A stretch of 64,000 nt of DNA. It comes from Chrysophaeum taylorii (lineage: Eukaryota; Sar; Pelagophyceae; Pelagomonadales; Pelagomonadaceae). The number at the start of each line of letters is the position of its first letter. Positions within the stretch are counted from its first letter, which is position 1. This document shows positions 1 to 64,000 of the stretch, piece by piece. The translations under genes were made by a program, and so were the position numbers. The stretch is taken from assembly GCA_029834535.1 (NCBI GenBank), contig JAQMWT010000668.1:49288-113287 (forward strand). Reading direction: 5' to 3'. Under the pieces are notes generated by a model. That model was not told the origin of the DNA. It made no database searches and was given only the letters and a program-made list of their open reading frames with translations.

Positions 1-23
1 AGTGTAGCGAACTCACGAAGCAT

Positions 24-835
24 GTGACAGATAATGATACCACGGCTCAGCTACAACAGAATATCAACAAGTTATTTGAGACTTTGCTACAATCAGCCGA
101 TATCCTGTCAACAACATCTACTGAGGACAACAGTAGTTTACTTCGTCTAAACGAACAGCTCATGTTTGCAGAAGACATCATTTATGATGTAGACGTTCAT
201 CTATCCTCGACCGAAAAGTCGTTAAACTACGTGGAGCCACAACACCATACTGTCGTTACTGCTCCCACCCCAACAACAACTCTTCCTACTACAAACACAC
301 AGGGTAATCCTTCCAAAACTGTGTCTAACCTCTTTACCGCTTCCGCCATCTCGGCTTTACCACCAGCATTATTGTCCTCGCTATCTTCACAGGTCCAATC
401 TGCCCTCAACCTACCATCACAAGCCGAAACCAAAAGGGATGCCGATCACACTTCTCTATCGTCATTTGACGAAAAGCACGGCATGGCTGATGAGGCTGAC
501 GAGCCATCACCACCGTGTTCAAAGATCGAGCTGAGCCAAAGCTCAGCGCTGTCACGAGCCGCATAGACAACGATGTACGTATACCCACACATTATGCAGC
601 AGCTAATTTACCCGCTCTCCCTTGTATCACTTACAACATCGCGCGCGACAAGCGGCTGGAACTTCGCTCCCTTGCATTTCCCCTCAAGCGATACCATGAA
701 AACAGGGATCTACTGGCATACTACAATTACCTACTCCAACGAGTTTTACCAGATCGGCCGTGGATTCGCCCTTTGGTTCTCAATCTTCGGAAACAGAACA
801 AATTTGTTCAGCAAAATACGCAGCCATTAAGTTGA
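24..835 (+). pseudogene. gag-like N-terminal part of the copia polyprotein, frameshifted
   Basis: Two overlapping reading frames (24-566 and 515-835) together give about 260 residues. The first part is rich in Gln, Leu, Ser and Thr and looks helical, followed by a Pro/Thr-rich linker. The second contains a run of basic and aromatic residues and ends at a TGA (833-835) that lies in frame with the methyltransferase-like domain downstream. Position at the head of the polyprotein suggests Gag, but I see no zinc knuckle or other diagnostic motif, so the assignment rests on location. The SLNY motif at 207-229 lies inside the first frame. Confidence 0.45.
207..229 (+). repeat. SLNY motif copy 1
   Basis: First of six near-identical 23-bp motifs with the core GACCGMAANGTCGYTAAAC. 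In frame it reads T-E-K-S-L-N-Y, within the gag-like part and upstream of the methyltransferase-like domain. Confidence 0.85.
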
Positions 836-2360
836 CTACTCTCACGGCCAGTTTTTCTCTCACAAGAGTCCAATCTCCGCAAACCCTCTGTCATGTTACT
901 TTGTTCTGGTTTGTCAACTCCGGCGTTCCTGTCTCAAGCCACTAATGACTTAGGCTTAAATATCAATGTAAAAGTTGTTGTTGAGTCTGATGATACGCTT
1001 GTTCGTATGTTACGCCACCGCTTTCCTACTGTGCTATTATTTGAATCTCTCCCCGCCTTTATTAACCATCTTCACCTAATCTCACCAGAGGAATGGCGCA
1101 CATTCTATTGTGATATAAGTGAGATCACTCCTCCCTGCACAAACAGGAATTTACTCAAACAACAAAAGTCAGAAGACTTACACAGCCTGCTGGACGATTC
1201 TCTTTTCGACAGCATGCTATCTGTCATCAAGCTACTCCAGCCCTTGGTACTACTGGCTGAGATGACGCCTCCGCATAAGTACTGTCATCAAGACCACATC
1301 ACAGTGGCCAACCTTATCTATACTACCCTTGATTACTGTGTCGATGTTGTTGATAGGTTCCCGACCTACCTATGTGGCGACTACCAATCTAGAGAAAGGT
1401 GGATATGCATCGCACGCAGATATTCTACTGGACCAATTAAACTATCATCGTGGCCCATCCTCCATCCACGCCCCTTCCTAAAGATCGTGGATGATCTACA
1501 AGCTATTCCCAAGCGCCTTTGGCTACCTAACCACATATCCAAAGACTGGATCCGGGTGTTCCCCGATCCTCCATATATATCCGTTCCTAAAACGTTTGCA
1601 CCTTACTCTCGCACAGGTTCTGCTCAGCTTACTATGACTGACCTTGAATCCCTCAATATGTTACTACTTCGCCTTCACTCACAACAGGCTCACGAGCAAC
1701 GTACTCACTCTGTTCAATCCGAGTGTACTTACCCCTCATCAACGCCTTTGGGAGCACGTATACGTTCACTGCTTCCGACATCCCCGCGACCGGGACAGGT
1801 CCATATATCTGGAGCCGTTTATGGGTTACTTGTGGATAGTCCAAGCCCTTCCCCAAGTTGGCTCCGCTACCACCTATGGCACCGCCATACAAAACCTCGT
1901 GTCCAGATGCGCTCTCGTGATGCCTGGCTGCCTTACCTACAAGGCCACCGACAACTCTTTCGATTACAAGGATTCTCTTTTTGCTCTGGAAGATCATCAC
2001 CTATCTCATAGTCGCTATATAGGGTACCTTCGTGGAAGTGACCGCAAACTCGGCTCTAAAATCCACTCAATGCTTGCTCCATTGCCAACCGTCCGAGGGT
2101 ATGCCAATATTATTTTACTCGACCCTCGCAACGGGAAATTACGCTACCCCACTCGACCGGAGTTGATTCGTGCTAACAACCACACCAAACAACAGGAATC
2201 TTTCCTCTTGTCTCTACGCCATGACCTTTGCTGTGACATGCTCAGCAATGCTCTGCCTGCCGGTACGTACAGCACTCTGTACAAGCACCTTTCGCTCATC
2301 GTCGCCGATATTAAATCCCTTATGTTGGACCCTACCTTCCAACATACTGCTGCCGTGACG
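836..2360 (+). pseudogene. DNA (cytosine-5) methyltransferase-like domain in the copia polyprotein
   Basis: The reading from 836 (first ATG at 893) shows the ordered motifs of C5-cytosine methyltransferases. Motif I is the LLCSGLSTPAFL segment at 896-931. An acidic Glu follows the next strand (VVVESDD), as in motif II. The catalytic Pro-Cys motif IV is ITPPC, with Cys at 1136-1138. Motif VI appears as LLAEMTPP, with Glu at 1259-1261. Motif VIII is GDYQSRERW at 1376-1402. After a frameshift near 1,650 the other frame carries a motif IX-like RYPTRPEL (about 2,142-2,165) and motif X LSNALPAG (2241-2264). The canonical ENV of motif VI is EMT here. The domain sits between the gag-like part and integrase. 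The frameshift and the upstream TGA indicate that this copy is dead. Family membership is judged from motif order, not from a search. Confidence 0.72.
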
Positions 2361-2939
2361 AAGAAATCCTATGTATCCAATTTCATGACCGTTGACCAAG
2401 CCTCCACCACGTGCAGCACAGATACCTTGTCTTTGGCACAATCTTTTATGATGTCTATTTCCAGCAACTGCTTGACCGAAATGTCGTTAAACTATATATC
2501 GTCGTCCTACGAAGATACTCTCGCTACTCGTGATAATGAGGATGCACCTCCAAGTGACCCTGCTGTGCACCAGGATGACGACGCACCGCCTTCCACTGCC
2601 TTAGACACCGAACTCAAGTTCGATGTTCGGCGCAAACGGCACATTCCCGCTCATCCAATTCCTCGTAAGTCCTCGCACACGGATCCACCGAATATCTCAA
2701 TGCCAAAGAACGTGCTAATCGCTTTCACCGGTGCATCACTGCCCCGACAACGTCGCTGCCAAGGCCCCCAACGTACTTGCTCGCCCTGGATTCTCTGCTT
2801 CTGACATACCATATCGCGACTTATGCACCGACTGCATCGCACACAACAAGCGCCACCCGCACAAGCATTTCAATGCGACCAAGCCTTCTTTTGAGCAAAC
2901 CACAAAGCCGGTGAAGTCTGGGCGTGCGACGGCGGCTAT
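2361..2939 (+). pseudogene. Linker and integrase zinc-binding region of the copia polyprotein, frameshifted
   Basis: One frame runs to a TGA at 2802-2804 and contains the second SLNY motif and an Asp/Pro-rich linker. The frame 2731-2943 then carries a basic segment with Cys-x-x-Cys (residues CTDC at about 2,830) followed by His and Lys, as in the H2C2 zinc-binding domain at the start of copia integrases. The catalytic core resumes in the next frame at about 2,910, so at least one frameshift lies in 2,800-2,930. Confidence 0.55.
2472..2494 (+). repeat. SLNY motif copy 2
   Basis: Reads T-E-M-S-L-N-Y in frame. It lies between the methyltransferase-like domain and integrase. Confidence 0.85.
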
Positions 2940-5900
2940 GTGACCATCCCATCCGAATGGGGAGGCTTCACACATATCATCGTCTTCAAGGAACTCATTT
3001 CGAAATTTCTCTTGGTGTACTTTACACGCACCACCAACGCCACGGAGTTCACTCAAGCTCTGGATTTTGTGTATGACTTCTGTCGTACACAACTCAATGT
3101 GCACATGCGCACCCTCTACTCCGATGCATTCAAGCCTTACTTTAGCCAGCACATTACCTCCCCGTACCGCGTCGATAAGGGCATTCAACTCATTGCCTTC
3201 CCGCCGTACATGCACCACTTTAACTTTGAAGTTGAGTCTGCCATCGGTTTCATCGCCTCCGCCTCCTCAACTCGCCTTCGTTCTCTCCTTAATGCTCACT
3301 ATCGTGGCGCCAAGATCGTGGAACCCGCTATCATGTTCCCATGGGCGGTGATACACACCGTTCAAAGCTATAACCTTCTCCCGAACGCCACGCTCGAGCG
3401 CATTCATCATGCTATTCTGAGTCCGCAACAGCTACTCTACAACCAACTCAGCACTCCCCAACACGATATGCTCAAGATTTTTGGCGCTGAATGTTACCTC
3501 CTATTGGAGCCCCATGAACACCACAAGTGGGAACCGTGCCGCCGCAAATATCTGTATCTCTGTTGCGCCAACGCACAAAACCCGCTCGTCTCCCCACGCG
3601 TCGACCATCTCGCTGACGTCGTCCTCAACCCTGAAAACGGACAGATTCGTGTTTCGTCCAAGCTGCAATTCCTCTACATGTTGCAGCATCCTACTCCTGA
3701 TCCTGAACAAGCCGCTGGTGGCAAGCTCGCCGATTTCCGCTGGGATCTTCGTCACCACTTTCTTACGTTCAAGTCTCCCGCCCTCTCCGCCCTTCATCTC
3801 CGTGGTGGTATCCTCTGGTCTGCTATCTGCTCAGAGGGGGAACATGCGCTGTTAGCTCGTCTTCTTCTCCCGTTGCGTACTGACTTACTTGCCCGCTACC
3901 CGCACGTCGATGGTTACTTCGCCCACGCCAAGTGCGCATCCAGCATCCCAGCTGCAACCTTTTTAACTGCTGATGGTTCACCTACGTGCCCTATTCCTCA
4001 GCCCCTTTTATCTGCGTTCACTGAACACGCTGCTGCCTTCGGCACTTCTTCCTTACAATATGCACTTACGTACCTGGCGCCGACCAGCTTTATTGATCAC
4101 AACTCATCCGAGTTTGGCGCTACTTCTGCATCTCTGGCTGACTTGGAGGATTACCTTCTGGTCTCTACAGAGTTTATCACCCAGGTCTTACACACCGACC
4201 CTACTATCCATATTCAACTGGAATCTGCTTCTTCTACTACTCCTACTGACGCTGTTTCCGCTTATCCCGAAGTTGCGCACACTGCCTCGACCGCAACGTC
4301 GCTAAACTATAATTCACCAGCCATTGTTGGTCCTGACGAATATAAGGTCCAAGAAGCGGACGTTTCCATTGACGAATATAAACTTAAGTGCCTCCACGGT
4401 TTGTCGCCTGAAAACAGGCACGCCTACCTCAAGGCCATCGCCAAGGAACTCCACGACATTATCCGCTTTGGCTGCTTCAAACTTTCCTTACCCGACGGTG
4501 TCTCTCGTCCTATTGACAGCAAGATGGTGCTGAAGATCAAAACAGACTCTGCAGGCAAATACGTTAAGCACAAGGCTCGCCTCGTACTACGTGGCTTCCT
4601 AGCATCTCTTGGCGCCGATTTCTTTGGTACCTTCAGCCCCATGGCCACTATGACCGCAATCCGGGTACTACTAGCTATTGCAGCATACAAGCAATTGCCT
4701 GTCTACCATGCAGACGTCCCGAACGCCTTCGTTCAGTCTGACATCGATGCCAATGTCTATGTTCAGTTACCAGACGGCATCAAGCTTATCGACCCCGATG
4801 ACGCTAAGTACAAGGGCCGACGTCTACCGAAACTGCTGAAGTCACTTTATGGACTTAGGCAATCACCATCCCTTTGGAACAAAGAGATAGACGGCTTCTT
4901 CCGTAGCCTTGGTTACAAACGCCTGCATTCGGACTCTTGCCTATATGCTCGAGTATCCGCACATGCTAAGTTCGTCGTATGCAGTCTGTCTGTAGACGAC
5001 ATTGTTATTGTGTCCAATGACGACCCTCTTCGTACTGAATTACAGGATGCCCTCCACAAACGGTATGCTGTAGAGCAGTTTGAACCTGTCCATACCCTCC
5101 TAGGCATGCGTGTGTGTCGCACATCTGACGGCTCCATTTCTCTGGATGTGCAAGCCAAGCTGGATGAACTCTTCGCTGATCACCCAGTCTTGCAGCAACT
5201 GACCCCGCTTAAATATCCTATGTCATCGTCCTTCAAGTATAAAGATGGCACTCCCAGCTCTGAAACAGAGTTGTACATCAATTCGCACTTTGCCACCCTC
5301 CTTGGCAAGCTGGTGTTCATGCAAGTTGCCTGCAGACCTGACTTCTCGCAAGCCTTGGGCAGATGTTCGCGTGGTATGCATGCACCCACGTATGTTCACG
5401 TCCAAATGCTAGAGCATTTGCTTCGCTACCTCAAGAAGCCGGAAAACCGCTCACTTCGCCTCTGGTTCCATCCTAAAGGTAATGCCATTGAAGCTCACCT
5501 TCGCACTGTCTCCGCTAATCGAATTGATCTATCCACTGTGGTCGACTACCAACCGCAGGATGTATCTACTGGACAGTTTGATCCCTTAGTTGCCATGGTT
5601 GACGCTGACAACGCCCCTTCCTTAGCACAGGAAGATAGGAAATCTACCACCGGGTTTGTCTTCTATCTTTTCAACTGCCTTATTGGTTGGAAAAGCAAAC
5701 TTCAACCGATTGTCTCCTGCTCAACTCACGAAGCTGAGTTGATTGCCCTCAGTATTTGTGCTGATGACGCGGTTTGGCTACGCAAGCTGCTGTTGGAACT
5801 TTCCTTTGTCGTCAACCCCACCTTCTACGTCAACAATGTTAATGGTGAGAACACCGCTGATCCTGTTGATTTCGATGACAATGACAACCCAATTGCGGAA

Positions 5901-6179
5901 GATATGCGCTTCATCAGAAGCCTACCTCTCTTGTCTGACAATGCTGCCGCTGTTCACACCTCTAATAACCCAGATGGGTCCTCTCGATCCAAGGCACTGT
6001 CGACTAGATGGTTTAAGATTCGTGAGTACATATCGCTTCAGAAAATACGAGTCCATCATGTTCCCGGCAAGCTGAACGTGGCGGATGGCTTTACAAAACC
6101 AATTGCTGCTGAGTTCTCCACTTTTCGTTCTCTACTCGGTATGCATCATGCCTCTCACGACAATCCTTTACAGGATTGA
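2940..6179 (+). CDS. copia integrase core, reverse transcriptase and RNase H
   Basis: This is an open frame of 1,079 residues, and the same frame continues upstream with the first catalytic Asp of integrase (W-A-C-D-G-G). The second Asp is in L-Y-S-D-A-F and the Glu in N-F-E-V-E-S. A Pro/Ser/Thr-rich linker with a SLNY motif follows. Reverse transcriptase starts at about 4,390 and shows the copia signatures HADVPNAFVQSDI, SLYGLRQSPSLWNK and the catalytic SVDDIVIVSND. RNase H has VDADNAPS, the DRKSTTGFVF block and STHEAELIALS. The frame ends with the typical copia tail HVPGKLNVADGFTKP. Length and motif order fit a full copia IN-RT-RH. This is the longest undamaged frame in the window. Confidence 0.93.
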   Translation: MTIPSEWGGFTHIIVFKELISKFLLVYFTRTTNATEFTQALDFVYDFCRTQLNVHMRTLYSDAFKPYFSQHITSPYRVDKGIQLIAFPPYMHHFNFEVESAIGFIASASSTRLRSLLNAHYRGAKIVEPAIMFPWAVIHTVQSYNLLPNATLERIHHAILSPQQLLYNQLSTPQHDMLKIFGAECYLLLEPHEHHKWEPCRRKYLYLCCANAQNPLVSPRVDHLADVVLNPENGQIRVSSKLQFLYMLQHPTPDPEQAAGGKLADFRWDLRHHFLTFKSPALSALHLRGGILWSAICSEGEHALLARLLLPLRTDLLARYPHVDGYFAHAKCASSIPAATFLTADGSPTCPIPQPLLSAFTEHAAAFGTSSLQYALTYLAPTSFIDHNSSEFGATSASLADLEDYLLVSTEFITQVLHTDPTIHIQLESASSTTPTDAVSAYPEVAHTASTATSLNYNSPAIVGPDEYKVQEADVSIDEYKLKCLHGLSPENRHAYLKAIAKELHDIIRFGCFKLSLPDGVSRPIDSKMVLKIKTDSAGKYVKHKARLVLRGFLASLGADFFGTFSPMATMTAIRVLLAIAAYKQLPVYHADVPNAFVQSDIDANVYVQLPDGIKLIDPDDAKYKGRRLPKLLKSLYGLRQSPSLWNKEIDGFFRSLGYKRLHSDSCLYARVSAHAKFVVCSLSVDDIVIVSNDDPLRTELQDALHKRYAVEQFEPVHTLLGMRVCRTSDGSISLDVQAKLDELFADHPVLQQLTPLKYPMSSSFKYKDGTPSSETELYINSHFATLLGKLVFMQVACRPDFSQALGRCSRGMHAPTYVHVQMLEHLLRYLKKPENRSLRLWFHPKGNAIEAHLRTVSANRIDLSTVVDYQPQDVSTGQFDPLVAMVDADNAPSLAQEDRKSTTGFVFYLFNCLIGWKSKLQPIVSCSTHEAELIALSICADDAVWLRKLLLELSFVVNPTFYVNNVNGENTADPVDFDDNDNPIAEDMRFIRSLPLLSDNAAAVHTSNNPDGSSRSKALSTRWFKIREYISLQKIRVHHVPGKLNVADGFTKPIAAEFSTFRSLLGMHHASHDNPLQD
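4287..4309 (+). repeat. SLNY motif copy 3
   Basis: Reads T-A-T-S-L-N-Y in frame, between integrase and reverse transcriptase. The Leu codon is CTA instead of TTA. Confidence 0.85.
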
Positions 6180-6194
6180 AGATACCTAACTCTA

Positions 6195-6217
6195 GTGACC
6201 GCAACGTCGTTAAACTA
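6195..6217 (+). repeat. SLNY motif copy 4
   Basis: Reads T-A-T-S-L-N-Y, 15 nt after the RNase H stop codon and in the same frame as pol. Confidence 0.85.
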
Positions 6218-7429
6218 TCCCTGGCCTTACCTTCTCTTGCCACAATTTTTGTTGTACACGGGTGAGTGTTGTTCATGTCTTCTTGACACTCCCGTGGCCG
6301 TGGCATCTCTCCAGTCGTTCGAAGGACAATTTCACGCTCGCTCTCCACGGCCGAGCCTTCTCCCAAGTTGGCTCAAAAGCGACAACTCATAACCACTGTC
6401 ACTCCTACTACCTCCCAGGCTGCTACTGTCTCACCGACACCAGCTGAACCTGTTTTTCTACAATCCCCAACACTCCAAGATGGCCTCAACATGGATTTTG
6501 CCCTGATTGAACGAGGATTCTCTCGTTCTGAGAGCTTCCGTACTCCTGCTACGCCCTTTCTCTCTTCTGTTATGCGAGCGGAAATCTCTACGGCACTCAG
6601 CTCGATATATGAATCTGCTGACTCTTTACTGTTTGTGGAACTTACGACGTTCATATCCATGCGCCTACCCATTACTACATTTTGGGAAGCTGCTCCTGCT
6701 ATTACTTCTATTGGCTGCTACAGAGGCCCCAAACGTGAACGTTTCATCCTGTCATCCTACATTTCTTGCTTCTACCACATATAATTCGAAGTCACAAGCA
6801 CCTAGTGAACTCCCCACTGAAGTGCTGAGTCACCTTAACACAGATGACCACAAGAAGAATGGTCCTGTTCCCATCTCAACTATCACCACTAACATTTGTT
6901 GTGCTCGTCACAACACCGATCAGGCGCCCATACAACCTAACGTATGTGCACGTAATGCTACTTCCTTCCAACCCTCCTGTAACGGGTGCTCAGCTGGTCA
7001 TCTACGCGCAACCATCATACGCACGTATCATTTGCCAAAGGTGCTACATATTCTCTTGACCAGAAATCTAACGCAACATTCGTCACTTGCTCATTTAGTC
7101 TTACCAGTAACCGATGCAGCCACAGACTCCACTACTCAATTACCATTGGCACTGGATCTTCGGCTTATTACTCAGATGCACCTGGAGCATCTTAACTTTC
7201 TTGTAACGCTCGAGCAAACACAAGCTCGTAAAACTCAGGCTATGTTCAAGCCCACCAAATACCACCATGTGATTCATACTGTTATCCGATCGCGTGTACA
7301 ACATCTTAACAACTACGCATCATCCTCTGATGATACAGAACCGCTATCACTCCGGGGTGTAATGTTCGGCCACACTTATGTTCAGGCAGAACATTAAGGC
7401 TTCCTGCACTCCTTTTTTTTGTTTTAACG

Positions 7430-7452
7430 TTGACCGAAACGTCGTTAAACTA
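7430..7452 (+). repeat. SLNY motif copy 5
   Basis: Reads T-E-T-S-L-N-Y at the head of the last coding segment of the element. Confidence 0.85.
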
Positions 7453-8039
7453 CTCACACTCCATGCTAGACGCTATTCTGGAGATATCTTCGCCACCGTT
7501 ACCTACGCCTTCTGCTTCGCTTGTTGATTCCGACTTCTTGTGCCAACAAGTCGACCAACTCCAGGAAACACCTCCCTGGAGAACCGGCTCTTCCCTCCTA
7601 CAGCCAACACCCACGTGTTACTTATACACCGTACAAGATCACAGAGCTGTTGTTTCGCTTAATACTCACCGCTCATGATCAACATGCTACCAACTACTCC
7701 TCCCCGGACGATCACCTCCTTCATCTACGTGACAAGTTGCTCTCATGCTTCAGAGCATTCCGTCCGCTCTCATGTGAATCTGAAGACTCTTCTATCTTCG
7801 TTCTTCGTTCGCCAAGTCCAACCTTCTTTTTGGAAAACCAACTGGACACCTTTCAACTAGATTCTCTATCGCCATCCATACTGAATGCTCTACTTGCACT
7901 CACCCTTCTCTTGGCACCACATCGTTCAGCTATTGGTGTTCACCACTTTACAGCAAAAGCTGACGATGATTAATAATCCTAACACACTGTCTTTTGTATC
8001 TGTGTTTCTTAATGTTCTGTTCAAAAGGGTCAAATCGAC

Positions 8040-8460
8040 TCTCAGTTCCACCAAGTCCAGGTCCTAAGACCCTTCTATACTCTTGATGCTTCGTATGTGA
8101 CCTCTGTGACCATCAAGGCCGTATTCCTTCCTTTTTTTTTCATCATCATCTTTCTCAAGAGATGCTCTACAGTCGCACCTTGCGCTTAAGACATCTCGAG
8201 GGGGTGCAGAGAAATCTGCTGCCTCTTACCCTTATCCGTCCGTCGAGAACGTGATCTCTTCCTTACCCTTCTTCTTCCTTTCTACACAATCAAATAGTCC
8301 TCTGATTTGTGCCTACGCTCATCATCATGGTCTAGCGCGTCCCGAGGTATGTAGCGCTATACACTTAACCTTTCTCGTGTAGTGCTAGATGCCGCCTGTC
8401 GTGTTCTGAGGATATAGGCAACATAACCTTTCATTCCCCGAATTAACCTTCCAGACGTTC
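8040..8460 (+). other. 3' non-coding end of the copia element (possible LTR sequence)
   Basis: No ORF is supported here. The block 8,191-8,344 is closely similar to the complement of 63,501-63,654, each about 154 bp, so it belongs to a repeated terminal or untranslated region of the copia family. LTR boundaries could not be fixed because the 5' LTR is outside the window. Confidence 0.5.
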
Positions 8461-8463
8461 ACG

Positions 8464-8895
8464 ATGAGACGGGATGGTTTCCCAGGTGACTTACCACTGC
8501 TTGCTAAACGCTCTGCACCGATGACACTTCATCTCGCCACCTTCCGCCTCCACTTATTGCCATGTTCATGGAACACGCTTCGGCCTTCGGTGTTTCTGCA
8601 TTGCAATACGCTTACAGCTACCTGGCACCTACCTGCTTTATTGACCATTCCTCATCTGAATTTGGCACTACACCTGCTCTACCGAGTACATTACCCAGAT
8701 ACTTCATGAGGAACCTCTCCTGGTGGTGGAGTTAGAACCTGATACCTCCACTCCATCCACCTGTGCCACTCACGCCTATCCTGAAGTTCGTTACTCTGCT
8801 TCGACCGCAAAGTCGTTAAACTATGGCTCTCCAGCCACCGTAGGCCCGGACGAATACAAAGTCCAAGGAGCCGATGTATCTATCGACGATTATAA
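8464..8895 (+). pseudogene. Fragment of a second copia element (integrase C-terminus to start of RT)
   Basis: The sequence parallels 3,990-4,395 of the first copia copy: the same segment before the RT, including the run from FIDH to SEFGT and then VGPDEYKVQ and VSIDDYKL. An internal deletion and frame changes are present. It stops abruptly at about 8,895, just where reverse transcriptase should begin, and is followed by an A-rich run at 8,938-8,970. It therefore looks like a truncated, decayed insertion. Confidence 0.75.
8801..8823 (+). repeat. SLNY motif copy 6, in the second copia fragment
   Basis: Reads T-A-K-S-L-N-Y. It is the positional homologue of copy 3 in a separate, diverged copia copy, so the motif persists at the integrase/RT boundary in both. 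Confidence 0.85.
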
Positions 8896-9579
8896 GCTGG
8901 GATATAGGATTAGGGCCGGCGCGGCAGGGCTTTGGTTGAAAAAAATAGGCAAAAAAAAAAAAAAAAGGAAAAAGGGAGTAAGGGGGGGGTAGGAGTGCTG
9001 CTGGTGACTACGACGAGCTCGTTTAGCTTCCCTGCGACTCTTGCGGCATACGGCGTGGCGCAGACGATCACTCTCGCGTTCGTCCTCGAGCGCGCGCATC
9101 GCGTCCTCGTCGCCGGCGTGCGCTTCTTCTAAACGTTTGTCGCGCCTTGCGACGTGGCGCAGACGATCAGCCTCGCGTTCGTCCTCGAGCGCGCGCATCG
9201 CGTCCTCGTCGCCGGCGTGCGCTTCTTCTAGACGATCATCACGCCGCTCTGCAATTGCAATGCGCTTGGCCTCGCGTTGACGCTCAAGCAGCATCGCCGC
9301 ATCCTCGTCGCCGGCGGCAAGAGCTTCACGACGAGCGGCCCGCAATCGCCCCATCTTGTCGCGACGGACCGCACGTTCGCGCTCGAGAAAGCGATCGTCT
9401 CGAACACGCCACAAGCGCTTCCACGCATCAACAGCGCGCTTGTGCACTTTCTCTTCGAGCCATTCCGCTCCTGGGCGAGGACACTCGAGTACCAGTTCCT
9501 TTTCAAAGGAACTTGCGCCTCTTTCGTTTTCCCGCACGATCTCCCGCCTCGCCGAGCGCCGGACGGTTTGTCTCGTCAT
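8890..9579 (-). CDS. Highly charged helical protein with 33-residue repeats
   Basis: This 229-residue frame is made almost wholly of Arg, Glu, Asp, Ala and Leu and is predicted to be helical or coiled coil. Residues about 95-190 hold repeats of 33 residues, each containing LEEAHAGDEDAMRALEDE and ending with RLRH. They are encoded by 99-bp DNA repeats. The C-terminal 30 residues are translated from the A-rich/G-rich run near 8,940-8,990 (Phe- and Pro-rich here), so the true stop or last exon may differ. Function is not recognisable. The strong codon-level repeat supports a real coding sequence, although expression cannot be judged. Confidence 0.5.
   Translation of the reverse strand: MTRQTVRRSARREIVRENERGASSFEKELVLECPRPGAEWLEEKVHKRAVDAWKRLWRVRDDRFLERERAVRRDKMGRLRAARREALAAGDEDAAMLLERQREAKRIAIAERRDDRLEEAHAGDEDAMRALEDEREADRLRHVARRDKRLEEAHAGDEDAMRALEDERESDRLRHAVCRKSRREAKRARRSHQQHSYPPLTPFFLFFFFLPIFFNQSPAAPALILYPSL
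9054..9251 (-). repeat. 99-bp tandem coding repeat
   Basis: Two almost identical 99-bp units start at 9,054 and 9,153. A third, more diverged unit follows to about 9,330. The period is a multiple of three, so the repeat preserves the - strand frame of the charged protein. Confidence 0.85.
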
Positions 9580-9671
9580 CCCGGGCCGCGCGGCGGTCCA
9601 CCGTCGCTCTCGACGAAGGGGCGAGCCCGACGCGGTTTACCGCGAGGAAAACCGAGAGACGTCCTAAGCAC

Positions 9672-9705
9672 TCTTGCGTCCTATAGGTAAGTTCTCTTTC
9701 TAGCA
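9672..9705 (+). repeat. 34-bp direct repeat, left copy
   Basis: Matches 10,144-10,177 with one difference; it contains TCTTGCGTCCTATAGGTAA. The two copies flank the SINE-like insertion, and without that insertion they would lie less than 100 bp apart. Confidence 0.8.
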
Positions 9706-9749
9706 AGCTACTTGCGGCTTATCGTTTTTCTTTATGTGCTTTCTTTCCT

Positions 9750-10120
9750 CCCTTACCCTGATCGCCGACTGCGGTTGCGATGGAGGACGGTGCCTCATGA
9801 ATCCTGAGCCTTGCGAGGGCATCCGCCCTCCCGGCGTAGGTTGGCACCTATTCGCCTGCCGGGCGGGCCGGTTGGCAGCCGGAACGTTCGCAGTGGGACG
9901 GGGTATGACCGGGGGGCGAAGACGGAAGGTTATCGACGAGTTGGTTGTCAGTCACATCGCGGTCTCCTCGTCGCATGGCGACAAGCTTGATGATCACTCT
10001 CCGCTGACCGACCTTTCGGCGCTCCTCGTCTACAGGCCCGTGATTCCGGACTGGCTCCTGTCGGTCCGGCCTGGCTCCCATGCTCGGGAGAGGTCTGAAG
10101 TTAGTTAGTTAGTTAGTTAG
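9750..10120 (+). mobile_element. SINE-like element, copy 1 (diverged)
   Basis: A 371-bp insertion flanked by a perfect 10-bp target-site duplication TTTCTTTCCT (9,740-9,749 and 10,121-10,130). It ends in a (TTAG)n tail (10,100-10,120). Both ends match the two copies at 47,322 and 48,583: the start GATCGCC...GGTTGCGATGGAGGACGG and the end CATGCTCGGGAGAGGTCTGA. The middle has diverged. No protein is supported. A short repeat tail plus a variable target duplication is typical of a retroposed non-autonomous element. Weak A-box-like (TTGGCAGCCGG) and B-box-like sequences are present but not convincing. Confidence 0.8.
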
Positions 10121-10143
10121 TTTCTTTCCTGGTTTGGAAGCAG

Positions 10144-10177
10144 TCTTGCGTCCTATAGGTAATTTCTCTTTCTAGCA
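10144..10177 (+). repeat. 34-bp direct repeat, right copy
   Basis: Partner of 9,672-9,705. The function of the pair is unknown. Confidence 0.8.
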
Positions 10178-10499
10178 CGTAAAAAGAAAATACGGAAGAC
10201 TGACAGGACAGACACACGCGCACAGACAGACAGACGTGACGCACATTGAACTTCCCGTTTTTTGCGATCCGTTTAGTATGCAATGTACTGATATACTGAT
10301 CTGGCGACGACGGTTTCGCGCACGCATTAATCACCCGAAGAGCTTTGGCAAAACACCCTCTCTTCGAGAGGGCTAGTTTTCAACCAAAGGATAGGTGATG
10401 TCATAGTTTGATATTAGATATAGGATATTTAATGTATGATACTTGAAGCGTCCGTTGGGCATAAACCGTTGTTTGGGGGAAATTCACGGCGGTTAGCAA

Positions 10500-10912
10500 G
10501 GGGCAGCAAACAAAGCAATCCGCGACTCAACCTTCGACAGGCACGCGAATGTTGACGGCCTGTTCGTGTTGACCTCGAGGTGTGGCATTTCCGGACCGGA
10601 AAAAGTGATCGGCCTCGAGAAGGTCCTCCTTGGGCACTTCGTTCACGGTCGGTGCGCGTGCAGGTGCCACCTCAAGCTCTACCCCAGGGTTGATAACGCG
10701 GGAAATATTGTGTGGCTAAAGAGCTGTGGCAAGATTGCTGGCTCCCAATGCAGGTACTCATTTAAGCCCGCAGAGGCGGCGGACTTGGGGTGGACGCTTC
10801 CCGAGCAGCACCGTCGTTGGGTGAAAGAAGGGCGCCTTTGCTTCTGCAACAAGTCCTCGGCCACGTTTCGAGTGAATAACGTTTTCATATACAACGGCAT
10901 CATTTGTGCCAA
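10500..10912 (+). CDS. Cys-rich zinc-finger-like protein exon (GRF-like)
   Basis: An open frame with no ATG at its head, so it may be an internal exon. It contains a Cys-x-Cys pair, about 20 residues, then W-x-x-x-C and a later C-R-Y-S-F. This resembles the spacing of GRF-type zinc fingers, which bind single-stranded nucleic acid. A second, weaker Cys-x-Cys cluster lies near the end. The frame meets TGA at 10,914-10,916, overlapping a possible GTGAAT splice donor at 10,913 with a possible acceptor at 10,963-10,964, but the spliced frame closes soon after, so the exon structure is unresolved. It may belong to the gene that follows. Confidence 0.4.
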
Positions 10913-11010
10913 GTGAATCGCTTGCCCCGAGTGCAAAGCACAACATGCCGGCACCGGTGTGCAGCTCGTCCCAGGCGCTGCTCCTTGTTCTTGCCCAACT
11001 TTGAGCCGAC

Positions 11011-11944
11011 TTGAAGACGTTCATAGAACGTCGTGTGTCCGCACGACGGCACCTTGCGCGGCAAGGCTTTTTTGAGCTCACGGGCGACACGCGCTTGCTT
11101 CGGGCCGAAGTGTCCGACATCGCGCACTTCAATCCAAATTCGCCTCCTAAGCGAAGGCAAGTGGGAATAAAGAAAGTCTTCCGGTGGCGTGTGATACTCG
11201 GCGCAGTATCACGAGCTCGACGGCGGCGAAAACTTCGACGACTTCGAGGTCTTGGATGCCTCAGTAGGGTGCGGCGACGACGGCGGTGCCGCTGACAAAG
11301 CAGACACCCTTGCAGCCAGAGACGGGGCTGTCGGCGCTAGCGCCGACCATCCTGTTGTGATTGAGGACGACTGCGAGGAAAACGTCGACGGCGCCGTGAA
11401 CTCAGAGACTGATGATGTGAGCGACCGCGGCGACGGCCCTGGAAACGACAATGCTGACGCCGCTGCGAAAGGAGAAGACTGCGCGCTCGTTGGCTCAAAT
11501 GCCGATAATCCTCTCGTTATAGAGGACGATGAGTCGACTGGGATCGACCAGGGTGAGCATTTTTGATGTTCATGGCAACTGACGTGCACTTTGTGCGCAG
11601 ACCCCGAAGAGAACGCCGTCAAATGGAATGGCGAATTGAGTTGCTTCAGATGTGATTATGTAGCTGTTCACGCCCCGCAGGTAAAAAATTTTCACGCGAA
11701 TGCCGAAGGGCGCCTCGGGGGCTTCAAGGTCAAGCTTGCAAGATTCATCATTGCGAAATATGGACGGCCCCATGCTCTCGATGTTTTCTTCCGTTGGGAC
11801 AAAAATGTCCTCGTGGACCATTTCCACGACGACATCGCCACTCGCGTTGAATGCGAGTCTGCGTTCGTCTTTGATACCAATGGTGCCACGATTGCTGTTC
11901 TCCGGGCTCTTCAGGATCATGAGAATGATCACGAGGATGCGTGA
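11011..11944 (+). CDS. Acidic protein with two SUMO-interaction-like motifs; gene with two short introns
   Basis: Coding segments 11,011-11,160, 11,207-11,552 and 11,601-11,944 join in one frame across introns of 46 and 48 nt. Each intron contains an in-frame stop, so splicing is needed. The true start is not resolved, because an upstream exon is likely. The central part is very acidic and carries two similar motifs, HPVVIEDD and NPLVIEDD. A hydrophobic Val/Ile core followed by acids is the pattern of SUMO-interacting motifs. The last exon has a FRCDY segment and a mixed alpha/beta composition, ending in an Asp/Glu/His tail. I do not recognise the family. The intron evidence makes this one of the better-supported host genes here. 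Confidence 0.6.
11161..11206 (+). other. Spliceosomal intron, 46 nt
   Basis: Donor GTGGGA, acceptor GGCGCAG, phase 0. It removes an in-frame TGA and joins the flanking coding frames exactly. Confidence 0.65.
11553..11600 (+). other. Spliceosomal intron, 48 nt
   Basis: Donor GTGAGC, acceptor TGCGCAG, with CAACTGAC as a likely branch site. Phase 1. It removes an in-frame TGA and keeps the frame on both sides. Confidence 0.75.
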
Positions 11945-12224
11945 TCTTGAAGAGTCTGCTTATCGACGGTGCCCCTGTGCGGCCGAATCCGTTTTTTTTA
12001 GAAGCTCGCTATCTCTCTTCCCCTCTCCCTCTCTCTCTGACCCAGGCTACGTTGGATGCATGGTAGCGATCACACGACGGTTCCACTCGTTTGTACATAA
12101 AAAAAAAGTGTCTTGTCTGACACCGCGAATCCCCGCAGCACACCTCGTGATGTTTCGCCCTGCCGCCATAACCAAAAACACCACCCAATTAAAGTTTAAT
12201 GCAAGGGGCTAGTTCTTTCGACGT

Positions 12225-13035
12225 ATGCTCATGGAGCCTCGAATATGGCGGGAACTCTTAGAGCGTGTTGAGAACCCGCTTCAACGCGTGGACGATGCGG
12301 ACGAGCACGAGCAGCATGGCGCTCTCCGCATTTTCCAGTGGGTCGTGGTCATGCGCCTCAGTCCTGGTCCAAGTCCGGCCTCTCCACTTTCAACCAGGCC
12401 CCCTATTGGACCCAGCTCCACCAGGAGCAGCAGCAGGACGCCGCCCGCGCGGCGCCGGCGGGCGAACTCCCCACGGTCCTGAACACGTCTGCACTGACGC
12501 TATTCCCGTCTTGTCGGAAACACACCACCCACGCCGCCAACGCCAGCCCGGATGCCGACCCATAATCGAAACTCCCAACGCCGGCGGCGCTCGCCTGACA
12601 TCTGCTGACCTCCAGGGCTGTCCTGGCCCCGCCAGATCCGCGGAGAAACTCCGGCTCTCGTACCTCAAGCTAGGTGTCTCGGCCATCAAGGGCTACTCGG
12701 TAAAGGCCATCAAGGAGCAGCTCGGCAAGCACAACCTCGGAGCCTACACCACCCAGGACGCCGGCAAGATCGCCCTCCTTCGCCACCTCGAAGCCCAGTT
12801 TGGCATGAAAATCCTCCTCTCCTGGCTCCCCGAGAGCCTTCGTGCAGAGTTTGCCCCCGGCAGCGAGAACGCGTGCGAGGTGCCGCCCAAGAAAAAAAAG
12901 AAGCCCGACGACATAGACGCCTTCCAACTCAAAGCCAGGGCCGAGGAGTGCATAGCCAAGTCCCAACGCGCCTCGAACGCCCATCGGGTGCCGCTTTCCC
13001 CCATTCGAGCTTCCAACACCACATCAAGTGTCTGA
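12225..13035 (+). pseudogene. Hypothetical protein with SAP-like segment, frame broken
   Basis: Protein-like sequence moves through three frames. First comes an N-terminal segment from an ATG at 12,225 or 12,234. Then a Gln-rich segment runs from about 12,358 to 12,565. Finally a C-terminal segment runs to the stop at 13,033-13,035. The last part contains a helix-turn-helix-like stretch (SVKAIKEQLGKHNL) that resembles the DNA-binding SAP motif, followed by a lysine-rich PPKKKKKPDD that could act as a nuclear localisation signal. Frame changes could be introns or damage; I found no convincing splice sites. The function is unknown, but nuclear DNA binding is a reasonable guess. Confidence 0.4.
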
Positions 13036-13059
13036 GTCGCCCTCAGGTTCTCAGACACT
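13027..13059 (+). terminator. Hairpin at the stop codon of the SAP-like gene
   Basis: AGTGTCTGAG and CTCAGACACT form a perfect 10-bp stem with a 13-nt loop that overlaps the stop codon. It could be an RNA processing or stability element. The terminator label is only positional. Confidence 0.3.
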
Positions 13060-13484
13060 CCTCTGACCTTCGCTTCTAAGTTATTCGGACGCCCAGACGG
13101 ACCATCCGGAAGCATAGCAGCGCTCACCAGAAGTTCCTTTTCGGGGCGTCCGTGGGGACTCGTAGGAGTCCGCTCGCAACTTCCTTCAGAAACCCGCGCA
13201 ACCCCTCGAAAACCACCGTCGGATTGACCATTTTCGTGCCCGACTACTCGGATGACCGTCCACGCCGTTCGACCCCAGCTTCTCAGGACTTCAAAAAGGC
13301 TCCATGAGTCGTCGTTTTGAGCCGTTTGCGGGTCGGGTGGCCGAGCACATCGCTCGCCAGTCGCTCGCTCGCGTTTTCCTCTTCAAATACCCGAGAAGAA
13401 CAGGTACCGTCCTCCATCACAACCATGCGGTCGGCGATCGGGGAAGTCTTGGCTAGCAGCATGCTTTTCTTGGAGATCATTTTT

Positions 13485-13504
13485 CCTCCAGCTTTGTAGA
13501 AAAC
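13485..13504 (+). repeat. 20-bp inverted repeat, left arm
   Basis: Perfect inverted match to 15,027-15,046 (CCTCCAGCTTTGTAGAAAAC). Together they bound about 1.56 kb containing the coiled-coil ORF. Confidence 0.8.
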
Positions 13505-13774
13505 TGAGTCAGCTTGACGTCACAAGCTTTGGAGAGAGAGAGATTCTGACGTTGCAGCGCATATTTCGAAATCAGGATCAGCATCCTCTGGTTCTATTCC
13601 CTGCTTCTCTGGAGGACTGCTGCGCCGAGCGCGGTCGTGCGAGGTGTGAACACGTCGCCGATCCTCTCGCCTTGGGCTACGACGCGCGCCGGGGCACATC
13701 GAGACCAGCGGCACTCGTTTGAAAGCCGTCGCGAAAATCCGTCCAAACCCTAGCCCGGCACGTTTGAGGCCGCC

Positions 13775-14288
13775 GTGCCCGAACGCCGAGGGCCTTTAGG
13801 GATTACTCAAAGCCACGTCGTCGGTAGCTTCCCCGGGCCTGTGGGCGGCGGTGTTCCCTATAGGCTGCCCATCGTGACCCGCCACACCTGTTCAAGCACG
13901 TGCCATGCCGCGTTTGTTCGCTCTCGACAGAAAGGACCCGCTGGTGAAGGCAGTACTGGCCACCACCGGCACGCGCCGGCAAGTCTGGTCGGATTGGCGC
14001 CTAATGAAGGCCCTTCTCGCACGCGACCGGTCGAAGAACCTCCGACGCACGAGGATCGACTCCTTGAATACTTGGACCGCGCCTGGAATCTGGCGAATAC
14101 ATCGACAACGCCAATGGCGTCTACCGGCGCCACTATTTTCTGAGCAAGGAGTGGCGCTGTGCCTACGTCATCTTGCTGGAGGGAGAGACGCTGCCTTGGC
14201 CGAACTTTCCGAATTCAATTTCCGAAGGCTACGGACGAGACGTTTTGGGCCACCGATGGGCGAAAACGAGCCCGCAGCCCTTAGCGTG
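13775..14288 (+). pseudogene. Broken hypothetical coding sequence
   Basis: A frame from 13,775 carries a plausible helical segment (THEDRLLEYLDRAWN). A neighbouring frame from about 14,068 to 14,288 carries a natural-looking segment with aromatic residues (GVYRRHYFLSKEWRCAYVIL). The switch of one nucleotide near 14,085 could be a frameshift or an unseen intron. No family is recognised. It may be the N-terminal part of the coiled-coil protein that follows. Confidence 0.35.
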
Positions 14289-14458
14289 AGCCAGCGCTTG
14301 CGATTCTGCCGGCTCCGGCGCCCGCCCCGGCAGCCCCGGTCGTGCAGAGCACCGACACCGGCCGGGCTCGAAGCCCGTCGCCGACGCCGTCGTCCGGGAG
14401 CAAGCGACGTGTCCAACACAGCCGAAGCCACGCCACGCCACCTCGACAGAAGGGTCGA

Positions 14459-15013
14459 ATGAGTGGTCAGGAAGATGACGGCGAATACCGCGACAGCGAC
14501 GAGATGGACGCGGAGTTGAGTTTGGAGGAGCTGCAAAAGCGGCTCCGTGATTATAAAGCTCTGGTGAGGACGCTACGCATGACAGTCAACCGCCTGTATG
14601 GCGAGCTGGACGAGAAAGACGACAAGATCACTGCCCAGCAAGAAGTAATCCGTCGCGTACAGGCCGAACTTGATACTGTTCGACTTTCGTACCAAAGCAC
14701 CGGTGCCGGAGAGGAAGATGATGGGGCGGAGCTGACTCCCCAACGTCGATTAGAGCTTCTCCGACCACTTATGGCTGCGCGCGAAAAGCTTCCGCGAGGA
14801 CGACATCGGCGATGCGACCTCCTCGCCGACTTCGCATCGAGACTCCCGTCGCACGAGCGTTCGGCTTTGATGCCGATGTTGCCGGATGAAGCAGCCAAAG
14901 AGCAGCTTGTACATGTTTACAAAATGCTGGACGGTTTCGTTGTATACAAGTCTCTTAAGGGCAGGATTTCCCGTCTGATGTGGCACCTTTGGGGAGAGAG
15001 AGATAGGGTCTAG
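14459..15013 (+). CDS. Coiled-coil hypothetical protein
   Basis: From the ATG at 14,459 the frame encodes about 184 residues. An acidic N-terminus is followed by a clear heptad-type coiled coil (leucines spaced through residues about 20-75) and a basic helical C-terminus. The open frame extends upstream through a Pro/Ala- and Ser/Arg-rich region to at least 14,342, so the protein may start earlier or in a previous exon. The gene lies inside the unit bounded by the 20-bp inverted repeats at 13,485 and 15,027, which may be coincidence or may mark a mobile unit. No catalytic motif is visible. Confidence 0.5.
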   Translation: MSGQEDDGEYRDSDEMDAELSLEELQKRLRDYKALVRTLRMTVNRLYGELDEKDDKITAQQEVIRRVQAELDTVRLSYQSTGAGEEDDGAELTPQRRLELLRPLMAAREKLPRGRHRRCDLLADFASRLPSHERSALMPMLPDEAAKEQLVHVYKMLDGFVVYKSLKGRISRLMWHLWGERDRV

Positions 15014-15026
15014 TTTTAGGGTGACT

Positions 15027-15046
15027 GTTTTCTACAAAGCTGGAGG
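15027..15046 (-). repeat. 20-bp inverted repeat, right arm
   Basis: Partner of 13,485-13,504. Flanking similarity is weak and no target-site duplication was seen. Confidence 0.8.
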
Positions 15047-15289
15047 TACTTTTATCTCCTGTCTCATGGCATCTTGCTGACTACGAGAACCCATTTTCGT
15101 CGGGGTTTATTTTCTCGTCGTTTTTCCTTCCTCTTCGCACACCGATAACGAGTGGTTTAGACTCGACTATCGTCTCAGGAACGTCAGAGAGACGAATCTC
15201 AGCTGTGAATCCTGTGGCACGTCAGATCGAACTCGGGGGATCCAAGACTTTGTCCGAGACGTCGAACTGAAGTTCGATGTCAATCGGAG

Positions 15290-15480
15290 GACGTTCTTCT
15301 CGTACCGGACTGAGGCCCGTGTACCTAGAGAACAGCAAAAATCACTGTGTCTCCTGGTGGAGAATGCAGCAGTGGTAGTGCTGGCCTATCACGTCATATC
15401 TGTAACGACAAAGGACAGCATGGTGCCAAGCACGACGACTTCTGATTTCTTAGTGTGTGGGATGAGAATAACCCTATATG
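15290..15480 (-). mobile_element. LTR and leader fragment related to element E2
   Basis: The sequence with GTACCTAGAGAACAG and then GGTGGAGAATGCAGCAGTGG resembles the LTR-leader junctions at 37,800-37,860 and 41,326-41,400. Orientation follows E2. Only about 190 bp is recognisable. Confidence 0.5.
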
Positions 15481-16698
15481 GAAATTCCAATCTCGAGTGG
15501 GCTATCAGCCGCCTGGGCACAAAGGCAGGGTATATTAGTGCGCAAGCTTCGCGCGAGCGTCGTCGGCGACGTCAACACTCTGGCCGAGCCGATGGCGAGT
15601 CACCGGGGGGCGCTGAAGGACACGAAGTTGCCTTCTTTCCTTCATACCCCCGTCTTAAAATAAAATGCGTAGAAGTCTTGCCACCGAATCAGAATAGAAG
15701 TCTTCCCACAGCATCCAAACCTGGCGACATGACTTAGCGTGCCCCCGTAGGTATGTGGCACAACTACGTTCATAATGCGTTGGACCTATTCTATGTTACC
15801 CACTGTCCGCGCGGAAGCTAGCAGGCATGAATGTGTGGAGACGCCTGTGCAACTCCGCCAAAGCCCGTGATAAGGCAGGACGGCGGATTATTTCTTTGAC
15901 CGCTTACGACTCTCCGACTCTTTGGAAGATACTCATAAAGTTCTCGCGCTGGTCTCATTGAGAGTTGATGTCGGCACACGAGGGGGGGGGGTGAAGAAAT
16001 CGAGGTATTATCATTCCACGTCAGATATGAAGATGAGCCAAGCACGTCAAAAACCCGTCTATGACACCAGTTTCGGCCCTGGCCACCCACCAACCTAGAC
16101 CGTGTTAATCGCGATATCAGCTTGGCAATACGAAAAAGGATCGTGGTGATCGCGAGACGATATTGAAATATATTAGGCATATACATAAGGCTCGGTCTAG
16201 TCCAAATGGGGTTCTTTTGCGTCCAACACGCCGCCCATAAAATACAAGCAACACAGGTTAACTTGAAGCCGTCTTCTGGTGTTGTAAGTCAGTAGTCGTA
16301 CGCGGTCTCCACTTATATTTATTTTCCTAGTCCCAGCATCGTATCAGTGTATGTTATTCATGAGCAACAGCTCCCGGGCACTGTGGGGGGCACACTAGTC
16401 AGCGATCAATTTTGCTGCGAGTGGACGGATTCGGCGAGTGTATCGATCCATTGTTCATGTGATTCCGATAGCAACAGAGCATCGAACTGACCGCAATACA
16501 TCAAACTACGTTAACAGAAAAAATGTGCCAAGACAAGCGACAACCTCAAAAGATAGCACTACAAACATTTGCTTTGGAACAACCGTCTGTATCAAGTCCT
16601 GGACTTCAGGGACACGAGAGAAGACGCCCTTGGGTTTTGAATAATCTGAAAGTGAGCCTTTTGAACTTGCCACCAATAGCCAGCCTTCGCAAAAATTA
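15481..16698. other. Stretch without a supported gene
   Basis: Several open frames of 60-126 codons exist on both strands, but composition and neighbours give none of them support. It contains the 3' flank of the GSK3 gene. No repeat was recognised. Confidence 0.4.
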
Positions 16699-18075
16699 TC
16701 AATCGGGCCGACTGGTGGCGCGTGTGGTTACACATGAATGAACACTGTGTTGCAATGCTGCTTCTGTATTGCATACTTTATCACGAGCTAGCTCTCCAAT
16801 CGCGGCATCGCTTTTTGGAAGCAGTGTCGCTAGTTCCGGGCAGCTATCAAGTTCGAGGTTTGTAAAGTTGAACAGGGGTGGCAAAACCTGCCCGTTGTCC
16901 AATGAAGCCCCAGGTGTGCGAAGGTCATCAAAAAAGCCATGAGCAAGAGCACGAAGAGGGAGGATACGATGAGCTGGAGCGTACGCTAGGAAGCCAGACA
17001 CACAATCGACAGCAAGTGGAGGCGTGCGAGAACGAAAAACTTTGGCCCAGTCATGGGCACGAATCTGGGGGAACTTGAACTCAGTATATGAGGCATTCAT
17101 CTCACGAATATCCTCTTTCGAGGGTGTGCCCAGGACTTTGATTATTTCAACGAGCTGATCCACGCCAGAGTCGCCTGGAAACAATGGTGCGCCAAGAAGC
17201 AGCTCAGCAAACACGCAACCACTTGACCATGTATCAATAGCAGTCGTGTACTCCGTGGAACCAAAAATGAGTTCTGGTGCTCGATAATAACGCGAGCAAA
17301 TGTATGAGACATTAGGCTCTCCCGGAACGAGTACTTTAGCGGAGCCAAAGTCTATGAGTTTCACCCGCTGAGTTTCGGGGTCTAACAACAGATTCTGTGG
17401 CTTGACATCGCGGTGGCACACACCGGCAGCGTGAATCTGACCGAGAGCACGACATAACTGATACACATATATCCGGGCATGTGATATTGGCATTCCGACT
17501 TTCGCCTTTTGCCACCTTCTCGCAACTGAATAAACCGTCTCAGGCATGTACTCTAACACAAGATTCAAATAAATTTTGCTTGAACAATTCAAGCTCGATT
17601 GACGAGAAGTGCTCTGAGGGTCAGATGCACTATTCACAGATGAGGCTGCCGCTGAAGACTTTGTCCCATCTGTCTGAGCTTCAGTAGAGTAGAAACAATG
17701 CTTCAAGGCAATGACGTTAGGATGTGGATCCTTGGCAAGCTGGCGCATGATGTGCAACTCTCGATTCTTGAATCTCTTATCCTGAAGAACTTTCTTTATG
17801 GCCACAACCTCGCCGGTCTCAACGATTGAGGCTTGAAATACTACTCCAAAAGATCCATTTCCGATTATGCGTTCTGCGTTGAAACGTAGCGTCCGGCCGT
17901 CTATAATCGCTCCCACGACAGGAGGACACGTAGTGCGCAGGCTGCTGGCATTGTGAGACGTGCCGCTGTTTTGCCATGTTCCGTCCGCACTACGTCTAGT
18001 TCCGTCGTACGGCTGATTGATCGTTGCTCCCCGACCACTTCTGCTACGCGCGGACTCCGACGGCAAATAGGACAT
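16699..18075 (-). CDS. GSK3: GSK3/shaggy-type serine/threonine protein kinase, intronless
   Basis: This 458-residue frame has all kinase motifs. The glycine-rich loop is GNGSFGVVF and the VAIKK lysine follows, with the GSK3-typical KRFKNREL stretch. The catalytic loop is [12 protein letters not shown], then DFG in LIDFGSAK. The diagnostic activation segment is [14 protein letters not shown], where Tyr is normally autophosphorylated, followed by [19 protein letters not shown]. The C-lobe ends with [13 protein letters not shown] serine-rich insertion of about 40 residues lies in the N-lobe, between CFYS and [12 protein letters not shown], where most GSK3 proteins have only a few residues. The N-terminal 60 residues are unconserved. 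The ATG at 18,073-18,075 heads the frame. GSK3 kinases act in cytoplasm and nucleus in signalling and growth control, usually on primed substrates. Confidence 0.95.
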
Positions 18076-18159
18076 ACTCGATTTTACAAAGCCGGGTTCT
18101 TGAAGTTCTTAATTTTACATCGTAATGGTTCGAAAATGGGCTATAGACAAAAACAAGTA

Positions 18160-19165
18160 CAGGCCAGTAAGTTCACCTAGCCCCAATCTCTAACCCCAGT
18201 AAGTTCACCTGGTCCCAGTAAGTTCACCTAGTCCCAATCTCTAACCCCAGTAAATTCGGCGTAAACCCACTCGTGGTCACATCCACTCACCCCACTCTCC
18301 TTTGAACTCGTCGCTCTCACCCCCGCCAATCCATCGAACTCGTCGCTCTCACCCCCGCCAATCCAAGCTGCTTTGATCCGCACACGCCGCTAACCTTTGA
18401 GTTTACTCTAAAAACCCCAGTAAGTTCGCTTGGTCTCAGTAAGTTCGCCTGGTCACTAAGTTCACCTAGTCCCGATCTCTAACCTCAGTAAGTTCACCTG
18501 GTTCCAGTAAGTTCACCTGGTCCCGGTAAGCTCACCTTTAGTGCGCGGGTAGACGCCGGGAGGGGGCTTATCGGTATTGCGCAGCACGTGTGGGGTAGGT
18601 TGGAGTCGTCGACCCAGAAGAGCAAATCCTCGGGGTTGCCGATCGACAGAGAGCCACGTAGAGCCGGACGTGACAGAAGACGGGCTTGTGGGCAAGAGGA
18701 CGCCGACCTCGCGGGGCGTCTGGCCCTGGCTTTTGTTGATCGTTTGGCGTCGGTGGGGCTTAAGGGATACAGGTTGGAGGAGCCTCGGTGACACGACACG
18801 ATCGATCATGTATCTGGTACCGTTGCAGTGGCCGTACGACGGGTCGAGGTTGCGAAGACTTTAAGCTCGCGATCAAAGTCAGCATGCCGTTGGTTGTCAG
18901 GGAGTCGAAAACTCGACTGTAAAGAGCGAGGCGTCGTCTTCCGACCCAACCTAGTCTGCCGAAAAGAACTCCGACGCCTCGTCTCCGGGAATGGCCGCGG
19001 TCATGCGCGCGTTGTCAGCATCGACAACATCGTTTCGACGGGGCGTGAGAATGGCGCGCTGAAAGAGCCGCCGCGGGTCGTGGAAATAGTCTGCGAGGTC
19101 GCCGTAGACGGCTTGGAGGATCAATGCCTGGCTCGCGGGCTTACCTGATCCTTACCCTGAATCGG
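18160..19165 (-). mobile_element. Helitron helicase fragment U1 with terminal iteron-like repeats
   Basis: On - the order is a PIF1/Helitron helicase segment (19,143 down to about 18,540), then copies of a GTGAACTTACTGG-type repeat down to about 18,160. Helicase blocks seen in several frames include [41 protein letters not shown] and [15 protein letters not shown]. These match the C-terminal helicase motifs of Helitron Rep-helicases. Stops and frameshifts break the frame. Confidence 0.75.
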
Positions 19166-20290
19166 GGGACAAACCCCCCTCTTAGCAGTCGACATTTAAA
19201 GACAAACAAACAACCGCTGCTGCCAGCTGCTGAGTGCTGGGCTGAGATGTGTGCCCAGTACTTTGGCTACCCCTCTCCAGCTTGTTCGGGCCTCGTGGGC
19301 ACTCGCATTCTGGGCACTGACGTCGCTCTCGACGCTCACGGCAAGGTGCTTCTCACGCAGGCCAACCTTCTCAACCGCGGAGGAGCGCGGACCACCTGGC
19401 ATGACGGCCAGCTCGAGTGCGTCCACTGCAGCGTCAAAGAGGCCGGCATCCCAGCCCTGTCCGAGGTTTTCGGCATCTTTGCTGACGTCGTCGCCCCTAC
19501 CATTCGCACGCGCCTCTACGGCCGGTACCGAGGCAATCTCGCCCGACGTCAAGTCGTCCCAGACATCCTTACCACGCTCGACAACAAGGAGCAACTCTAC
19601 GACATCAAAACCCTCGCTTGGGGTTCGTTGTACACCGCCCACGCCCTCCATCCCTCCCACCCGTCGCCTGTCGATCGGCGCGCAGCGCAAGTCCACTCCG
19701 AATACCTCGCTCACGCCCGCGGCATCGACGCCATCATCCCCCAGCCGGGTACAGCACCACCGCCTGGCTTCTTGGGCCCTGTCGAACAGCGGCTACGTAG
19801 CTACGGCACCGTCGCCGGCCTCGTCTTTGGTGCCTTCGGTGAGGCCAGCGCGGCGTGCCACGCTCTCGCCCAAACATGCGCAGAGCGCATCGCTGCGCGA
19901 ACCTGGGTGGCAAGCGGCTGCGCCAACTTCACAGAGGCAAAGGCGGCCCAAACTCGCCGCATCTACCGTGAGTGGGGGATCGCCAACGCATTAGGCCGGG
20001 CTCGCTGTGCCCTCACCGCCCTCACCCATGTCGCCGCCTCGGGGAACACCACCCAGGCCGCCCGATCCCAGCAGGACGTCACCCTTCGTCGCACATACGT
20101 CCGGCGGCAGCATGCGTACGACCTACGGGCGGGGCCCGTCCTCTCTTCGCCTGCCCACGCCTCGGCGATGACCCCGACTAGGTCCCGCGTACTTATCTCT
20201 GCCCGTCAGGCACATCCCTCATACCCCACAAACCCACCCACATCCTTCATGCTCCCCACACACACCCCCCTCTTAGCAGTCGACATTTAA
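19166..20290 (+). pseudogene. LINE-like repeat, C-terminal PD-(D/E)XK-like ORF (copy a)
   Basis: An open frame of up to 388 residues ends at 20,288-20,290. A Cys-rich pair (CVHC) is followed by VVPDILTT, about ten residues, and LYDIKTL. The PD...D-x-K spacing fits a PD-(D/E)XK nuclease core. A conserved GLVFGAFGEAS segment and a helical tail follow. The stop TAA is followed by GACAAACAAAC. The repeat recurs at 23,278, 25,279, 27,966 and 29,476, mostly truncated at the 5' side with the same 3' end. That pattern is typical of target-primed retrotransposition. No reverse transcriptase is present in the window, so LINE identity is inferred from this end structure. Confidence 0.6.
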
Positions 20291-20776
20291 AGACAAACAA
20301 AAAACCCCTTCGTCGCACATACGTCCGGCGGCAGCGACCTTTAAAGACAAACAACATTCCGCATACCTATCTACGCCCGTCAGGCACATCCCTCCTACCC
20401 CACAAAACCACACATATCCTTCATGCACCACACACATACCCCCCCCTCTTAGCAGTCGACCTTTAAAGACAAACAAACATTTAAAGACAAACAAACACAC
20501 ACCCTTCATGCACCCCCCCCCCCCCCCCCTCTTAGCATTCGACCTTTAAAGACAAACAAGAACACCCTTCGTCGCACATACGTCCGGCGGCAGCATGCGT
20601 ACGACCTACGGGCGGGGCCCGTCCTCTCTTCGCCTGCCCCACGACTCGGCAATGACCCCGACTAGGTCCCGCGTACCTATCTACGCCCGTCAGGCACATC
20701 CCTCCTACCCCACAAAACCACACATATCCTTCATGCACCATCCCCCCCCCACTCTTGGCAGTCGACCTCTAAAGAC
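20291..20776 (+). repeat. Series of very short 5'-truncated copies of the LINE-like 3' end
   Basis: The 3' end CAGTCGACMTTTAAAGACAAAC occurs repeatedly in head-to-tail order (near 20,276, 20,340, 20,455, 20,480, 20,540 and, truncated by the gypsy LTR, 20,760). Each is preceded by a different length of the upstream C-rich sequence. A poly-C run lies at 20,512-20,529. Confidence 0.75.
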
Positions 20777-21098
20777 TGTGGCCGCAAAAACGTTCCCGAC
20801 CCGGGAGACAAAGGGGGTACTCACCGACACGCCGGAGACCTCAATGCTCGAGGTCAATACGGACTCGGGGTCGGTTACGCCGGCGCCACAACACTTGCCC
20901 ACGCTCACCAAGCCTCCCAACTTGAGGCTGGAGAGTTGATTTATGATAGCAAGATACTCTCTTATCGAGAGAACAGGGCGACGTCAGTAGGATAAAATCC
21001 CACGACATCATAAGGAAAGCAAGAAAAAAGGGATCCGTTGAACGGGTGTAAGCATTGAGAAGCGGGGTGAGCCTCTGCGGTCAGGAGTTACCGCCACA
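20777..21098 (-). mobile_element. Gypsy LTR (copy G1)
   Basis: A 322-bp LTR that, read on -, begins TGTGGCGGTAACTCC and ends GCGGCCACA, giving imperfect terminal inverted repeats of about 9 bp. It is the 3' LTR of the element fragment at 21,099-23,118 and sits inside a truncated LINE-like tail. Confidence 0.8.
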
Positions 21099-23118
21099 TG
21101 ACCCCCCTAGTTAGAATGCGAACTGCCCTCAGCGAGAGGTGCGACGAGAATCACGAGCCCTGGCTGAATGAGCATCTCGGGAACGGATTTTCTCGTAGAC
21201 GCGTTCGACGACGGGTTCGGGGACGCGTCCACTACGCAGAGTGAACTTGGGAATCAACACATCGATCTCGTGCGGAGCGAAGTCGGTGACACAGGGAGTG
21301 GTACTGCTGCTGACCTTGGACATATCGATGAAACTGCGACCGTCCACGTCCTTGTAATCTGGCTTGAGCTTGCGAGTAGAGAGATGCGAGGTGGGCTTGT
21401 AGTAGGAGACCTTGTCTTGCGGACCGAGATCAGAGTCGAAATGCAGAGCTACTCGCTCGTTAGCGTAATCATAAGGCTATAAACTTCAGCCACGTAGATC
21501 TTCTTGCGCCAATCGGACCGTTTGCGATCGGGGATCCGAAAGACAACGAACTTACCGTGCTTAAAATCGCCCCGAAAGGCTTCCTTGGGCTTAGGCACGG
21601 CTCGATCGACCACTGGAGAAACCATCACAGGGGTGATCTGACTAACATGAACAGAACGGCGTTCGGGCGGAGAGTCGAGTGACTCGATATTGTAGGTGAC
21701 AGGACACAGGCGTTCCACGACAATAAACGGGCCGCGCCATTCCGGTCGAAGCTTGTTCTGAAGAAAAGGAATGTAGAGCAAAACATGCGATCCCTCTTCA
21801 TACTCAACATCAACATGGTCCGCATTGTAAGCAAGCCTTTGCTCCCGGAGATCTTTCTTGCGAGCATCATTCACCGTAGCGGTGTAGAACTTCAATTTCG
21901 CGCGGGTCTCCGAAACAACATCATAGCGAGTTTTCGGCAAACGTCGGGCGTCCAGATCCATGATCGTGTAATCAGTCGGCAGCAGAGGCTGTCGATTGAG
22001 GCGAAGCATGAACGGAGAAATCTGCGTACCCGGGATGAACTTGCGATTATAGCAGAACGCGATATATTATGCAAAAGCAGGCCAGTCCGTGATGTGCCGG
22101 TCCTGAAGGCACGCACGGAGAAAGGCCTTGATAAAGCGGTTGACCCGCTCAGCCGGATTCGCTTGAGCATGATACGGAATCGTAGTGCTATACCGCATGT
22201 TCAATAGCTGACAAAACTCTCCCATCAACTTGTTGACGAACTCTTTACCATTGTCGGTATGAATCTTCAGAGGCAAGTGCCCCTTGAGCAAGATATTCGC
22301 GACCAAAGACTCGAGGATCGCCTCAGCAGTCTTATGACCCAGCACGTCGAGAATCAGGAAATGAGAAAATGGATCGAAGAACACCAGGAGATACGTCTCG
22401 GGACCTGCACTGGACAAAGGTCCAAACAGATCCATGCAGAGGACGGCGCAGTCGCCGTCATACACCGGTTGCGGAAGAAGGCCAGCTCTCTTGGGTTCTG
22501 GCGTGCGGGACTTCTTACACACCAAACATCCAGCGATGTATCTGCCCACTTCATTTGACATGTGGGGCCACCAAAAACGTTCAAGTGTCGATTGCACGGT
22601 ACTGCCACGACCCATGTGACCACCATTGAGAGGGGTATCATGGTAAAGTCGGATGATGCGCTTCCGCAAGGTGCGGGGAGCGACTATCATTGGATGAACA
22701 TCAGGTGCGACACGGTAGAGGACACTCTTCACAACTTTATCGCGAATGTTAGCCTCTTGTCGGCGAACAGTATGCCCCTGAGCCATGCGATGGCGAATGT
22801 CTTCGCACGTGGCGTCAGTGATCTGTTCCTTGGCAATCTCTTCCAAAGTAAAATTATCCGGAATCTTGTCGATGTACTCTTGGTAATCATTGGCATCTCG
22901 GAAAATAATCGGTGGGGATCGCACGCGCTTCTTCTGACGTTGTCTCGTGGGGTGAGACGTAGCCAACTGCATCGGGTTGTCGCGATCATCTTCTTCTTCC
23001 TCCTCAGGGAACTCAGTCGTGATAAACGATAAATGACATGACATCCAGCTAGTGGTACTCCTTTGCCATCAATGGGCCGAGGAAGTTCTTGGCACACCAC
23101 ATAGGCATGATTCCAGAG
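21099..23118 (-). pseudogene. Ty3/gypsy integrase and C-terminal region (copy G1)
   Basis: The frame 22,067-23,044 carries the integrase zinc-binding region (LYHDTPLNGGHMG, later GCLVCKKS) and the catalytic core: Asp in CMDLFGP, Asp in HTDNGKEF and Glu in PAERVNR. After a frameshift near 22,040, 21,449-22,009 encodes the GPY/F-type C-terminal domain (LRPEWRGPFIV, HVSQITPV). The frame 21,129-21,347 encodes the conserved tail PCVTDFAPHEIDVL. The copy is truncated at about 23,118, within the segment between RNase H and integrase. A polypurine tract precedes the 3' LTR. Confidence 0.88.
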
Positions 23119-23254
23119 AGCTGACTCGTAATGTACACGACACTCTGGAGCTCTTCGCACCTTTTTTCACACACCATCTTCATGAGGGTTTTCTCTCCGA
23201 ATTTATACTGCGTTCCCTCATGCTTACCCCCGCCCTTCGCATTGTTTTCTTATA
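23110..23254 (+). repeat. Fragment shared with the AT-rich element at 43,840-44,030
   Basis: Contains CCAGAGAGCT, CGACACTCTGGA and GAGGGTTTTCTCTCCG in the same order as in 43,855-43,935. This suggests the end of another retroelement of the AT-rich family. Confidence 0.5.
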
Positions 23255-23277
23255 TCCTTACTACTAATCGACAGATG
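23255..23277 (+). repeat. Conserved Z block (target or tail junction)
   Basis: TCCTTACTACTAATCGACAG followed by ATG and a (TTTGTCTG)n run. Near-identical blocks occur at 25,257, 27,656, 27,943, 30,203, 45,479 and 46,494, always joining a Helitron or LINE-like unit to its neighbour. Confidence 0.8.
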
Positions 23278-24243
23278 TTTGTCTGTCTGTCTGTCTGTCT
23301 GTTTGTTTGTTTGTTTGTCTTTAAATGTCGACTGCTAAGAGGGGTGTGTGTGTGGGGAGCATGAAGGATGTGTTTGTTTGTCTTTAAATGTCGACTGCTA
23401 AGAGGGGTGTGTGTTGGGAGCATGAAGGATGGGGGTGGGTGTGTGGGGTAGGAGGGATGTGCCTGACGGGCAGAGATAAGTACGCGGGACCTAGTCGGGG
23501 TCATCGCCGAGTCGTGGGACAGGCGAAGAGAGGACGGGCACGTGTTTGTTTGTCTTTAAATGTCGACTGCTAAGAGGGGGGGTTGTGTGGGGAGCATGAT
23601 GGATGTAGGTGGGTTTGTGGGGTATGAGGGATGTGCCTGACGGGCGGAGATAAGTACGCGGGACCTAGTCGGGGTCATCGCCGAGGCGTGGGGCAGGCGA
23701 AGAGAGGACGGGCCCCGCCCGTAGGTCGTACGCATGCTGCCGCCGGACGTATGTGCGACGAAGGGTGGCGTCCTGCTGGGATCGGGCGGCCTGGGTGGGG
23801 TTCCCCGAGGCGGCGACATGGGTGAGGGCGGTGAGGGCACAGCGAGCCCGGCCTAATGCGTTGGCGATCCCCCACTCACGGTAGATGCGGCGAGTTTGGG
23901 CCGCCTTTGCCTCTGTGAAGTTGGCGCAGCCGCTTGCCACCCAGGTTCGCGCAGCGATGCGCTCTGCGCATGTTTGGGCGAGAGCGTGGCACGCCGCGCT
24001 GGCCTCACCGAAGGCACCAAAGACGAGGCCGGCGACGGTGCCGTAGCTACGTAGCCGCTGTTCGACAGGGCCCAAGAAGCCAGGCGGTGGTGCTGTACCC
24101 GGCTGGGGGATGATGGCGTCGATGCCGCGGGCGTTAGCGAGGTATTCGGAGTGGACTTGCGCTGCGCGCCGATCGACAGGCGACGGGTGGGAGGGATGGA
24201 GAGCGTGGGCGGTGTAGAACGAACCCCAAGCGAGGGTTTTGAT
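23278..24243 (-). pseudogene. LINE-like repeat, copy c
   Basis: Homologous to 19,600-20,290 in inverse orientation. It includes the GLVFGAFGEAS segment and the tail, preceded (at lower coordinates) by several extra truncated 3' ends. It stops at about 24,243, within the sequence for YDIKTL, where a Helitron fragment begins. Confidence 0.75.
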
Positions 24244-25256
24244 GTCGTGTGTGTTTGTCCCTCGATTTAGGGTAAGGATCAGGTAGGCCCGCGAGCCAGA
24301 CAGTGATCCTCCTAGCCGTCTACGGCGACCTCGCAGACTATTTCCACGACCCGCGGCGGCTCTTTCAGCGCGCCATTCTCACGCCCCGTCGAAACGATGT
24401 TGTCGATGCTGACAACGCGCGCATGACCGCGGCCTTTTTTTCCCGGAGACGAGGCGTCGGAGTTCTTTTCGGCAGACTAGGTTGGGTCGGAAGACGACGC
24501 CTCGCTCTTTACAGTCGAGTTTCGACTCCCTGACAACCAACGGCATGCTGACTTTGATCGCGAGCTTAAAGTCTTCGCAACCTCGACCCGTCGCACGGCC
24601 ACTGCAACGGTACCAGATACATGATCGATCGTGTCGTTGTCACCGAGGCTCCTCCAACCTGTATCCCTTAAGGCCCGCCGACGCCAAACGATCACCAAGA
24701 GCCAGGGCCAGACGCCCCGCGAGGTCGGCGTCCTCTTGGCGAAGCCCGTCTTCTGCCACGTCCAGCTCTACGTGGCTCTCTGTCGATCGGCAACCCCGAG
24801 GATATCCTCTTCTGGGTCGACGACTCCACCCTACCCCACACGTGCTGCGCAATACCGATAAGCCCCCTCCCGGCGTCTACACGCGCACTATAGGTTAACT
24901 TACGGGGACCAGGTGAACTTCCTGGAACCAGGTGAACTTACTGAGATTAGAGATTGGGATTAGGTGAACTTAGTGACCAGGTGAACTTACTGAGACCAAG
25001 TGTGAACTTACTGGGGCTTTTAGAGTAAACTCAAAGCTTGGCGGCGTGTGCGGATCAAAGCAGCTTAGATTGGCGGGGGTGAGAGCGACGAGCTCAAAGG
25101 AGAGTGGGGTGAGTGGGTGTGGGTTTACGCCGAACTATAGAGATTGGGTTTACGCCGAATTTACTGGGGTTAGAGATTGGGACTAGGTGAACTTAGCGGG
25201 GTGAAAATGCTGGGGTTAGAGATTCGGACTAGGTGAACTTGCTGGCCTGCACTTGT
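24244..25256 (+). mobile_element. Helitron helicase fragment U2 with iteron-like repeats
   Basis: Same unit as U1, inverted. Helicase motifs run from 24,300 to about 24,860. The subterminal GTGAACTTACTGG-type repeats fill about 24,890-25,250, and the unit ends ...GGCCTGCACTTGT. The helicase frame has a TAG at 24,478-24,480 and further frame changes. Confidence 0.75.
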
Positions 25257-26112
25257 CCTAACTACTAATCGACAGATGTTTGTCTGTCTGTCTGTCTGTC
25301 TGTTTGTTTGTTTGTCTTTAAATGTCGACTGCTAAGAGGGGGGTGTGTGTGGGGCATGAAGGATGTGGGTGGGTTTGTGGGGTATGAGGGATGTGCCTTT
25401 GTTTGTCTTTAAATGTCGACTGCTAAGAGGGGGCCTTTGTTTGTTTTTAAATGTCGACTGCTAAGAGGGGGGTGTGTGTGGGGAGCATGAAGGATGTGGG
25501 TGGGTTTGTGGGGTATGAGGGATGTGCCTTTGTTTGTCTTTAAATGTCGACTGCTAAGAGGGGGCCTTTGTTTGTTTTTAAATGTCGACTGCTAAGAGGG
25601 GGGTGTGTGTGGGGAGCATGAAGGATGTAGGTGGGTTTGTGGGGTATGAGGGATGTGCCTGACGGGCGGAGATAAGTACGCGGGACCTAGTCGGGGTCAT
25701 CGCCGAGGCGTGGGGTAGGCGAAGAGAGGACGGGCCCCGCCCGTAGGTCGTACGCATGCTGCCGCCGGACGTATGTGCGACGAAGGGTGACGTCCTGCTG
25801 GGATCGGGCGGCCTGGGTGGGGTTCCCCGAGGCGGCGACATGGGTGAGGGCGGTGAGGGCACAGCGAGCCCGGCCTAATGCGTTGGCGATCCCCCACTCA
25901 CGGTAGATGCGGCGAGTTTGGGCCGCCTTTGCCTCTGTGAAGTTGGCGCAGCGCTTGCCACCCAGGTTCGCGCAGCGATGCGCTCTGCGCATGTTTGGGC
26001 GAGAGCGTGGCACGCCGCGCTGGCCTCACCGAAGGCACCAAAGACGAGGCCGGCGACGGTGCCGTAGCTACGTAGCCGCTGTTCGACAGGGCCCAAGAAG
26101 CCAGGCGGTGGT
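25257..26112 (-). pseudogene. LINE-like repeat, copy d, with repeated truncated ends
   Basis: Starts with a Z block and (TTTGTCTG)n. It then holds several short truncated 3' ends (near 25,315, 25,405, 25,445, 25,540 and 25,575), then a longer copy whose frame covers the GFLGPVEQRLRSYG to tail region. It ends where U3 begins. Confidence 0.75.
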
Positions 26113-27062
26113 GTTGTCCCTCGATTTAGGGTAAGGATCAGGCAGGCGCGCGAGCCAGACAGTGATCCTCCAAGCCGTCTACGGCGACCTCGCAGACTGT
26201 TTCCACGACCCGCGGCGGCTCTTTCAGCGCGCCATTCTCACGCCCCGTCGAAACGATGTTGTCGATGCTGACAACGCGCGCATGACCGCGGCCTTTTTTT
26301 CCCGGAGACGAGGCGTCGGAGTTCTTTTCGGCAGACTAGGTTGGGTCGGAAGCCGACGCCTCGCTCTTTGCAGTCGAGTTTTCGACCCCCTGACAACCAA
26401 CGGCACGCTGACTTTGATCGCGAGCTTAAAGTCTTCGCAATCTCGACCCGTCGCACGGCCACTGCAACGGTACCAGATACATGATCGATCGTGTCGTGTC
26501 ACCGAGGCTCCTCCAACCTGTATCCCTTAAGGCCCGCCGACGCCAAACGATCAACAAGAGCCAGGGCCAGACGCCCCGCGAGGTCGGCGTCCTCTTGGCG
26601 AAGCCCGTCTTCTGTCACGTCCAGCGCTACGTGCCTCTCTGTCGATCGGCAGCCCCGAGAATATGCTCTTCTGAGTCGACGACTCCACGCTACCCCACAC
26701 GTACTGCGCAATACCGACAAGCCCCCTCCCGGCGTCTACACGCGCACTGTAGGTGAACTTACTGGGACAAGATGAACTTACTGGGGTTAGAGATTGGGAC
26801 TATGTGAATATAGTGGCCAGGTGAGCTTACTGAGACCAGGTGAACTTACTGGGTTTTTTAGAGTAAACTCAAGGATTGGCGGCGCGTGCGGATCAAAGCA
26901 GCTTGGATTGGCGGGGGTGAGAGCGACGAGCTCAAAGGAGTGGGTGTGAGCACGAGCGGGTTTACGCCGAACTTACGGGGGTTAGAGATTTGGACTAGGT
27001 GAACTTACTGACCAGGTGAACTTACTGGGACCAGGTGACCAGGTGAACTTACTGGGGTTAGA
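26113..27062 (+). mobile_element. Helitron helicase fragment U3
   Basis: Same helicase segment and subterminal repeats as U2, with the shared TAG at 26,337-26,339. Its end is cut by U4 in opposite orientation. Confidence 0.75.
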
Positions 27063-27678
27063 GACGACTCAGAAGAGCATATTCTCGGGGTTGCCGATCG
27101 ACAGAGAGCCACGTAGAGCTGGACGTGGCAGAAGACGGGCTTGGGCAAGAGGACGCCGACCTCGCGGGGCGTCTGGCCCTGGCTCTTGTTGATCGTTGGC
27201 GTAGGCGGGCCTTAAGGGATACAGGTTGGAGGAGCCTCGGTGACAACGACACGATCGATCATGTATCTGGTACCGTTGCAGTGGCCGTGGGACGGGTCGA
27301 GGTTGCGAAGACTTTAAGCTCGCGATCAAAGTCAGCATGCCGTTGGTTGTCAGGGAGTTGAAAACTCGACTGTAAAGAGCGAGGCGTCGTCTTCCGACCC
27401 AACCTAGTCTCCCGAAAAAGAACTCCGACGCCTCGTCTCCGGGGAAAAAAGGCCGCGGTCATGCGCGCGTTGTCAGCATCGACAACATCGTTTCGACGGG
27501 GCGTGAGAATGGCGTGCTGAAAGAGCCGCCGCGGGTCGTGGAAATAGTCTGCGAGGTCGCCGTAGACGGCTTGGATGATCAATGCCTGCCTGGCTCGCGG
27601 GCCTACCTGATCCTTACCCTAAATCGGGGAACAGACAAACAGACAAACAGACAAACATCTGTCGATTAGTAGTAAGGA
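27063..27678 (-). mobile_element. Helitron helicase fragment U4
   Basis: Contains the segment from the C-terminal helicase motifs back to the 5' junction, then (ACAGACAA)n and the Z block at 27,656-27,678. It lacks the subterminal repeats. Confidence 0.7.
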
Positions 27679-27965
27679 TTCCGACCCAGCCTAGTCCCCC
27701 GAAAAAGAACTCCGACGCCTCGTCTCCGGGGAAAAAAGGCCGCGGTCATGCGCGCGTTGTCAGCATCGACAACATCGCTTCGACGGGGCGTGAGAATGGC
27801 GCGCTGAAAGAGCCGCCGCGGGTCGTGGAAATAGTCTGCGAGGTCGCCGTAGACGGCTTGGAGGATCAATGCCTGCCTGGCTCGCGGGCCTACCTGATCC
27901 TTACCCTATATCGGGGGACAGACAAACAGACAAACAGACAAACATCTGTCGATTAGTAGTAAGGA
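27679..27965 (-). mobile_element. Helitron helicase fragment U5, short
   Basis: Only the N-terminal part of the helicase segment, ending in (ACAGACAA)n and a Z block at 27,943-27,965. Confidence 0.7.
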
Positions 27966-28150
27966 CTGCTAAGAGGGGGGGTGTTTGTCTTTAAATGTCG
28001 ACTGCTAAGAGGGGTGTGTGTGTGGGGCATGTTTGTCTTTAAATGTCGACTGCTAAGAGGGGGGGGTGTGTGGGGAGCATGAAGGATGTGGGTGGGTTTG
28101 TGGGGTATGAGGGATGTGCCTGACGGGCGGAGATAAGTACGCGGGACCAT
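27966..28150 (-). repeat. LINE-like repeat, three truncated copies (e)
   Basis: Successive 3' ends of the LINE-like repeat (GTCTTTAAATGTCGACTGC) near 27,985, 28,030 and later, followed by a slightly longer copy. Confidence 0.7.
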
Positions 28151-28905
28151 GTTTGTCCCTCGACTTTGGGTAAGGATCAGGTTCGCCCGCGAGCCAGACA
28201 GTGATCCTCCAAGCCGTCTACGGCGACCTCGCAGACTATTTCCACGACCCGCGGCGGCTCTTTCGGCGCGCCATTCTCACGCCCCGTCGAAACGATGTTG
28301 TCGATGCTGACAACGCCGCGCGCATGACCGCGGCCTTTTTTTCCCGGAGACGAGGCGTCGGAGTTCTTTTCGGCCGACTAGGTTGGATCGGAAGACGACG
28401 CCTCGCTCTTTACAGTCGAGTTTTCAACTCCCTGACAACCAACGGCATGCTTACTTTGATCGCGAGCTTAAAGTCTTCGCAACCTCGACCCGTCGCACGG
28501 CCACTGCAACGGTACCAGATACATGATCGATCGTGTCCTGTCACCGAGGCTCCTCCAACCTGTATCCCTTAAGGCCCGCCGACGCCAAACGATCACCAAG
28601 AGCCAAGGCCAGACGCCCCGCGAGGTCGGCGTCCTCTTGGCGAAGCCCGTCTTCTGCCACGTCCAGCTCTACGTGGCTCTCTGTCGATCGGCAACCTCGA
28701 GGATATCCTCTTCTTGGTCGACGACTCCACCCTACCCCACACGTGCTGCGCAATACCGATAAGCCCCCTCCCGGCGTCTACACGCGCACTATAGGTTAAC
28801 TTACTGGGACCAGGTGAACTTACTGGAACCAGGTGGACTTACTGGGGTTAGAGATTGGGACTAGGTGAACTTAGTGACCAGGTGAACTTACTGAGACCAA
28901 GTGTG
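28151..28905 (+). mobile_element. Helitron helicase fragment U6
   Basis: Helicase segment with the shared TAG at 28,379-28,381. Only the first subterminal repeats remain before U7 starts in opposite orientation. Confidence 0.72.
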
Positions 28906-29475
28906 TGACCCAGAAGAGGATATCCTCGGGGTTGCCGATGGACAGAGAGCCACGTAGAGCTGGACGTGGCAGAAGACGGGCTTCGCCAAGAGGACGCCGA
29001 CCTCGCGGGGCGTCTGGCCCTGGCTCTTGGTGGTCGTTTGGCGTCGGCGGGCCTTAAGGGATACAGGTTGGAGGAGCCTCGGTGACAACGACACGATCGA
29101 TCATGTATCTGGTACCGTTGCAGTGGCCGTGCGACGGGTCGAGGTTGCGAAGACTTTACGCTCGCGATCAAAGTCAGCATGCCGTTGGTTGTCAGGGAGT
29201 TCAAAACTCGACGCTTGAGAGCGAGGCGTCGTCTTCCGACCCAACCTAGTCTGCCGAAAAGAACTCCGACGCCTCGTCTCCGGGAAAAAAAGGTCGCGGT
29301 CATGCGCGCGTTGTCAGCATCGACAACATCGTTTCGACGGGGCGTGAGAATGGCGCGCTGAAAGAGCCGCCGCGGGTCGTGGAAACAGTCTGCGAGGTCG
29401 CCGTAGACGGCTCGGATGATCAATGCCTGCCTGGCTCGCGGGCCTACCTGATCCTTACCCTAAATCGAGGGACAA
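28906..29475 (-). mobile_element. Helitron helicase fragment U7
   Basis: Opposite orientation to U6. It covers the helicase segment back to its 5' junction (CCTTACCCTAAATCGAGGG) and joins the next LINE-like copy. Confidence 0.72.
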
Positions 29476-29807
29476 ACAACCCCCTCTTAGCAGTCGACAT
29501 TTAAAGACAAACAGGCCGGGCTCGCTGTGCCCTCACCGCCCTCACCCATGTCGCCGCCTCGGGGAACCCCACCCAGGCCGCCCGATCCCAGCAGGACGTC
29601 ACCATTCGTCGCACATACGTCCGGCGGCAGCATGCGTACGACCTCCGGGCGGGGCCCGTCCTCTCTTCGCCTGCCCCACGACTCGGCAATGACCCCGACT
29701 AGGTCCCGCATACTTATCTCCGCCCGTCAGGCACATCCCTCCTACCCCACAAACCCACCCACATCCTTCATGCTCCCCACGCACACCCCCCTCTTAGCAG
29801 TCGACAT
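29476..29807 (+). pseudogene. LINE-like repeat, copy f
   Basis: A short truncated 3' end is followed by a longer copy of the C-terminal region. The stop and tail run directly into a long (AAAC)n array. Confidence 0.75.
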
Positions 29808-30202
29808 TCAAAGACAAACAAACAAACAAACAAACAAACAAACAACCAAACCAACAAAACAAACAAACAAACAAACAAACAAACAAACAAACAAACAAAC
29901 AAACAAACAAACAAACAAACAAACAAACAAACAAACAAACAAACAAACAAACAAACAAACAAACAAACAAACAAACAAACAAACAAACAAACAAACAAAC
30001 CAACCAAACAAACAAACCAACCAAACAAACAAAACAAACAAACAAACAAACAAACAAACCAACCAACAAACCAACCAAACAAACAAACCCAACCAAACAA
30101 ACCCAACCAAACAAACAAAACAAACAAACAAACAAACAAAAAAACAAACAAACAAACAAACCAACCAACAAACCAATCAAACAAACAAAACAAACAAACA
30201 AA
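29808..30202 (+). repeat. (AAAC)n microsatellite, about 395 bp
   Basis: Almost pure AAAC units with scattered AACC and AAAAC variants. It extends the tail of the LINE-like copy f and ends at a Z block (30,203-30,225). The open frames read from it on both strands are artefacts. Confidence 0.95.
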
Positions 30203-30225
30203 CATCTGTCGATTAGTAGTAAGGA

Positions 30226-30458
30226 TCACCCGACACTAAACATTACCCGTTCGTTCGAAACTCAGATTCCGCAGCTAGGAAGGTTCAGCAGAGCCAAGTC
30301 GAAGGTGGCCAAGCGCCCTAAGGCATGGAAGGAGCTTGGGCGGGCCCCTATGACAGCCCGGGAGAAGGGGCCGCGAGAAAAAGCGGCTCCAAAGCGAGTT
30401 TTAAACAAGAATACGGGTGCGTTGGGCGCGGAAAAGGGACGCCAGCAGCAGCAAGTCT
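30226..30458 (+). pseudogene. Lys/Arg-rich coding fragment cut by a gypsy LTR
   Basis: One continuous frame from 30,226 encodes a natural-looking basic segment (SKVAKRPKAWKELGRAPMTA, then many Lys and Gln). It stops at the LTR boundary at 30,459. The upstream side is bounded by the LINE-like tail. It may be a host exon or part of another element split by the insertions. No family is recognised. Confidence 0.4.
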
Positions 30459-31307
30459 TGTGGCAGGGGAAACGGCAACTGACCACGCTCAGGGGTGTTT
30501 CGCCGACACGCCGGGGACCTCCAAGCACGAGGTCGGCGCTAGGCTAGGGGTCGGCCGTCCGTCGCCACTCACAACTCGCTCGCCATGCCTCTCAACTCGA
30601 GGCTGGGAGTTGGTTTATGATAAAGATACTCGTGATAAAGAAAAGTAAGTAACGCAATGTCAATGAAAAGGACTGACGTCGCCAAGGCAGCTGGCATCTA
30701 CGTCAGAGTGACGGGAGTAGGGTAAGCCCTATGAAGTAGGGTAAGCCTTAAGTAGCGGTAGTTCCCGCCACAGGACTCCCCCAGTGAGATTGCGAGCTGC
30801 CCACAGCGAGCGCCTCTTAAGGCGCAGCGCGAGCCATCGCATCTTGAGCATCTCGGAGACGGATGAGCTGTACACTCGCTTGACGACAGGGTCAGGAACC
30901 CGTTCGCTGCGAAGCGTGAACTTGGGGACCAACACATCGATCTCGTGCGGAGAAAAGGCAGTGACACAAGGAGTAGTATGTTTGGTCAGCTTGGACCTAT
31001 CGGTGAAACTTCGACCGTCGACATCCGTATATTCTGGCTTAAGCTTGCGGGTAGAGATGAGAAGTAGGCTTAAAGTACGAAACTTTGTCTTGCGGCCAAA
31101 GATCAGAGTAGAAGTGTAGAGCAACACGGTCATTTGCATTATCATAAGGCTCATAAACTTCGGCGACATATATTTTCTTGCGCCAATTGGACTTTTTGTG
31201 ATCCGGAATCCGGAAAACAACGAACTTACCAGGTTTGTAGTCATCTCGGACAGTTTTTTTCGGCTTGGGAACTGCGCGATCGACGATCGGAGGGACCATA
31301 ACAGGTA
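30459..31307 (-). mobile_element. Ty3/gypsy fragment G2a: 3' LTR and integrase C-terminus
   Basis: The LTR is 30,459-30,772 (314 bp; read on - it begins TGTGGCGGG and ends CTGCCACA). Upstream lies the integrase tail with KFVVFRIPDHKKSNWRKK and HEIDVLVPKFTLRS. The copy is interrupted at 31,307 by the LTR of G2b. Confidence 0.85.
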
Positions 31308-31639
31308 TGGAGGCACAGAAAAAAAAAAACACTCCCGACCCCTGGATGTTAAGGGGGGTACTCACCGACTCGCCCTAGACCTCACTGAACGAGGCAAACA
31401 CGGACTCGGGGTCGGATATGCTCGCCACACACATTGCTCACGCTCACCAAGCCTCTCAACAAGATGGAGGAATGTTATATGATAGCAAGAATGCTTCAAG
31501 AATGCTGCAAGATACGCTTCTCACGAGGGAGAGGTATGATGTCACTAGGGAAGTAGGAAAAGGCGTCCCGTTGAACGGGTATCAAGCCTCGAGAAGGGAG
31601 GGTAAGCCTTAGCAGTCAGGAGTTGCCGCCACAGGACTC

Positions 31640-33600
31640 CCCTGGTGAGAATACGAGCTGCCCTCCGCGAGTCCGGCGAGAATCACGAGCCTTGGCTGAA
31701 TGAGCATCTCGGGAACGAATCTTCTTGTATACGCGTTCAACGACAGGTTCGGGAACGCGTCCACTACGCAAAGTGAACTTAGGAATCAACACACCGATCT
31801 CATGCGGGGCGAAGTCGGTGACACAAGGAGTGGTACTGTTGTTGACCTTGGACTTGTCGGTGAAACTGCGACCGTCCACGTCCTTGTATTCCGGCTTAAG
31901 CTTGCGAGTATAGAGATGTGAGGTAGGCTTGTAATAAGAAACCTTGTCATGGGGACCGAGATCAGCATAAAAATGCAGAGCGACTCGATCATTCACAAAA
32001 TCATAGGCCTCGTAAACTTCAGCTAAGTAAATCTTCTTTCGCCAATCGGACCGTTTGTTATCGGGAATCCGAAAGACAACGAACTTACCGTGCTTGTAAT
32101 CATCCCGGAAGGTCTCATTGGGCTTGGGCACGGCTCGATCGACCTCTGGAGAAACCATCACGGGGGTGATCTGACTGACATGAACACTTCGGCGTTCGGG
32201 AGGAGAATCAAGAGACTCGATCCTGTAAGTGACCGGAGACAAGGGTTCCAGAATAACGAATGGACCGCACCATTCCGGTCGAAGCTTGTTATGAAGAAAA
32301 GGGATGTAGAGCAGAACATGTGAACCTTCTTCATACTCCACATCGACATGGCCCGCATTGTAAGCGAGACGCTGTTTACAAGAGCCTTCTCGCGAGCTTC
32401 ATTCACCGTAGCGGTGTAGAATTTAAACCTCTCGCGAATGTCTGCCACAACATCGGAGCGAGTTTTCGGCAGGCGGCGGACATCAAGATCCATGATCGTA
32501 TAATCTGTTGGCAATAGAGGCTGCCGGTTGAGACGAAGCATGAAAGGTGAGATCTGAGTTCCCGGAATAAACTTGCGATTGTAGCAAAAAGCAATGTACT
32601 TCGCGAACTCTGGCCAGTCCGTGATCTTGCGGTTTTGAAGACACGCGCGGAGGAAGCCTTGATAAAGCGGTTGACCCTTTCCGCAGGATTAGCCTGAGCA
32701 TGATACGGAATCGAGGTACTATACCGAACATTGAAGAGATGACAAAACTCTTCCGTCAATCTGTTGACGAACTCTTTCCCGTTGTCGGTGCGAATCCTCT
32801 GAGGTATATGACCTTTGAGTATAATATATATAATAATTTATTCGCGACAAAAGCCTCGAGGATTGACTCAGCAGTCTTATGGTGTAGTACGTCGAGAATC
32901 AAGAAATGAGAAAATGGATCAAAAAAGATGATCAAATATGTATCGGGACCAGCACTCGGCAAAGGTCCGAACAAATCCATACAATGGACGGCGCAATCAC
33001 CATCATACACCGGATGCTGAAGAAGACCTGCTCTCTTTGGTTCAGGCGTGCGAGCTTTCTTGCACACTATGCAACCAGCAATATAAGCACCCACCTCATT
33101 AGACATGTGGGGCCACCAAAAACGTTCAAGTATCGACTGCACTGTACTTTGACGGCCCATGTGACCACCATCGAGAGGTGTGTCATGGTACAATCGGATG
33201 ATGCGCGTCCGTTAAGTTCGGGGTGCGACTATCATCGGGTGCAAGTCAGGTGCGGCACGGTAGAGAGCTCCTTTCACCACTTGATAGCGATATTTGGCTC
33301 CGTACCGACGAAGAGAATGGGCTTGAGCCATGCGATAACGAATGTCCTCGCAAGTAGCATCAGTGATCTGCTCTTTGGCTATCTCTTCCAAAGTCAAATT
33401 ATCCGGGATCTTGTCGATGTACTCTTGGTAATCATCGGCATCACGGAAAATACTAGGTTGGGTCTGCAGACGCTGCTTCTGACGTTGTCTCGTAGCATGA
33501 GACGTGACCAATTGCATCGGATCGTCGAGACCCTCTTCTTCTTCCTCCACAGGCAACTCCGTCGTAACAAACGACAGAATGACATGGCACCCAGGTAAAG
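31640..33600 (-). pseudogene. Gypsy integrase (G2b)
   Basis: Four overlapping frames cover the whole integrase. The zinc-binding segment contains LYHDTPLNGG-type His and the AGCIVCKKA Cys pair. The core has CMDLFGP, an Asp-containing segment disrupted by an insertion near 32,820-32,840, and PAERVNR. The GPY/F region has LRPEWCGPFVI. The C-terminal module has KFVVFRIPDNKRSDWRKK, then ALHFYADLGPHDKVSYYKP, then HEIGVLIPKFTLRS. Frame changes near 32,390, 32,760 and 33,210 disable it. Confidence 0.88.
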
Positions 33601-34220
33601 GTACTCCTTCATCATCGACAGGGCGAGGCAGTTCTTTGCACGCTAGATGCGCGTGGTTCAAGGGCCCACCAAACTCATCCGTCTCGATGACATGATCTAT
33701 AGGATTGCGAGAGAGACAGTCAGGGATACTCATCCCCGGCGACTTTCCTGGTTTGTAACCCAATTCAGGATCGAAATTGGCGAGCCGCATCGCCCATCGA
33801 GCCAACTGCCCATACGAGTGCTTCGCCTTTCGCAAAAAAGTCAAGTTGCGATGATCCGTCTCAAGGATCGTCTTGTGACCTTCGATATAAGAGCGGAAAT
33901 GCTCAAGAGAAAGAATAACGGCCAGTTGCTCTAGCCGGCGAGGCTCATAGTTCCGCATCTCTTTCGGCACAGCTCTGCTCCAATACTCAATCACTCGTTC
34001 CTCTCGTGTCACCTTGCCGGTTTCGTCCTTGACTTCCACGAGCTGAAAAAGATACGCGCCCAGACCATCCTTGGAAGCATCCGAGCGGATCTGAAAAGGA
34101 AGATCGTAGTCAGGATGATAAGCTCGGCGAGAGTCCACAAAAGCTTCAATGGTCGTGTTCCACGCCTTTTGGCACTCAGGCGTCCACTCAAACTTAACAT
34201 CTTAAAGACACAGCCGCCTC
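33600..34220 (-). pseudogene. Gypsy RNase H and connection (G2b)
   Basis: The frame 33,212-34,138 holds RNase H with FQIRSDASKDGLGAYLFQ, EYWSRAVPKEMRNYEPRRLE, the ETDHRNLTFLR core and NPIDHVIETDEFG. It connects in frame with the start of integrase. Confidence 0.88.
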
Positions 34221-34272
34221 GGCGGCTCAACAATCTTCGGATAATTCTTCACATATCGGCGGCCATAGTTGC

Positions 34273-35625
34273 TCATGCCGAATAGTTGCTCATGCCGATG
34301 AAAGATCGAATCTGGGTCTTCGGGGACGTGTTCGGCAACGCACCGGGAATAGGCATCTGCTGCAACGCTTCTAACGTCTTGGGATTCGGCTTCAAGCCTT
34401 CCGGAATCGAAATGTGTCCCATAAACTCGATTTCATATTTGAGGAGGTGGAACTTCGAAGTTCGTCCACTATATCCTCGCTGCGCTAAATGGCACAGCAC
34501 TTCAATCAAGACTTGCAAAAGACGGTGGAGTTCATCCGATCTCATCATAATATCGTCGACAAACGCGACCGAGTCCTTATACATCCGTGTGGACAAATCG
34601 CTAGCCATCTGCTTACAGAAGAGAGCTCCTGCTGTTTTCACTCCCAGAGGCAAGCGCGAAAAACCATGGGCTCCAAGTGGACTAACCATCGTAACGGCGT
34701 CCTGAGCGGCGGCGTCCAAACGTAGGTTATGATAACCCCATCGAATATCAATGCACGTCCGCCAACGGCGCATGGCAAGAAAAGCCAAATCATCATCTTG
34801 ACGAATATTCGGCCAACTGTCATTGACCAGCTGATCATTGAGCTGACGCAAATCAACTGCAGCACGAAAAGCATTCGACGTTCCGGCCACTGCTCCCTTC
34901 TTAGGCAGCATCAGCACCGGGAATCCCCACGGAGAGTTCGCCGGTCGGATGACTCCATCGCGACACCACTCGGTGATCAGCTTTCTGAGACACTCGAGCT
35001 TTGCTGGCGTCAACCTATAAGGCGTCATCTTGATCGGACGTGGGTTTGCGTCTTTAAATCGTAGAGAAACCGGTGGCGAGTCCACGGGTCTCATAATCGG
35101 ATCAAAAAAGGTCCACGCGTATTGCACGCAGTGGCTCAACATCATCTTCGCATCCTCAGCCAGATGCGGGTTGTCGGGAATTCCCTGTTCTCGAACAACC
35201 TTCTCGACTTCTTCCTTCGTCGGAGTTGCGACTTTCGTCGCCACATTGTCCTTGACGTGCTCCGGAGTCTGCGGTAACGGTGCACCGTCCGCGTCGCGCG
35301 GCGCATCCTTCCGTGGCACATCGAACTTTTTATCGTATTTGAACCTCACCTTAGGGTGGCTCTTATTGATCTTTTCACCTTTGACACGCACATTCGGCTC
35401 GCTCCTTACTTTCGGCTCCTGTTCAGGTTCAGGATCCAGGGGAACGTCCACTTTTGATGGTCGGGGGGGGTGGGCAGCAGAAATAGCACGAGCCGTCCCC
35501 GGCGCATCTGTTGGAGGCGGAAGCATAGGGGCTTCTGGCGGTTCCCATTTGGTGGGATCCTGGTGATCATCTTTTGACACCCACTTAACGACACGAGTAC
35601 GCGTATTTAACAGCGGAATCTGCAC
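34273..35625 (-). CDS. Gypsy reverse transcriptase (G2b)
   Basis: A 450-residue frame. It contains an acidic/basic linker, then RT motifs: RPIKMTPYRLTPAKLE, DGVIRPANSPWGFPVLMLPK, AVDLRQLNDQLVNDSWPN, CIDIRWGYHNLRLD, and the catalytic FVDDIMMRSDEL with two Asp. RT finger, palm and thumb motifs follow, up to GMSNYSA. It is open throughout, but its downstream junction to RNase H is broken. Confidence 0.92.
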   Translation of the reverse strand: MQIPLLNTRTRVVKWVSKDDHQDPTKWEPPEAPMLPPPTDAPGTARAISAAHPPRPSKVDVPLDPEPEQEPKVRSEPNVRVKGEKINKSHPKVRFKYDKKFDVPRKDAPRDADGAPLPQTPEHVKDNVATKVATPTKEEVEKVVREQGIPDNPHLAEDAKMMLSHCVQYAWTFFDPIMRPVDSPPVSLRFKDANPRPIKMTPYRLTPAKLECLRKLITEWCRDGVIRPANSPWGFPVLMLPKKGAVAGTSNAFRAAVDLRQLNDQLVNDSWPNIRQDDDLAFLAMRRWRTCIDIRWGYHNLRLDAAAQDAVTMVSPLGAHGFSRLPLGVKTAGALFCKQMASDLSTRMYKDSVAFVDDIMMRSDELHRLLQVLIEVLCHLAQRGYSGRTSKFHLLKYEIEFMGHISIPEGLKPNPKTLEALQQMPIPGALPNTSPKTQIRSFIGMSNYSA

Positions 35626-35649
35626 GTGACGAAGGGTGGTGTCGGCAAT

Positions 35650-36600
35650 TCACAAATACTGCTCAAAGGATCGATCTGTCGGGCTCAACGCGGTCGGCAG
35701 GACTTCGCGACTTTGGCGGAAACCTTTGGTCACGGAGTTGTGCAGATCGACTGCTAAAATAGCAAGAGTGTCTGGAGGGACAACAGACGCTAAGTGCTTG
35801 AACGAATCTGTCTTAGACAAGCCAGCCCAATCACGGTCCAGCGGCATCGTGAGCAACTCGGCCGTCATCTCGAGAGTCAAAGGCTGAGTGTCCGAGCGGT
35901 GCGGTCCCAAGCGAAGAGGAACTCGCGTAACCGTGTAAGCCGTATCTGTTGCTTCTCGGGACGAGCCTATATTATTCAGCTGGAGCAGGTGGCGTTCATC
36001 AGCGTAACCTAAAGGTGCAGCAAATTTGTGTTGCGTATTCGCACATGTCTTCGGAGCCTCTTGCAGGTGCAGTGGGTGACTGGAAACCAACAATCGCACG
36101 CGAGAGCTCATCAAAGTGGGCGTTATATCATGAAAATTGACGACGCACACGTAAGGGTGTAAGCGCGCTATGTAAGAAATAATGGGCGCCTCCTGTTCGA
36201 TCGGCCAGATCATGAAGCCAGTCATTTTGCACAGCTTCATCGTCCAATTAGTGGCCGTAACTCCCCTGCCAACATCTCTGGATGTCTAGTTGCAGAGTGC
36301 TGAATGAACGCAGGGTGGAGACGCGATACACATCGACGATGACCATTCCGCTTCAGGCAAATAAGCCTTGATCAATCGGAGGGTCGTGTCATATCGTCCG
36401 CAGAGCGTGTGCTGGAGCACAGGTATCTTCGGAAAACTCTTCCGATGAATCTTGTTGGCAGCTGTTGAAGAGTCAAGAGCAAGGACGACTCGAAACGACG
36501 TCCCGCACAACTCATTCGCTCGTTGCAGTCCTGAAGTACTGCCTCCGGCGCCGCTAAAGAGCATCACAACCTTGCGATACGTGATCGGCCGCCAGTGGAC
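35650..36600 (-). pseudogene. DNA (cytosine-5) methyltransferase-like domain in gypsy polyprotein
   Basis: Read on -, one frame interrupted by a single TAG (36,286-36,288) shows C5-methyltransferase motifs in order. Motif I is MLFSGAGGSTSGL at about 36,565-36,525. A second strand, VVLALDSS, follows. Motif IV, IASPPC, has its catalytic Cys at 36,310-36,312. A motif VI-like Glu is in WPIEQEAPI. Motif VIII is SSRVRLLV at about 36,105. Motif IX is PLTLEMTAELLTMP at about 35,880. Motif X is VVPPDTLAILAVDLH at about 35,784. The domain lies between the protease-linker and RT. The region of the TAG and EQE instead of ENV are deviations. The overall architecture is convincing, though not confirmed by a search. 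Confidence 0.8.
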
Positions 36601-37803
36601 TTTTCCAAACCTTCGGCGAATCTCGCCTTGTAACTTCTCGGCACTTCTTTTCCTCCTCGTCGGTTCGTCGGTCGAAAGCGTCGTTACCGAGCGATTCTTG
36701 ACGAGAATTCTTATCCTGACCGGCAGAAGGAGACACCTTCTGCACCGAGCTCAAAAGCATCGGTTCGGGAGCCGCATCGCCTCGAGTCAGATGGCTTGCG
36801 ACCGACACAGTGAACGATAGGTTAGCCTTGTCTGATTCGGCTTCACCACCCTTCGTTAGTTCGTCGACCGTTTCAACATTTAGCTCGTCATCAAAACAAA
36901 CAATATCTCCCAAAGCGAGAATTTCACCTCGAGTAATCACGGTCGGCACATCCTGGGTAGAGGAGATCGCCACTCGAGCTGCGAACTTGTCGTGATCCTC
37001 AGGAGAAGAACACATTCCATCGACTACCCCAAGTTGCTCGTATCCAGAAGGCGTAGCAACGAAAGCTTGCCCGGTTTCCGTGGGCTCTGAAAGAGCGACT
37101 GGCACGCAGTAAGTGCGCCCAGGTTCGACCTTCATCGTGCGCGCAGAATATGCTACCACTTCATAGGCATCGCTGTTCAAACTTTGCGAAGGCGTAACTG
37201 TAGGGACTCCCCGAGTCGCCGAAGCTGCCGCTCGTTTCGGCGGTGGACGCTGGAGGTCTTCGATCTTGCACAAGCGAGCGTAAACGCGGTTCTCGACTGT
37301 GCTCAGGCTCTTTTGCATCGCATGGTGCTGTTGCCCATAAACCTGAACTACAACGGGGTTGCGCTCATCATAAGTTGTTCTGAACGCCAAAATCGGAGAA
37401 TCGACTCGTCGATCCTGCACCTTTAACTTCTTGCCCGTAAGCGACTTGTGTGCGGAGAAACGCAATGCGATTTCGCGGGTAGTCCACCATGGCCCCCAAC
37501 ACCCGAATATCGCGCGCTCCCAGCGGAAATAGGTGATTAGTATCGGCCACAATGGCAACCACTGGAACTGCGTCGTCACGTCGTCCGCGAGCGCAATTCT
37601 TAATGCGACCCATTTGTGGATAGTCGTCTTATTCAATCCTGACCCGTACAGGGTGCGCTCGACTGGGAGATCGCCTCGGTCAAGGATTATATTATCCTTT
37701 GCCAGTTTTTCGACTATCCCACGACAAATATAGGAGACATCAGCCATTCCATCAACGCTAAAGTCGTTGCGAACTTCGGCCCGTCTCGTCGTCTGTAAAT
37801 AGA
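36554..37803 (-). CDS. Gypsy aspartic protease-like domain and beta-rich linker (G2b)
   Basis: The 5' part of this frame has VDGMADVSYI where retropepsins have the D-[ST]-G-A active site. A conserved middle follows, then LGARDIRVLGAMVDY, typical of the second half of gypsy proteases. Asp is kept but the residues after it are G-M-A, not S/T-G-A. A second module (PGRTYCVPVAL to TRGEILALGDIV) resembles beta-rich domains that follow proteases in some gypsy elements. Its end overlaps the methyltransferase-like domain in another frame. Confidence 0.65.
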
Positions 37804-37923
37804 TCACAATAAAAAACACTGTGCCTCTGGTGGAGAATGGTGGCAGTGGTAGTGCTGCCTTTCGTCCTGTCCTCTAACGACACAAAGAGCAGCACGGTGT
37901 CCGACACAGCGATTTGGGGTTGT

Positions 37924-38520
37924 TTAGTGTGAGTGTGTGGTAAGGGGGCGGGGGGGGGGTCCTAACCCTAAATTGAATTTTCTATCTCTACGCCTTCGCA
38001 GATTGAGCTCGGTGATGAGCGAAATCTGGAGTTTCCTTAGGTCCGCATAGTGCTCAGCGTGCGGAAAGAGTTGTTGCGCACGGGTGCGCATTATATCGTT
38101 AATTTCGCAGGTGACCACGACAGTAAGGTGTTTGTCGGATCGTTTGCGAAAAGTGTCGAAACCTTCCTGATGAAGTCCACCTGCAAAAATGGCTGTTTTG
38201 AGCGGAGGGGGTTGTGTTTGCACAGAGAGGTCCGCGGAGCCATTGAAGGCGTAGTAGACGACAGTATGTTGGAGGTTGAGCAGCTCAGTTAAATACAGGG
38301 AATGATTCTGTGACTTGGCGAAATCAAGCGTGTGCGATTTAAAGCGTGTCTTGGCGACATGCTGTGTGATGTGTGCAATCTCATCCTCGAGTGACGTTCG
38401 TTTTCTTGTGTGGAAACTGAGCACAGTTGTGAATGTTTGCTTTGGATGGGACGGCAGGGACAACAGGCCGTTAGGTTTGCGAGTGGCGAGTACGACGGCG
38501 GTTTTCCTATGAGAGTCTTA
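37924..38520 (-). pseudogene. E2 ORF with truncated cytosine methyltransferase-like N-terminus
   Basis: The frame continues the protease ORF after a frameshift near 38,500. Residues about 88-145 contain AIFAGGLHQEGFDTF (motif I-like), VVVTCEIND with an acidic Glu (motif II-like), and FPHAEHYADLRKL (motif III-like Asp). These are the first three motifs of C5 methyltransferases in order. The frame then runs into the presumed 3' LTR, so catalytic motif IV is absent. The match is weaker than in the gypsy and copia elements. Confidence 0.5.
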
Positions 38521-39080
38521 TAATCGTGCGGATCGAAGGTTGAGGACTTCAGAAGTTCGTACAGATATGGCTCGTGGGGCAGTGGCGGATCGGTGGCTTG
38601 TACATGCAGAGCTTTTAGCTGAGATGTTGCGATAACTTGAAGACCTTGCCTGAATTGCGGGACGACCATAAATACGAGATACATAGCGCAACCGGTTGTG
38701 TCTTTTGTATCCTTGGAGGAGAGACCTGCAGCCTGCAAATACAACGGTTTAACACCGATGAAGTGGCTGGTAAGGGTGCCTCGTCCCATATGAATGGTGT
38801 GTTCGGGAATCCGGCGTATGGACTCAGGAACAAAGTTTTGTATTGTGCGCGTAAAGCAAAAAGATGCGCCACCGTCAATCAATGAGGTTTCAGTGCCGGG
38901 TCCATTGCATCCGTGCAGCGAGTTAGTCTTCTTTGAGGTCTTTCCTGGAGTGTAAGTTGCACAAAGAAAATCTGCGACTCTGGGTGAGATGGTTGATGAG
39001 GTCGGGAAATTCGTCATCTTGAGGTTTGGTGCCGGATGGAGTAAGATGTGGTTGGCGCCACAGGCGTCGTCGGCAACCAT
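38289..39080 (-). CDS. E2 protease ORF
   Basis: Starts at the ATG that overlaps the stop of the upstream ORF (TGATG). An active-site-like SLIDGGASFCF lies near residue 70; D-G-G-A is a plausible variant of the retropepsin D-[ST]-G-A. The sequence remains natural to about 38,500, where the frame shifts into the methyltransferase-like fragment. The C-terminal 70 residues of the listed frame are then probably off-frame. Confidence 0.6.
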   Translation of the reverse strand: MVADDACGANHILLHPAPNLKMTNFPTSSTISPRVADFLCATYTPGKTSKKTNSLHGCNGPGTETSLIDGGASFCFTRTIQNFVPESIRRIPEHTIHMGRGTLTSHFIGVKPLYLQAAGLSSKDTKDTTGCAMYLVFMVVPQFRQGLQVIATSQLKALHVQATDPPLPHEPYLYELLKSSTFDPHDYKTLIGKPPSYSPLANLTACCPCRPIQSKHSQLCSVSTQENERHSRMRLHTSHSMSPRHALNRTRLISPSHRIIPCI

Positions 39081-40297
39081 CAGCGAAAAAGTCGACTCTG
39101 GGGGAGAGCACGCATATAGTCACTGTGACGTTGTGCGTAGTCTTCGGCGGAGTCATCTTCATCATTGATTTCGGGAATGGTGTCGTCGTAGAGGTCTAGC
39201 TGACCGTTGTCGTCATAGAAACCGAGGTGTCCTTTTTCGGCTAGTTCATCGGTTTCGGCTCCGCCCTCATCAGGTGGATCGTCCTGGGGATCGGACGTTA
39301 ACATCTGGAGGAATTCTGCGGCATCGTTTTCGGCTTCGGAGAGAAGTATCTCGTCGGAGCTGGTGGTGATGAGGTTGATTAGCTTCTTCATGCGCTCGGA
39401 GCTGGACGTATGTTGGCGACCGGCTTGGCTAAGATTCCGTATGGTTTGGAGCTTGCGACGGACTTCACGAAGGGGGACCTTGAAGCGTTGGTCAGGAGTA
39501 TATGGTTTGGGTAGATGAGGTTGTGTGGGGAAGGTGGCCTTGCGAAGATGCGGGTGCTCGCGTTTGTCAGGGGTGACAGGAGTAGCACGGGGACGTTGCT
39601 TGTTCTTCGGTGGGGTGACATGGGTGGCCTTTGGCTTGAGACTGTCATTGGTGTCGTAGTAAGACGGGGAGCGAGGACGTGGAGGCTTTTTGTTAGGAGG
39701 GGGCTTCTTGGGGTGCCGCGAAATTTGCTTTTTGCGGTAGGCGTGGAGTTGGTGAATGAGGTCATTGTCTTCGTCGTGGTCAAGATGGGCCTCCGTGAGA
39801 AAAACAGCGACGGGGTCGGTGTCTTCATCGGGGTCCGGCGGGGTGTCGTCTTCAGAGGGAGAGGTGTCGTCATCGTCGTCGGTGAGGTGGAGACCATGAC
39901 GGCGGGAGCGAAAACGGGGGTTGTCTTTGTCCTTTGTTGGCAGACGACCAAAGTCAGTGACGAAGCGCAAAGGCTTGAAGTTGAGAGTTGGGTGAGGCTC
40001 GAGGTGAGCCCAAAAGTTGTGCTCAAACGTGGAGATCACGGTGATGCGAGCGATGAGCTTAGGAAGGTGGTGGATGGCTTCCTTGTCTTCGTCGAGTAAC
40101 AGCGAGTCGTTGGGAGTGCGCAGACAGTTAGCAAGACGCGCGAAGCCCTTGATGTGTGTTGGGGCGCGGGAGTCAAGTAAACTTGGAGGGTACTTAAAGC
40201 GAAGCATTTGGTGGATTTCCTCGAGAATCTTATCGTCGGGAAGTTGGAGAGCAGCATCGGTTGTTATCTGGCGCTGTTGCTGCTGGACATGGCGCAT
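39080..40297 (-). CDS. E2 405-residue ORF, Gag C-terminal or accessory
   Basis: An intact frame with a mixed helical N-terminal third, an Asp/Glu-rich block, a long Lys/Pro/Arg-rich block (nucleic-acid binding in character) and an acidic C-terminus. Its stop overlaps the start of the protease ORF (TGATG). No zinc knuckle is visible. Position suggests a nucleocapsid-like role. Confidence 0.55.
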   Translation of the reverse strand: MRHVQQQQRQITTDAALQLPDDKILEEIHQMLRFKYPPSLLDSRAPTHIKGFARLANCLRTPNDSLLLDEDKEAIHHLPKLIARITVISTFEHNFWAHLEPHPTLNFKPLRFVTDFGRLPTKDKDNPRFRSRRHGLHLTDDDDDTSPSEDDTPPDPDEDTDPVAVFLTEAHLDHDEDNDLIHQLHAYRKKQISRHPKKPPPNKKPPRPRSPSYYDTNDSLKPKATHVTPPKNKQRPRATPVTPDKREHPHLRKATFPTQPHLPKPYTPDQRFKVPLREVRRKLQTIRNLSQAGRQHTSSSERMKKLINLITTSSDEILLSEAENDAAEFLQMLTSDPQDDPPDEGGAETDELAEKGHLGFYDDNGQLDLYDDTIPEINDEDDSAEDYAQRHSDYMRALPQSRLFR

Positions 40298-40450
40298 GTA
40301 GTCAATGTAGTGAGCAGGCTCATGTATTTATGGGTTGAACCGCGTGTCCATAAAGGCATTATAGACGTAATGCGCATGGTGGACGTGGTTCTGGCCCGTG
40401 TGCTTGTCGAGTGCTAGGCGAACTTGAAGCACAAATTCGAGTCCTATCCG

Positions 40451-41245
40451 TTAGGAAGATCCGAGTGCATCGACTTCGTCGTATGCTGGGTTCTCGACGG
40501 AGTCGCTACCGGCATGTAGGAAACGGCGAAAGAGAGGGTGCACGGTCTCGCGGAGATATACGATGAAGTCGGCTTCTTTTCCTAGGAGGTGAGCTTGGGT
40601 GATCGGATATAACTTGCCTTTTGTCATATCGGTCGGGTCCTTGTCTTTATCTTTAAGTTCTTGGGGCTTTGGCTCGTAGACGTTCTCCAGGAAGTGCTTG
40701 CCGAACTTGCGGTAGACACCCTTGTGTTAGACGTAACGGCCTTGGAAATCTTGCGTGTTCCCGGCGGTAGAGTGGTGGTCGGGGTCCCTGTCGTATTCGT
40801 CGATGCAGTGGCTTAGGAGAGTATCAGCGAGATCATTAGATCCGCGCAAGACGGATTCCCACGTGTAGAAGGCTTGTAGGAAATACTGAGCTATGCCTGT
40901 TTCAGGCATCAGATGTTCGACGAACAACTGCATGACACGAAACGAAAGCATTCGGGGTGTGACTTGAGCCGAGTCCATTGACTCGAGGACGGCGCTAGGT
41001 GGGTCACTAAATGTGTTAACTTTATTCTTGGGATCGTGTTGAGCCGGAGTGGGAGGCGGAGCCGCAGCAGCAACGGCAGGTGGTGGTGCTTGCGTTGCTT
41101 GCACTTGGGCGGTCAACGCGCTGAATTGAGCATTGAATTGTGCCATCAAGCGAGTTCCTTGGTCTTGCATCTCCTTTTGATGCCTTGCTTCTAAGCGAGC
41201 TTCTTGTTCTCGCATCTCCTTTCGGAGTTCTTGAGTGGTTGGCAT
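40451..41245 (-). pseudogene. E2 Gag, one in-frame stop
   Basis: From the ATG at 41,243-41,245 the protein has a coiled-coil Gln/Glu/Arg-rich N-terminus (ELRKEMREQEARLEARHQKE), a Pro/Ala linker and a helical capsid-like region. A TAA at 40,727-40,729 interrupts the frame, which continues naturally to the TAA at 40,451-40,453. Just upstream on -, at 41,290-41,345, is a probable leader with GGTATCAGCAGAGCC, possibly a tRNA primer site. Confidence 0.65.
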
Positions 41246-41525
41246 TTTGCTAGGGTTCAGGAACGTCAGTGAGCGGGACTCGTCTGGAAATCCCGAGGCT
41301 CTGCTGATACCGGGACTGGTGCCCAATACCTAGAGAACAGTAATCACAACTGTGTTACCCTTCAGCAGAGCGTGAGAACAGTGGTAGTCTGTCCTCGAAT
41401 CTGTCTCCTAAACGAGGACAGCCGGTGTGAATAACACAGCGTTTTCTTAAATCAAAAGGTGGCAAAGTTAAGGGAACTAACCCTAGGATAGGGGGTACTA
41501 ACCCTAATTCGGATTTTCTATCTCT

Positions 41526-41760
41526 ACTGACATCACCTCATTGTGTACGTCGTCCTCGTCGCCCTCGTCGTCACGCACTCAACCGTTGTCCCCGACGGAC
41601 TTGGCTCGTTTCCTCGCGGCTGGTAGCGGCTGGAAGAAGGCCCTTCGAGCCCCTGCAGCGTCGCCGTTGCTTCAGCTACCCGCTGCTCCTCAGCACGCTT
41701 GTCGCGTTCAAGCTCTTCGTTGGTACGGCGCTTTCGCTGCTGAATGTTCCCTCCCCTAAG
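41526..41760 (-). pseudogene. Charged coding fragment
   Basis: On - a natural-looking frame encodes a Glu/Arg-rich helical segment (RKRRTNEELERDKRAEEQ) followed by a Ser/Thr-rich tail. Boundaries and family are unknown. Confidence 0.3.
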
Positions 41761-42035
41761 GCATCGTTCGGTCAGTGGTCAGTCGACGTTGCTTGCACGT
41801 TAAAAGTCTTGAGCAGCACGCCGCAAGGTGCTTACGTGTGGCGAGCTATTCTGGCCTCTCATTGGCTGGTTCTGCTGCTGACGTGTGACTAGCTAAACGA
41901 GGCAATCAGCGTTCAGATTAGCTCGTCATAGACCTCGCAGTACAAAATCAGTGACGTGTTTAGGAACCCGGCCGTCACGCCACAGTGCGCTGGAACTCTT
42001 ACAGACCAGAGCACTAGCTGCCTCGGGAAGAGCGG
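41761..42035. other. Stretch without a supported gene
   Basis: I see no convincing ORF, repeat or site. Confidence 0.4.
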
Positions 42036-43384
42036 GGTGACTTCTGGGGCCACCTTTGGTCGCGCCGGCGGCCTCGCTCGTGTCGGAGGCTGTCCGCTAC
42101 GTCCCTCACAATAACTTTGTTATTTTTGATAACCGGCCGCCTGTTACTTTGAGCCAGTCTGCGTTCGACCGCGCTGCCAGTAAAGAGAGAGAGTGAGAGT
42201 CATTCGAAGTCCTCGCGTTACGGGCGCTATCGAGCAGCGGTCGAAGGTGGCGATGTGCCTGCACTTGACCTCTTCGCCCCCTCCGCGCGCGCGGCCGTCA
42301 TGGTCAAGGATGCGAAACGCCTCGGGGGGGGACGCGACTCCACGGTTCGTTCGGAGAGCCGAGGTAGCATCACAATTCACGGCAAGTGGATGATGTGCGG
42401 TGCATCAAGAGCGTCAAATTCGTGAGAGCTACGCAGGAGGACGACAAGTGCGGCCGAGCCATCGTCGCCGCCAATGCGAAGAGTGACGCTCACTCGCGCA
42501 AGGCGGGTGTTCGCACGCGCGCGCGTGCTTGCGAGTGCGAGCAGCGCGCGGCTTGAGCCGTCCTGGCGACCATTGGCGACCATTTACTTGAACGCTGACA
42601 GCGCATCGGTTGCGACGGCACACCAGCCAGCGGCCGGCGCCTACGCCTCGGCGGCACGAACAACAAGGCGTAGCGGCGGCGCGTGGCGACGGAAGCGCCG
42701 TCGTATGGTCTCGCTGGGAACGCTGGGAACGCTGGGGCGAGACGTTCGAGGTCAAGGTTCGCTGTTCCAACAATACCACCCGGGACAAGGCCGCCCGAAA
42801 GATGGAGTTTGAAATCAAGGCGGCGGAGAGGGCGCTGCTGACGGCGACGGCTCCGGTAGTCCATCGGCTATCGCTTCCCATCAAGTGCTGTCGCATGTCC
42901 CGGAACAAATAGGAGTGTGAATCACCGACGTCGAGTACGAGATTTCCTTGCTCGAGGAGGCCGCCGCCAAGGAGCAGAGCAAGGCTGCGGTCACCGCGAA
43001 GGAGCAGGAGCGGACCGACGCCTGGGAGAAGCGCCGCTCCGAGATCCGCCCAGCCGAGTGGGCCTTCGCCGCTGTCAGGTCGCTGTCGAAGCTCCGTCCT
43101 GGCCAGCTCAAGTCCTCTATCTATGGCCGCACCGGCAATGGCGACAAGGCGAGGACAACAAGGAGAATGCCCTCGTCGAAGAAGCCCGCTCCCACGTCGA
43201 TAAGCCTCCGCTTCTGCCTCCGACGCCAGCGCCAGCTCTAGGCAAGTCCGCGGCCGAACATGCTGCTGCCCCCGAAGATGAGCCCGCCGAGTCCGCCCCC
43301 GCCGACGACGACGAAAGCCTTGCCGAGAGCACGATTGCCGGTTTCTTCGGCGATCTTGGCGATGACTCCGAAGTCGAGGCTTGA
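42036..43384 (+). pseudogene. Decayed hypothetical gene
   Basis: Natural-looking protein segments follow one another on + but change frame several times: RYVPHNNFVIFDNRPPVTLS, VKDAKRLGGGRDSTVRS, KFVRATQEDDKCGRAIVAAN, FEVKVRCSNNTTRDKAARKM, a coiled-coil ISLLEEAAAKEQSKAAV, and an acidic C-terminus ending in DLGDDSEVEA. One frame change falls exactly in a GA run (42,181-42,192), another near 43,150. Some changes could be introns. I recognise no family. Long opposite-strand frames here are shadows of the GC-rich + coding sequence. Confidence 0.45.
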
Positions 43385-43815
43385 TTCCGGCCTGCGCTCT
43401 GTGGGCTCGTCCCGAAAACCCCGACCCTCGCCAGCTCCTAGTCAACACCCTCAAGACACGCCCAATAGGCCATCCATCCGGGCTCGCTGGTGGGGCTTCT
43501 CGTGGACTTCCCCTTCCTCGAATGTCGCCCACCCAGTCTCGATCGTCTGCTAAGCCGTCTCGTCCCAAGAAGAGGCCACTTTCGTGCAAAGTGGCTCAAA
43601 ATTGAAACTCGCCTCAGAAACACCCGACTTTGGCGCGACACCTTGCAGCGGCAGCGACTACTACAGGTCTCGGGCTTACTCCCGCGTGTGGATGCAGGTG
43701 TCAAGGCTGTGTCGCTGGTTCTGTGGCGCCCGGGATTGACCTCTTGCGAGTTTTCGCAGCGTCGCGCGTGACCGCGGAAAACTTGCTCAATTACAAGTAT
43801 CTCCGACCATAAACC
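43385..43815 (+). other. Possible continuation of the decayed gene
   Basis: One frame (43,381-43,812, single TGA at 43,603-43,605) looks partly protein-like, with a Cys-rich ACGCRCQGC stretch and a helical end. Evidence for a gene is weak. Confidence 0.25.
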
Positions 43816-43829
43816 GCCACAACAAGCAC

Positions 43830-45478
43830 AGTAGAGACAGAAAATTTGATGTCACTCCAGAGAGCTACACTACTATGTGTGCGACACTGGAACATTTCAC
43901 ACCTATCTCTACACGAGGGTTTTCTCTCCGTAATACGGCTTTCCCTCCTTCCTTTCTCCCTTACCCTTCCGCAATTATGTTTTCATGACTATGAAGAACC
44001 CAGTCTGAAGCTCTTTTCCAACATGGAGTAGGCCTCCAGGTGCGTACCGTCAGGTACGGGGTTTTCTGTTTAATTAACAGAGGCTTCGTTCCTCGTTGTT
44101 AGTGTAAACGCTTCTATGGGACCTAATGTCCTTAAGGAGTTAGGGCTTAAATCCCTACCGTGTGTAGTAGCATGTGGCAAGCGGAATGGTCTGTACACGC
44201 CTAAGACTGCACGCAGTCTCTACCATGTACCCGGAGAGGGTCAAATCTCTCCAGGTTATGGGCCCATATGCGTAGGTGTGTCAGCCCAACTGTGTTGTAC
44301 GTATAAATGGAGTGATCAATTTACGCCTGATCACGAGTACAATGCGACAATGTGTTTGGCGGTGGTCTACTGTACATATTTGTTATGTGACGGTATATGC
44401 CCACCAGTTAATTTGGTTTGTGACCGAGTTGGGTCGGTCACTGGTCATATGCACTCGCATCGCTAATAAAATTGAAATTTGTCCTATACAAGCCGCGGAA
44501 ACTTGTACGGGTTTTTCCTTCTATTCCCCAACAAAAGACTGACTGCTCGAGAATTAATCCATTCTTCAGTCTCAAGTCATCATGTTTTTAAATAGCATGT
44601 TGATTAGTTTGGTCTTGTAAATAAGCCCACGCTTAAAATAGCGTACTGTACATAGAACCCGCACTCGAGAAACCCTTCATTCTTATGTGTCGAATATGTC
44701 TATCAATCCTATAACCTATTCCTTAATAGGCCACAATCATGTCAAAACAAAAACCAATATCCACTACGGATATCTACAAACAAGAATAAATCCTCGTTGA
44801 TAAAATTGACGCAGGATTGCATTTCCAAGACAACTCAACCAAGGTGAGCTTGCAAATTGAGGTGCTTCGCAGCCATATGACTAGTCCATATGTGGACACG
44901 TTATTCTGCTTCGATTCATATGAAGCTTACACCCGGAATGCTCCGGAGTATAATTAACTTCTTGAACAAGAAGTTGATATCATCTTCGCTCAATGGAAAG
45001 CTGAACAAGTAAACGAGTTAAACTTAACTGATGAAGATGCCCTGCCTGATCATTTTAAAACTTGGCACGTCAATTCATCACATCAACTAACAGTTGATGT
45101 CCGTAATAATCTCGAACGACTTTATTACCAAGAGTCATACAATCTCGCTGCCCCCGAATTAAATGAGGATGTTAAACGTGTCCTCGATCTATTAGATACC
45201 CGATTCCCTATATCAATTGTGTATGATTCTTCTCTAACTGACATATCCTTTACAGGTCTCTCTAATACCGACTGGATCAAACACTGCGAAACTTATGCTG
45301 GTTTCTTGTACACATTTTTAAATCTGGAATCACAAGACAAACCAGCACTCGCTATGTGGCCTCAATTAAAGAAGATATACGCACTTACTGCACTTCATAA
45401 TAAACTACGTGCAGTAATGCTTTTAGCTTACCATTACTATGAGACAGTGTCTTGTACAGATGTTACTGAGCTTGAATC
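43830..45478 (+). mobile_element. AT-rich decayed element
   Basis: GC drops sharply relative to both sides. The first about 190 bp recur at 23,110-23,254, so this is a repeated element. Non-coding sequence to about 44,730 may be an LTR or leader. A Gag-like reading frame follows and is cut at 45,478 by a Helitron unit with its Z block. Confidence 0.5.
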
Positions 45479-45482
45479 CTAA
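44739..45482 (+). pseudogene. Gag-like ORF of the AT-rich element, two in-frame TAA codons
   Basis: From the ATG at 44,739 a single frame encodes about 245 residues, interrupted only by TAA at 44,787-44,789 and 44,955-44,957. The sequence is helical and acidic, with WIKHCETYAGFLYTFLNLE and MWPQLKKIYALTALHNKL. Size and character suit a Gag capsid, but no family is certain. Both TAA codons could derive from CAA by C-to-T change. Codon use is AT-rich, unlike the neighbours. Confidence 0.5.
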
Positions 45483-46493
45483 CTACTAATCGACAGATTT
45501 TTGTTTGTCTGTTTGTTTGTCTGTCTGTCCCTCGATTTAGGGTAAGGATCAGGTAGGCGCGCGAGCCAGACATTGATCCTCCAAGCCGTCTACGGCGACC
45601 TCGCAGACTGTTTCCACGACCCGCGGCGGCTCTTTCAGCGCGCCATTCTCACGCCCCGTCGAAACGATGTTGTCGATGCTGATAACGCGCGCATGACCGC
45701 GGCCTTTTTTTCCCGGAGACGAGGCGTCGGAGTTCTTTTCGGCCGACTTGGTTGGGTCGGAAGACGACGCCTCGCTCTTTACAGTCGAGTTTTCGACTCC
45801 CTGACAACCAACGGCATGCTGACTTTGATCGCGAGCTTAAGGTCTTCGCAACCTCGACCCGTCGCACGGCCACTGCAACGGTACCAGATACATGATCGAT
45901 CGTGTCGTGTCACCGAGGCTCCTCCAACCTGTATCCCTTAAGGCCCGCCGACGCCAAACGATCAACAAGAGCCAGGGCCAGACGCCCCGCGAGGTCGGCG
46001 TCCTCTTGCCCAAGCCCGTCTTCTGTCACGTCCAGCTCTACGTGGCTCTCTGTCGATCGGCAACCCCGAGGATATCCTCTTCGGAGTCGACGACTCCACC
46101 TTACCCCACACGTGCTGCGCAATACCGATAAGCCCCCTCCCGGCGTCTACACGCACACTGTAAGTGAACTTACTGGGACCAGGTGAACTTACTGGGGTTT
46201 GAGATTAGGACTAAGTGAACTGAGTGCCCAGGTGAACTTACTGGGGTTTTTAGAGTAAACTCAAGGGTTGGCGGCGTGTACGGATAAAAGCGGCTTAGAT
46301 TGGCGGGGGTGAGAGCGACGAGCTCGAAGGAGAGTGGGGTGAGTGGGTGTGAGCACGAGTGGGTTTACGCCGAACTTACTGGGGTTAGAGATTGGGACTA
46401 GGTGAACTTACTGACCAGGTGAACTTACTGGGACCAGGTGAACTTACTGGGGTTAGGGATTGGGACTAGGTGAACTTACTGGCCTGCACTTGT
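45479..46493 (+). mobile_element. Helitron helicase fragment U8
   Basis: Begins with a Z block and (TTTGTCTG)n, then the helicase segment (45,573-46,131) and the subterminal repeats to ...GGCCTGCACTTGT. At 45,748-45,750 it has TTG where the other copies have TAG, so it is the least damaged copy at that position. Confidence 0.75.
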
Positions 46494-47028
46494 CTTAACT
46501 ACTAATCGACAGATGTTTGTCTGTTTGTTTGTCTGTTTGTGTCTCTGTCCCTCGATTTAGGGTAAGGATCAGGTAGGCGCGAGAGTAAGGATCAGGTAGG
46601 CGCGAGAGTAAGGATCAGGTAGGCGCGAGAGCCAGACAGTGATCCTCCAAGCCGTCTACGGCGACCAATACCGATAAGCCCCCGTCCCGGCGTCTACACG
46701 CGCACTATAGGTGAACTTACTGGGACCATGTGAACTTACTGGGGTTTGAGATTGGGACTAGGTGAACTGAGTGACCAGGTGAAACTGGGACCAGGTGAAC
46801 ATACTGGGGTTTTTTAGAGTAAAGTTTTTAGAGTAAACTCAAAGGTTGGCGGCGCGTGCGGATCAAAGCAGCTTAGATTGGCGGAGGCGAGAGCGACGAG
46901 CTCGAAGGAGTTGGTGTGAGCTAGGTGAACTTACTGACCAGGTGAACTTATATGAAACTTACTGGGACCAGGTGAACTTACTGGGGTTAGAGATTGGGAC
47001 TAGGTGAACTTACTGGCCTGCACTTGTC
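46494..47028 (+). mobile_element. Helitron fragment U9, internally deleted
   Basis: After the Z block, a 21-23 bp piece (GTAAGGATCAGGTAGGCGCGAGA) is repeated three times. A deletion then joins the 5' part to the subterminal repeats. The unit ends ...GGCCTGCACTTGTC directly against gypsy G4. Confidence 0.7.
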
Positions 47029-47321
47029 GGAACCGAAGATTAAGAGCGAGCCGAGCGTTCGTGTCAAAGTCGAGAAGATGAACAAAAGCCACGCAGAAGT
47101 GAGATTCAAATATGGGGAAAAGTTCAGTGTGCCGTGGAAAGATGCGCCGCGCGATGCTGATGGCGCACCGCTACCGCAAACTCCCGAGGACGTCAAGGAT
47201 AACGAAGCGATGCAAGTGAAAATTCCTACGAAGGAAGAAGTTGACAAAGTTGTTCAGGAGCTTGGAATTCCTGACAATCCGCACTTGGACAATGATGCGA
47301 AATTGATGCTCCGTCATTGTG

Positions 47322-47710
47322 CGATCGCTAACCGTTGGTTGCGATGGAGGACGGCGCCTAACACGCTTGCTCCCTGTGGCGGCCCCGGCCGTCCCGGAGT
47401 GAGACGGTGCCTGCTCGCCTCCCGGGCTGGCCGGTTAGCACACGGAAAGTCCGCGCTGGGCTGGGGTTCGCTCGGTTGGGCAGAACGCGACGGACAGGTC
47501 GATTGTTCGCGGACCAATACGTCCGCGGCCTGCGATGCTTTTGCACGATCTCGCACAAGACCGCGCGCAGTGGCGGTCCACCATCAACACGTCCGTCCTC
47601 GTCCCTCGCCTCTGCCCCAACTGCGCGACTTTCCTCTGTGATTCCGCACCGGCTCCTGCCGGTCCGGCCTTGCTCCCATGCTCGGGAGAGGTCTGATGTT
47701 AGTTAAGTTA
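47322..47710 (+). mobile_element. SINE-like element, copy 2
   Basis: Inserted in gypsy RT with the 9-bp target duplication GTCATTGTG (47,313-47,321 and 47,711-47,719). Length is 389 bp; it ends ...GAGAGGTCTGATGTTAGTTAAGTTA. Removing it restores the gypsy sequence found at 59,500. Confidence 0.88.
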
Positions 47711-48582
47711 GTCATTGTGTGCAACACTCGTGGGCCTTTTTCGAATCGATTATGAGACCGGTGGACTCGCCAAAGGTGTCTCTACGATTCAAAGACGCGA
47801 ATCCGCGACCGATCAAGATGACGCCCTACCGATTGACGCCCGCGAAGCTCGATTGTCACCGCAAGCAGATCACTGAGCGGTGTCGCGATGGAGTCATTCG
47901 CCCGGCTAACTCACCATAGGGCTTTCCAGTGTTGATGCTTCCCAAGAAAGGAGCCGAGATTGGAACGTCAAACGCGTTTCGCGCTGCAGTTGACTTACGT
48001 CAGCTCAACGATCAATTGGTCAATGACAGCCGGCCGAACATTCGACAAGATGATGCTTTAGCTGTTTTCGCAATGCGACGCTGGCGGACATGCATTGATA
48101 TTAGATGGGGACATCACAACCTTCTCTGGATCCGGCAGCGCAAGACGCTGTCACGATGGTTAGCCCACTTGGAGCTCATAGTTTCTTGCGATTACCTCTG
48201 GGTGTGAAGACCGCCGGAGCTCTTTTCTGCAAGCAAATGGCGAGCGACCTTTCGAAATGGATGCATCGAGACTTGGTTGCGTTTATTGACGATATTATCA
48301 TGGGATCCGACGATCTTCATCGACATTTACAAGTTTTGATCGAAGTTATGTGTCATTTGGCACAGAGAGGGTACAGCGGTCGAACCGCGAAATTCCATAT
48401 TCTCAAAGATGAGATAGAACTTCTGGGACACATTTCGACCCCAGAAGGCTGGAAGCCGAATCCGAAGACGCTGGAAGCGCTGCAGAAGATGCCGATTCTA
48501 GGTACTTTGCCGAATACTTCTCCGAAGACCCAGATACGCTCTTTCATCGGCGTGAACAATTACTGCCGCCGATATGTGAGAA

Positions 48583-48992
48583 TCCCTAACCCCTGCGATC
48601 GCCAACCGTTGGTTGCGATGGAGGACGGCGCCTAACACGCGTGCTCCCTGCGGCGGCCCCGGCCGTCCCGGAGTGAGACGGTGCCTGCTCGCCTCCCGGG
48701 CTGGCCGGTTAGCACCCGGAAAGTCCGCGCTGGGATGGGGTTCGCTCGGTTGGGCAGAACGCGACGGACAGGTCGATTGTTCGTGGACCAACACGTCCGC
48801 GGCCTACGACGCTTTTGCACGACCTCGCACAAGACCGCGCGCAGTGGCGGTACACCATCAACAAGTCCGTCCTTGTCCCTCGCCTCTGCCCCAACTGCGT
48901 GATTTTCCTCTGTGATTCCGTACCGGCTCCTGCCGGTCCGGCCTGGCTCCCATGCTCGGGAGAGGTCTGAAGTCAGTTAGTTTCATTTAGTT
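48583..48992 (+). mobile_element. SINE-like element, copy 3
   Basis: Very similar to copy 2. Flanked by an 11-bp target duplication, ATATGTGAGAA and ATATGTGGAAA (48,572-48,582 and 48,993-49,003). Ends in a TTAG-type tail. The 5' end shows an extra CCCTAACCCC before GCGATCGCC. Confidence 0.88.
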
Positions 48993-49049
48993 ATATGTGG
49001 AAAGCTACTCGAAGATTGTGGAGCCGCCGAGACGATTATGTCTCGAAGG

Positions 49050-49570
49050 CGCAACGTTCGAGTAGACGCCCGATTGTCAAAAGGCTTGGGATACGATTAT
49101 TGAAGCTTTGGTTGATTCCCGAGGAGACTATCACCCCGATTATGATCTGCCTTTTCAGATCCGATCCGACGCTTCCAAGGATGGACTTGGAGCGCAACTC
49201 TTCCAAATTGTCGAAGTCAAGGACAAGGCAGGAAGAGTGACTCGAGAAGAACGAGTAACTGAGTACTGGAGCCAAGCAGTGCCGAAGGAGATGCGCAATT
49301 ACGAGCCCCGTCGGCTGGAGGTGCTGGCAGTTATACTTTCTCTGGAGCACTTTCGAGCCTATATTGGAGGGCACCGGACTGTTTTGGAGACTGATCACCG
49401 AAATTTGACGTTTTTACGTAAGGCGGCGCACTCGTCTGGACAGCTTGCTCGTTGGGCGATGCGCCTCGCCAACTTTGATCCTGAACTTGGCTACAAGCTG
49501 GGAAAGTAAGCGGGCATGAGTATCCCTGACTGTCTCTCCCGCAGTCCGATAGATCATGTCATCGAGACTG
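49050..49570 (+). pseudogene. Gypsy RNase H (G4)
   Basis: Contains FQIRSDASKDGLGAQLFQ, EYWSQAVPKEMRNYEPRRLE and ETDHRNLTFLRKAAHS, and is interrupted by TAA at 49,507-49,509. Confidence 0.85.
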
Positions 49571-49587
49571 ACGAGTTTTGAGATCCT

Positions 49588-51557
49588 TTGAACCACGCTT
49601 ATTTGGTGTTCCAAGAGCTTCCCCGACCTATTGATGACCAAGGAATTCCTGCCTCCGGCTGTCACTTCATATTGTCGTTTGTCACGACCGAACTGTCGGA
49701 AGACGAGGAAGAAGATCCTGAAAAAGATCCGATGAGATTGGCTACGTCTCACCCTACGAGACAACGTCGGAAGAACCGCGTGCGCGATGAGCCGCATGTC
49801 TTCGAGGACGCAGCCGCCTACAAGGATTATATTGATAAAATTCCCGATAATATGACGCTCGATGAGATCGCGCGTGAGCAATAATCTGATGCTACTTGCG
49901 AGGATGTTCGCTATCGAATGGCCCAAGGTCATACGCTGCGACGTTATGGAGCTAACGACCGATATGAAGTTGTGAAGGACACCCCTTACCGCACTTCTGT
50001 TGATTTGCACCCGACGATTGTGGCCCCTGCCACGTTGCGCAAGCGCATCATTCGACTTTACCATGACACTCCGGTTAACGGTGGTCATAAAGGACGTCAC
50101 ATTACTGTCCAGGCGATCCGGGAACGATTTTGGTGGCCCCACATGTCGAACGAAGTCGGAGTTTTCATTGCTGAATGTTTAGTTTGTCAGAAAGTTCGTA
50201 CGCCTGAGCCGATGCGAGCTGGACTCTTGCAACAGCCTGTCTACGATGGCGATGGCGCTGTTCTCTGCATGGATTTATTTGGACCTTTGCCCAGCGCTGG
50301 TCCCGAGACGTATCTTCTAGTGTTTTTCGATCCGTTCTCGCACTTCTTGATTTTGGATGTTTTGAACGATAAGACTGCTGAATCCATTCTCGAATCTTTT
50401 GTCATTAACATCCTCCTCAAGGGCCACTTGCCCCAGATGATTCGTACCGACAACGGTAAAGAGTTCGTGAACAAGTTGATGCGCAAGTTTTGCCATCTCT
50501 TCAACACGCGATACCAAACTACGATTCCCTATCATGCCCATTCGCACCCTGCTGAGCGTGAGAACCGATTTATCAAGGCCTTCCTCCGTGCCTGCCTTCA
50601 GGGCCGGAACATCACGGATTGGCCCGACTTTGCCCAATATATTGCGTTTTGCTACAACCGCAAATTCATTCCAGGCACGCAGATTTCTCCCTTTATGCTA
50701 CGCCTGAACCGTCAGCCCATGTTGCCGACTGATTACACCCTCATGGATTTCGATACCCGACTGCTGCCGAAGACTCGCTCCGATGCAGTCGCTGAGACTC
50801 ATTAACGATTGAGTATTATACGAAGATCGTCAACGACGCTCGTGATAAAGCTTTGAAGAATCAACGATTGGCTTGCAACGCCGATCATGTCGATGTGGAA
50901 TACAAGGAGGGATCGCATGTCTTGCTCTACATTCCTTTCCTTCAGAACAAGCTTCGACCGGAATGGCGGGGACCGTTTATTATCAAGGAACGCCTTTCCC
51001 CGGTCACCTACAGGATTGAGTCTCTCGACTCTCCGCCCGAAGAACGACGTGTTCATGTTAGTCAGATCACGCCTGTGATGGTTCCTCCGATCGTTGATCA
51101 AGCCATCCGCAAACCCGAAGAAACTTTCCGCGACGATTATCAGCACGGTAAGTTTGTTGTTTTCCGGATTCCTGACCGGAAGCGCTCTGATTGGCGCAAG
51201 AAGATCTACGTTGCTGAAGTTCACGAGCCTTACGATTACCAGAATGACGGTGTTGCTCTTCACTTCTACTCCGATTTTGGTCCGAATGATGATGTCGCTT
51301 ACTTTAAACCGACCTCTCACCTTTCGAACCGCAAGCTCGAGCCTGAGTACAAGGACGTTGACGGTCGCAGTTTCACCGACAAGTCCAAAATCTCTTCCAG
51401 CACAACTCCTTGTGTCACGGAATTCGCTCCGCACGAGATTGATGTGTTGGTCCCCAAGTTCACTTTGCGCAGTGGTCGAGTTCCCGAACCGATCATCACC
51501 CGCATTTACAACAAGATTCGTGCACGAGATGCTCGTAAGGCGAAGCCGCGCTCCTAG
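49588..51557 (+). pseudogene. Gypsy integrase and C-terminal module (G4)
   Basis: Three frames (49,588-49,884, 49,918-50,805, 50,853-51,557) give an almost complete integrase. They carry the zinc-binding segment (LYHDTPVNGGHKG, ECLVCQKV), CMDLFGP, RTDNGKEF, PAERENR, LRPEWRGPFII, then the conserved C-terminal module with KFVVFRIPDRKRSDWRKK and HEIDVLVPKFTLRS. Breaks are a TAA at 49,882-49,884 and a stop/frame change near 50,805. Confidence 0.9.
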
Positions 51558-51597
51558 CCGCTCGCTGGGGCAGCTCGTATTCTCACCAGGGGAGTCC

Positions 51598-51936
51598 TGT
51601 GGCGGAAACTCCCTCCTCCTAAGGCTTACCCCTTCTTTAGCCCCCCCCCCCCCTTATCAGGGGTACCCTACTCCGATCTGATGATGTCATTGTTCTCTAT
51701 GACATCACCTCCCTTTTCTGTGACCTACGTCACCCTGATTTCTGTGATTCAAGATTATCTTAATCATAAAGCAACAGCCGATCCTCAAGTTGTGAGGATT
51801 AGGCGAAGAAGTTGTTTGTGGTTTTGTGGCGGGAGAACGGCTGCTTTCCACACCCGGCGACTCGATCAAGAGCACGGGCGTGAGCGGCGACCTAGACTCG
51901 AAGGTGAGCCTAGGTAAAATTTCCCTGTCCGCCACA
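51598..51936 (+). mobile_element. Gypsy 3' LTR (G4)
   Basis: Begins TGTGGCGGAAACTCC after the purine-rich ACCAGGGGAGTCC and ends TCCGCCACA. Confidence 0.85.
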
Positions 51937-52364
51937 GTAGTGTTGTTACTTAACTCAAAGTTTTGAGTAAATGCACAGCCCTGAAAATCGGTTGATTTGA
52001 CCGGAATTTCGTTCAGGCCTCCGAGGAGGTCCTCTTGGGCTATCCGTGAAGGTGCAAGTGACTCCGGGCGAGCCCGTATGACTTATATACACTATGCCTG
52101 AAGTTGGCGACCGTATGCCGAGTCCAATTTCGGCGCCCTACGTGCCGCTAGCGGTCGGAAGCGACTTAAGTCGGACCGAAGAGCGGCCCCGATACGCGAG
52201 GGGACTGTTCCTTGTCCTCTCGCCACGCTTTTCGTGTGCCGAAGTCATCACCAGTGTCATGCATGTAGCTAGTCACCGACGTTATCCTCCAGAGTCAGTG
52301 CGGATTGAATCGACGCGCCGATCGCGCGATGGACGGAATGTTTGCGCTTGAGACGCGCAGCCTC
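51937..52364. other. Stretch without a supported gene
   Basis: A short + frame (52,094-52,351) has no recognisable features. Confidence 0.4.
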
Positions 52365-52936
52365 TCATTGTCGCTCGATTTTAGCGCGTTCGAACTCGGC
52401 TATGCCCACGTCCTCGGAGCGGTAGACGAGTTTGTACTCGCGGGCGACGCGAGAGAACCGCATGCGCCGGAGAGGCGGTAGATTCTTGAGGCCAATGCTG
52501 CCGAAGACGCGCTCACGTTGTCGGCGCGCCATCTCACTTTCTGATATCCTCGACCCGAAGAAGAAAATTGTCCGAGTCCCAGAAGCCTTGGTGCTGCTTG
52601 CCAATCTTGAGCGTCTGGAGAGCCAGAGACAGGAACCACTTGACGCCGCCGCGCTCAGATAGGAAGACCTTATGAAAGGGTGCGTGATTGTCGAATCGAT
52701 CGTGAGGTCGACATCGTTGTCGCCGTCGTCGTCGTCTTCGTCGTAAACGTCGGGATCAGGCACGTTGGTCGCTGTTTGGCGAAGCTTGTCATGCTTGTCA
52801 CCTGAGTTGCAAAACCCGTGGAGCCACGCGTTTCGTCCGTGAAGGCCATCAACAGTTGCAGGAGTGTCCCGAGCCGCCTCCAGTACATGCGCAGCCGACC
52901 TGTTATCGCGCTCTTCGGCTCCTCAGCAACGCGCAA
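52365..52936 (-). CDS. Hypothetical acidic/basic protein
   Basis: Two frames on - look protein-like and may be exons. 52,670-52,936 encodes a helical basic segment (LRMYWRRLGTLLQLLMAFTD). 52,365-52,763 encodes an Asp-rich stretch (PDPDVYDEDDDDGDND) followed by a basic helix-rich part (SEMARRQRERVFGSIGLKNL, then MRFSRVAREYKLVYRSEDVG). The change of frame near 52,795 has a GTGACA donor-like site. No family is recognised. Confidence 0.4.
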
Positions 52937-53070
52937 CCAAGCGCCACGCCAAAATCAAAAAACACCGCAGACCCTCACCCCTAGATATAATCCCTTACCC
53001 TTCAATTATCTCCCTTGCCACTGAAATTTTCTCCCTTACCACCTTATTAATCTCCCTTACCCTTTAATTA

Positions 53071-53502
53071 TACTCCTAACCACTGAACTCCATGCGTGCT
53101 CACCAACTCAACCTGACCCGACCTTCACACATTCTTGAGTGGGTTTTGGGTTAAAATTGATATCGGACGTCAAAGAGAGGCCAGGGCGCGTCGATCGGCA
53201 AGTATTTTTTAGTCATAGTCTAGATTCGTGCTATCGACGTATCCTGCGTAGGCGGGGCCGCCGATCGAAGCGCCTTTGACCCTCCTTGATGGCCGAACAA
53301 CCACCCTTACACTAAACCCTCTCAAAAATCTGTGTAGAGGTATAACATTTCATTTTCGCCATGACCCCCCCCCCACCACCACACCACACCACCCCCCCCC
53401 CCCCCTTCCTTCCCTCTCTCGCCAAAACACAGTACTTACACGCTCAAGAAGCCCGTCACCTGACACTGTCAAGTGCTGTCTCTGCGTCGAAGGTAGAAGG
53501 TA
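53071..53502 (+). repeat. 432-bp tandem duplication, unit 1
   Basis: Nearly identical to 53,503-53,928. Differences lie mainly in a poly-C/ACC run (53,366-53,405). Confidence 0.9.
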
Positions 53503-53928
53503 TACTCCTAACCACTGAACTCCATGCGTGCTCACCAACTCAACCTGACCCGACCTTCACACATTCTTGAGTGGGTTTTGGGTTAAAATTGATATCGGAC
53601 GTCAAAGAGAGGCCAGGGCGCGTCGATCGGCAAGTATTTTTTAGTCATAGTCTAGATTCGTGCTATCGACGTATCCTGCGTAGGCGGGGCCGCCGATCGA
53701 AGCGCCTTTGACCCTCCTTGATGGCCGAACAACCACCCTTACACTAAACCCTCTCAAAAATCTGTGTAGAGGTAGAAAATTTCATTTTCGCCATGACTCC
53801 CCACCACCACACCACACCACCACCCCCCCCCTTCCTTCCCTCTCTCGCCAAAACACAGTACTTACACGCTCAAGAAGCCCGTCACCTGACACTGTCAAGT
53901 GCTGTCTCTGCGTCGAAGGATACAGGAC
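53503..53928 (+). repeat. 432-bp tandem duplication, unit 2
   Basis: Begins TACTCCTAACCACTGAACTC, as unit 1. No coding sequence is supported in either unit; they lie in the presumed LTR or 5' region of an E2-like element. Confidence 0.9.
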
Positions 53929-54296
53929 GCACAGAGGACAAGCACTTCTACCACTGCAACAAGGACTCCGCCAAGGTGACATCAAATTTCTGTCTCTAGG
54001 TTTGGGCCCTCGTCACAGTTGCGGAGTCCTTTCACCTCGCGTCATTCGGAGACAATCGCTCGCTCGACGTCCCGACCTCGACAGGCTATCGAAGTTCACT
54101 TCGACGCCACCCCCCCAACTCAAGTCAAGCCAAGATCCCACCCACGTCATCATCCTCGCCCAAGATGTCCCGCGGCAACCCAGATATGCGCCGAGAAATC
54201 GAACAAATCAAGCAAGATCACACTCGAGAGATCGATGCCTTGAAGCAAGAACATGACGACTATAAGAAAGCTCAAGCCGCACGCGACAACGCACGC
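53929..54296 (+). mobile_element. Leader and Gag start of an E2-like element
   Basis: The junction TCTCTAGGTTTGGGCCCTCG resembles the E2 leader on the complement of 41,320-41,340. Gag starts at ATG 54,165 with a coiled-coil segment (REIEQIKQDHTREIDALKQE) like that of E2. It is cut after 44 codons by the gypsy LTR at 54,297. Confidence 0.55.
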
Positions 54297-54625
54297 TGTG
54301 GCGGCAACTCCTGACCGCTAAGGCTTACCCCCCCTCTCTCGAGGCTTGATACCCGTTCAACGGGACACCTTTCCCAATCTTCTTAGTGACATCATACCTC
54401 TCTCTAGTGAGAAGCATTCTTGCTGTATTCTTGTAGTTTACTTGCCATCATATTCCATCTCTCCATCTTGTTGAGAGGCTTGGTGAGCGTGAGCAAGGTG
54501 TGTGGCGAGCTTATCCGACCCCGCGTCCGTGTTTTCCTCGTTCAGTGAGGTCTAGGACGAGTCGGTGAGTACCCCCTTTGTCACCCGGGGGTCGGGAAGG
54601 TTTTTTTTTTTTTTCTGTGCCGCCA
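54297..54625 (+). mobile_element. G3 5' LTR
   Basis: Followed by TGGCGGAGTACACGAGATCG (from 54,631), a candidate primer-binding site because it starts with TGG; the matching tRNA was not identified. Confidence 0.85.
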
Positions 54626-55057
54626 TACGTGGCGGAGTACACGAGATCGTGCAACTACATCGGTCGCCGACGAGCGAGTGCTGCCGTAGTGTTGTATTAC
54701 GAGGTCCGGAGTTGTACGTGCGCCCTGATAAAGCACACGGAGTTCCATTGGACCGGTTTGCGTTGAGAATATACGCGAACGTTGTTTGTGTTCGTACGAT
54801 CCGAGTGACGACGAACACGCGTGCGAGTTGGAAATCGCAGCGCATTCTCCCGGGAATTGATTTTGGTATAGCTGAACGGTGGAAGCTGTTTAGCGAGTGG
54901 GATCGCTACCCACGCGCATTTTTGAATTGCCAGCGGATTGGAATTCCGTGAGTGCTGTTTTTACAGCGACAGATAGCGTTGTTGGAATCAACGTGAATTA
55001 CTTCGAATGATCGGATCCGGACGTGTTTCGAGATTCTTGATCGATATTTAATACGGT

Positions 55058-56320
55058 ATGGAGATAAACGCAGACGTGCGTGAGGAAGAATCTCCTCTAG
55101 TTCTTCCCGCCGCCCCTGAGATAGGCCGCGAGGAAGGTGAATTAAGAGAGGCCGAGGCAGTCGACGTTGCTGACGTGTCCCCTGATGTGCCTCCGGATAC
55201 TGCCATTTTCCCGCTGTTGAGTCCAACGACTCCGGATCGTGGCGAGCGTGTTACTATTGAGCGCGGATCTGCAGCCCGAAGTCGACTTCGTGAAGACCTC
55301 GAGCGGAGACGTCGCGAAAATGAACGATTAGCTGAGCTTTTTGCTCGTGAAAGGGCTGAAGCGAAAGAGGAGGCGGCTCGACGAGAAGTTGATATGCTCA
55401 ATGATGCATTACAGCAAGAGATCGAGACCTCGAAGACCCTACGCGAAGAGGTTGAACGACTTCGTCGTGAACGAGATGAATTGTTAGCCGAACGTACGCG
55501 TCGGGAGAGTAGCCGCGAACGACCCGTGAGTCGACCCGAACCGGAAACGCCCGTGAGGCCGCCTGAACCGGAAAGGAACACTGAAACGGGGAATGAACCT
55601 CCGCCCCGAGTCGATACGGAGAATGAGGGTAGGGCGGACATTGAGAATGAAAGTACGAAAATTTTACGGGAATTATCGCGGGGAATATCGCAGACGGTTG
55701 CCAGCGCCTTCGAAAAGGGCAACTTGAGCCGATCCCATCGACCCACTTCCAGTTTGAAGCCTGATAACCTCAAACTCGTCATCGACGGCCGAGACCAACG
55801 GCAATTTAATTTGGATTCGGCGGCGATGATGCATACTTTAGCAGATGACCATTACTCGGTCGAGAAAATTACGTTACTTACTATGTGCATCTACGGGACA
55901 CCGTTGCACCAATTTTTGAGGAACACTTGCAGAAATACGAGGGCTCTGCGATGAGCTACCACACGGTCCGTCGTTTTACTTGAAATTAGATACTGACGAT
56001 GAAGAGCATGGAGTCTCGGTTCGTCGTATCCGTCGTCTTAACAAGACGTATTGCGACAAGATTTTGGATTATTTTAGATCGACTTGCCGACCTCCGCGCA
56101 CGCAGCAGGAGCTGCTTGACAAGCTGCGGAAGGTCACCCAGGCTTCAGTTCCGAAGAAGTCGGGGGACCTGCACGTCCAAACGTATTGTACGAGATTCCA
56201 ATCTGAAGCTTGGAGTTTTGTTCCGTGTCCAGCCGCACGATGGATGATGTCGATATCCTCGACCAGCATCAGTGGATTGACGTCCAAGGAGTTGAGGACC
56301 CGTGTGCGAACTTGAGGAGC
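55058..56320 (+). pseudogene. Gypsy Gag (G3)
   Basis: The frame 55,058-55,954 encodes an acidic N-terminus, a long coiled coil rich in Arg and Glu (residues about 65-165), a Pro/Glu linker and a capsid-like helical region (DNLKLVIDGRDQRQFNLD). After a frame change near 55,950, 55,980-56,315 continues with helical capsid sequence. A later CPHCG...H segment near 56,570 may be a zinc knuckle. Confidence 0.7.
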
Positions 56321-57930
56321 GGACATCCTGATAGTTACGTGACTTTTAAGTCGATGGTAGCGCTTATACGCGGCTCGAGAACGATTTACGAAGTTGATGT
56401 AGGAGGAGAAGGACCAAGGCCAACCTAATCCGAAATCGAATAAACCGCCGCGAGGGCGGGGAGGTCGAGCTATGGCCGCCGATCAACAAGCCAAGCAAGA
56501 TGCGGATAAACAGGCTGGGAATATGGATCCGCTGATCTTGCGCGATCCTTTTTTTGTTGGGCAAGAGCACGTGCCCGCACTGTGGGTTCTTCTGGACCAC
56601 CCATGATGAGATGAACACGGAAATCGCGTAGTTGCAACCGCGATCCGGATCGTTACTACTGTGCAATGTGGAAGCGATTCGTAAGCAGAAGAAGCAGCCA
56701 TATCGCGGTCCGATTGGGCAAAGCGTGATGATGCATCTAATGCGAACGCCACGCACGGATCGGAGCCTTCTAATGAAATTCAAACGGCCCTCACCGATCT
56801 TGGAACCACAATGGCGACCATGGTGAGCGAGGTCAGAAGCATCAAGGATACTACGTCTTTTTCTACACGACAGTGAGACGGACGATCACCTTATAGACGA
56901 TCGTCACGCGACATCGAAGCCAGAGCCCTAATCGAAAAGCCCATACTGCTCAAGACCAGCCCGAGTCCCCGTCACCGGAGCTCTAGTCGCAATTCGCGCC
57001 GGCGCCGACGTCATCGACATCATGATGACGAGTATGACGGAGGCAGATATCAGGATAGTTCGGGACATTCGAGCGCATCTTTCGCGTTCCAATCTTTATG
57101 CGACGCGCCGCCAATGTCGGGGGTTGTCTTTTACCCGACGGCGCGCCCTGCCCGAGTCTCCGATGATGTTGCCGATGTCGCTGTGACGAGCAGCCATCGT
57201 TCGCAACAGGAGCAACATACCACCAACGCTCGGATCGTTCGAGGTGGCCTTCTACATCGTATGTGGAAACAATGTCAGATGCTACTTGGATTCTCCGCAC
57301 TATTGGGAAGACTCAGATTCGGAGACCGACGAACCATGCCGCAGGTTCCAGTGTCCCCCATTCGTCAATATGCATGTCTTGCAGGGCAGTTTCCGATGAT
57401 GACGTTAGACCTTTTGAGTTGACGTCGAGGACGACGTCTTCTTTTCCTGCGGGGGCCCCCGAGACCGTTTTAGCCGATGTTTACCGATACAGTTTTTCGG
57501 TCGCAGCAGAACAGACCACAGCGGCGCCGATGGAGAGAAGAAGTTGACGGGAATGTCGTATTTGTTGGACGAAGAAACGATTACCAGAAGAGATAAAGGC
57601 GGAGATCTATGCGCCTCCGATTGAGAAGTGTCAGAATTTGTTGTGTCAGCGAAACTGGGAATGAAGAAGCAGCCGAAGCGGCGAGCGCCAATATAGTTCA
57701 GAGGCGAGATGTAGTACGCCAGATATAAGAAGCCGGTGACGATGCAGATTCCGGGCGATGCGAAACCGGAGATACGATTGTCTCACACTGCACTGTCGCC
57801 GAGCGATGGGGAAAAAGATCGATGCAAGACCTCATCACCATCGTTGTGCCTGAACCTGGGTACACTTGCGTTTATAGTGGGTCATATTTATAGACGACGA
57901 GACGGGCCGAAGTTTGCAACGACTTTAGGC
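56321..57930 (+). pseudogene. Degraded Gag-to-protease region (G3)
   Basis: Only short frames remain. The CPHC at about 56,570 and scattered Arg/Ser-rich segments fit a nucleocapsid and linker, but the sequence is too broken for firm calls. Confidence 0.4.
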
Positions 57931-58417
57931 GTGGGGTTGGAATGGCTGATGTTTCTTATATTTTGTCGTGGGATGGTTTGAAAAACTGGAAAAGGATAGA
58001 AATCCTTGACCGGGGCGATCTTCCAGTCGAGCGCACTTTGTATGGATCAGGATTGAACAAAACGACTATCCACCAAGGGTTGCATTGCGGATTGCGCTGC
58101 GGACGACGTTTGCCGTTCAGTTGTTGCTATTGGCCGATACTAATCATCTATTTTTGCTGGGAGCGCGCGATATTCGGGTGTTTGGAGCCATAGTGGATTA
58201 CCCGCGGAATCGCATTGCGTTTCTACGCACACAAGTCGCTTACGGGCGCAAGAAGTTAAAGGTGCAGGATCGACGAGTAGATTCTCCGATTTTGACGTTC
58301 AGAACAACTTATGACGAGAGCAATCCCGTGGTAGTTCAGGTTCATGGACAACAGCACCATGCGATGCAACAGAGCCTGAGCACAGTTGAGAACCGAGTCT
58401 ACGCTCGCTTGTGCAAG
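57931..58417 (+). pseudogene. Gypsy protease-like region (G3)
   Basis: Homologous to the G2b protease: GMADVSYI, LDRGDLPVERTLYGSGLNKT, then GARDIRVFGAIVDYPRNR. A frameshift near 58,150 separates two parts. Confidence 0.75.
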
Positions 58418-59018
58418 ATGGCTGGCTTCATGATGTGGCTGATTGAACAGGAGGCGTCCATTATTTCGGATATAGCGCGCTTACACCCTTACGTGTACGT
58501 CGTCAATTTTCATGATATCACACCTACTCTGATGAGCTCTCGCGTGCGATTGTTGGTTTCCAGTCACCCACTGCACTTGCAAGAGGCTCCGAAGACATGT
58601 GTGAACATGCAACAAAAATTTGCTGCAGCTTTAGGTTATGCTCATGAACGCCACCCTCTCCAGCTGAATAATCTTGGCGTCCCGAGAAGCAACAGATACG
58701 GCTTACACCGTTACGCGGGTCCTCTTCGTTTGGGACCGCATCGCTCGGACACTCCGCCTTTGACTCTCAGATGACGGCCGATTGCTCACGATGCCGGTGG
58801 ATCATGATTGGCCTAGCTTGTCTAGAAGATTCGTTCAGCATTTAGCGTCTGTCGTCCTCCAGATAACTCTTGCGATTTTAGCAGTCGATCTGCACAACTC
58901 CGTGACCAGAGGTTTCCGCCAAAGTGGTGAAGTCCTGCCGACCGCGTTGAGCCCGACAGATCGATCCTTTGAGCAGTATTTACGAATCTCCGACACCACC
59001 TTTCGTTTCGTCACGTAG
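58418..59018 (+). pseudogene. C-terminal half of the methyltransferase-like domain (G3)
   Basis: Contains the motif VI-like WLIEQEASI, SSRVRLLVSS (motif VIII), a target-recognition region, PPLTL and LTMPVDHDW (motif IX region, with a frame change near 58,775) and LAILAVDLHNSV (motif X region). The N-terminal half with motifs I to IV is absent: the protease frame joins directly to this segment at 58,409-58,420. Confidence 0.72.
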
Positions 59019-59068
59019 AGATTCCGCTGTTAAATACGCGTACTCGTGTCGTTAAGTGGTGTCAAAGG

Positions 59069-60430
59069 ATGATCTCCAGGAATCCCACTAAATGGGAACC
59101 GCCAGAAGTCCTCCTATGCTTCCGCTTCCAACTGATGCGCCGGGGACGGCTCATGCTTTTCTGCTGCCCCCCCCCGACAATCAAAAGTGGACGTTCGGCG
59201 GATCCTGAACCTGACCAGGAGCCGAAAGTAAGGAGCGAGCCGAATGTGCGCGTCAAAGGTGAGAAGATCAATAAGAGCCACCGTGAGGTGAGGTTCAAAT
59301 ACGAAGAAAAGTTCGACGTGCCATGGAAGGATGCGCCGCGCGATGCGGTCGGTGTACCGTTACCGCAGACTCCCGAGCACGTCAAGGACAATGATGCGAT
59401 GAAAGTCGTAATTCCGACGAAGGCAGAAGTCGAAAAGGTTGTTCGAGAACAGGAATTCCCGACAACCCGCATCTGGATGATGATGCGAAGATGATGTTGA
59501 GCCACTGCGTGCAATACGCGTGGGCTTTCTTTGATCCGATTATGAGGCCCGTGGACTCGCCACCGGTTTCTCTACGATTTAAAGACGCAAACCCACGACC
59601 TATCAAAATGACGCCATATAGGTTGACGCCAGCAAAGCTCTAGTGTCTCATAAAGCAGATCACTGAGTGGTGTCGCGATGGAGTCATCCGACCGGCGAAC
59701 TCTCCGTGGGGATTCCCTGTACTGATGCTGCCTAAGAAGGGAGCAGAGGCCGGGACGTCGAATGCTTTTCGTACTGCAGTTGACTTGCGTCAGCTCAATG
59801 ATCAGCTGGTCAATGACAGTTGGCCGAATATTCGGCAAGATGATGCTTTGGCTTTTCTTGCCATGCGTCGTTGGCGGACGTGCATTGATATTCGATGGGG
59901 TTATCATAACCTACGTTTGGACGCCGCTGCTCAGGACGCTGTTACGATGGTTAGTCCACTTGGAGCCCATAGTTTCTTGCGCTTGCCTCTAGGAGAAAAA
60001 ACAGCAGGAGCTCTCTTTGTAAGCAGATGGCTAGCGATTTGTCCACATGGATGTATAAGGACTTGGTCGCGTTTGTCGACGATATTATGATGGGATCGGA
60101 TGAACTCCATCGACATTTACAAGTTTTGATTGAAGTGTTGTGCCATTTAGCACAGCGAGGATATAGTGGACGAACTCGAAGTTCCACCTCCTCAAGGATG
60201 AAAACGAGTTTTGGGACATATTCGACTCCGGAGGCTTGAAGCCGAATCCCAAGACGTTAGAAGCGTTGCAGCAGATGCCGATTCCCGGTACGTTGCCCAA
60301 TACGTCCCCGAAGACCCAGATTCGATCTTTCATTGGCATGAGCAACTATTGCCGCCGATATGTGAAGAATTATTCGAAGATTGTGGAGCCGCTTAGGCGA
60401 TTGTGTCTTGAAGGCGTTAAGTTTGAGTGG
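59069..60430 (+). pseudogene. Gypsy reverse transcriptase (G3)
   Basis: All RT motifs are present across three frames: RPIKMTPYRLTPAKL followed by TAG at 59,641-59,643, DGVIRPANSPWGFPVLMLPK, AVDLRQLNDQLVNDSWPN, AFVDDIMMGSDELH. Frame changes occur near 59,480, 60,000 and 60,180. Confidence 0.9.
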
Positions 60431-60438
60431 ACGCCTGA

Positions 60439-61060
60439 GTGCCAAAGGCATGGGACACGATCATCGAAGCTTTGGTGGATTCTCGCGGAGTTTATCATCC
60501 TGACTACGATCTTCCTTTTCAGATCCGCTCGGATGCTTCCAAGGATGGTCTGGGTGCGTATCCTTTTCAGCTCGTGGAAATCAAGGACGAAACTGGCAAG
60601 GTGACACGAGAGGAACGAGTAATTGAGTATTGGAGCCGAGCTGTGCCGAAAGAGATGCGGAACTATGAGCCTCGCCGGCTAGAGCTCCTGGCAGTTATTC
60701 TTTCTCTTGAGCATTTCCGCTCTTATATGAAGGTCACAAGACGATCCTTGAAACAGATCATCGCAACTTGACGTTTTTACGAAAGGCGAAGCACTCGTCT
60801 GGGCAGTTGGCTCGATGGGCGATGCGGCTCGCCAATTTTGATCCTGAATTGGGTTACAAGCCAGGGAAGTCGCCGGGAATGAGCATCCCTGACTGTCTCT
60901 CTCGCAATCCTATAGATCATGTCATCGAGACGGACGAGTTTGGTGAACCCTTGAACCACGCGTATCTAGTGTGCCAAGAACTCCCTCGTTCTGTTGATGA
61001 TGAAGGAGTACCCTTACCTGGTTGCCTTGTCATTCTGTCGTTTGTTACGACTGAGTTGCC
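60439..61060 (+). pseudogene. Gypsy RNase H (G3)
   Basis: Contains FQIRSDASKDGLGAYPFQ, EYWSRAVPKEMRNYEPRRLE, and after a frameshift near 60,730 LTFLRKAKHSSGQLARW and NPIDHVIETDEFG. Confidence 0.88.
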
Positions 61061-61093
61061 TGTGGAGGAAGAGGAGAAGACCTCGATGATCCG

Positions 61094-62730
61094 ATGCAAT
61101 TGGTCACGTCTCATGCTACGAAACAACGTCAGAAGCAACGACTTCAGACCCAGCCTAGTATTTTCCGTGATGCCGATGATTACCAAGAGTACATCGACAA
61201 GATTCCGGATAATTTGACTTTGGAAGAGATAGCCAAAGAGCAGATCACTGATGCTACTTGCGAGGACATTCGTTATCGCATGGCTCAGGGCCATTCTCTT
61301 CGTCGGTACGGAGCCAATTATCGCTATCAAGTGGTGAAAGGAGTTCTCTACCGTGCCGCACCCGACTTGCACCCGATGATAGTCGCACCCCGAACTTTAC
61401 GGACGCGCATCATCCGATTGTACCATGACACACCTCTCAATGGTGGTCATATGGGTCGTCAAAGTACAGTGCAGTCGATACTTGAACGTTTTTGGTGGCC
61501 CCATATGTCTAATGAGGTGGGTGCTTACATTGCTGGTTGCATAGTGTGCAAGAAAGCTCGTACGCCTGAACCAAAGAGAGCAGGTTTGCTTCAGCAACCG
61601 GTGTATGATGGTGATTGTGTCGTCCTTTGTGTGGATTTGTTTGGACCTTGCCCAGTGCTGGTCCCGAGACATATATCTCATCGTCTTTTTGATCCATTTT
61701 CTCATTTCTTGATTCTTGACGTACTACACCATAAGACTGCTGAGTCAATCCTCGAGTCTTTGTCGCGAATATATTACTCAAAGGTTATCTACCTCAGAGG
61801 ATTCGCACCGACAATGGGAAAGAGTTCGTCAACAAGTTGATGGAAGAGTTTGTCATCTTTTAATGTTCGGTATAGTACCACGATTCCGTATCATGCTCAG
61901 GCTAATCCTGCGGAAAGGGTCAACCGCTTTATCAAGGCTTTCCTCCGTGCGTGCCTTCAAAACCGCAAGATCACGGAATGGCCCGAATTCGCGGAGTACA
62001 TTGCTTTCTGTTATAATCGTAAATTTATTCCGGGGACTCAGATCCACCTTTCATGCTTCGTCTTAACCGGCAGCCTTTATTGCCAACCGATTACACGATC
62101 ATGGATCTTGATGTCCGCCGCCTGCCGAAAACTCGCTCCGATGTTGTGGCAGAGATCGCAGAGGCTGAAGTTTATACCGCTACGGTGAACGAAGCTCGTG
62201 AGAAGGCTCTTCGTAAACAACGTCTCGCCTATAATGCGGACCATGTTGATGTGGAGTATGAAGAAGGCTCACATGTTCTGCTCTACATCCCTTTTCTTCA
62301 GAACAAGCTTCGACCGGAATGGCGCGGTCCATTCGTTATTTTGGAACGCTTGTCCCCGGTCACTTACAGGATTGAGTCTCTTGATTCTCCTCCCGAACGC
62401 CGCTGTGTTCATGTTAGCCAGATTACCTGTGATGGTTTCTCCAGTGGTCGTTCGAGCTGTGCCCAAGCCCAAGGAGACTTTCGGGATGATTACTAAGCTT
62501 GAGCCGGAATACAAGGACGTGGACGGTCGCAGTTTCACCGACAAGACCAAGGTCAACAACAGTACCACTCCTTGTGTCACCGACTTCGCCCGCATGAGAT
62601 CGATGTGTCGATTCCTAAGTTCACTACTGTGGTGGACGCGTTCCTGAACCTGTCGTTGAACGTGCCTACAAGAAGATTCGTTCTCGAGATGCTCATTCAG
62701 CCAAGGCTCGTGCTTCTCGCCGGACTCGCT
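61094..62730 (+). pseudogene. Gypsy integrase and C-terminal module (G3)
   Basis: Zinc-binding LYHDTPLNGGHMG and GCIVCKKA, catalytic Asp in CVDLFGP, Asp-region APTMGKSS (damaged), Glu in PAERVNR, then LRPEWRGPFVI. The C-terminal module is partly deleted: the KFVVFRIPD block is missing and TKLEPEYKDVDGRSFTDKTK follows directly. Several frame changes are present. Confidence 0.87.
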
Positions 62731-62762
62731 GAGGGCAGCTCGTGTTCTCACCAGGGGAGTCC

Positions 62763-63084
62763 TGTGGCGGCAACTCCTGACCGCTAAGGCTTACCCTCTC
62801 TCTCTCGAGGCTTGATACCCGTTCAACGGGACACCTTTCCCGATCTTCTTAGTGACATCATACCTCTCTTTTGTGAGAAGCATTCTTGCTGTATTCTTGT
62901 AGTTTCCTTGCTATCATATTCCATCTCTCCATCTTGTTGAGAGGCTTGGTGAGCGTGAGCAAGGTGTATGGCGAGCTTATCCGACCCCGCGTCCGTGTTT
63001 TCCTCGTTCAGTGAGGTCTCGGACGAGTCGGTGAGTACCCCCTTTGTCACCCGGGGGTCGGGAAGGTTTTTTTCTGTGCCGCCA
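62763..63084 (+). mobile_element. G3 3' LTR
   Basis: Preceded by the polypurine-like ACCAGGGGAGTCC. Ends CTGTGCCGCCA. Confidence 0.87.
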
Positions 63085-63086
63085 TA

Positions 63087-63340
63087 GTACCCTTCTTCAG
63101 ACTCTTTCGTAAGTTCGTTGATCGTAGACACGCTCAACTCGTCTTTGTACCGAACGATATCACCGATTGCGAGAACCTCGCCTTGAGTGACGACCGTCGG
63201 CACTTCTTACGTGGAAGTAACACCCACGCGAGCAGATGACTTGTCGTGCTCTTCGCAAGAAGAACGCATTCCTTCGACAATTCCCAACTGCTCGTTTTCA
63301 GCAAACGTAGCGCCGAAGACCTGTCCTTTTTGCAGAGTAT
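63087..63340 (-). pseudogene. Gypsy protease-linker fragment (G5)
   Basis: On - it is homologous to 36,830-37,090 of G2b, with VVTQGEVLAIGDIV and VSTINELTKESEE. It lies directly beside the G3 3' LTR; the matching other half was not found before 54,297. Confidence 0.65.
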
Positions 63341-64000
63341 TCCGCTAGGCAGTGGTTAGATCACTGAGAGACCATCCAAGTACCGAGGTGACGTCGTAAG
63401 GAGAGTGTAGAGGTTTCAGGGAACAGGCAGTGGTCACACCTCTTGCGCGGAAGGCGATAATAGCACACATCGGGGTAAATGTAATTACGTACACACCTGC
63501 GGGACGCTCTAGACCATGATGATGAGCATGAGCACAGATCAGAGGACTAATTGACTGTGTAGAAAGGAAGGAGAAGGGTAAGGAAGAGACCGCGTGCTCA
63601 ACGGACGGAATAAGGGTAGGAGTTTGCATATTTCTCTGCACCCCCTCGAGATGTCTTGTGGTTGAGGAACATGACATCTCTAGAGAAATGTGATGGAGGA
63701 CGAGATCAGGATAAACAAGAAGTGCGCTTCGGAGGTCACTTAAAGTGGCACAACAGGTTCATCAGCAGACAGATGTTAGTGCTTGGACTTGGGGATAACA
63801 CTCTGAGTGCTTTTGGCAAGGGAAACTTTAAGAGAGGGAAGTGAACGTGATACGGGAGATGTCAATGATAACGGTGAGGAGATTGCTTGGTCCTCTTGGA
63901 CTTCACATATGGCAGGAACGTCATCATTTTCATGTTCATAAGGATGATTGATACTCTTTCCAGAGCAATGTTGAAGTATGATCCTGTGGGTAAGAGCGAG
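63341..64000 (-). mobile_element. Copia-related terminal region
   Basis: 63,501-63,654 is closely similar to the complement of 8,191-8,344 in the first copia element. A frame of 110 codons (63,345-63,677) has no recognised function. The rest to the window end shows nothing I can name. Confidence 0.5.

Follow-up and report, generated by a model that had tools for sequence, protein, structure and literature searches.

The window, meaning the whole 64,000-nucleotide stretch of Chrysophaeum taylorii DNA that was analyzed, contains a defunct copy of a Ty3/Gypsy element that belongs to a large family and carries a C5-cytosine methyltransferase (C5-MTase)-like domain between a protease-like region and the reverse transcriptase (RT). 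The element and a second copy of its MTase domain are laid out below, with the evidence for each assignment in parentheses.

31497..37813, minus strand: Ty3/Gypsy remnant, 5' truncated, with several frame breaks (DNA identity to family copies L041 and L042)
36557..37873, minus strand: protease-like region and linker frame, upstream of the MTase domain and in a different frame from it (open frame; protease by eye)
35653..36630, minus strand: C5-cytosine-methyltransferase-like domain, with a TAG inside it at 36286-36288 (Pfam match of the N-terminal half; tblastn)
34276..35649, minus strand: reverse transcriptase, Gypsy type (RVT_1, E value of 2.8e-10)
33215..34201, minus strand: RNase H (RT_RNaseH, E value of 1.2e-26)
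32759..33211, minus strand: integrase zinc-binding part (Integrase_H2C2, E value of 5e-16)
31619..32398, minus strand: integrase C-terminal part (Integrase_p58_C, E value of 1.6e-6)
58406..58982, plus strand: another, incomplete copy of the Gypsy MTase domain (85% and 73% identity in two segments, L041 as tblastn query)

At the DNA level, the remnant is approximately 92% identical to L041 (over 31497-32806 and 32834-37813) and approximately 76% identical to L042 (over 31592-37064). Its RT, RNase H, and integrase, as recognized by Pfam, follow one another in the Ty3/Gypsy order, and the same order is found in L042. A Pfam scan of the frame at 36557-37873 gave no match. Neither gag nor a recognizable 5' end or 5' long terminal repeat (LTR) was found for the window remnant, and no repeat pair was detected within the L041 and L042 stretches, both of which may stop short of the ends of the element.

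When open MTase domains of the family were used as tblastn queries, the interval 35653-36630 was covered, with 91% (L041) and 78% (L042) identity; an earlier note on this DNA had placed the domain at 35650-36600, which was right to within approximately 30 bases. The TAG at 36286-36288 falls after motif IV and before the proposed motif VI in the MTase frame, and a TGA at 35650-35652 divides this frame from the RT frame (34273-35649). Because of the TAG, this second stop, and the location of the protease-like region in another frame, the window copy is a dead remnant in which the enzyme is broken.

Other sequences lie around the element. Just downstream (30726-31305, minus strand) is another 3' end from this kind of Gypsy element; it has diverged and is 75 to 76% identical to L042 and L041. 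Direct and inverted repeats cluster at 25000-30200 and 45500-47100, the longest inverted pair in the scanned region (25000-48000) being 358 bases long and 94% complementary, and a long array in an 8-base register is found at approximately 29750-30200. Amid repeats, at 16702-18108 on the minus strand, there is a probable host gene for a protein kinase (Pkinase, E value of 2e-51).

A divergent C5-MTase-like domain

The six C5-MTase motifs that the earlier note had read from the sequence are all present on the minus strand, in order and in a single frame of the window copy that is interrupted by the one TAG. They are distributed as follows.

36541..36564, minus strand: motif I, SAM binding, MLFSGAGG (profile alignment; motif reading)
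36310..36327, minus strand: motif IV, IASPPC, with the putative catalytic Cys (motif level, without significance of its own)
36190..36201, minus strand: proposed motif VI, IEQE, with the putative catalytic Glu (spacing; EQE instead of ENV)
36088..36141, minus strand: motifs VII/VIII, VNFHDI ... SSRVRLL, the latter at 36088-36108 (motif level only)
35770..35883, minus strand: motifs IX and X, PLTLEMTAELL at 35851-35883 and SVVPPD at 35770-35787 (profile alignment)

Motifs I and II, which make up the SAM site, read FSGAGG and LALD. Conservation of the putative catalytic residues was assessed in 23 distinct family copies that had been selected as open, one duplicate having been dropped (L031 and L053 are the same place). 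SPPC is retained in 20 of these copies, as it is in the window copy, and LIEQE is retained in 22; the Glu of LIEQE fits the expected spacing, but the Asn of ENV is replaced by Gln, and a global profile alignment puts motif VI at VVNF rather than at LIEQE. In hhalign, the motif VII/VIII stretch VNFYDITPSLM lines up with the corresponding part of host Dnmt2. The domain further departs from the family pattern in having SPPCV for PPCQ and a short interval between motifs VIII and IX. Motifs IV, VI, and VIII are motif-level assignments, recognizable by eye only and not significant alone.

The earlier note had proposed a hidden Markov model search against the C5 family, and the outcome was divided: open copies pass the PF00145 cutoff, the window copy falls under it, and the Pfam matches of the Gypsy domain reach motifs I to III only. 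The N-terminal half of the window copy matched DNA_methylase with a subthreshold E value of 0.017, and its C-terminal half gave no Pfam match. PF00145 matched all three open copies scanned (best E value, 4e-6), including the L042 domain (E value, 5.4e-6; 26.5 bits against a cutoff of 22). Scores obtained inside the entire polyprotein frames were weaker, at 22.6 bits for L041 and 21.0 bits, just under the cutoff, for L042. Two scanned copies also matched the NCBIfam dcm model (E value, 0.0013), with a score of 18.5 bits that is far under its cutoff of 100.65.

The domain was also compared profile to profile. The C5-MTase profile was built from ten sequences, all found by similarity to C5-MTases: host Dnmt2, two frames without annotation, and seven coding sequences from plasmids or phages, of which six carry the annotation DNA methyltransferase and one is labeled hypothetical. 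An alignment of eight Gypsy copies scored 62.3 against this profile (E value, 3e-8; probability, 95) over 48 columns spanning motifs I to III, a score that none of 40 column shuffles reached (best, 22.9). The part of the domain after motif III aligned best at motifs IX and X and scored 24.5, compared with a best null score of 20.1 (0 of 40 as high); the corresponding hhalign probability was 3.8, and the E value was 0.011. Both scores exceed those of the shuffles; the two ends of the domain thus match in the expected order, the N-terminal one strongly and the C-terminal one weakly.

Comparison with individual methyltransferases showed a short likeness to Dnmt2. In hhalign, the Gypsy domain gave no match to host Dnmt5 but aligned with host Dnmt2 over 132 columns (E value, 2.5e-4; probability, 43), and this alignment paired motif I with motif I and motif IV with motif IV. 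A search of PDB sequences with the Gypsy profile returned three matches at E values of up to 1, of which two were Dnmt2-type chains (E values, 0.13 to 0.14) and the third was unrelated; no Dnmt3 chain was among them. An AlphaFold model, for which the input was only three near-identical sequences, had a mean pLDDT of 32.8. No relative of the domain was found in a large protein database at an E value of 1e-3, where a word-based first step limits the reach of the search, or in the viral contigs scanned. A scan of bacterial and archaeal sequences with host Dnmt2, which reaches close relatives only, also returned none. These searches thus speak neither for nor against a viral or bacterial donor.

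Taken together, the Pfam, profile-profile, and shuffle results bear out the organization that had been suggested for this Gypsy element, and sequence comparison confirms that it carries a divergent C5-cytosine-methyltransferase-like domain between the protease-like region and RT.

Family size and selection on the Gypsy domain

The genome searched comprises 70.8 Mb in 697 contigs. At least 150 matches were obtained with the C-terminal half of the window domain (150 of 842 candidates scored) and at least 150 with the N-terminal half (150 of 810 candidates scored), and the 328-amino-acid domain of L042 gave at least 122 (122 of 1040 candidates scored). No internal stop is present in 98 of the 122 listed domain matches, not all of which span the whole domain. 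One frame of L042 continues without a stop for 1760 amino acids, beginning in gag-like sequence, crossing the MTase, and reaching into RT.

The family contains at least two subfamilies, which are approximately 81% identical in the MTase domain. Between subfamilies, the MTase has a mean dN of 0.121, a dS of 2.1, and a dN/dS of 0.058 (range, 0.040 to 0.076; 90 pairs from 10 by 9 copies), a ratio that is rough because the dS is saturated; within subfamilies, the ratios are 0.15 and 0.24. The between-subfamily dN is 0.51 for the gag-like part and 0.28 for the protease and linker (L041 compared with L042), and it is 0.078 and 0.063 for RT (window and L037 copies compared with L042). Among the four parts compared, the MTase (dN, 0.12) is second best kept, behind RT. 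Since its dN is nearer to that of RT than to that of the protease/linker or gag, we conclude that the MTase domain has been under purifying selection.

Copia elements with MTase or MTase-like domains

Two further elements in the window bear on the question of which retrotransposons carry such domains.

38029..41527, minus strand: Copia-1 5' fragment, cut inside its own C5-MTase, with the MTase part at 38011-38202 (DNA identity to L025)
836..6176, plus strand: Copia-2 element, with an MTase-like stretch (836-1516) upstream of integrase and RT (RVT_2, E value of 7.9e-42 in 2895-6176)

A PF00145 search of the genome gave at least 57 matches (123 of 474 candidates scored), two of which look cellular. 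Eighteen of the remaining 55 were read, and all 18 are of one MTase sequence type, that of Copia-1. In L025, the one copy of this type that was scanned for other domains, the frame contains DNA_methylase (E value, 1.1e-7) and RVT_2 (E value, 1.6e-38), with rve under the cutoff. The window fragment, which starts approximately 0.2 kb beyond the 5' boundary of the Gypsy remnant, is 91% identical to L025 in DNA over 38029-41038, and its MTase piece is 86% identical.

The PCQ motif and the EN of ENV are invariant in eight aligned copies of the Copia-1 MTase, which matched the ten-sequence profile over motifs II to VIII (E value, 1.6e-8); motif I, which reads IIAGGLH, lies outside the match. No match was found between this domain and host Dnmt2 or Dnmt5, and its best PDB match had an E value of 0.87. 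The dN/dS was 0.08 to 0.15 in 19 of 21 pairs (seven copies), and the other two pairs gave 0.23 and 0.30. At 0.11, compared with approximately 0.12 and 0.16 for its neighbors in the frame, the Copia-1 MTase is kept equally well as they are, not better.

Copia-2 is a probable further carrier. Its MTase-like stretch scored 34.1 against the DNMT profile (probability, 40; E value, 2.9e-4), compared with a best of 23.9 in 40 shuffles, and the family has at least 150 genome matches (150 of 962 candidates scored). A Pfam scan of 836-2008 gave no match. We grade the assignment as no more than probable, because the C-terminal frame did not rise beyond chance against the profile (33 of 40 shuffles were equally high). 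Comparisons among the carriers did not establish a common origin: the Gypsy and Copia-1 domains gave an hhalign E value of 0.079, and the best alignments of Copia-1 with Copia-2 were in register but were equaled by 17 of 40 and 15 of 40 shuffles.

Host genome and host methyltransferases

Two cellular C5-MTases were identified. L009 is host Dnmt2 (E value of 4e-39 to chain 1g55_A), and L010, on contig C621, is a host DNMT5 with an SNF2 domain in an open frame of nearly 2000 amino acids (E value of 8e-143 to chain 7r76_A). No Dnmt1 or Dnmt3 was recognized among the PF00145 matches (123 of 474 candidates scored, 37 matches unread). DNMT5 is known from work in Cryptococcus to maintain methylation rather than to start it. 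In Aureococcus, which is also a pelagophyte, DNMT5 is associated with heavy linker methylation (PMC9998398).

No CpG depletion was observed in the window or in the copies, and C-to-T change at CpG was 1.1- to 1.45-fold that at other sites in six of seven comparisons and 0.7-fold in the other. This slight excess, together with the absence of depletion, gives little sign of past methylation of these DNAs.

The earlier note had considered a red-algal host, which is ruled out by the absence of phycobilisome components and by the light-harvesting family. No phycobiliprotein or phycobilisome-linker match was found in the genome (plastid genes may lie outside the assembly), the light-harvesting family has 84 genome matches, and the best solved relatives of a light-harvesting exon are labeled VCPI-6, PCPI-8, and FCP8, the sources of which we take to be secondary-plastid algae. 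The host is a pelagophyte. On contigs C88 and C539, light-harvesting matches of near-equal score recur every 1.2 kb or so, in the manner of a tandem array. Ketosynthase matches number 45 in the genome, and the frames that contain them reach 5775 amino acids; contigs C546, C557, and C407 have frames of 5518 to 5775 amino acids with several ketosynthase matches each, resembling multimodular polyketide synthases, and many polyketide synthase genes have been described in the C. taylorii genome (PMC10366177).

DISCUSSION

In this study, a broken Gypsy copy led to a family in which a C5-MTase-like domain is present in open frames and under purifying selection, which raises the question of what the domain would do for the element. 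The reading that we favor, with middling confidence, is that the Pol-borne domain is packaged with RT and methylates element cDNA, with host DNMT5 keeping the mark. The enzymes encoded by Pol in LTR elements are carried in the particle together with RT; because this domain is translated within Gag-Pol, it would most likely be packaged with RT as well. It can be envisioned that the enzyme would then methylate the new double-stranded cDNA, before or at integration, and that the maintenance-type DNMT5 of the host would preserve the cDNA-derived mark. The element may gain cDNA that resembles methylated host DNA or that is shielded from editing or degradation, and the price may be faster silencing. 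Methylation of cDNA has been proposed by de Mendoza et al. (PMC5890265), who report de novo CG methylation by retrotransposon DNMTs in yeast, though not by the SymbioLINE enzyme that was tested (PMC5890265).

A clearly less likely alternative is that the domain is a Dnmt2-type RNA methyltransferase that acts on the tRNA primer or on element RNA and thereby protects that RNA or tunes reverse transcription. Retroelements prime with tRNA. Two of the three PDB matches are of the Dnmt2 type, and host Dnmt2 matches the domain (E value, 2.5e-4) where Dnmt5 does not; furthermore, an RNA role was raised by de Mendoza et al. for SymbioLINE-Dnmt (PMC5890265). However, the likeness is short and weak and could reflect a common motif I, and the mixed profile, composed mostly of phage and plasmid C5-MTases, matches more strongly. 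In addition, CFT, a signature specific to Dnmt2, was not seen by eye in the Gypsy domain.

We attach the same low probability to the loss of catalysis, with the domain retained as a SAM- or nucleic-acid-binding part, or as a structural part, of Pol. The substitution of EQE for ENV and of SPPCV for PPCQ, the short stretch between motifs VIII and IX, and the open copies that lack SPPC (3 of 23) or LIEQE (1 of 23) are all compatible with this explanation. Against it stand the low dN and the persistence of the putative catalytic residues among 23 distinct copies, with the Cys motif present in 20 and the Glu in 22.

A broader proposal, which we consider doubtful, is that two or three LTR families (one Gypsy and one or two Copia) supply de novo 5-methylcytosine, to cDNA first and possibly to the host genome, and that the host copies the marks. 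Its setting is a host whose sole DNA-type methyltransferase detected here (123 of 474 candidates scored) is the maintenance-type DNMT5. It is more improbable that the host genome, and not cDNA, is the target of the enzyme, which would mark chromatin near insertions, restrain the element, or steer its integration. The hundreds of matches and the presence of a host DNMT5 that could maintain the mark would suit such a role, as would the DNMT5-linked linker methylation of Aureococcus (PMC9998398); however, nothing in the data indicates chromatin over cDNA, and the position of the domain in Pol favors the particle. Finally, chance likeness or an assembly artifact is extremely improbable. The Pfam match of the window copy itself is subthreshold, and strong similarity is restricted to motifs I to III; however, the family gives at least 150 matches spread over many contigs, two separate parts of the domain each outscore all 40 shuffles, and Copia-1 shows the same association (E value, 1.1e-7).

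Cytosine methylation is commonly deployed by hosts to hold transposons in check. The occurrence of ochrophyte Gypsy and Copia carriers beside the dinoflagellate and charophyte cases suggests that a methyltransferase has repeatedly been useful to the element itself, and the reason for this usefulness becomes testable. Moreover, the divergent enzyme is barely seen by domain searches, and similar elements may be overlooked elsewhere.

The association had been flagged in the earlier note as possibly undescribed should the host be a red alga. Its kind is known, from a Klebsormidium Gypsy element (PMC5890265); what holds of the claim is novelty in lineage and detail. Since DNMT-bearing retrotransposons have been found in dinoflagellates and Klebsormidium, what appears to be new is the lineage, the divergent enzyme, the Copia carriers, and the presence of several such families in one genome. 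In the literature surveyed, mainly titles and the openings of abstracts and few subscription papers, there was no stramenopile C5-MTase retrotransposon, no genome with both Gypsy and Copia carriers, and no Copia-borne C5-MTase apart from a mention in PMC12344493. That article (2025) mentions DNMT3 in LTR Copia and in DIRS elements and gives de Mendoza et al. as the source; we read the Copia mention as a slip, since the cited work describes Gypsy, DIRS, and LINE carriers (PMC5890265), but it is still a prior mention. The C. taylorii genome paper does not use the word "retrotransposon" in its main text (PMC10366177).

Several known systems resemble the one described here to different degrees. 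Host DNMT5 (L010) and DNMT2 (L009) belong to the same C5-MTase family, but they are cellular genes with strong matches to solved chains. Among ochrophytes, the Sola transposons of Ectocarpus, with ParB and an N4C/N6A methyltransferase, likewise combine a transposon with a DNA methyltransferase (PMC12477816); however, Sola is a DNA transposon, the methyltransferase is a separate gene, and it is predicted to be of the N4-cytosine/N6-adenine type rather than the C5 type found here (PMC12477816). SymbioDIRS-Dnmt3 and SymbioLINE-Dnmt of Symbiodinium are, like the elements reported here, high-copy-number retrotransposons with C5-MTases, and the SymbioLINE enzymes form an orphan lineage, as does the enzyme here (PMC5890265). 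The Symbiodinium carriers are DIRS and LINE elements, whereas those of C. taylorii are Gypsy and Copia elements, and the Copia elements of Symbiodinium are described in that paper as being without any DNMT domain (PMC5890265). The closest counterpart is KnitGypsy-Dnmt3 of Klebsormidium nitens, which is also a Gypsy LTR element with an intronless C5-MTase in its Pol polyprotein that is under purifying selection (PMC5890265). KnitGypsy-Dnmt3 has a DIRS-like repeat arrangement (PMC5890265). Unlike the Gypsy family of C. taylorii, which has a domain too divergent to be assigned to a clade and a pelagophyte host, it carries a Dnmt3-related enzyme in a charophyte (PMC5890265).
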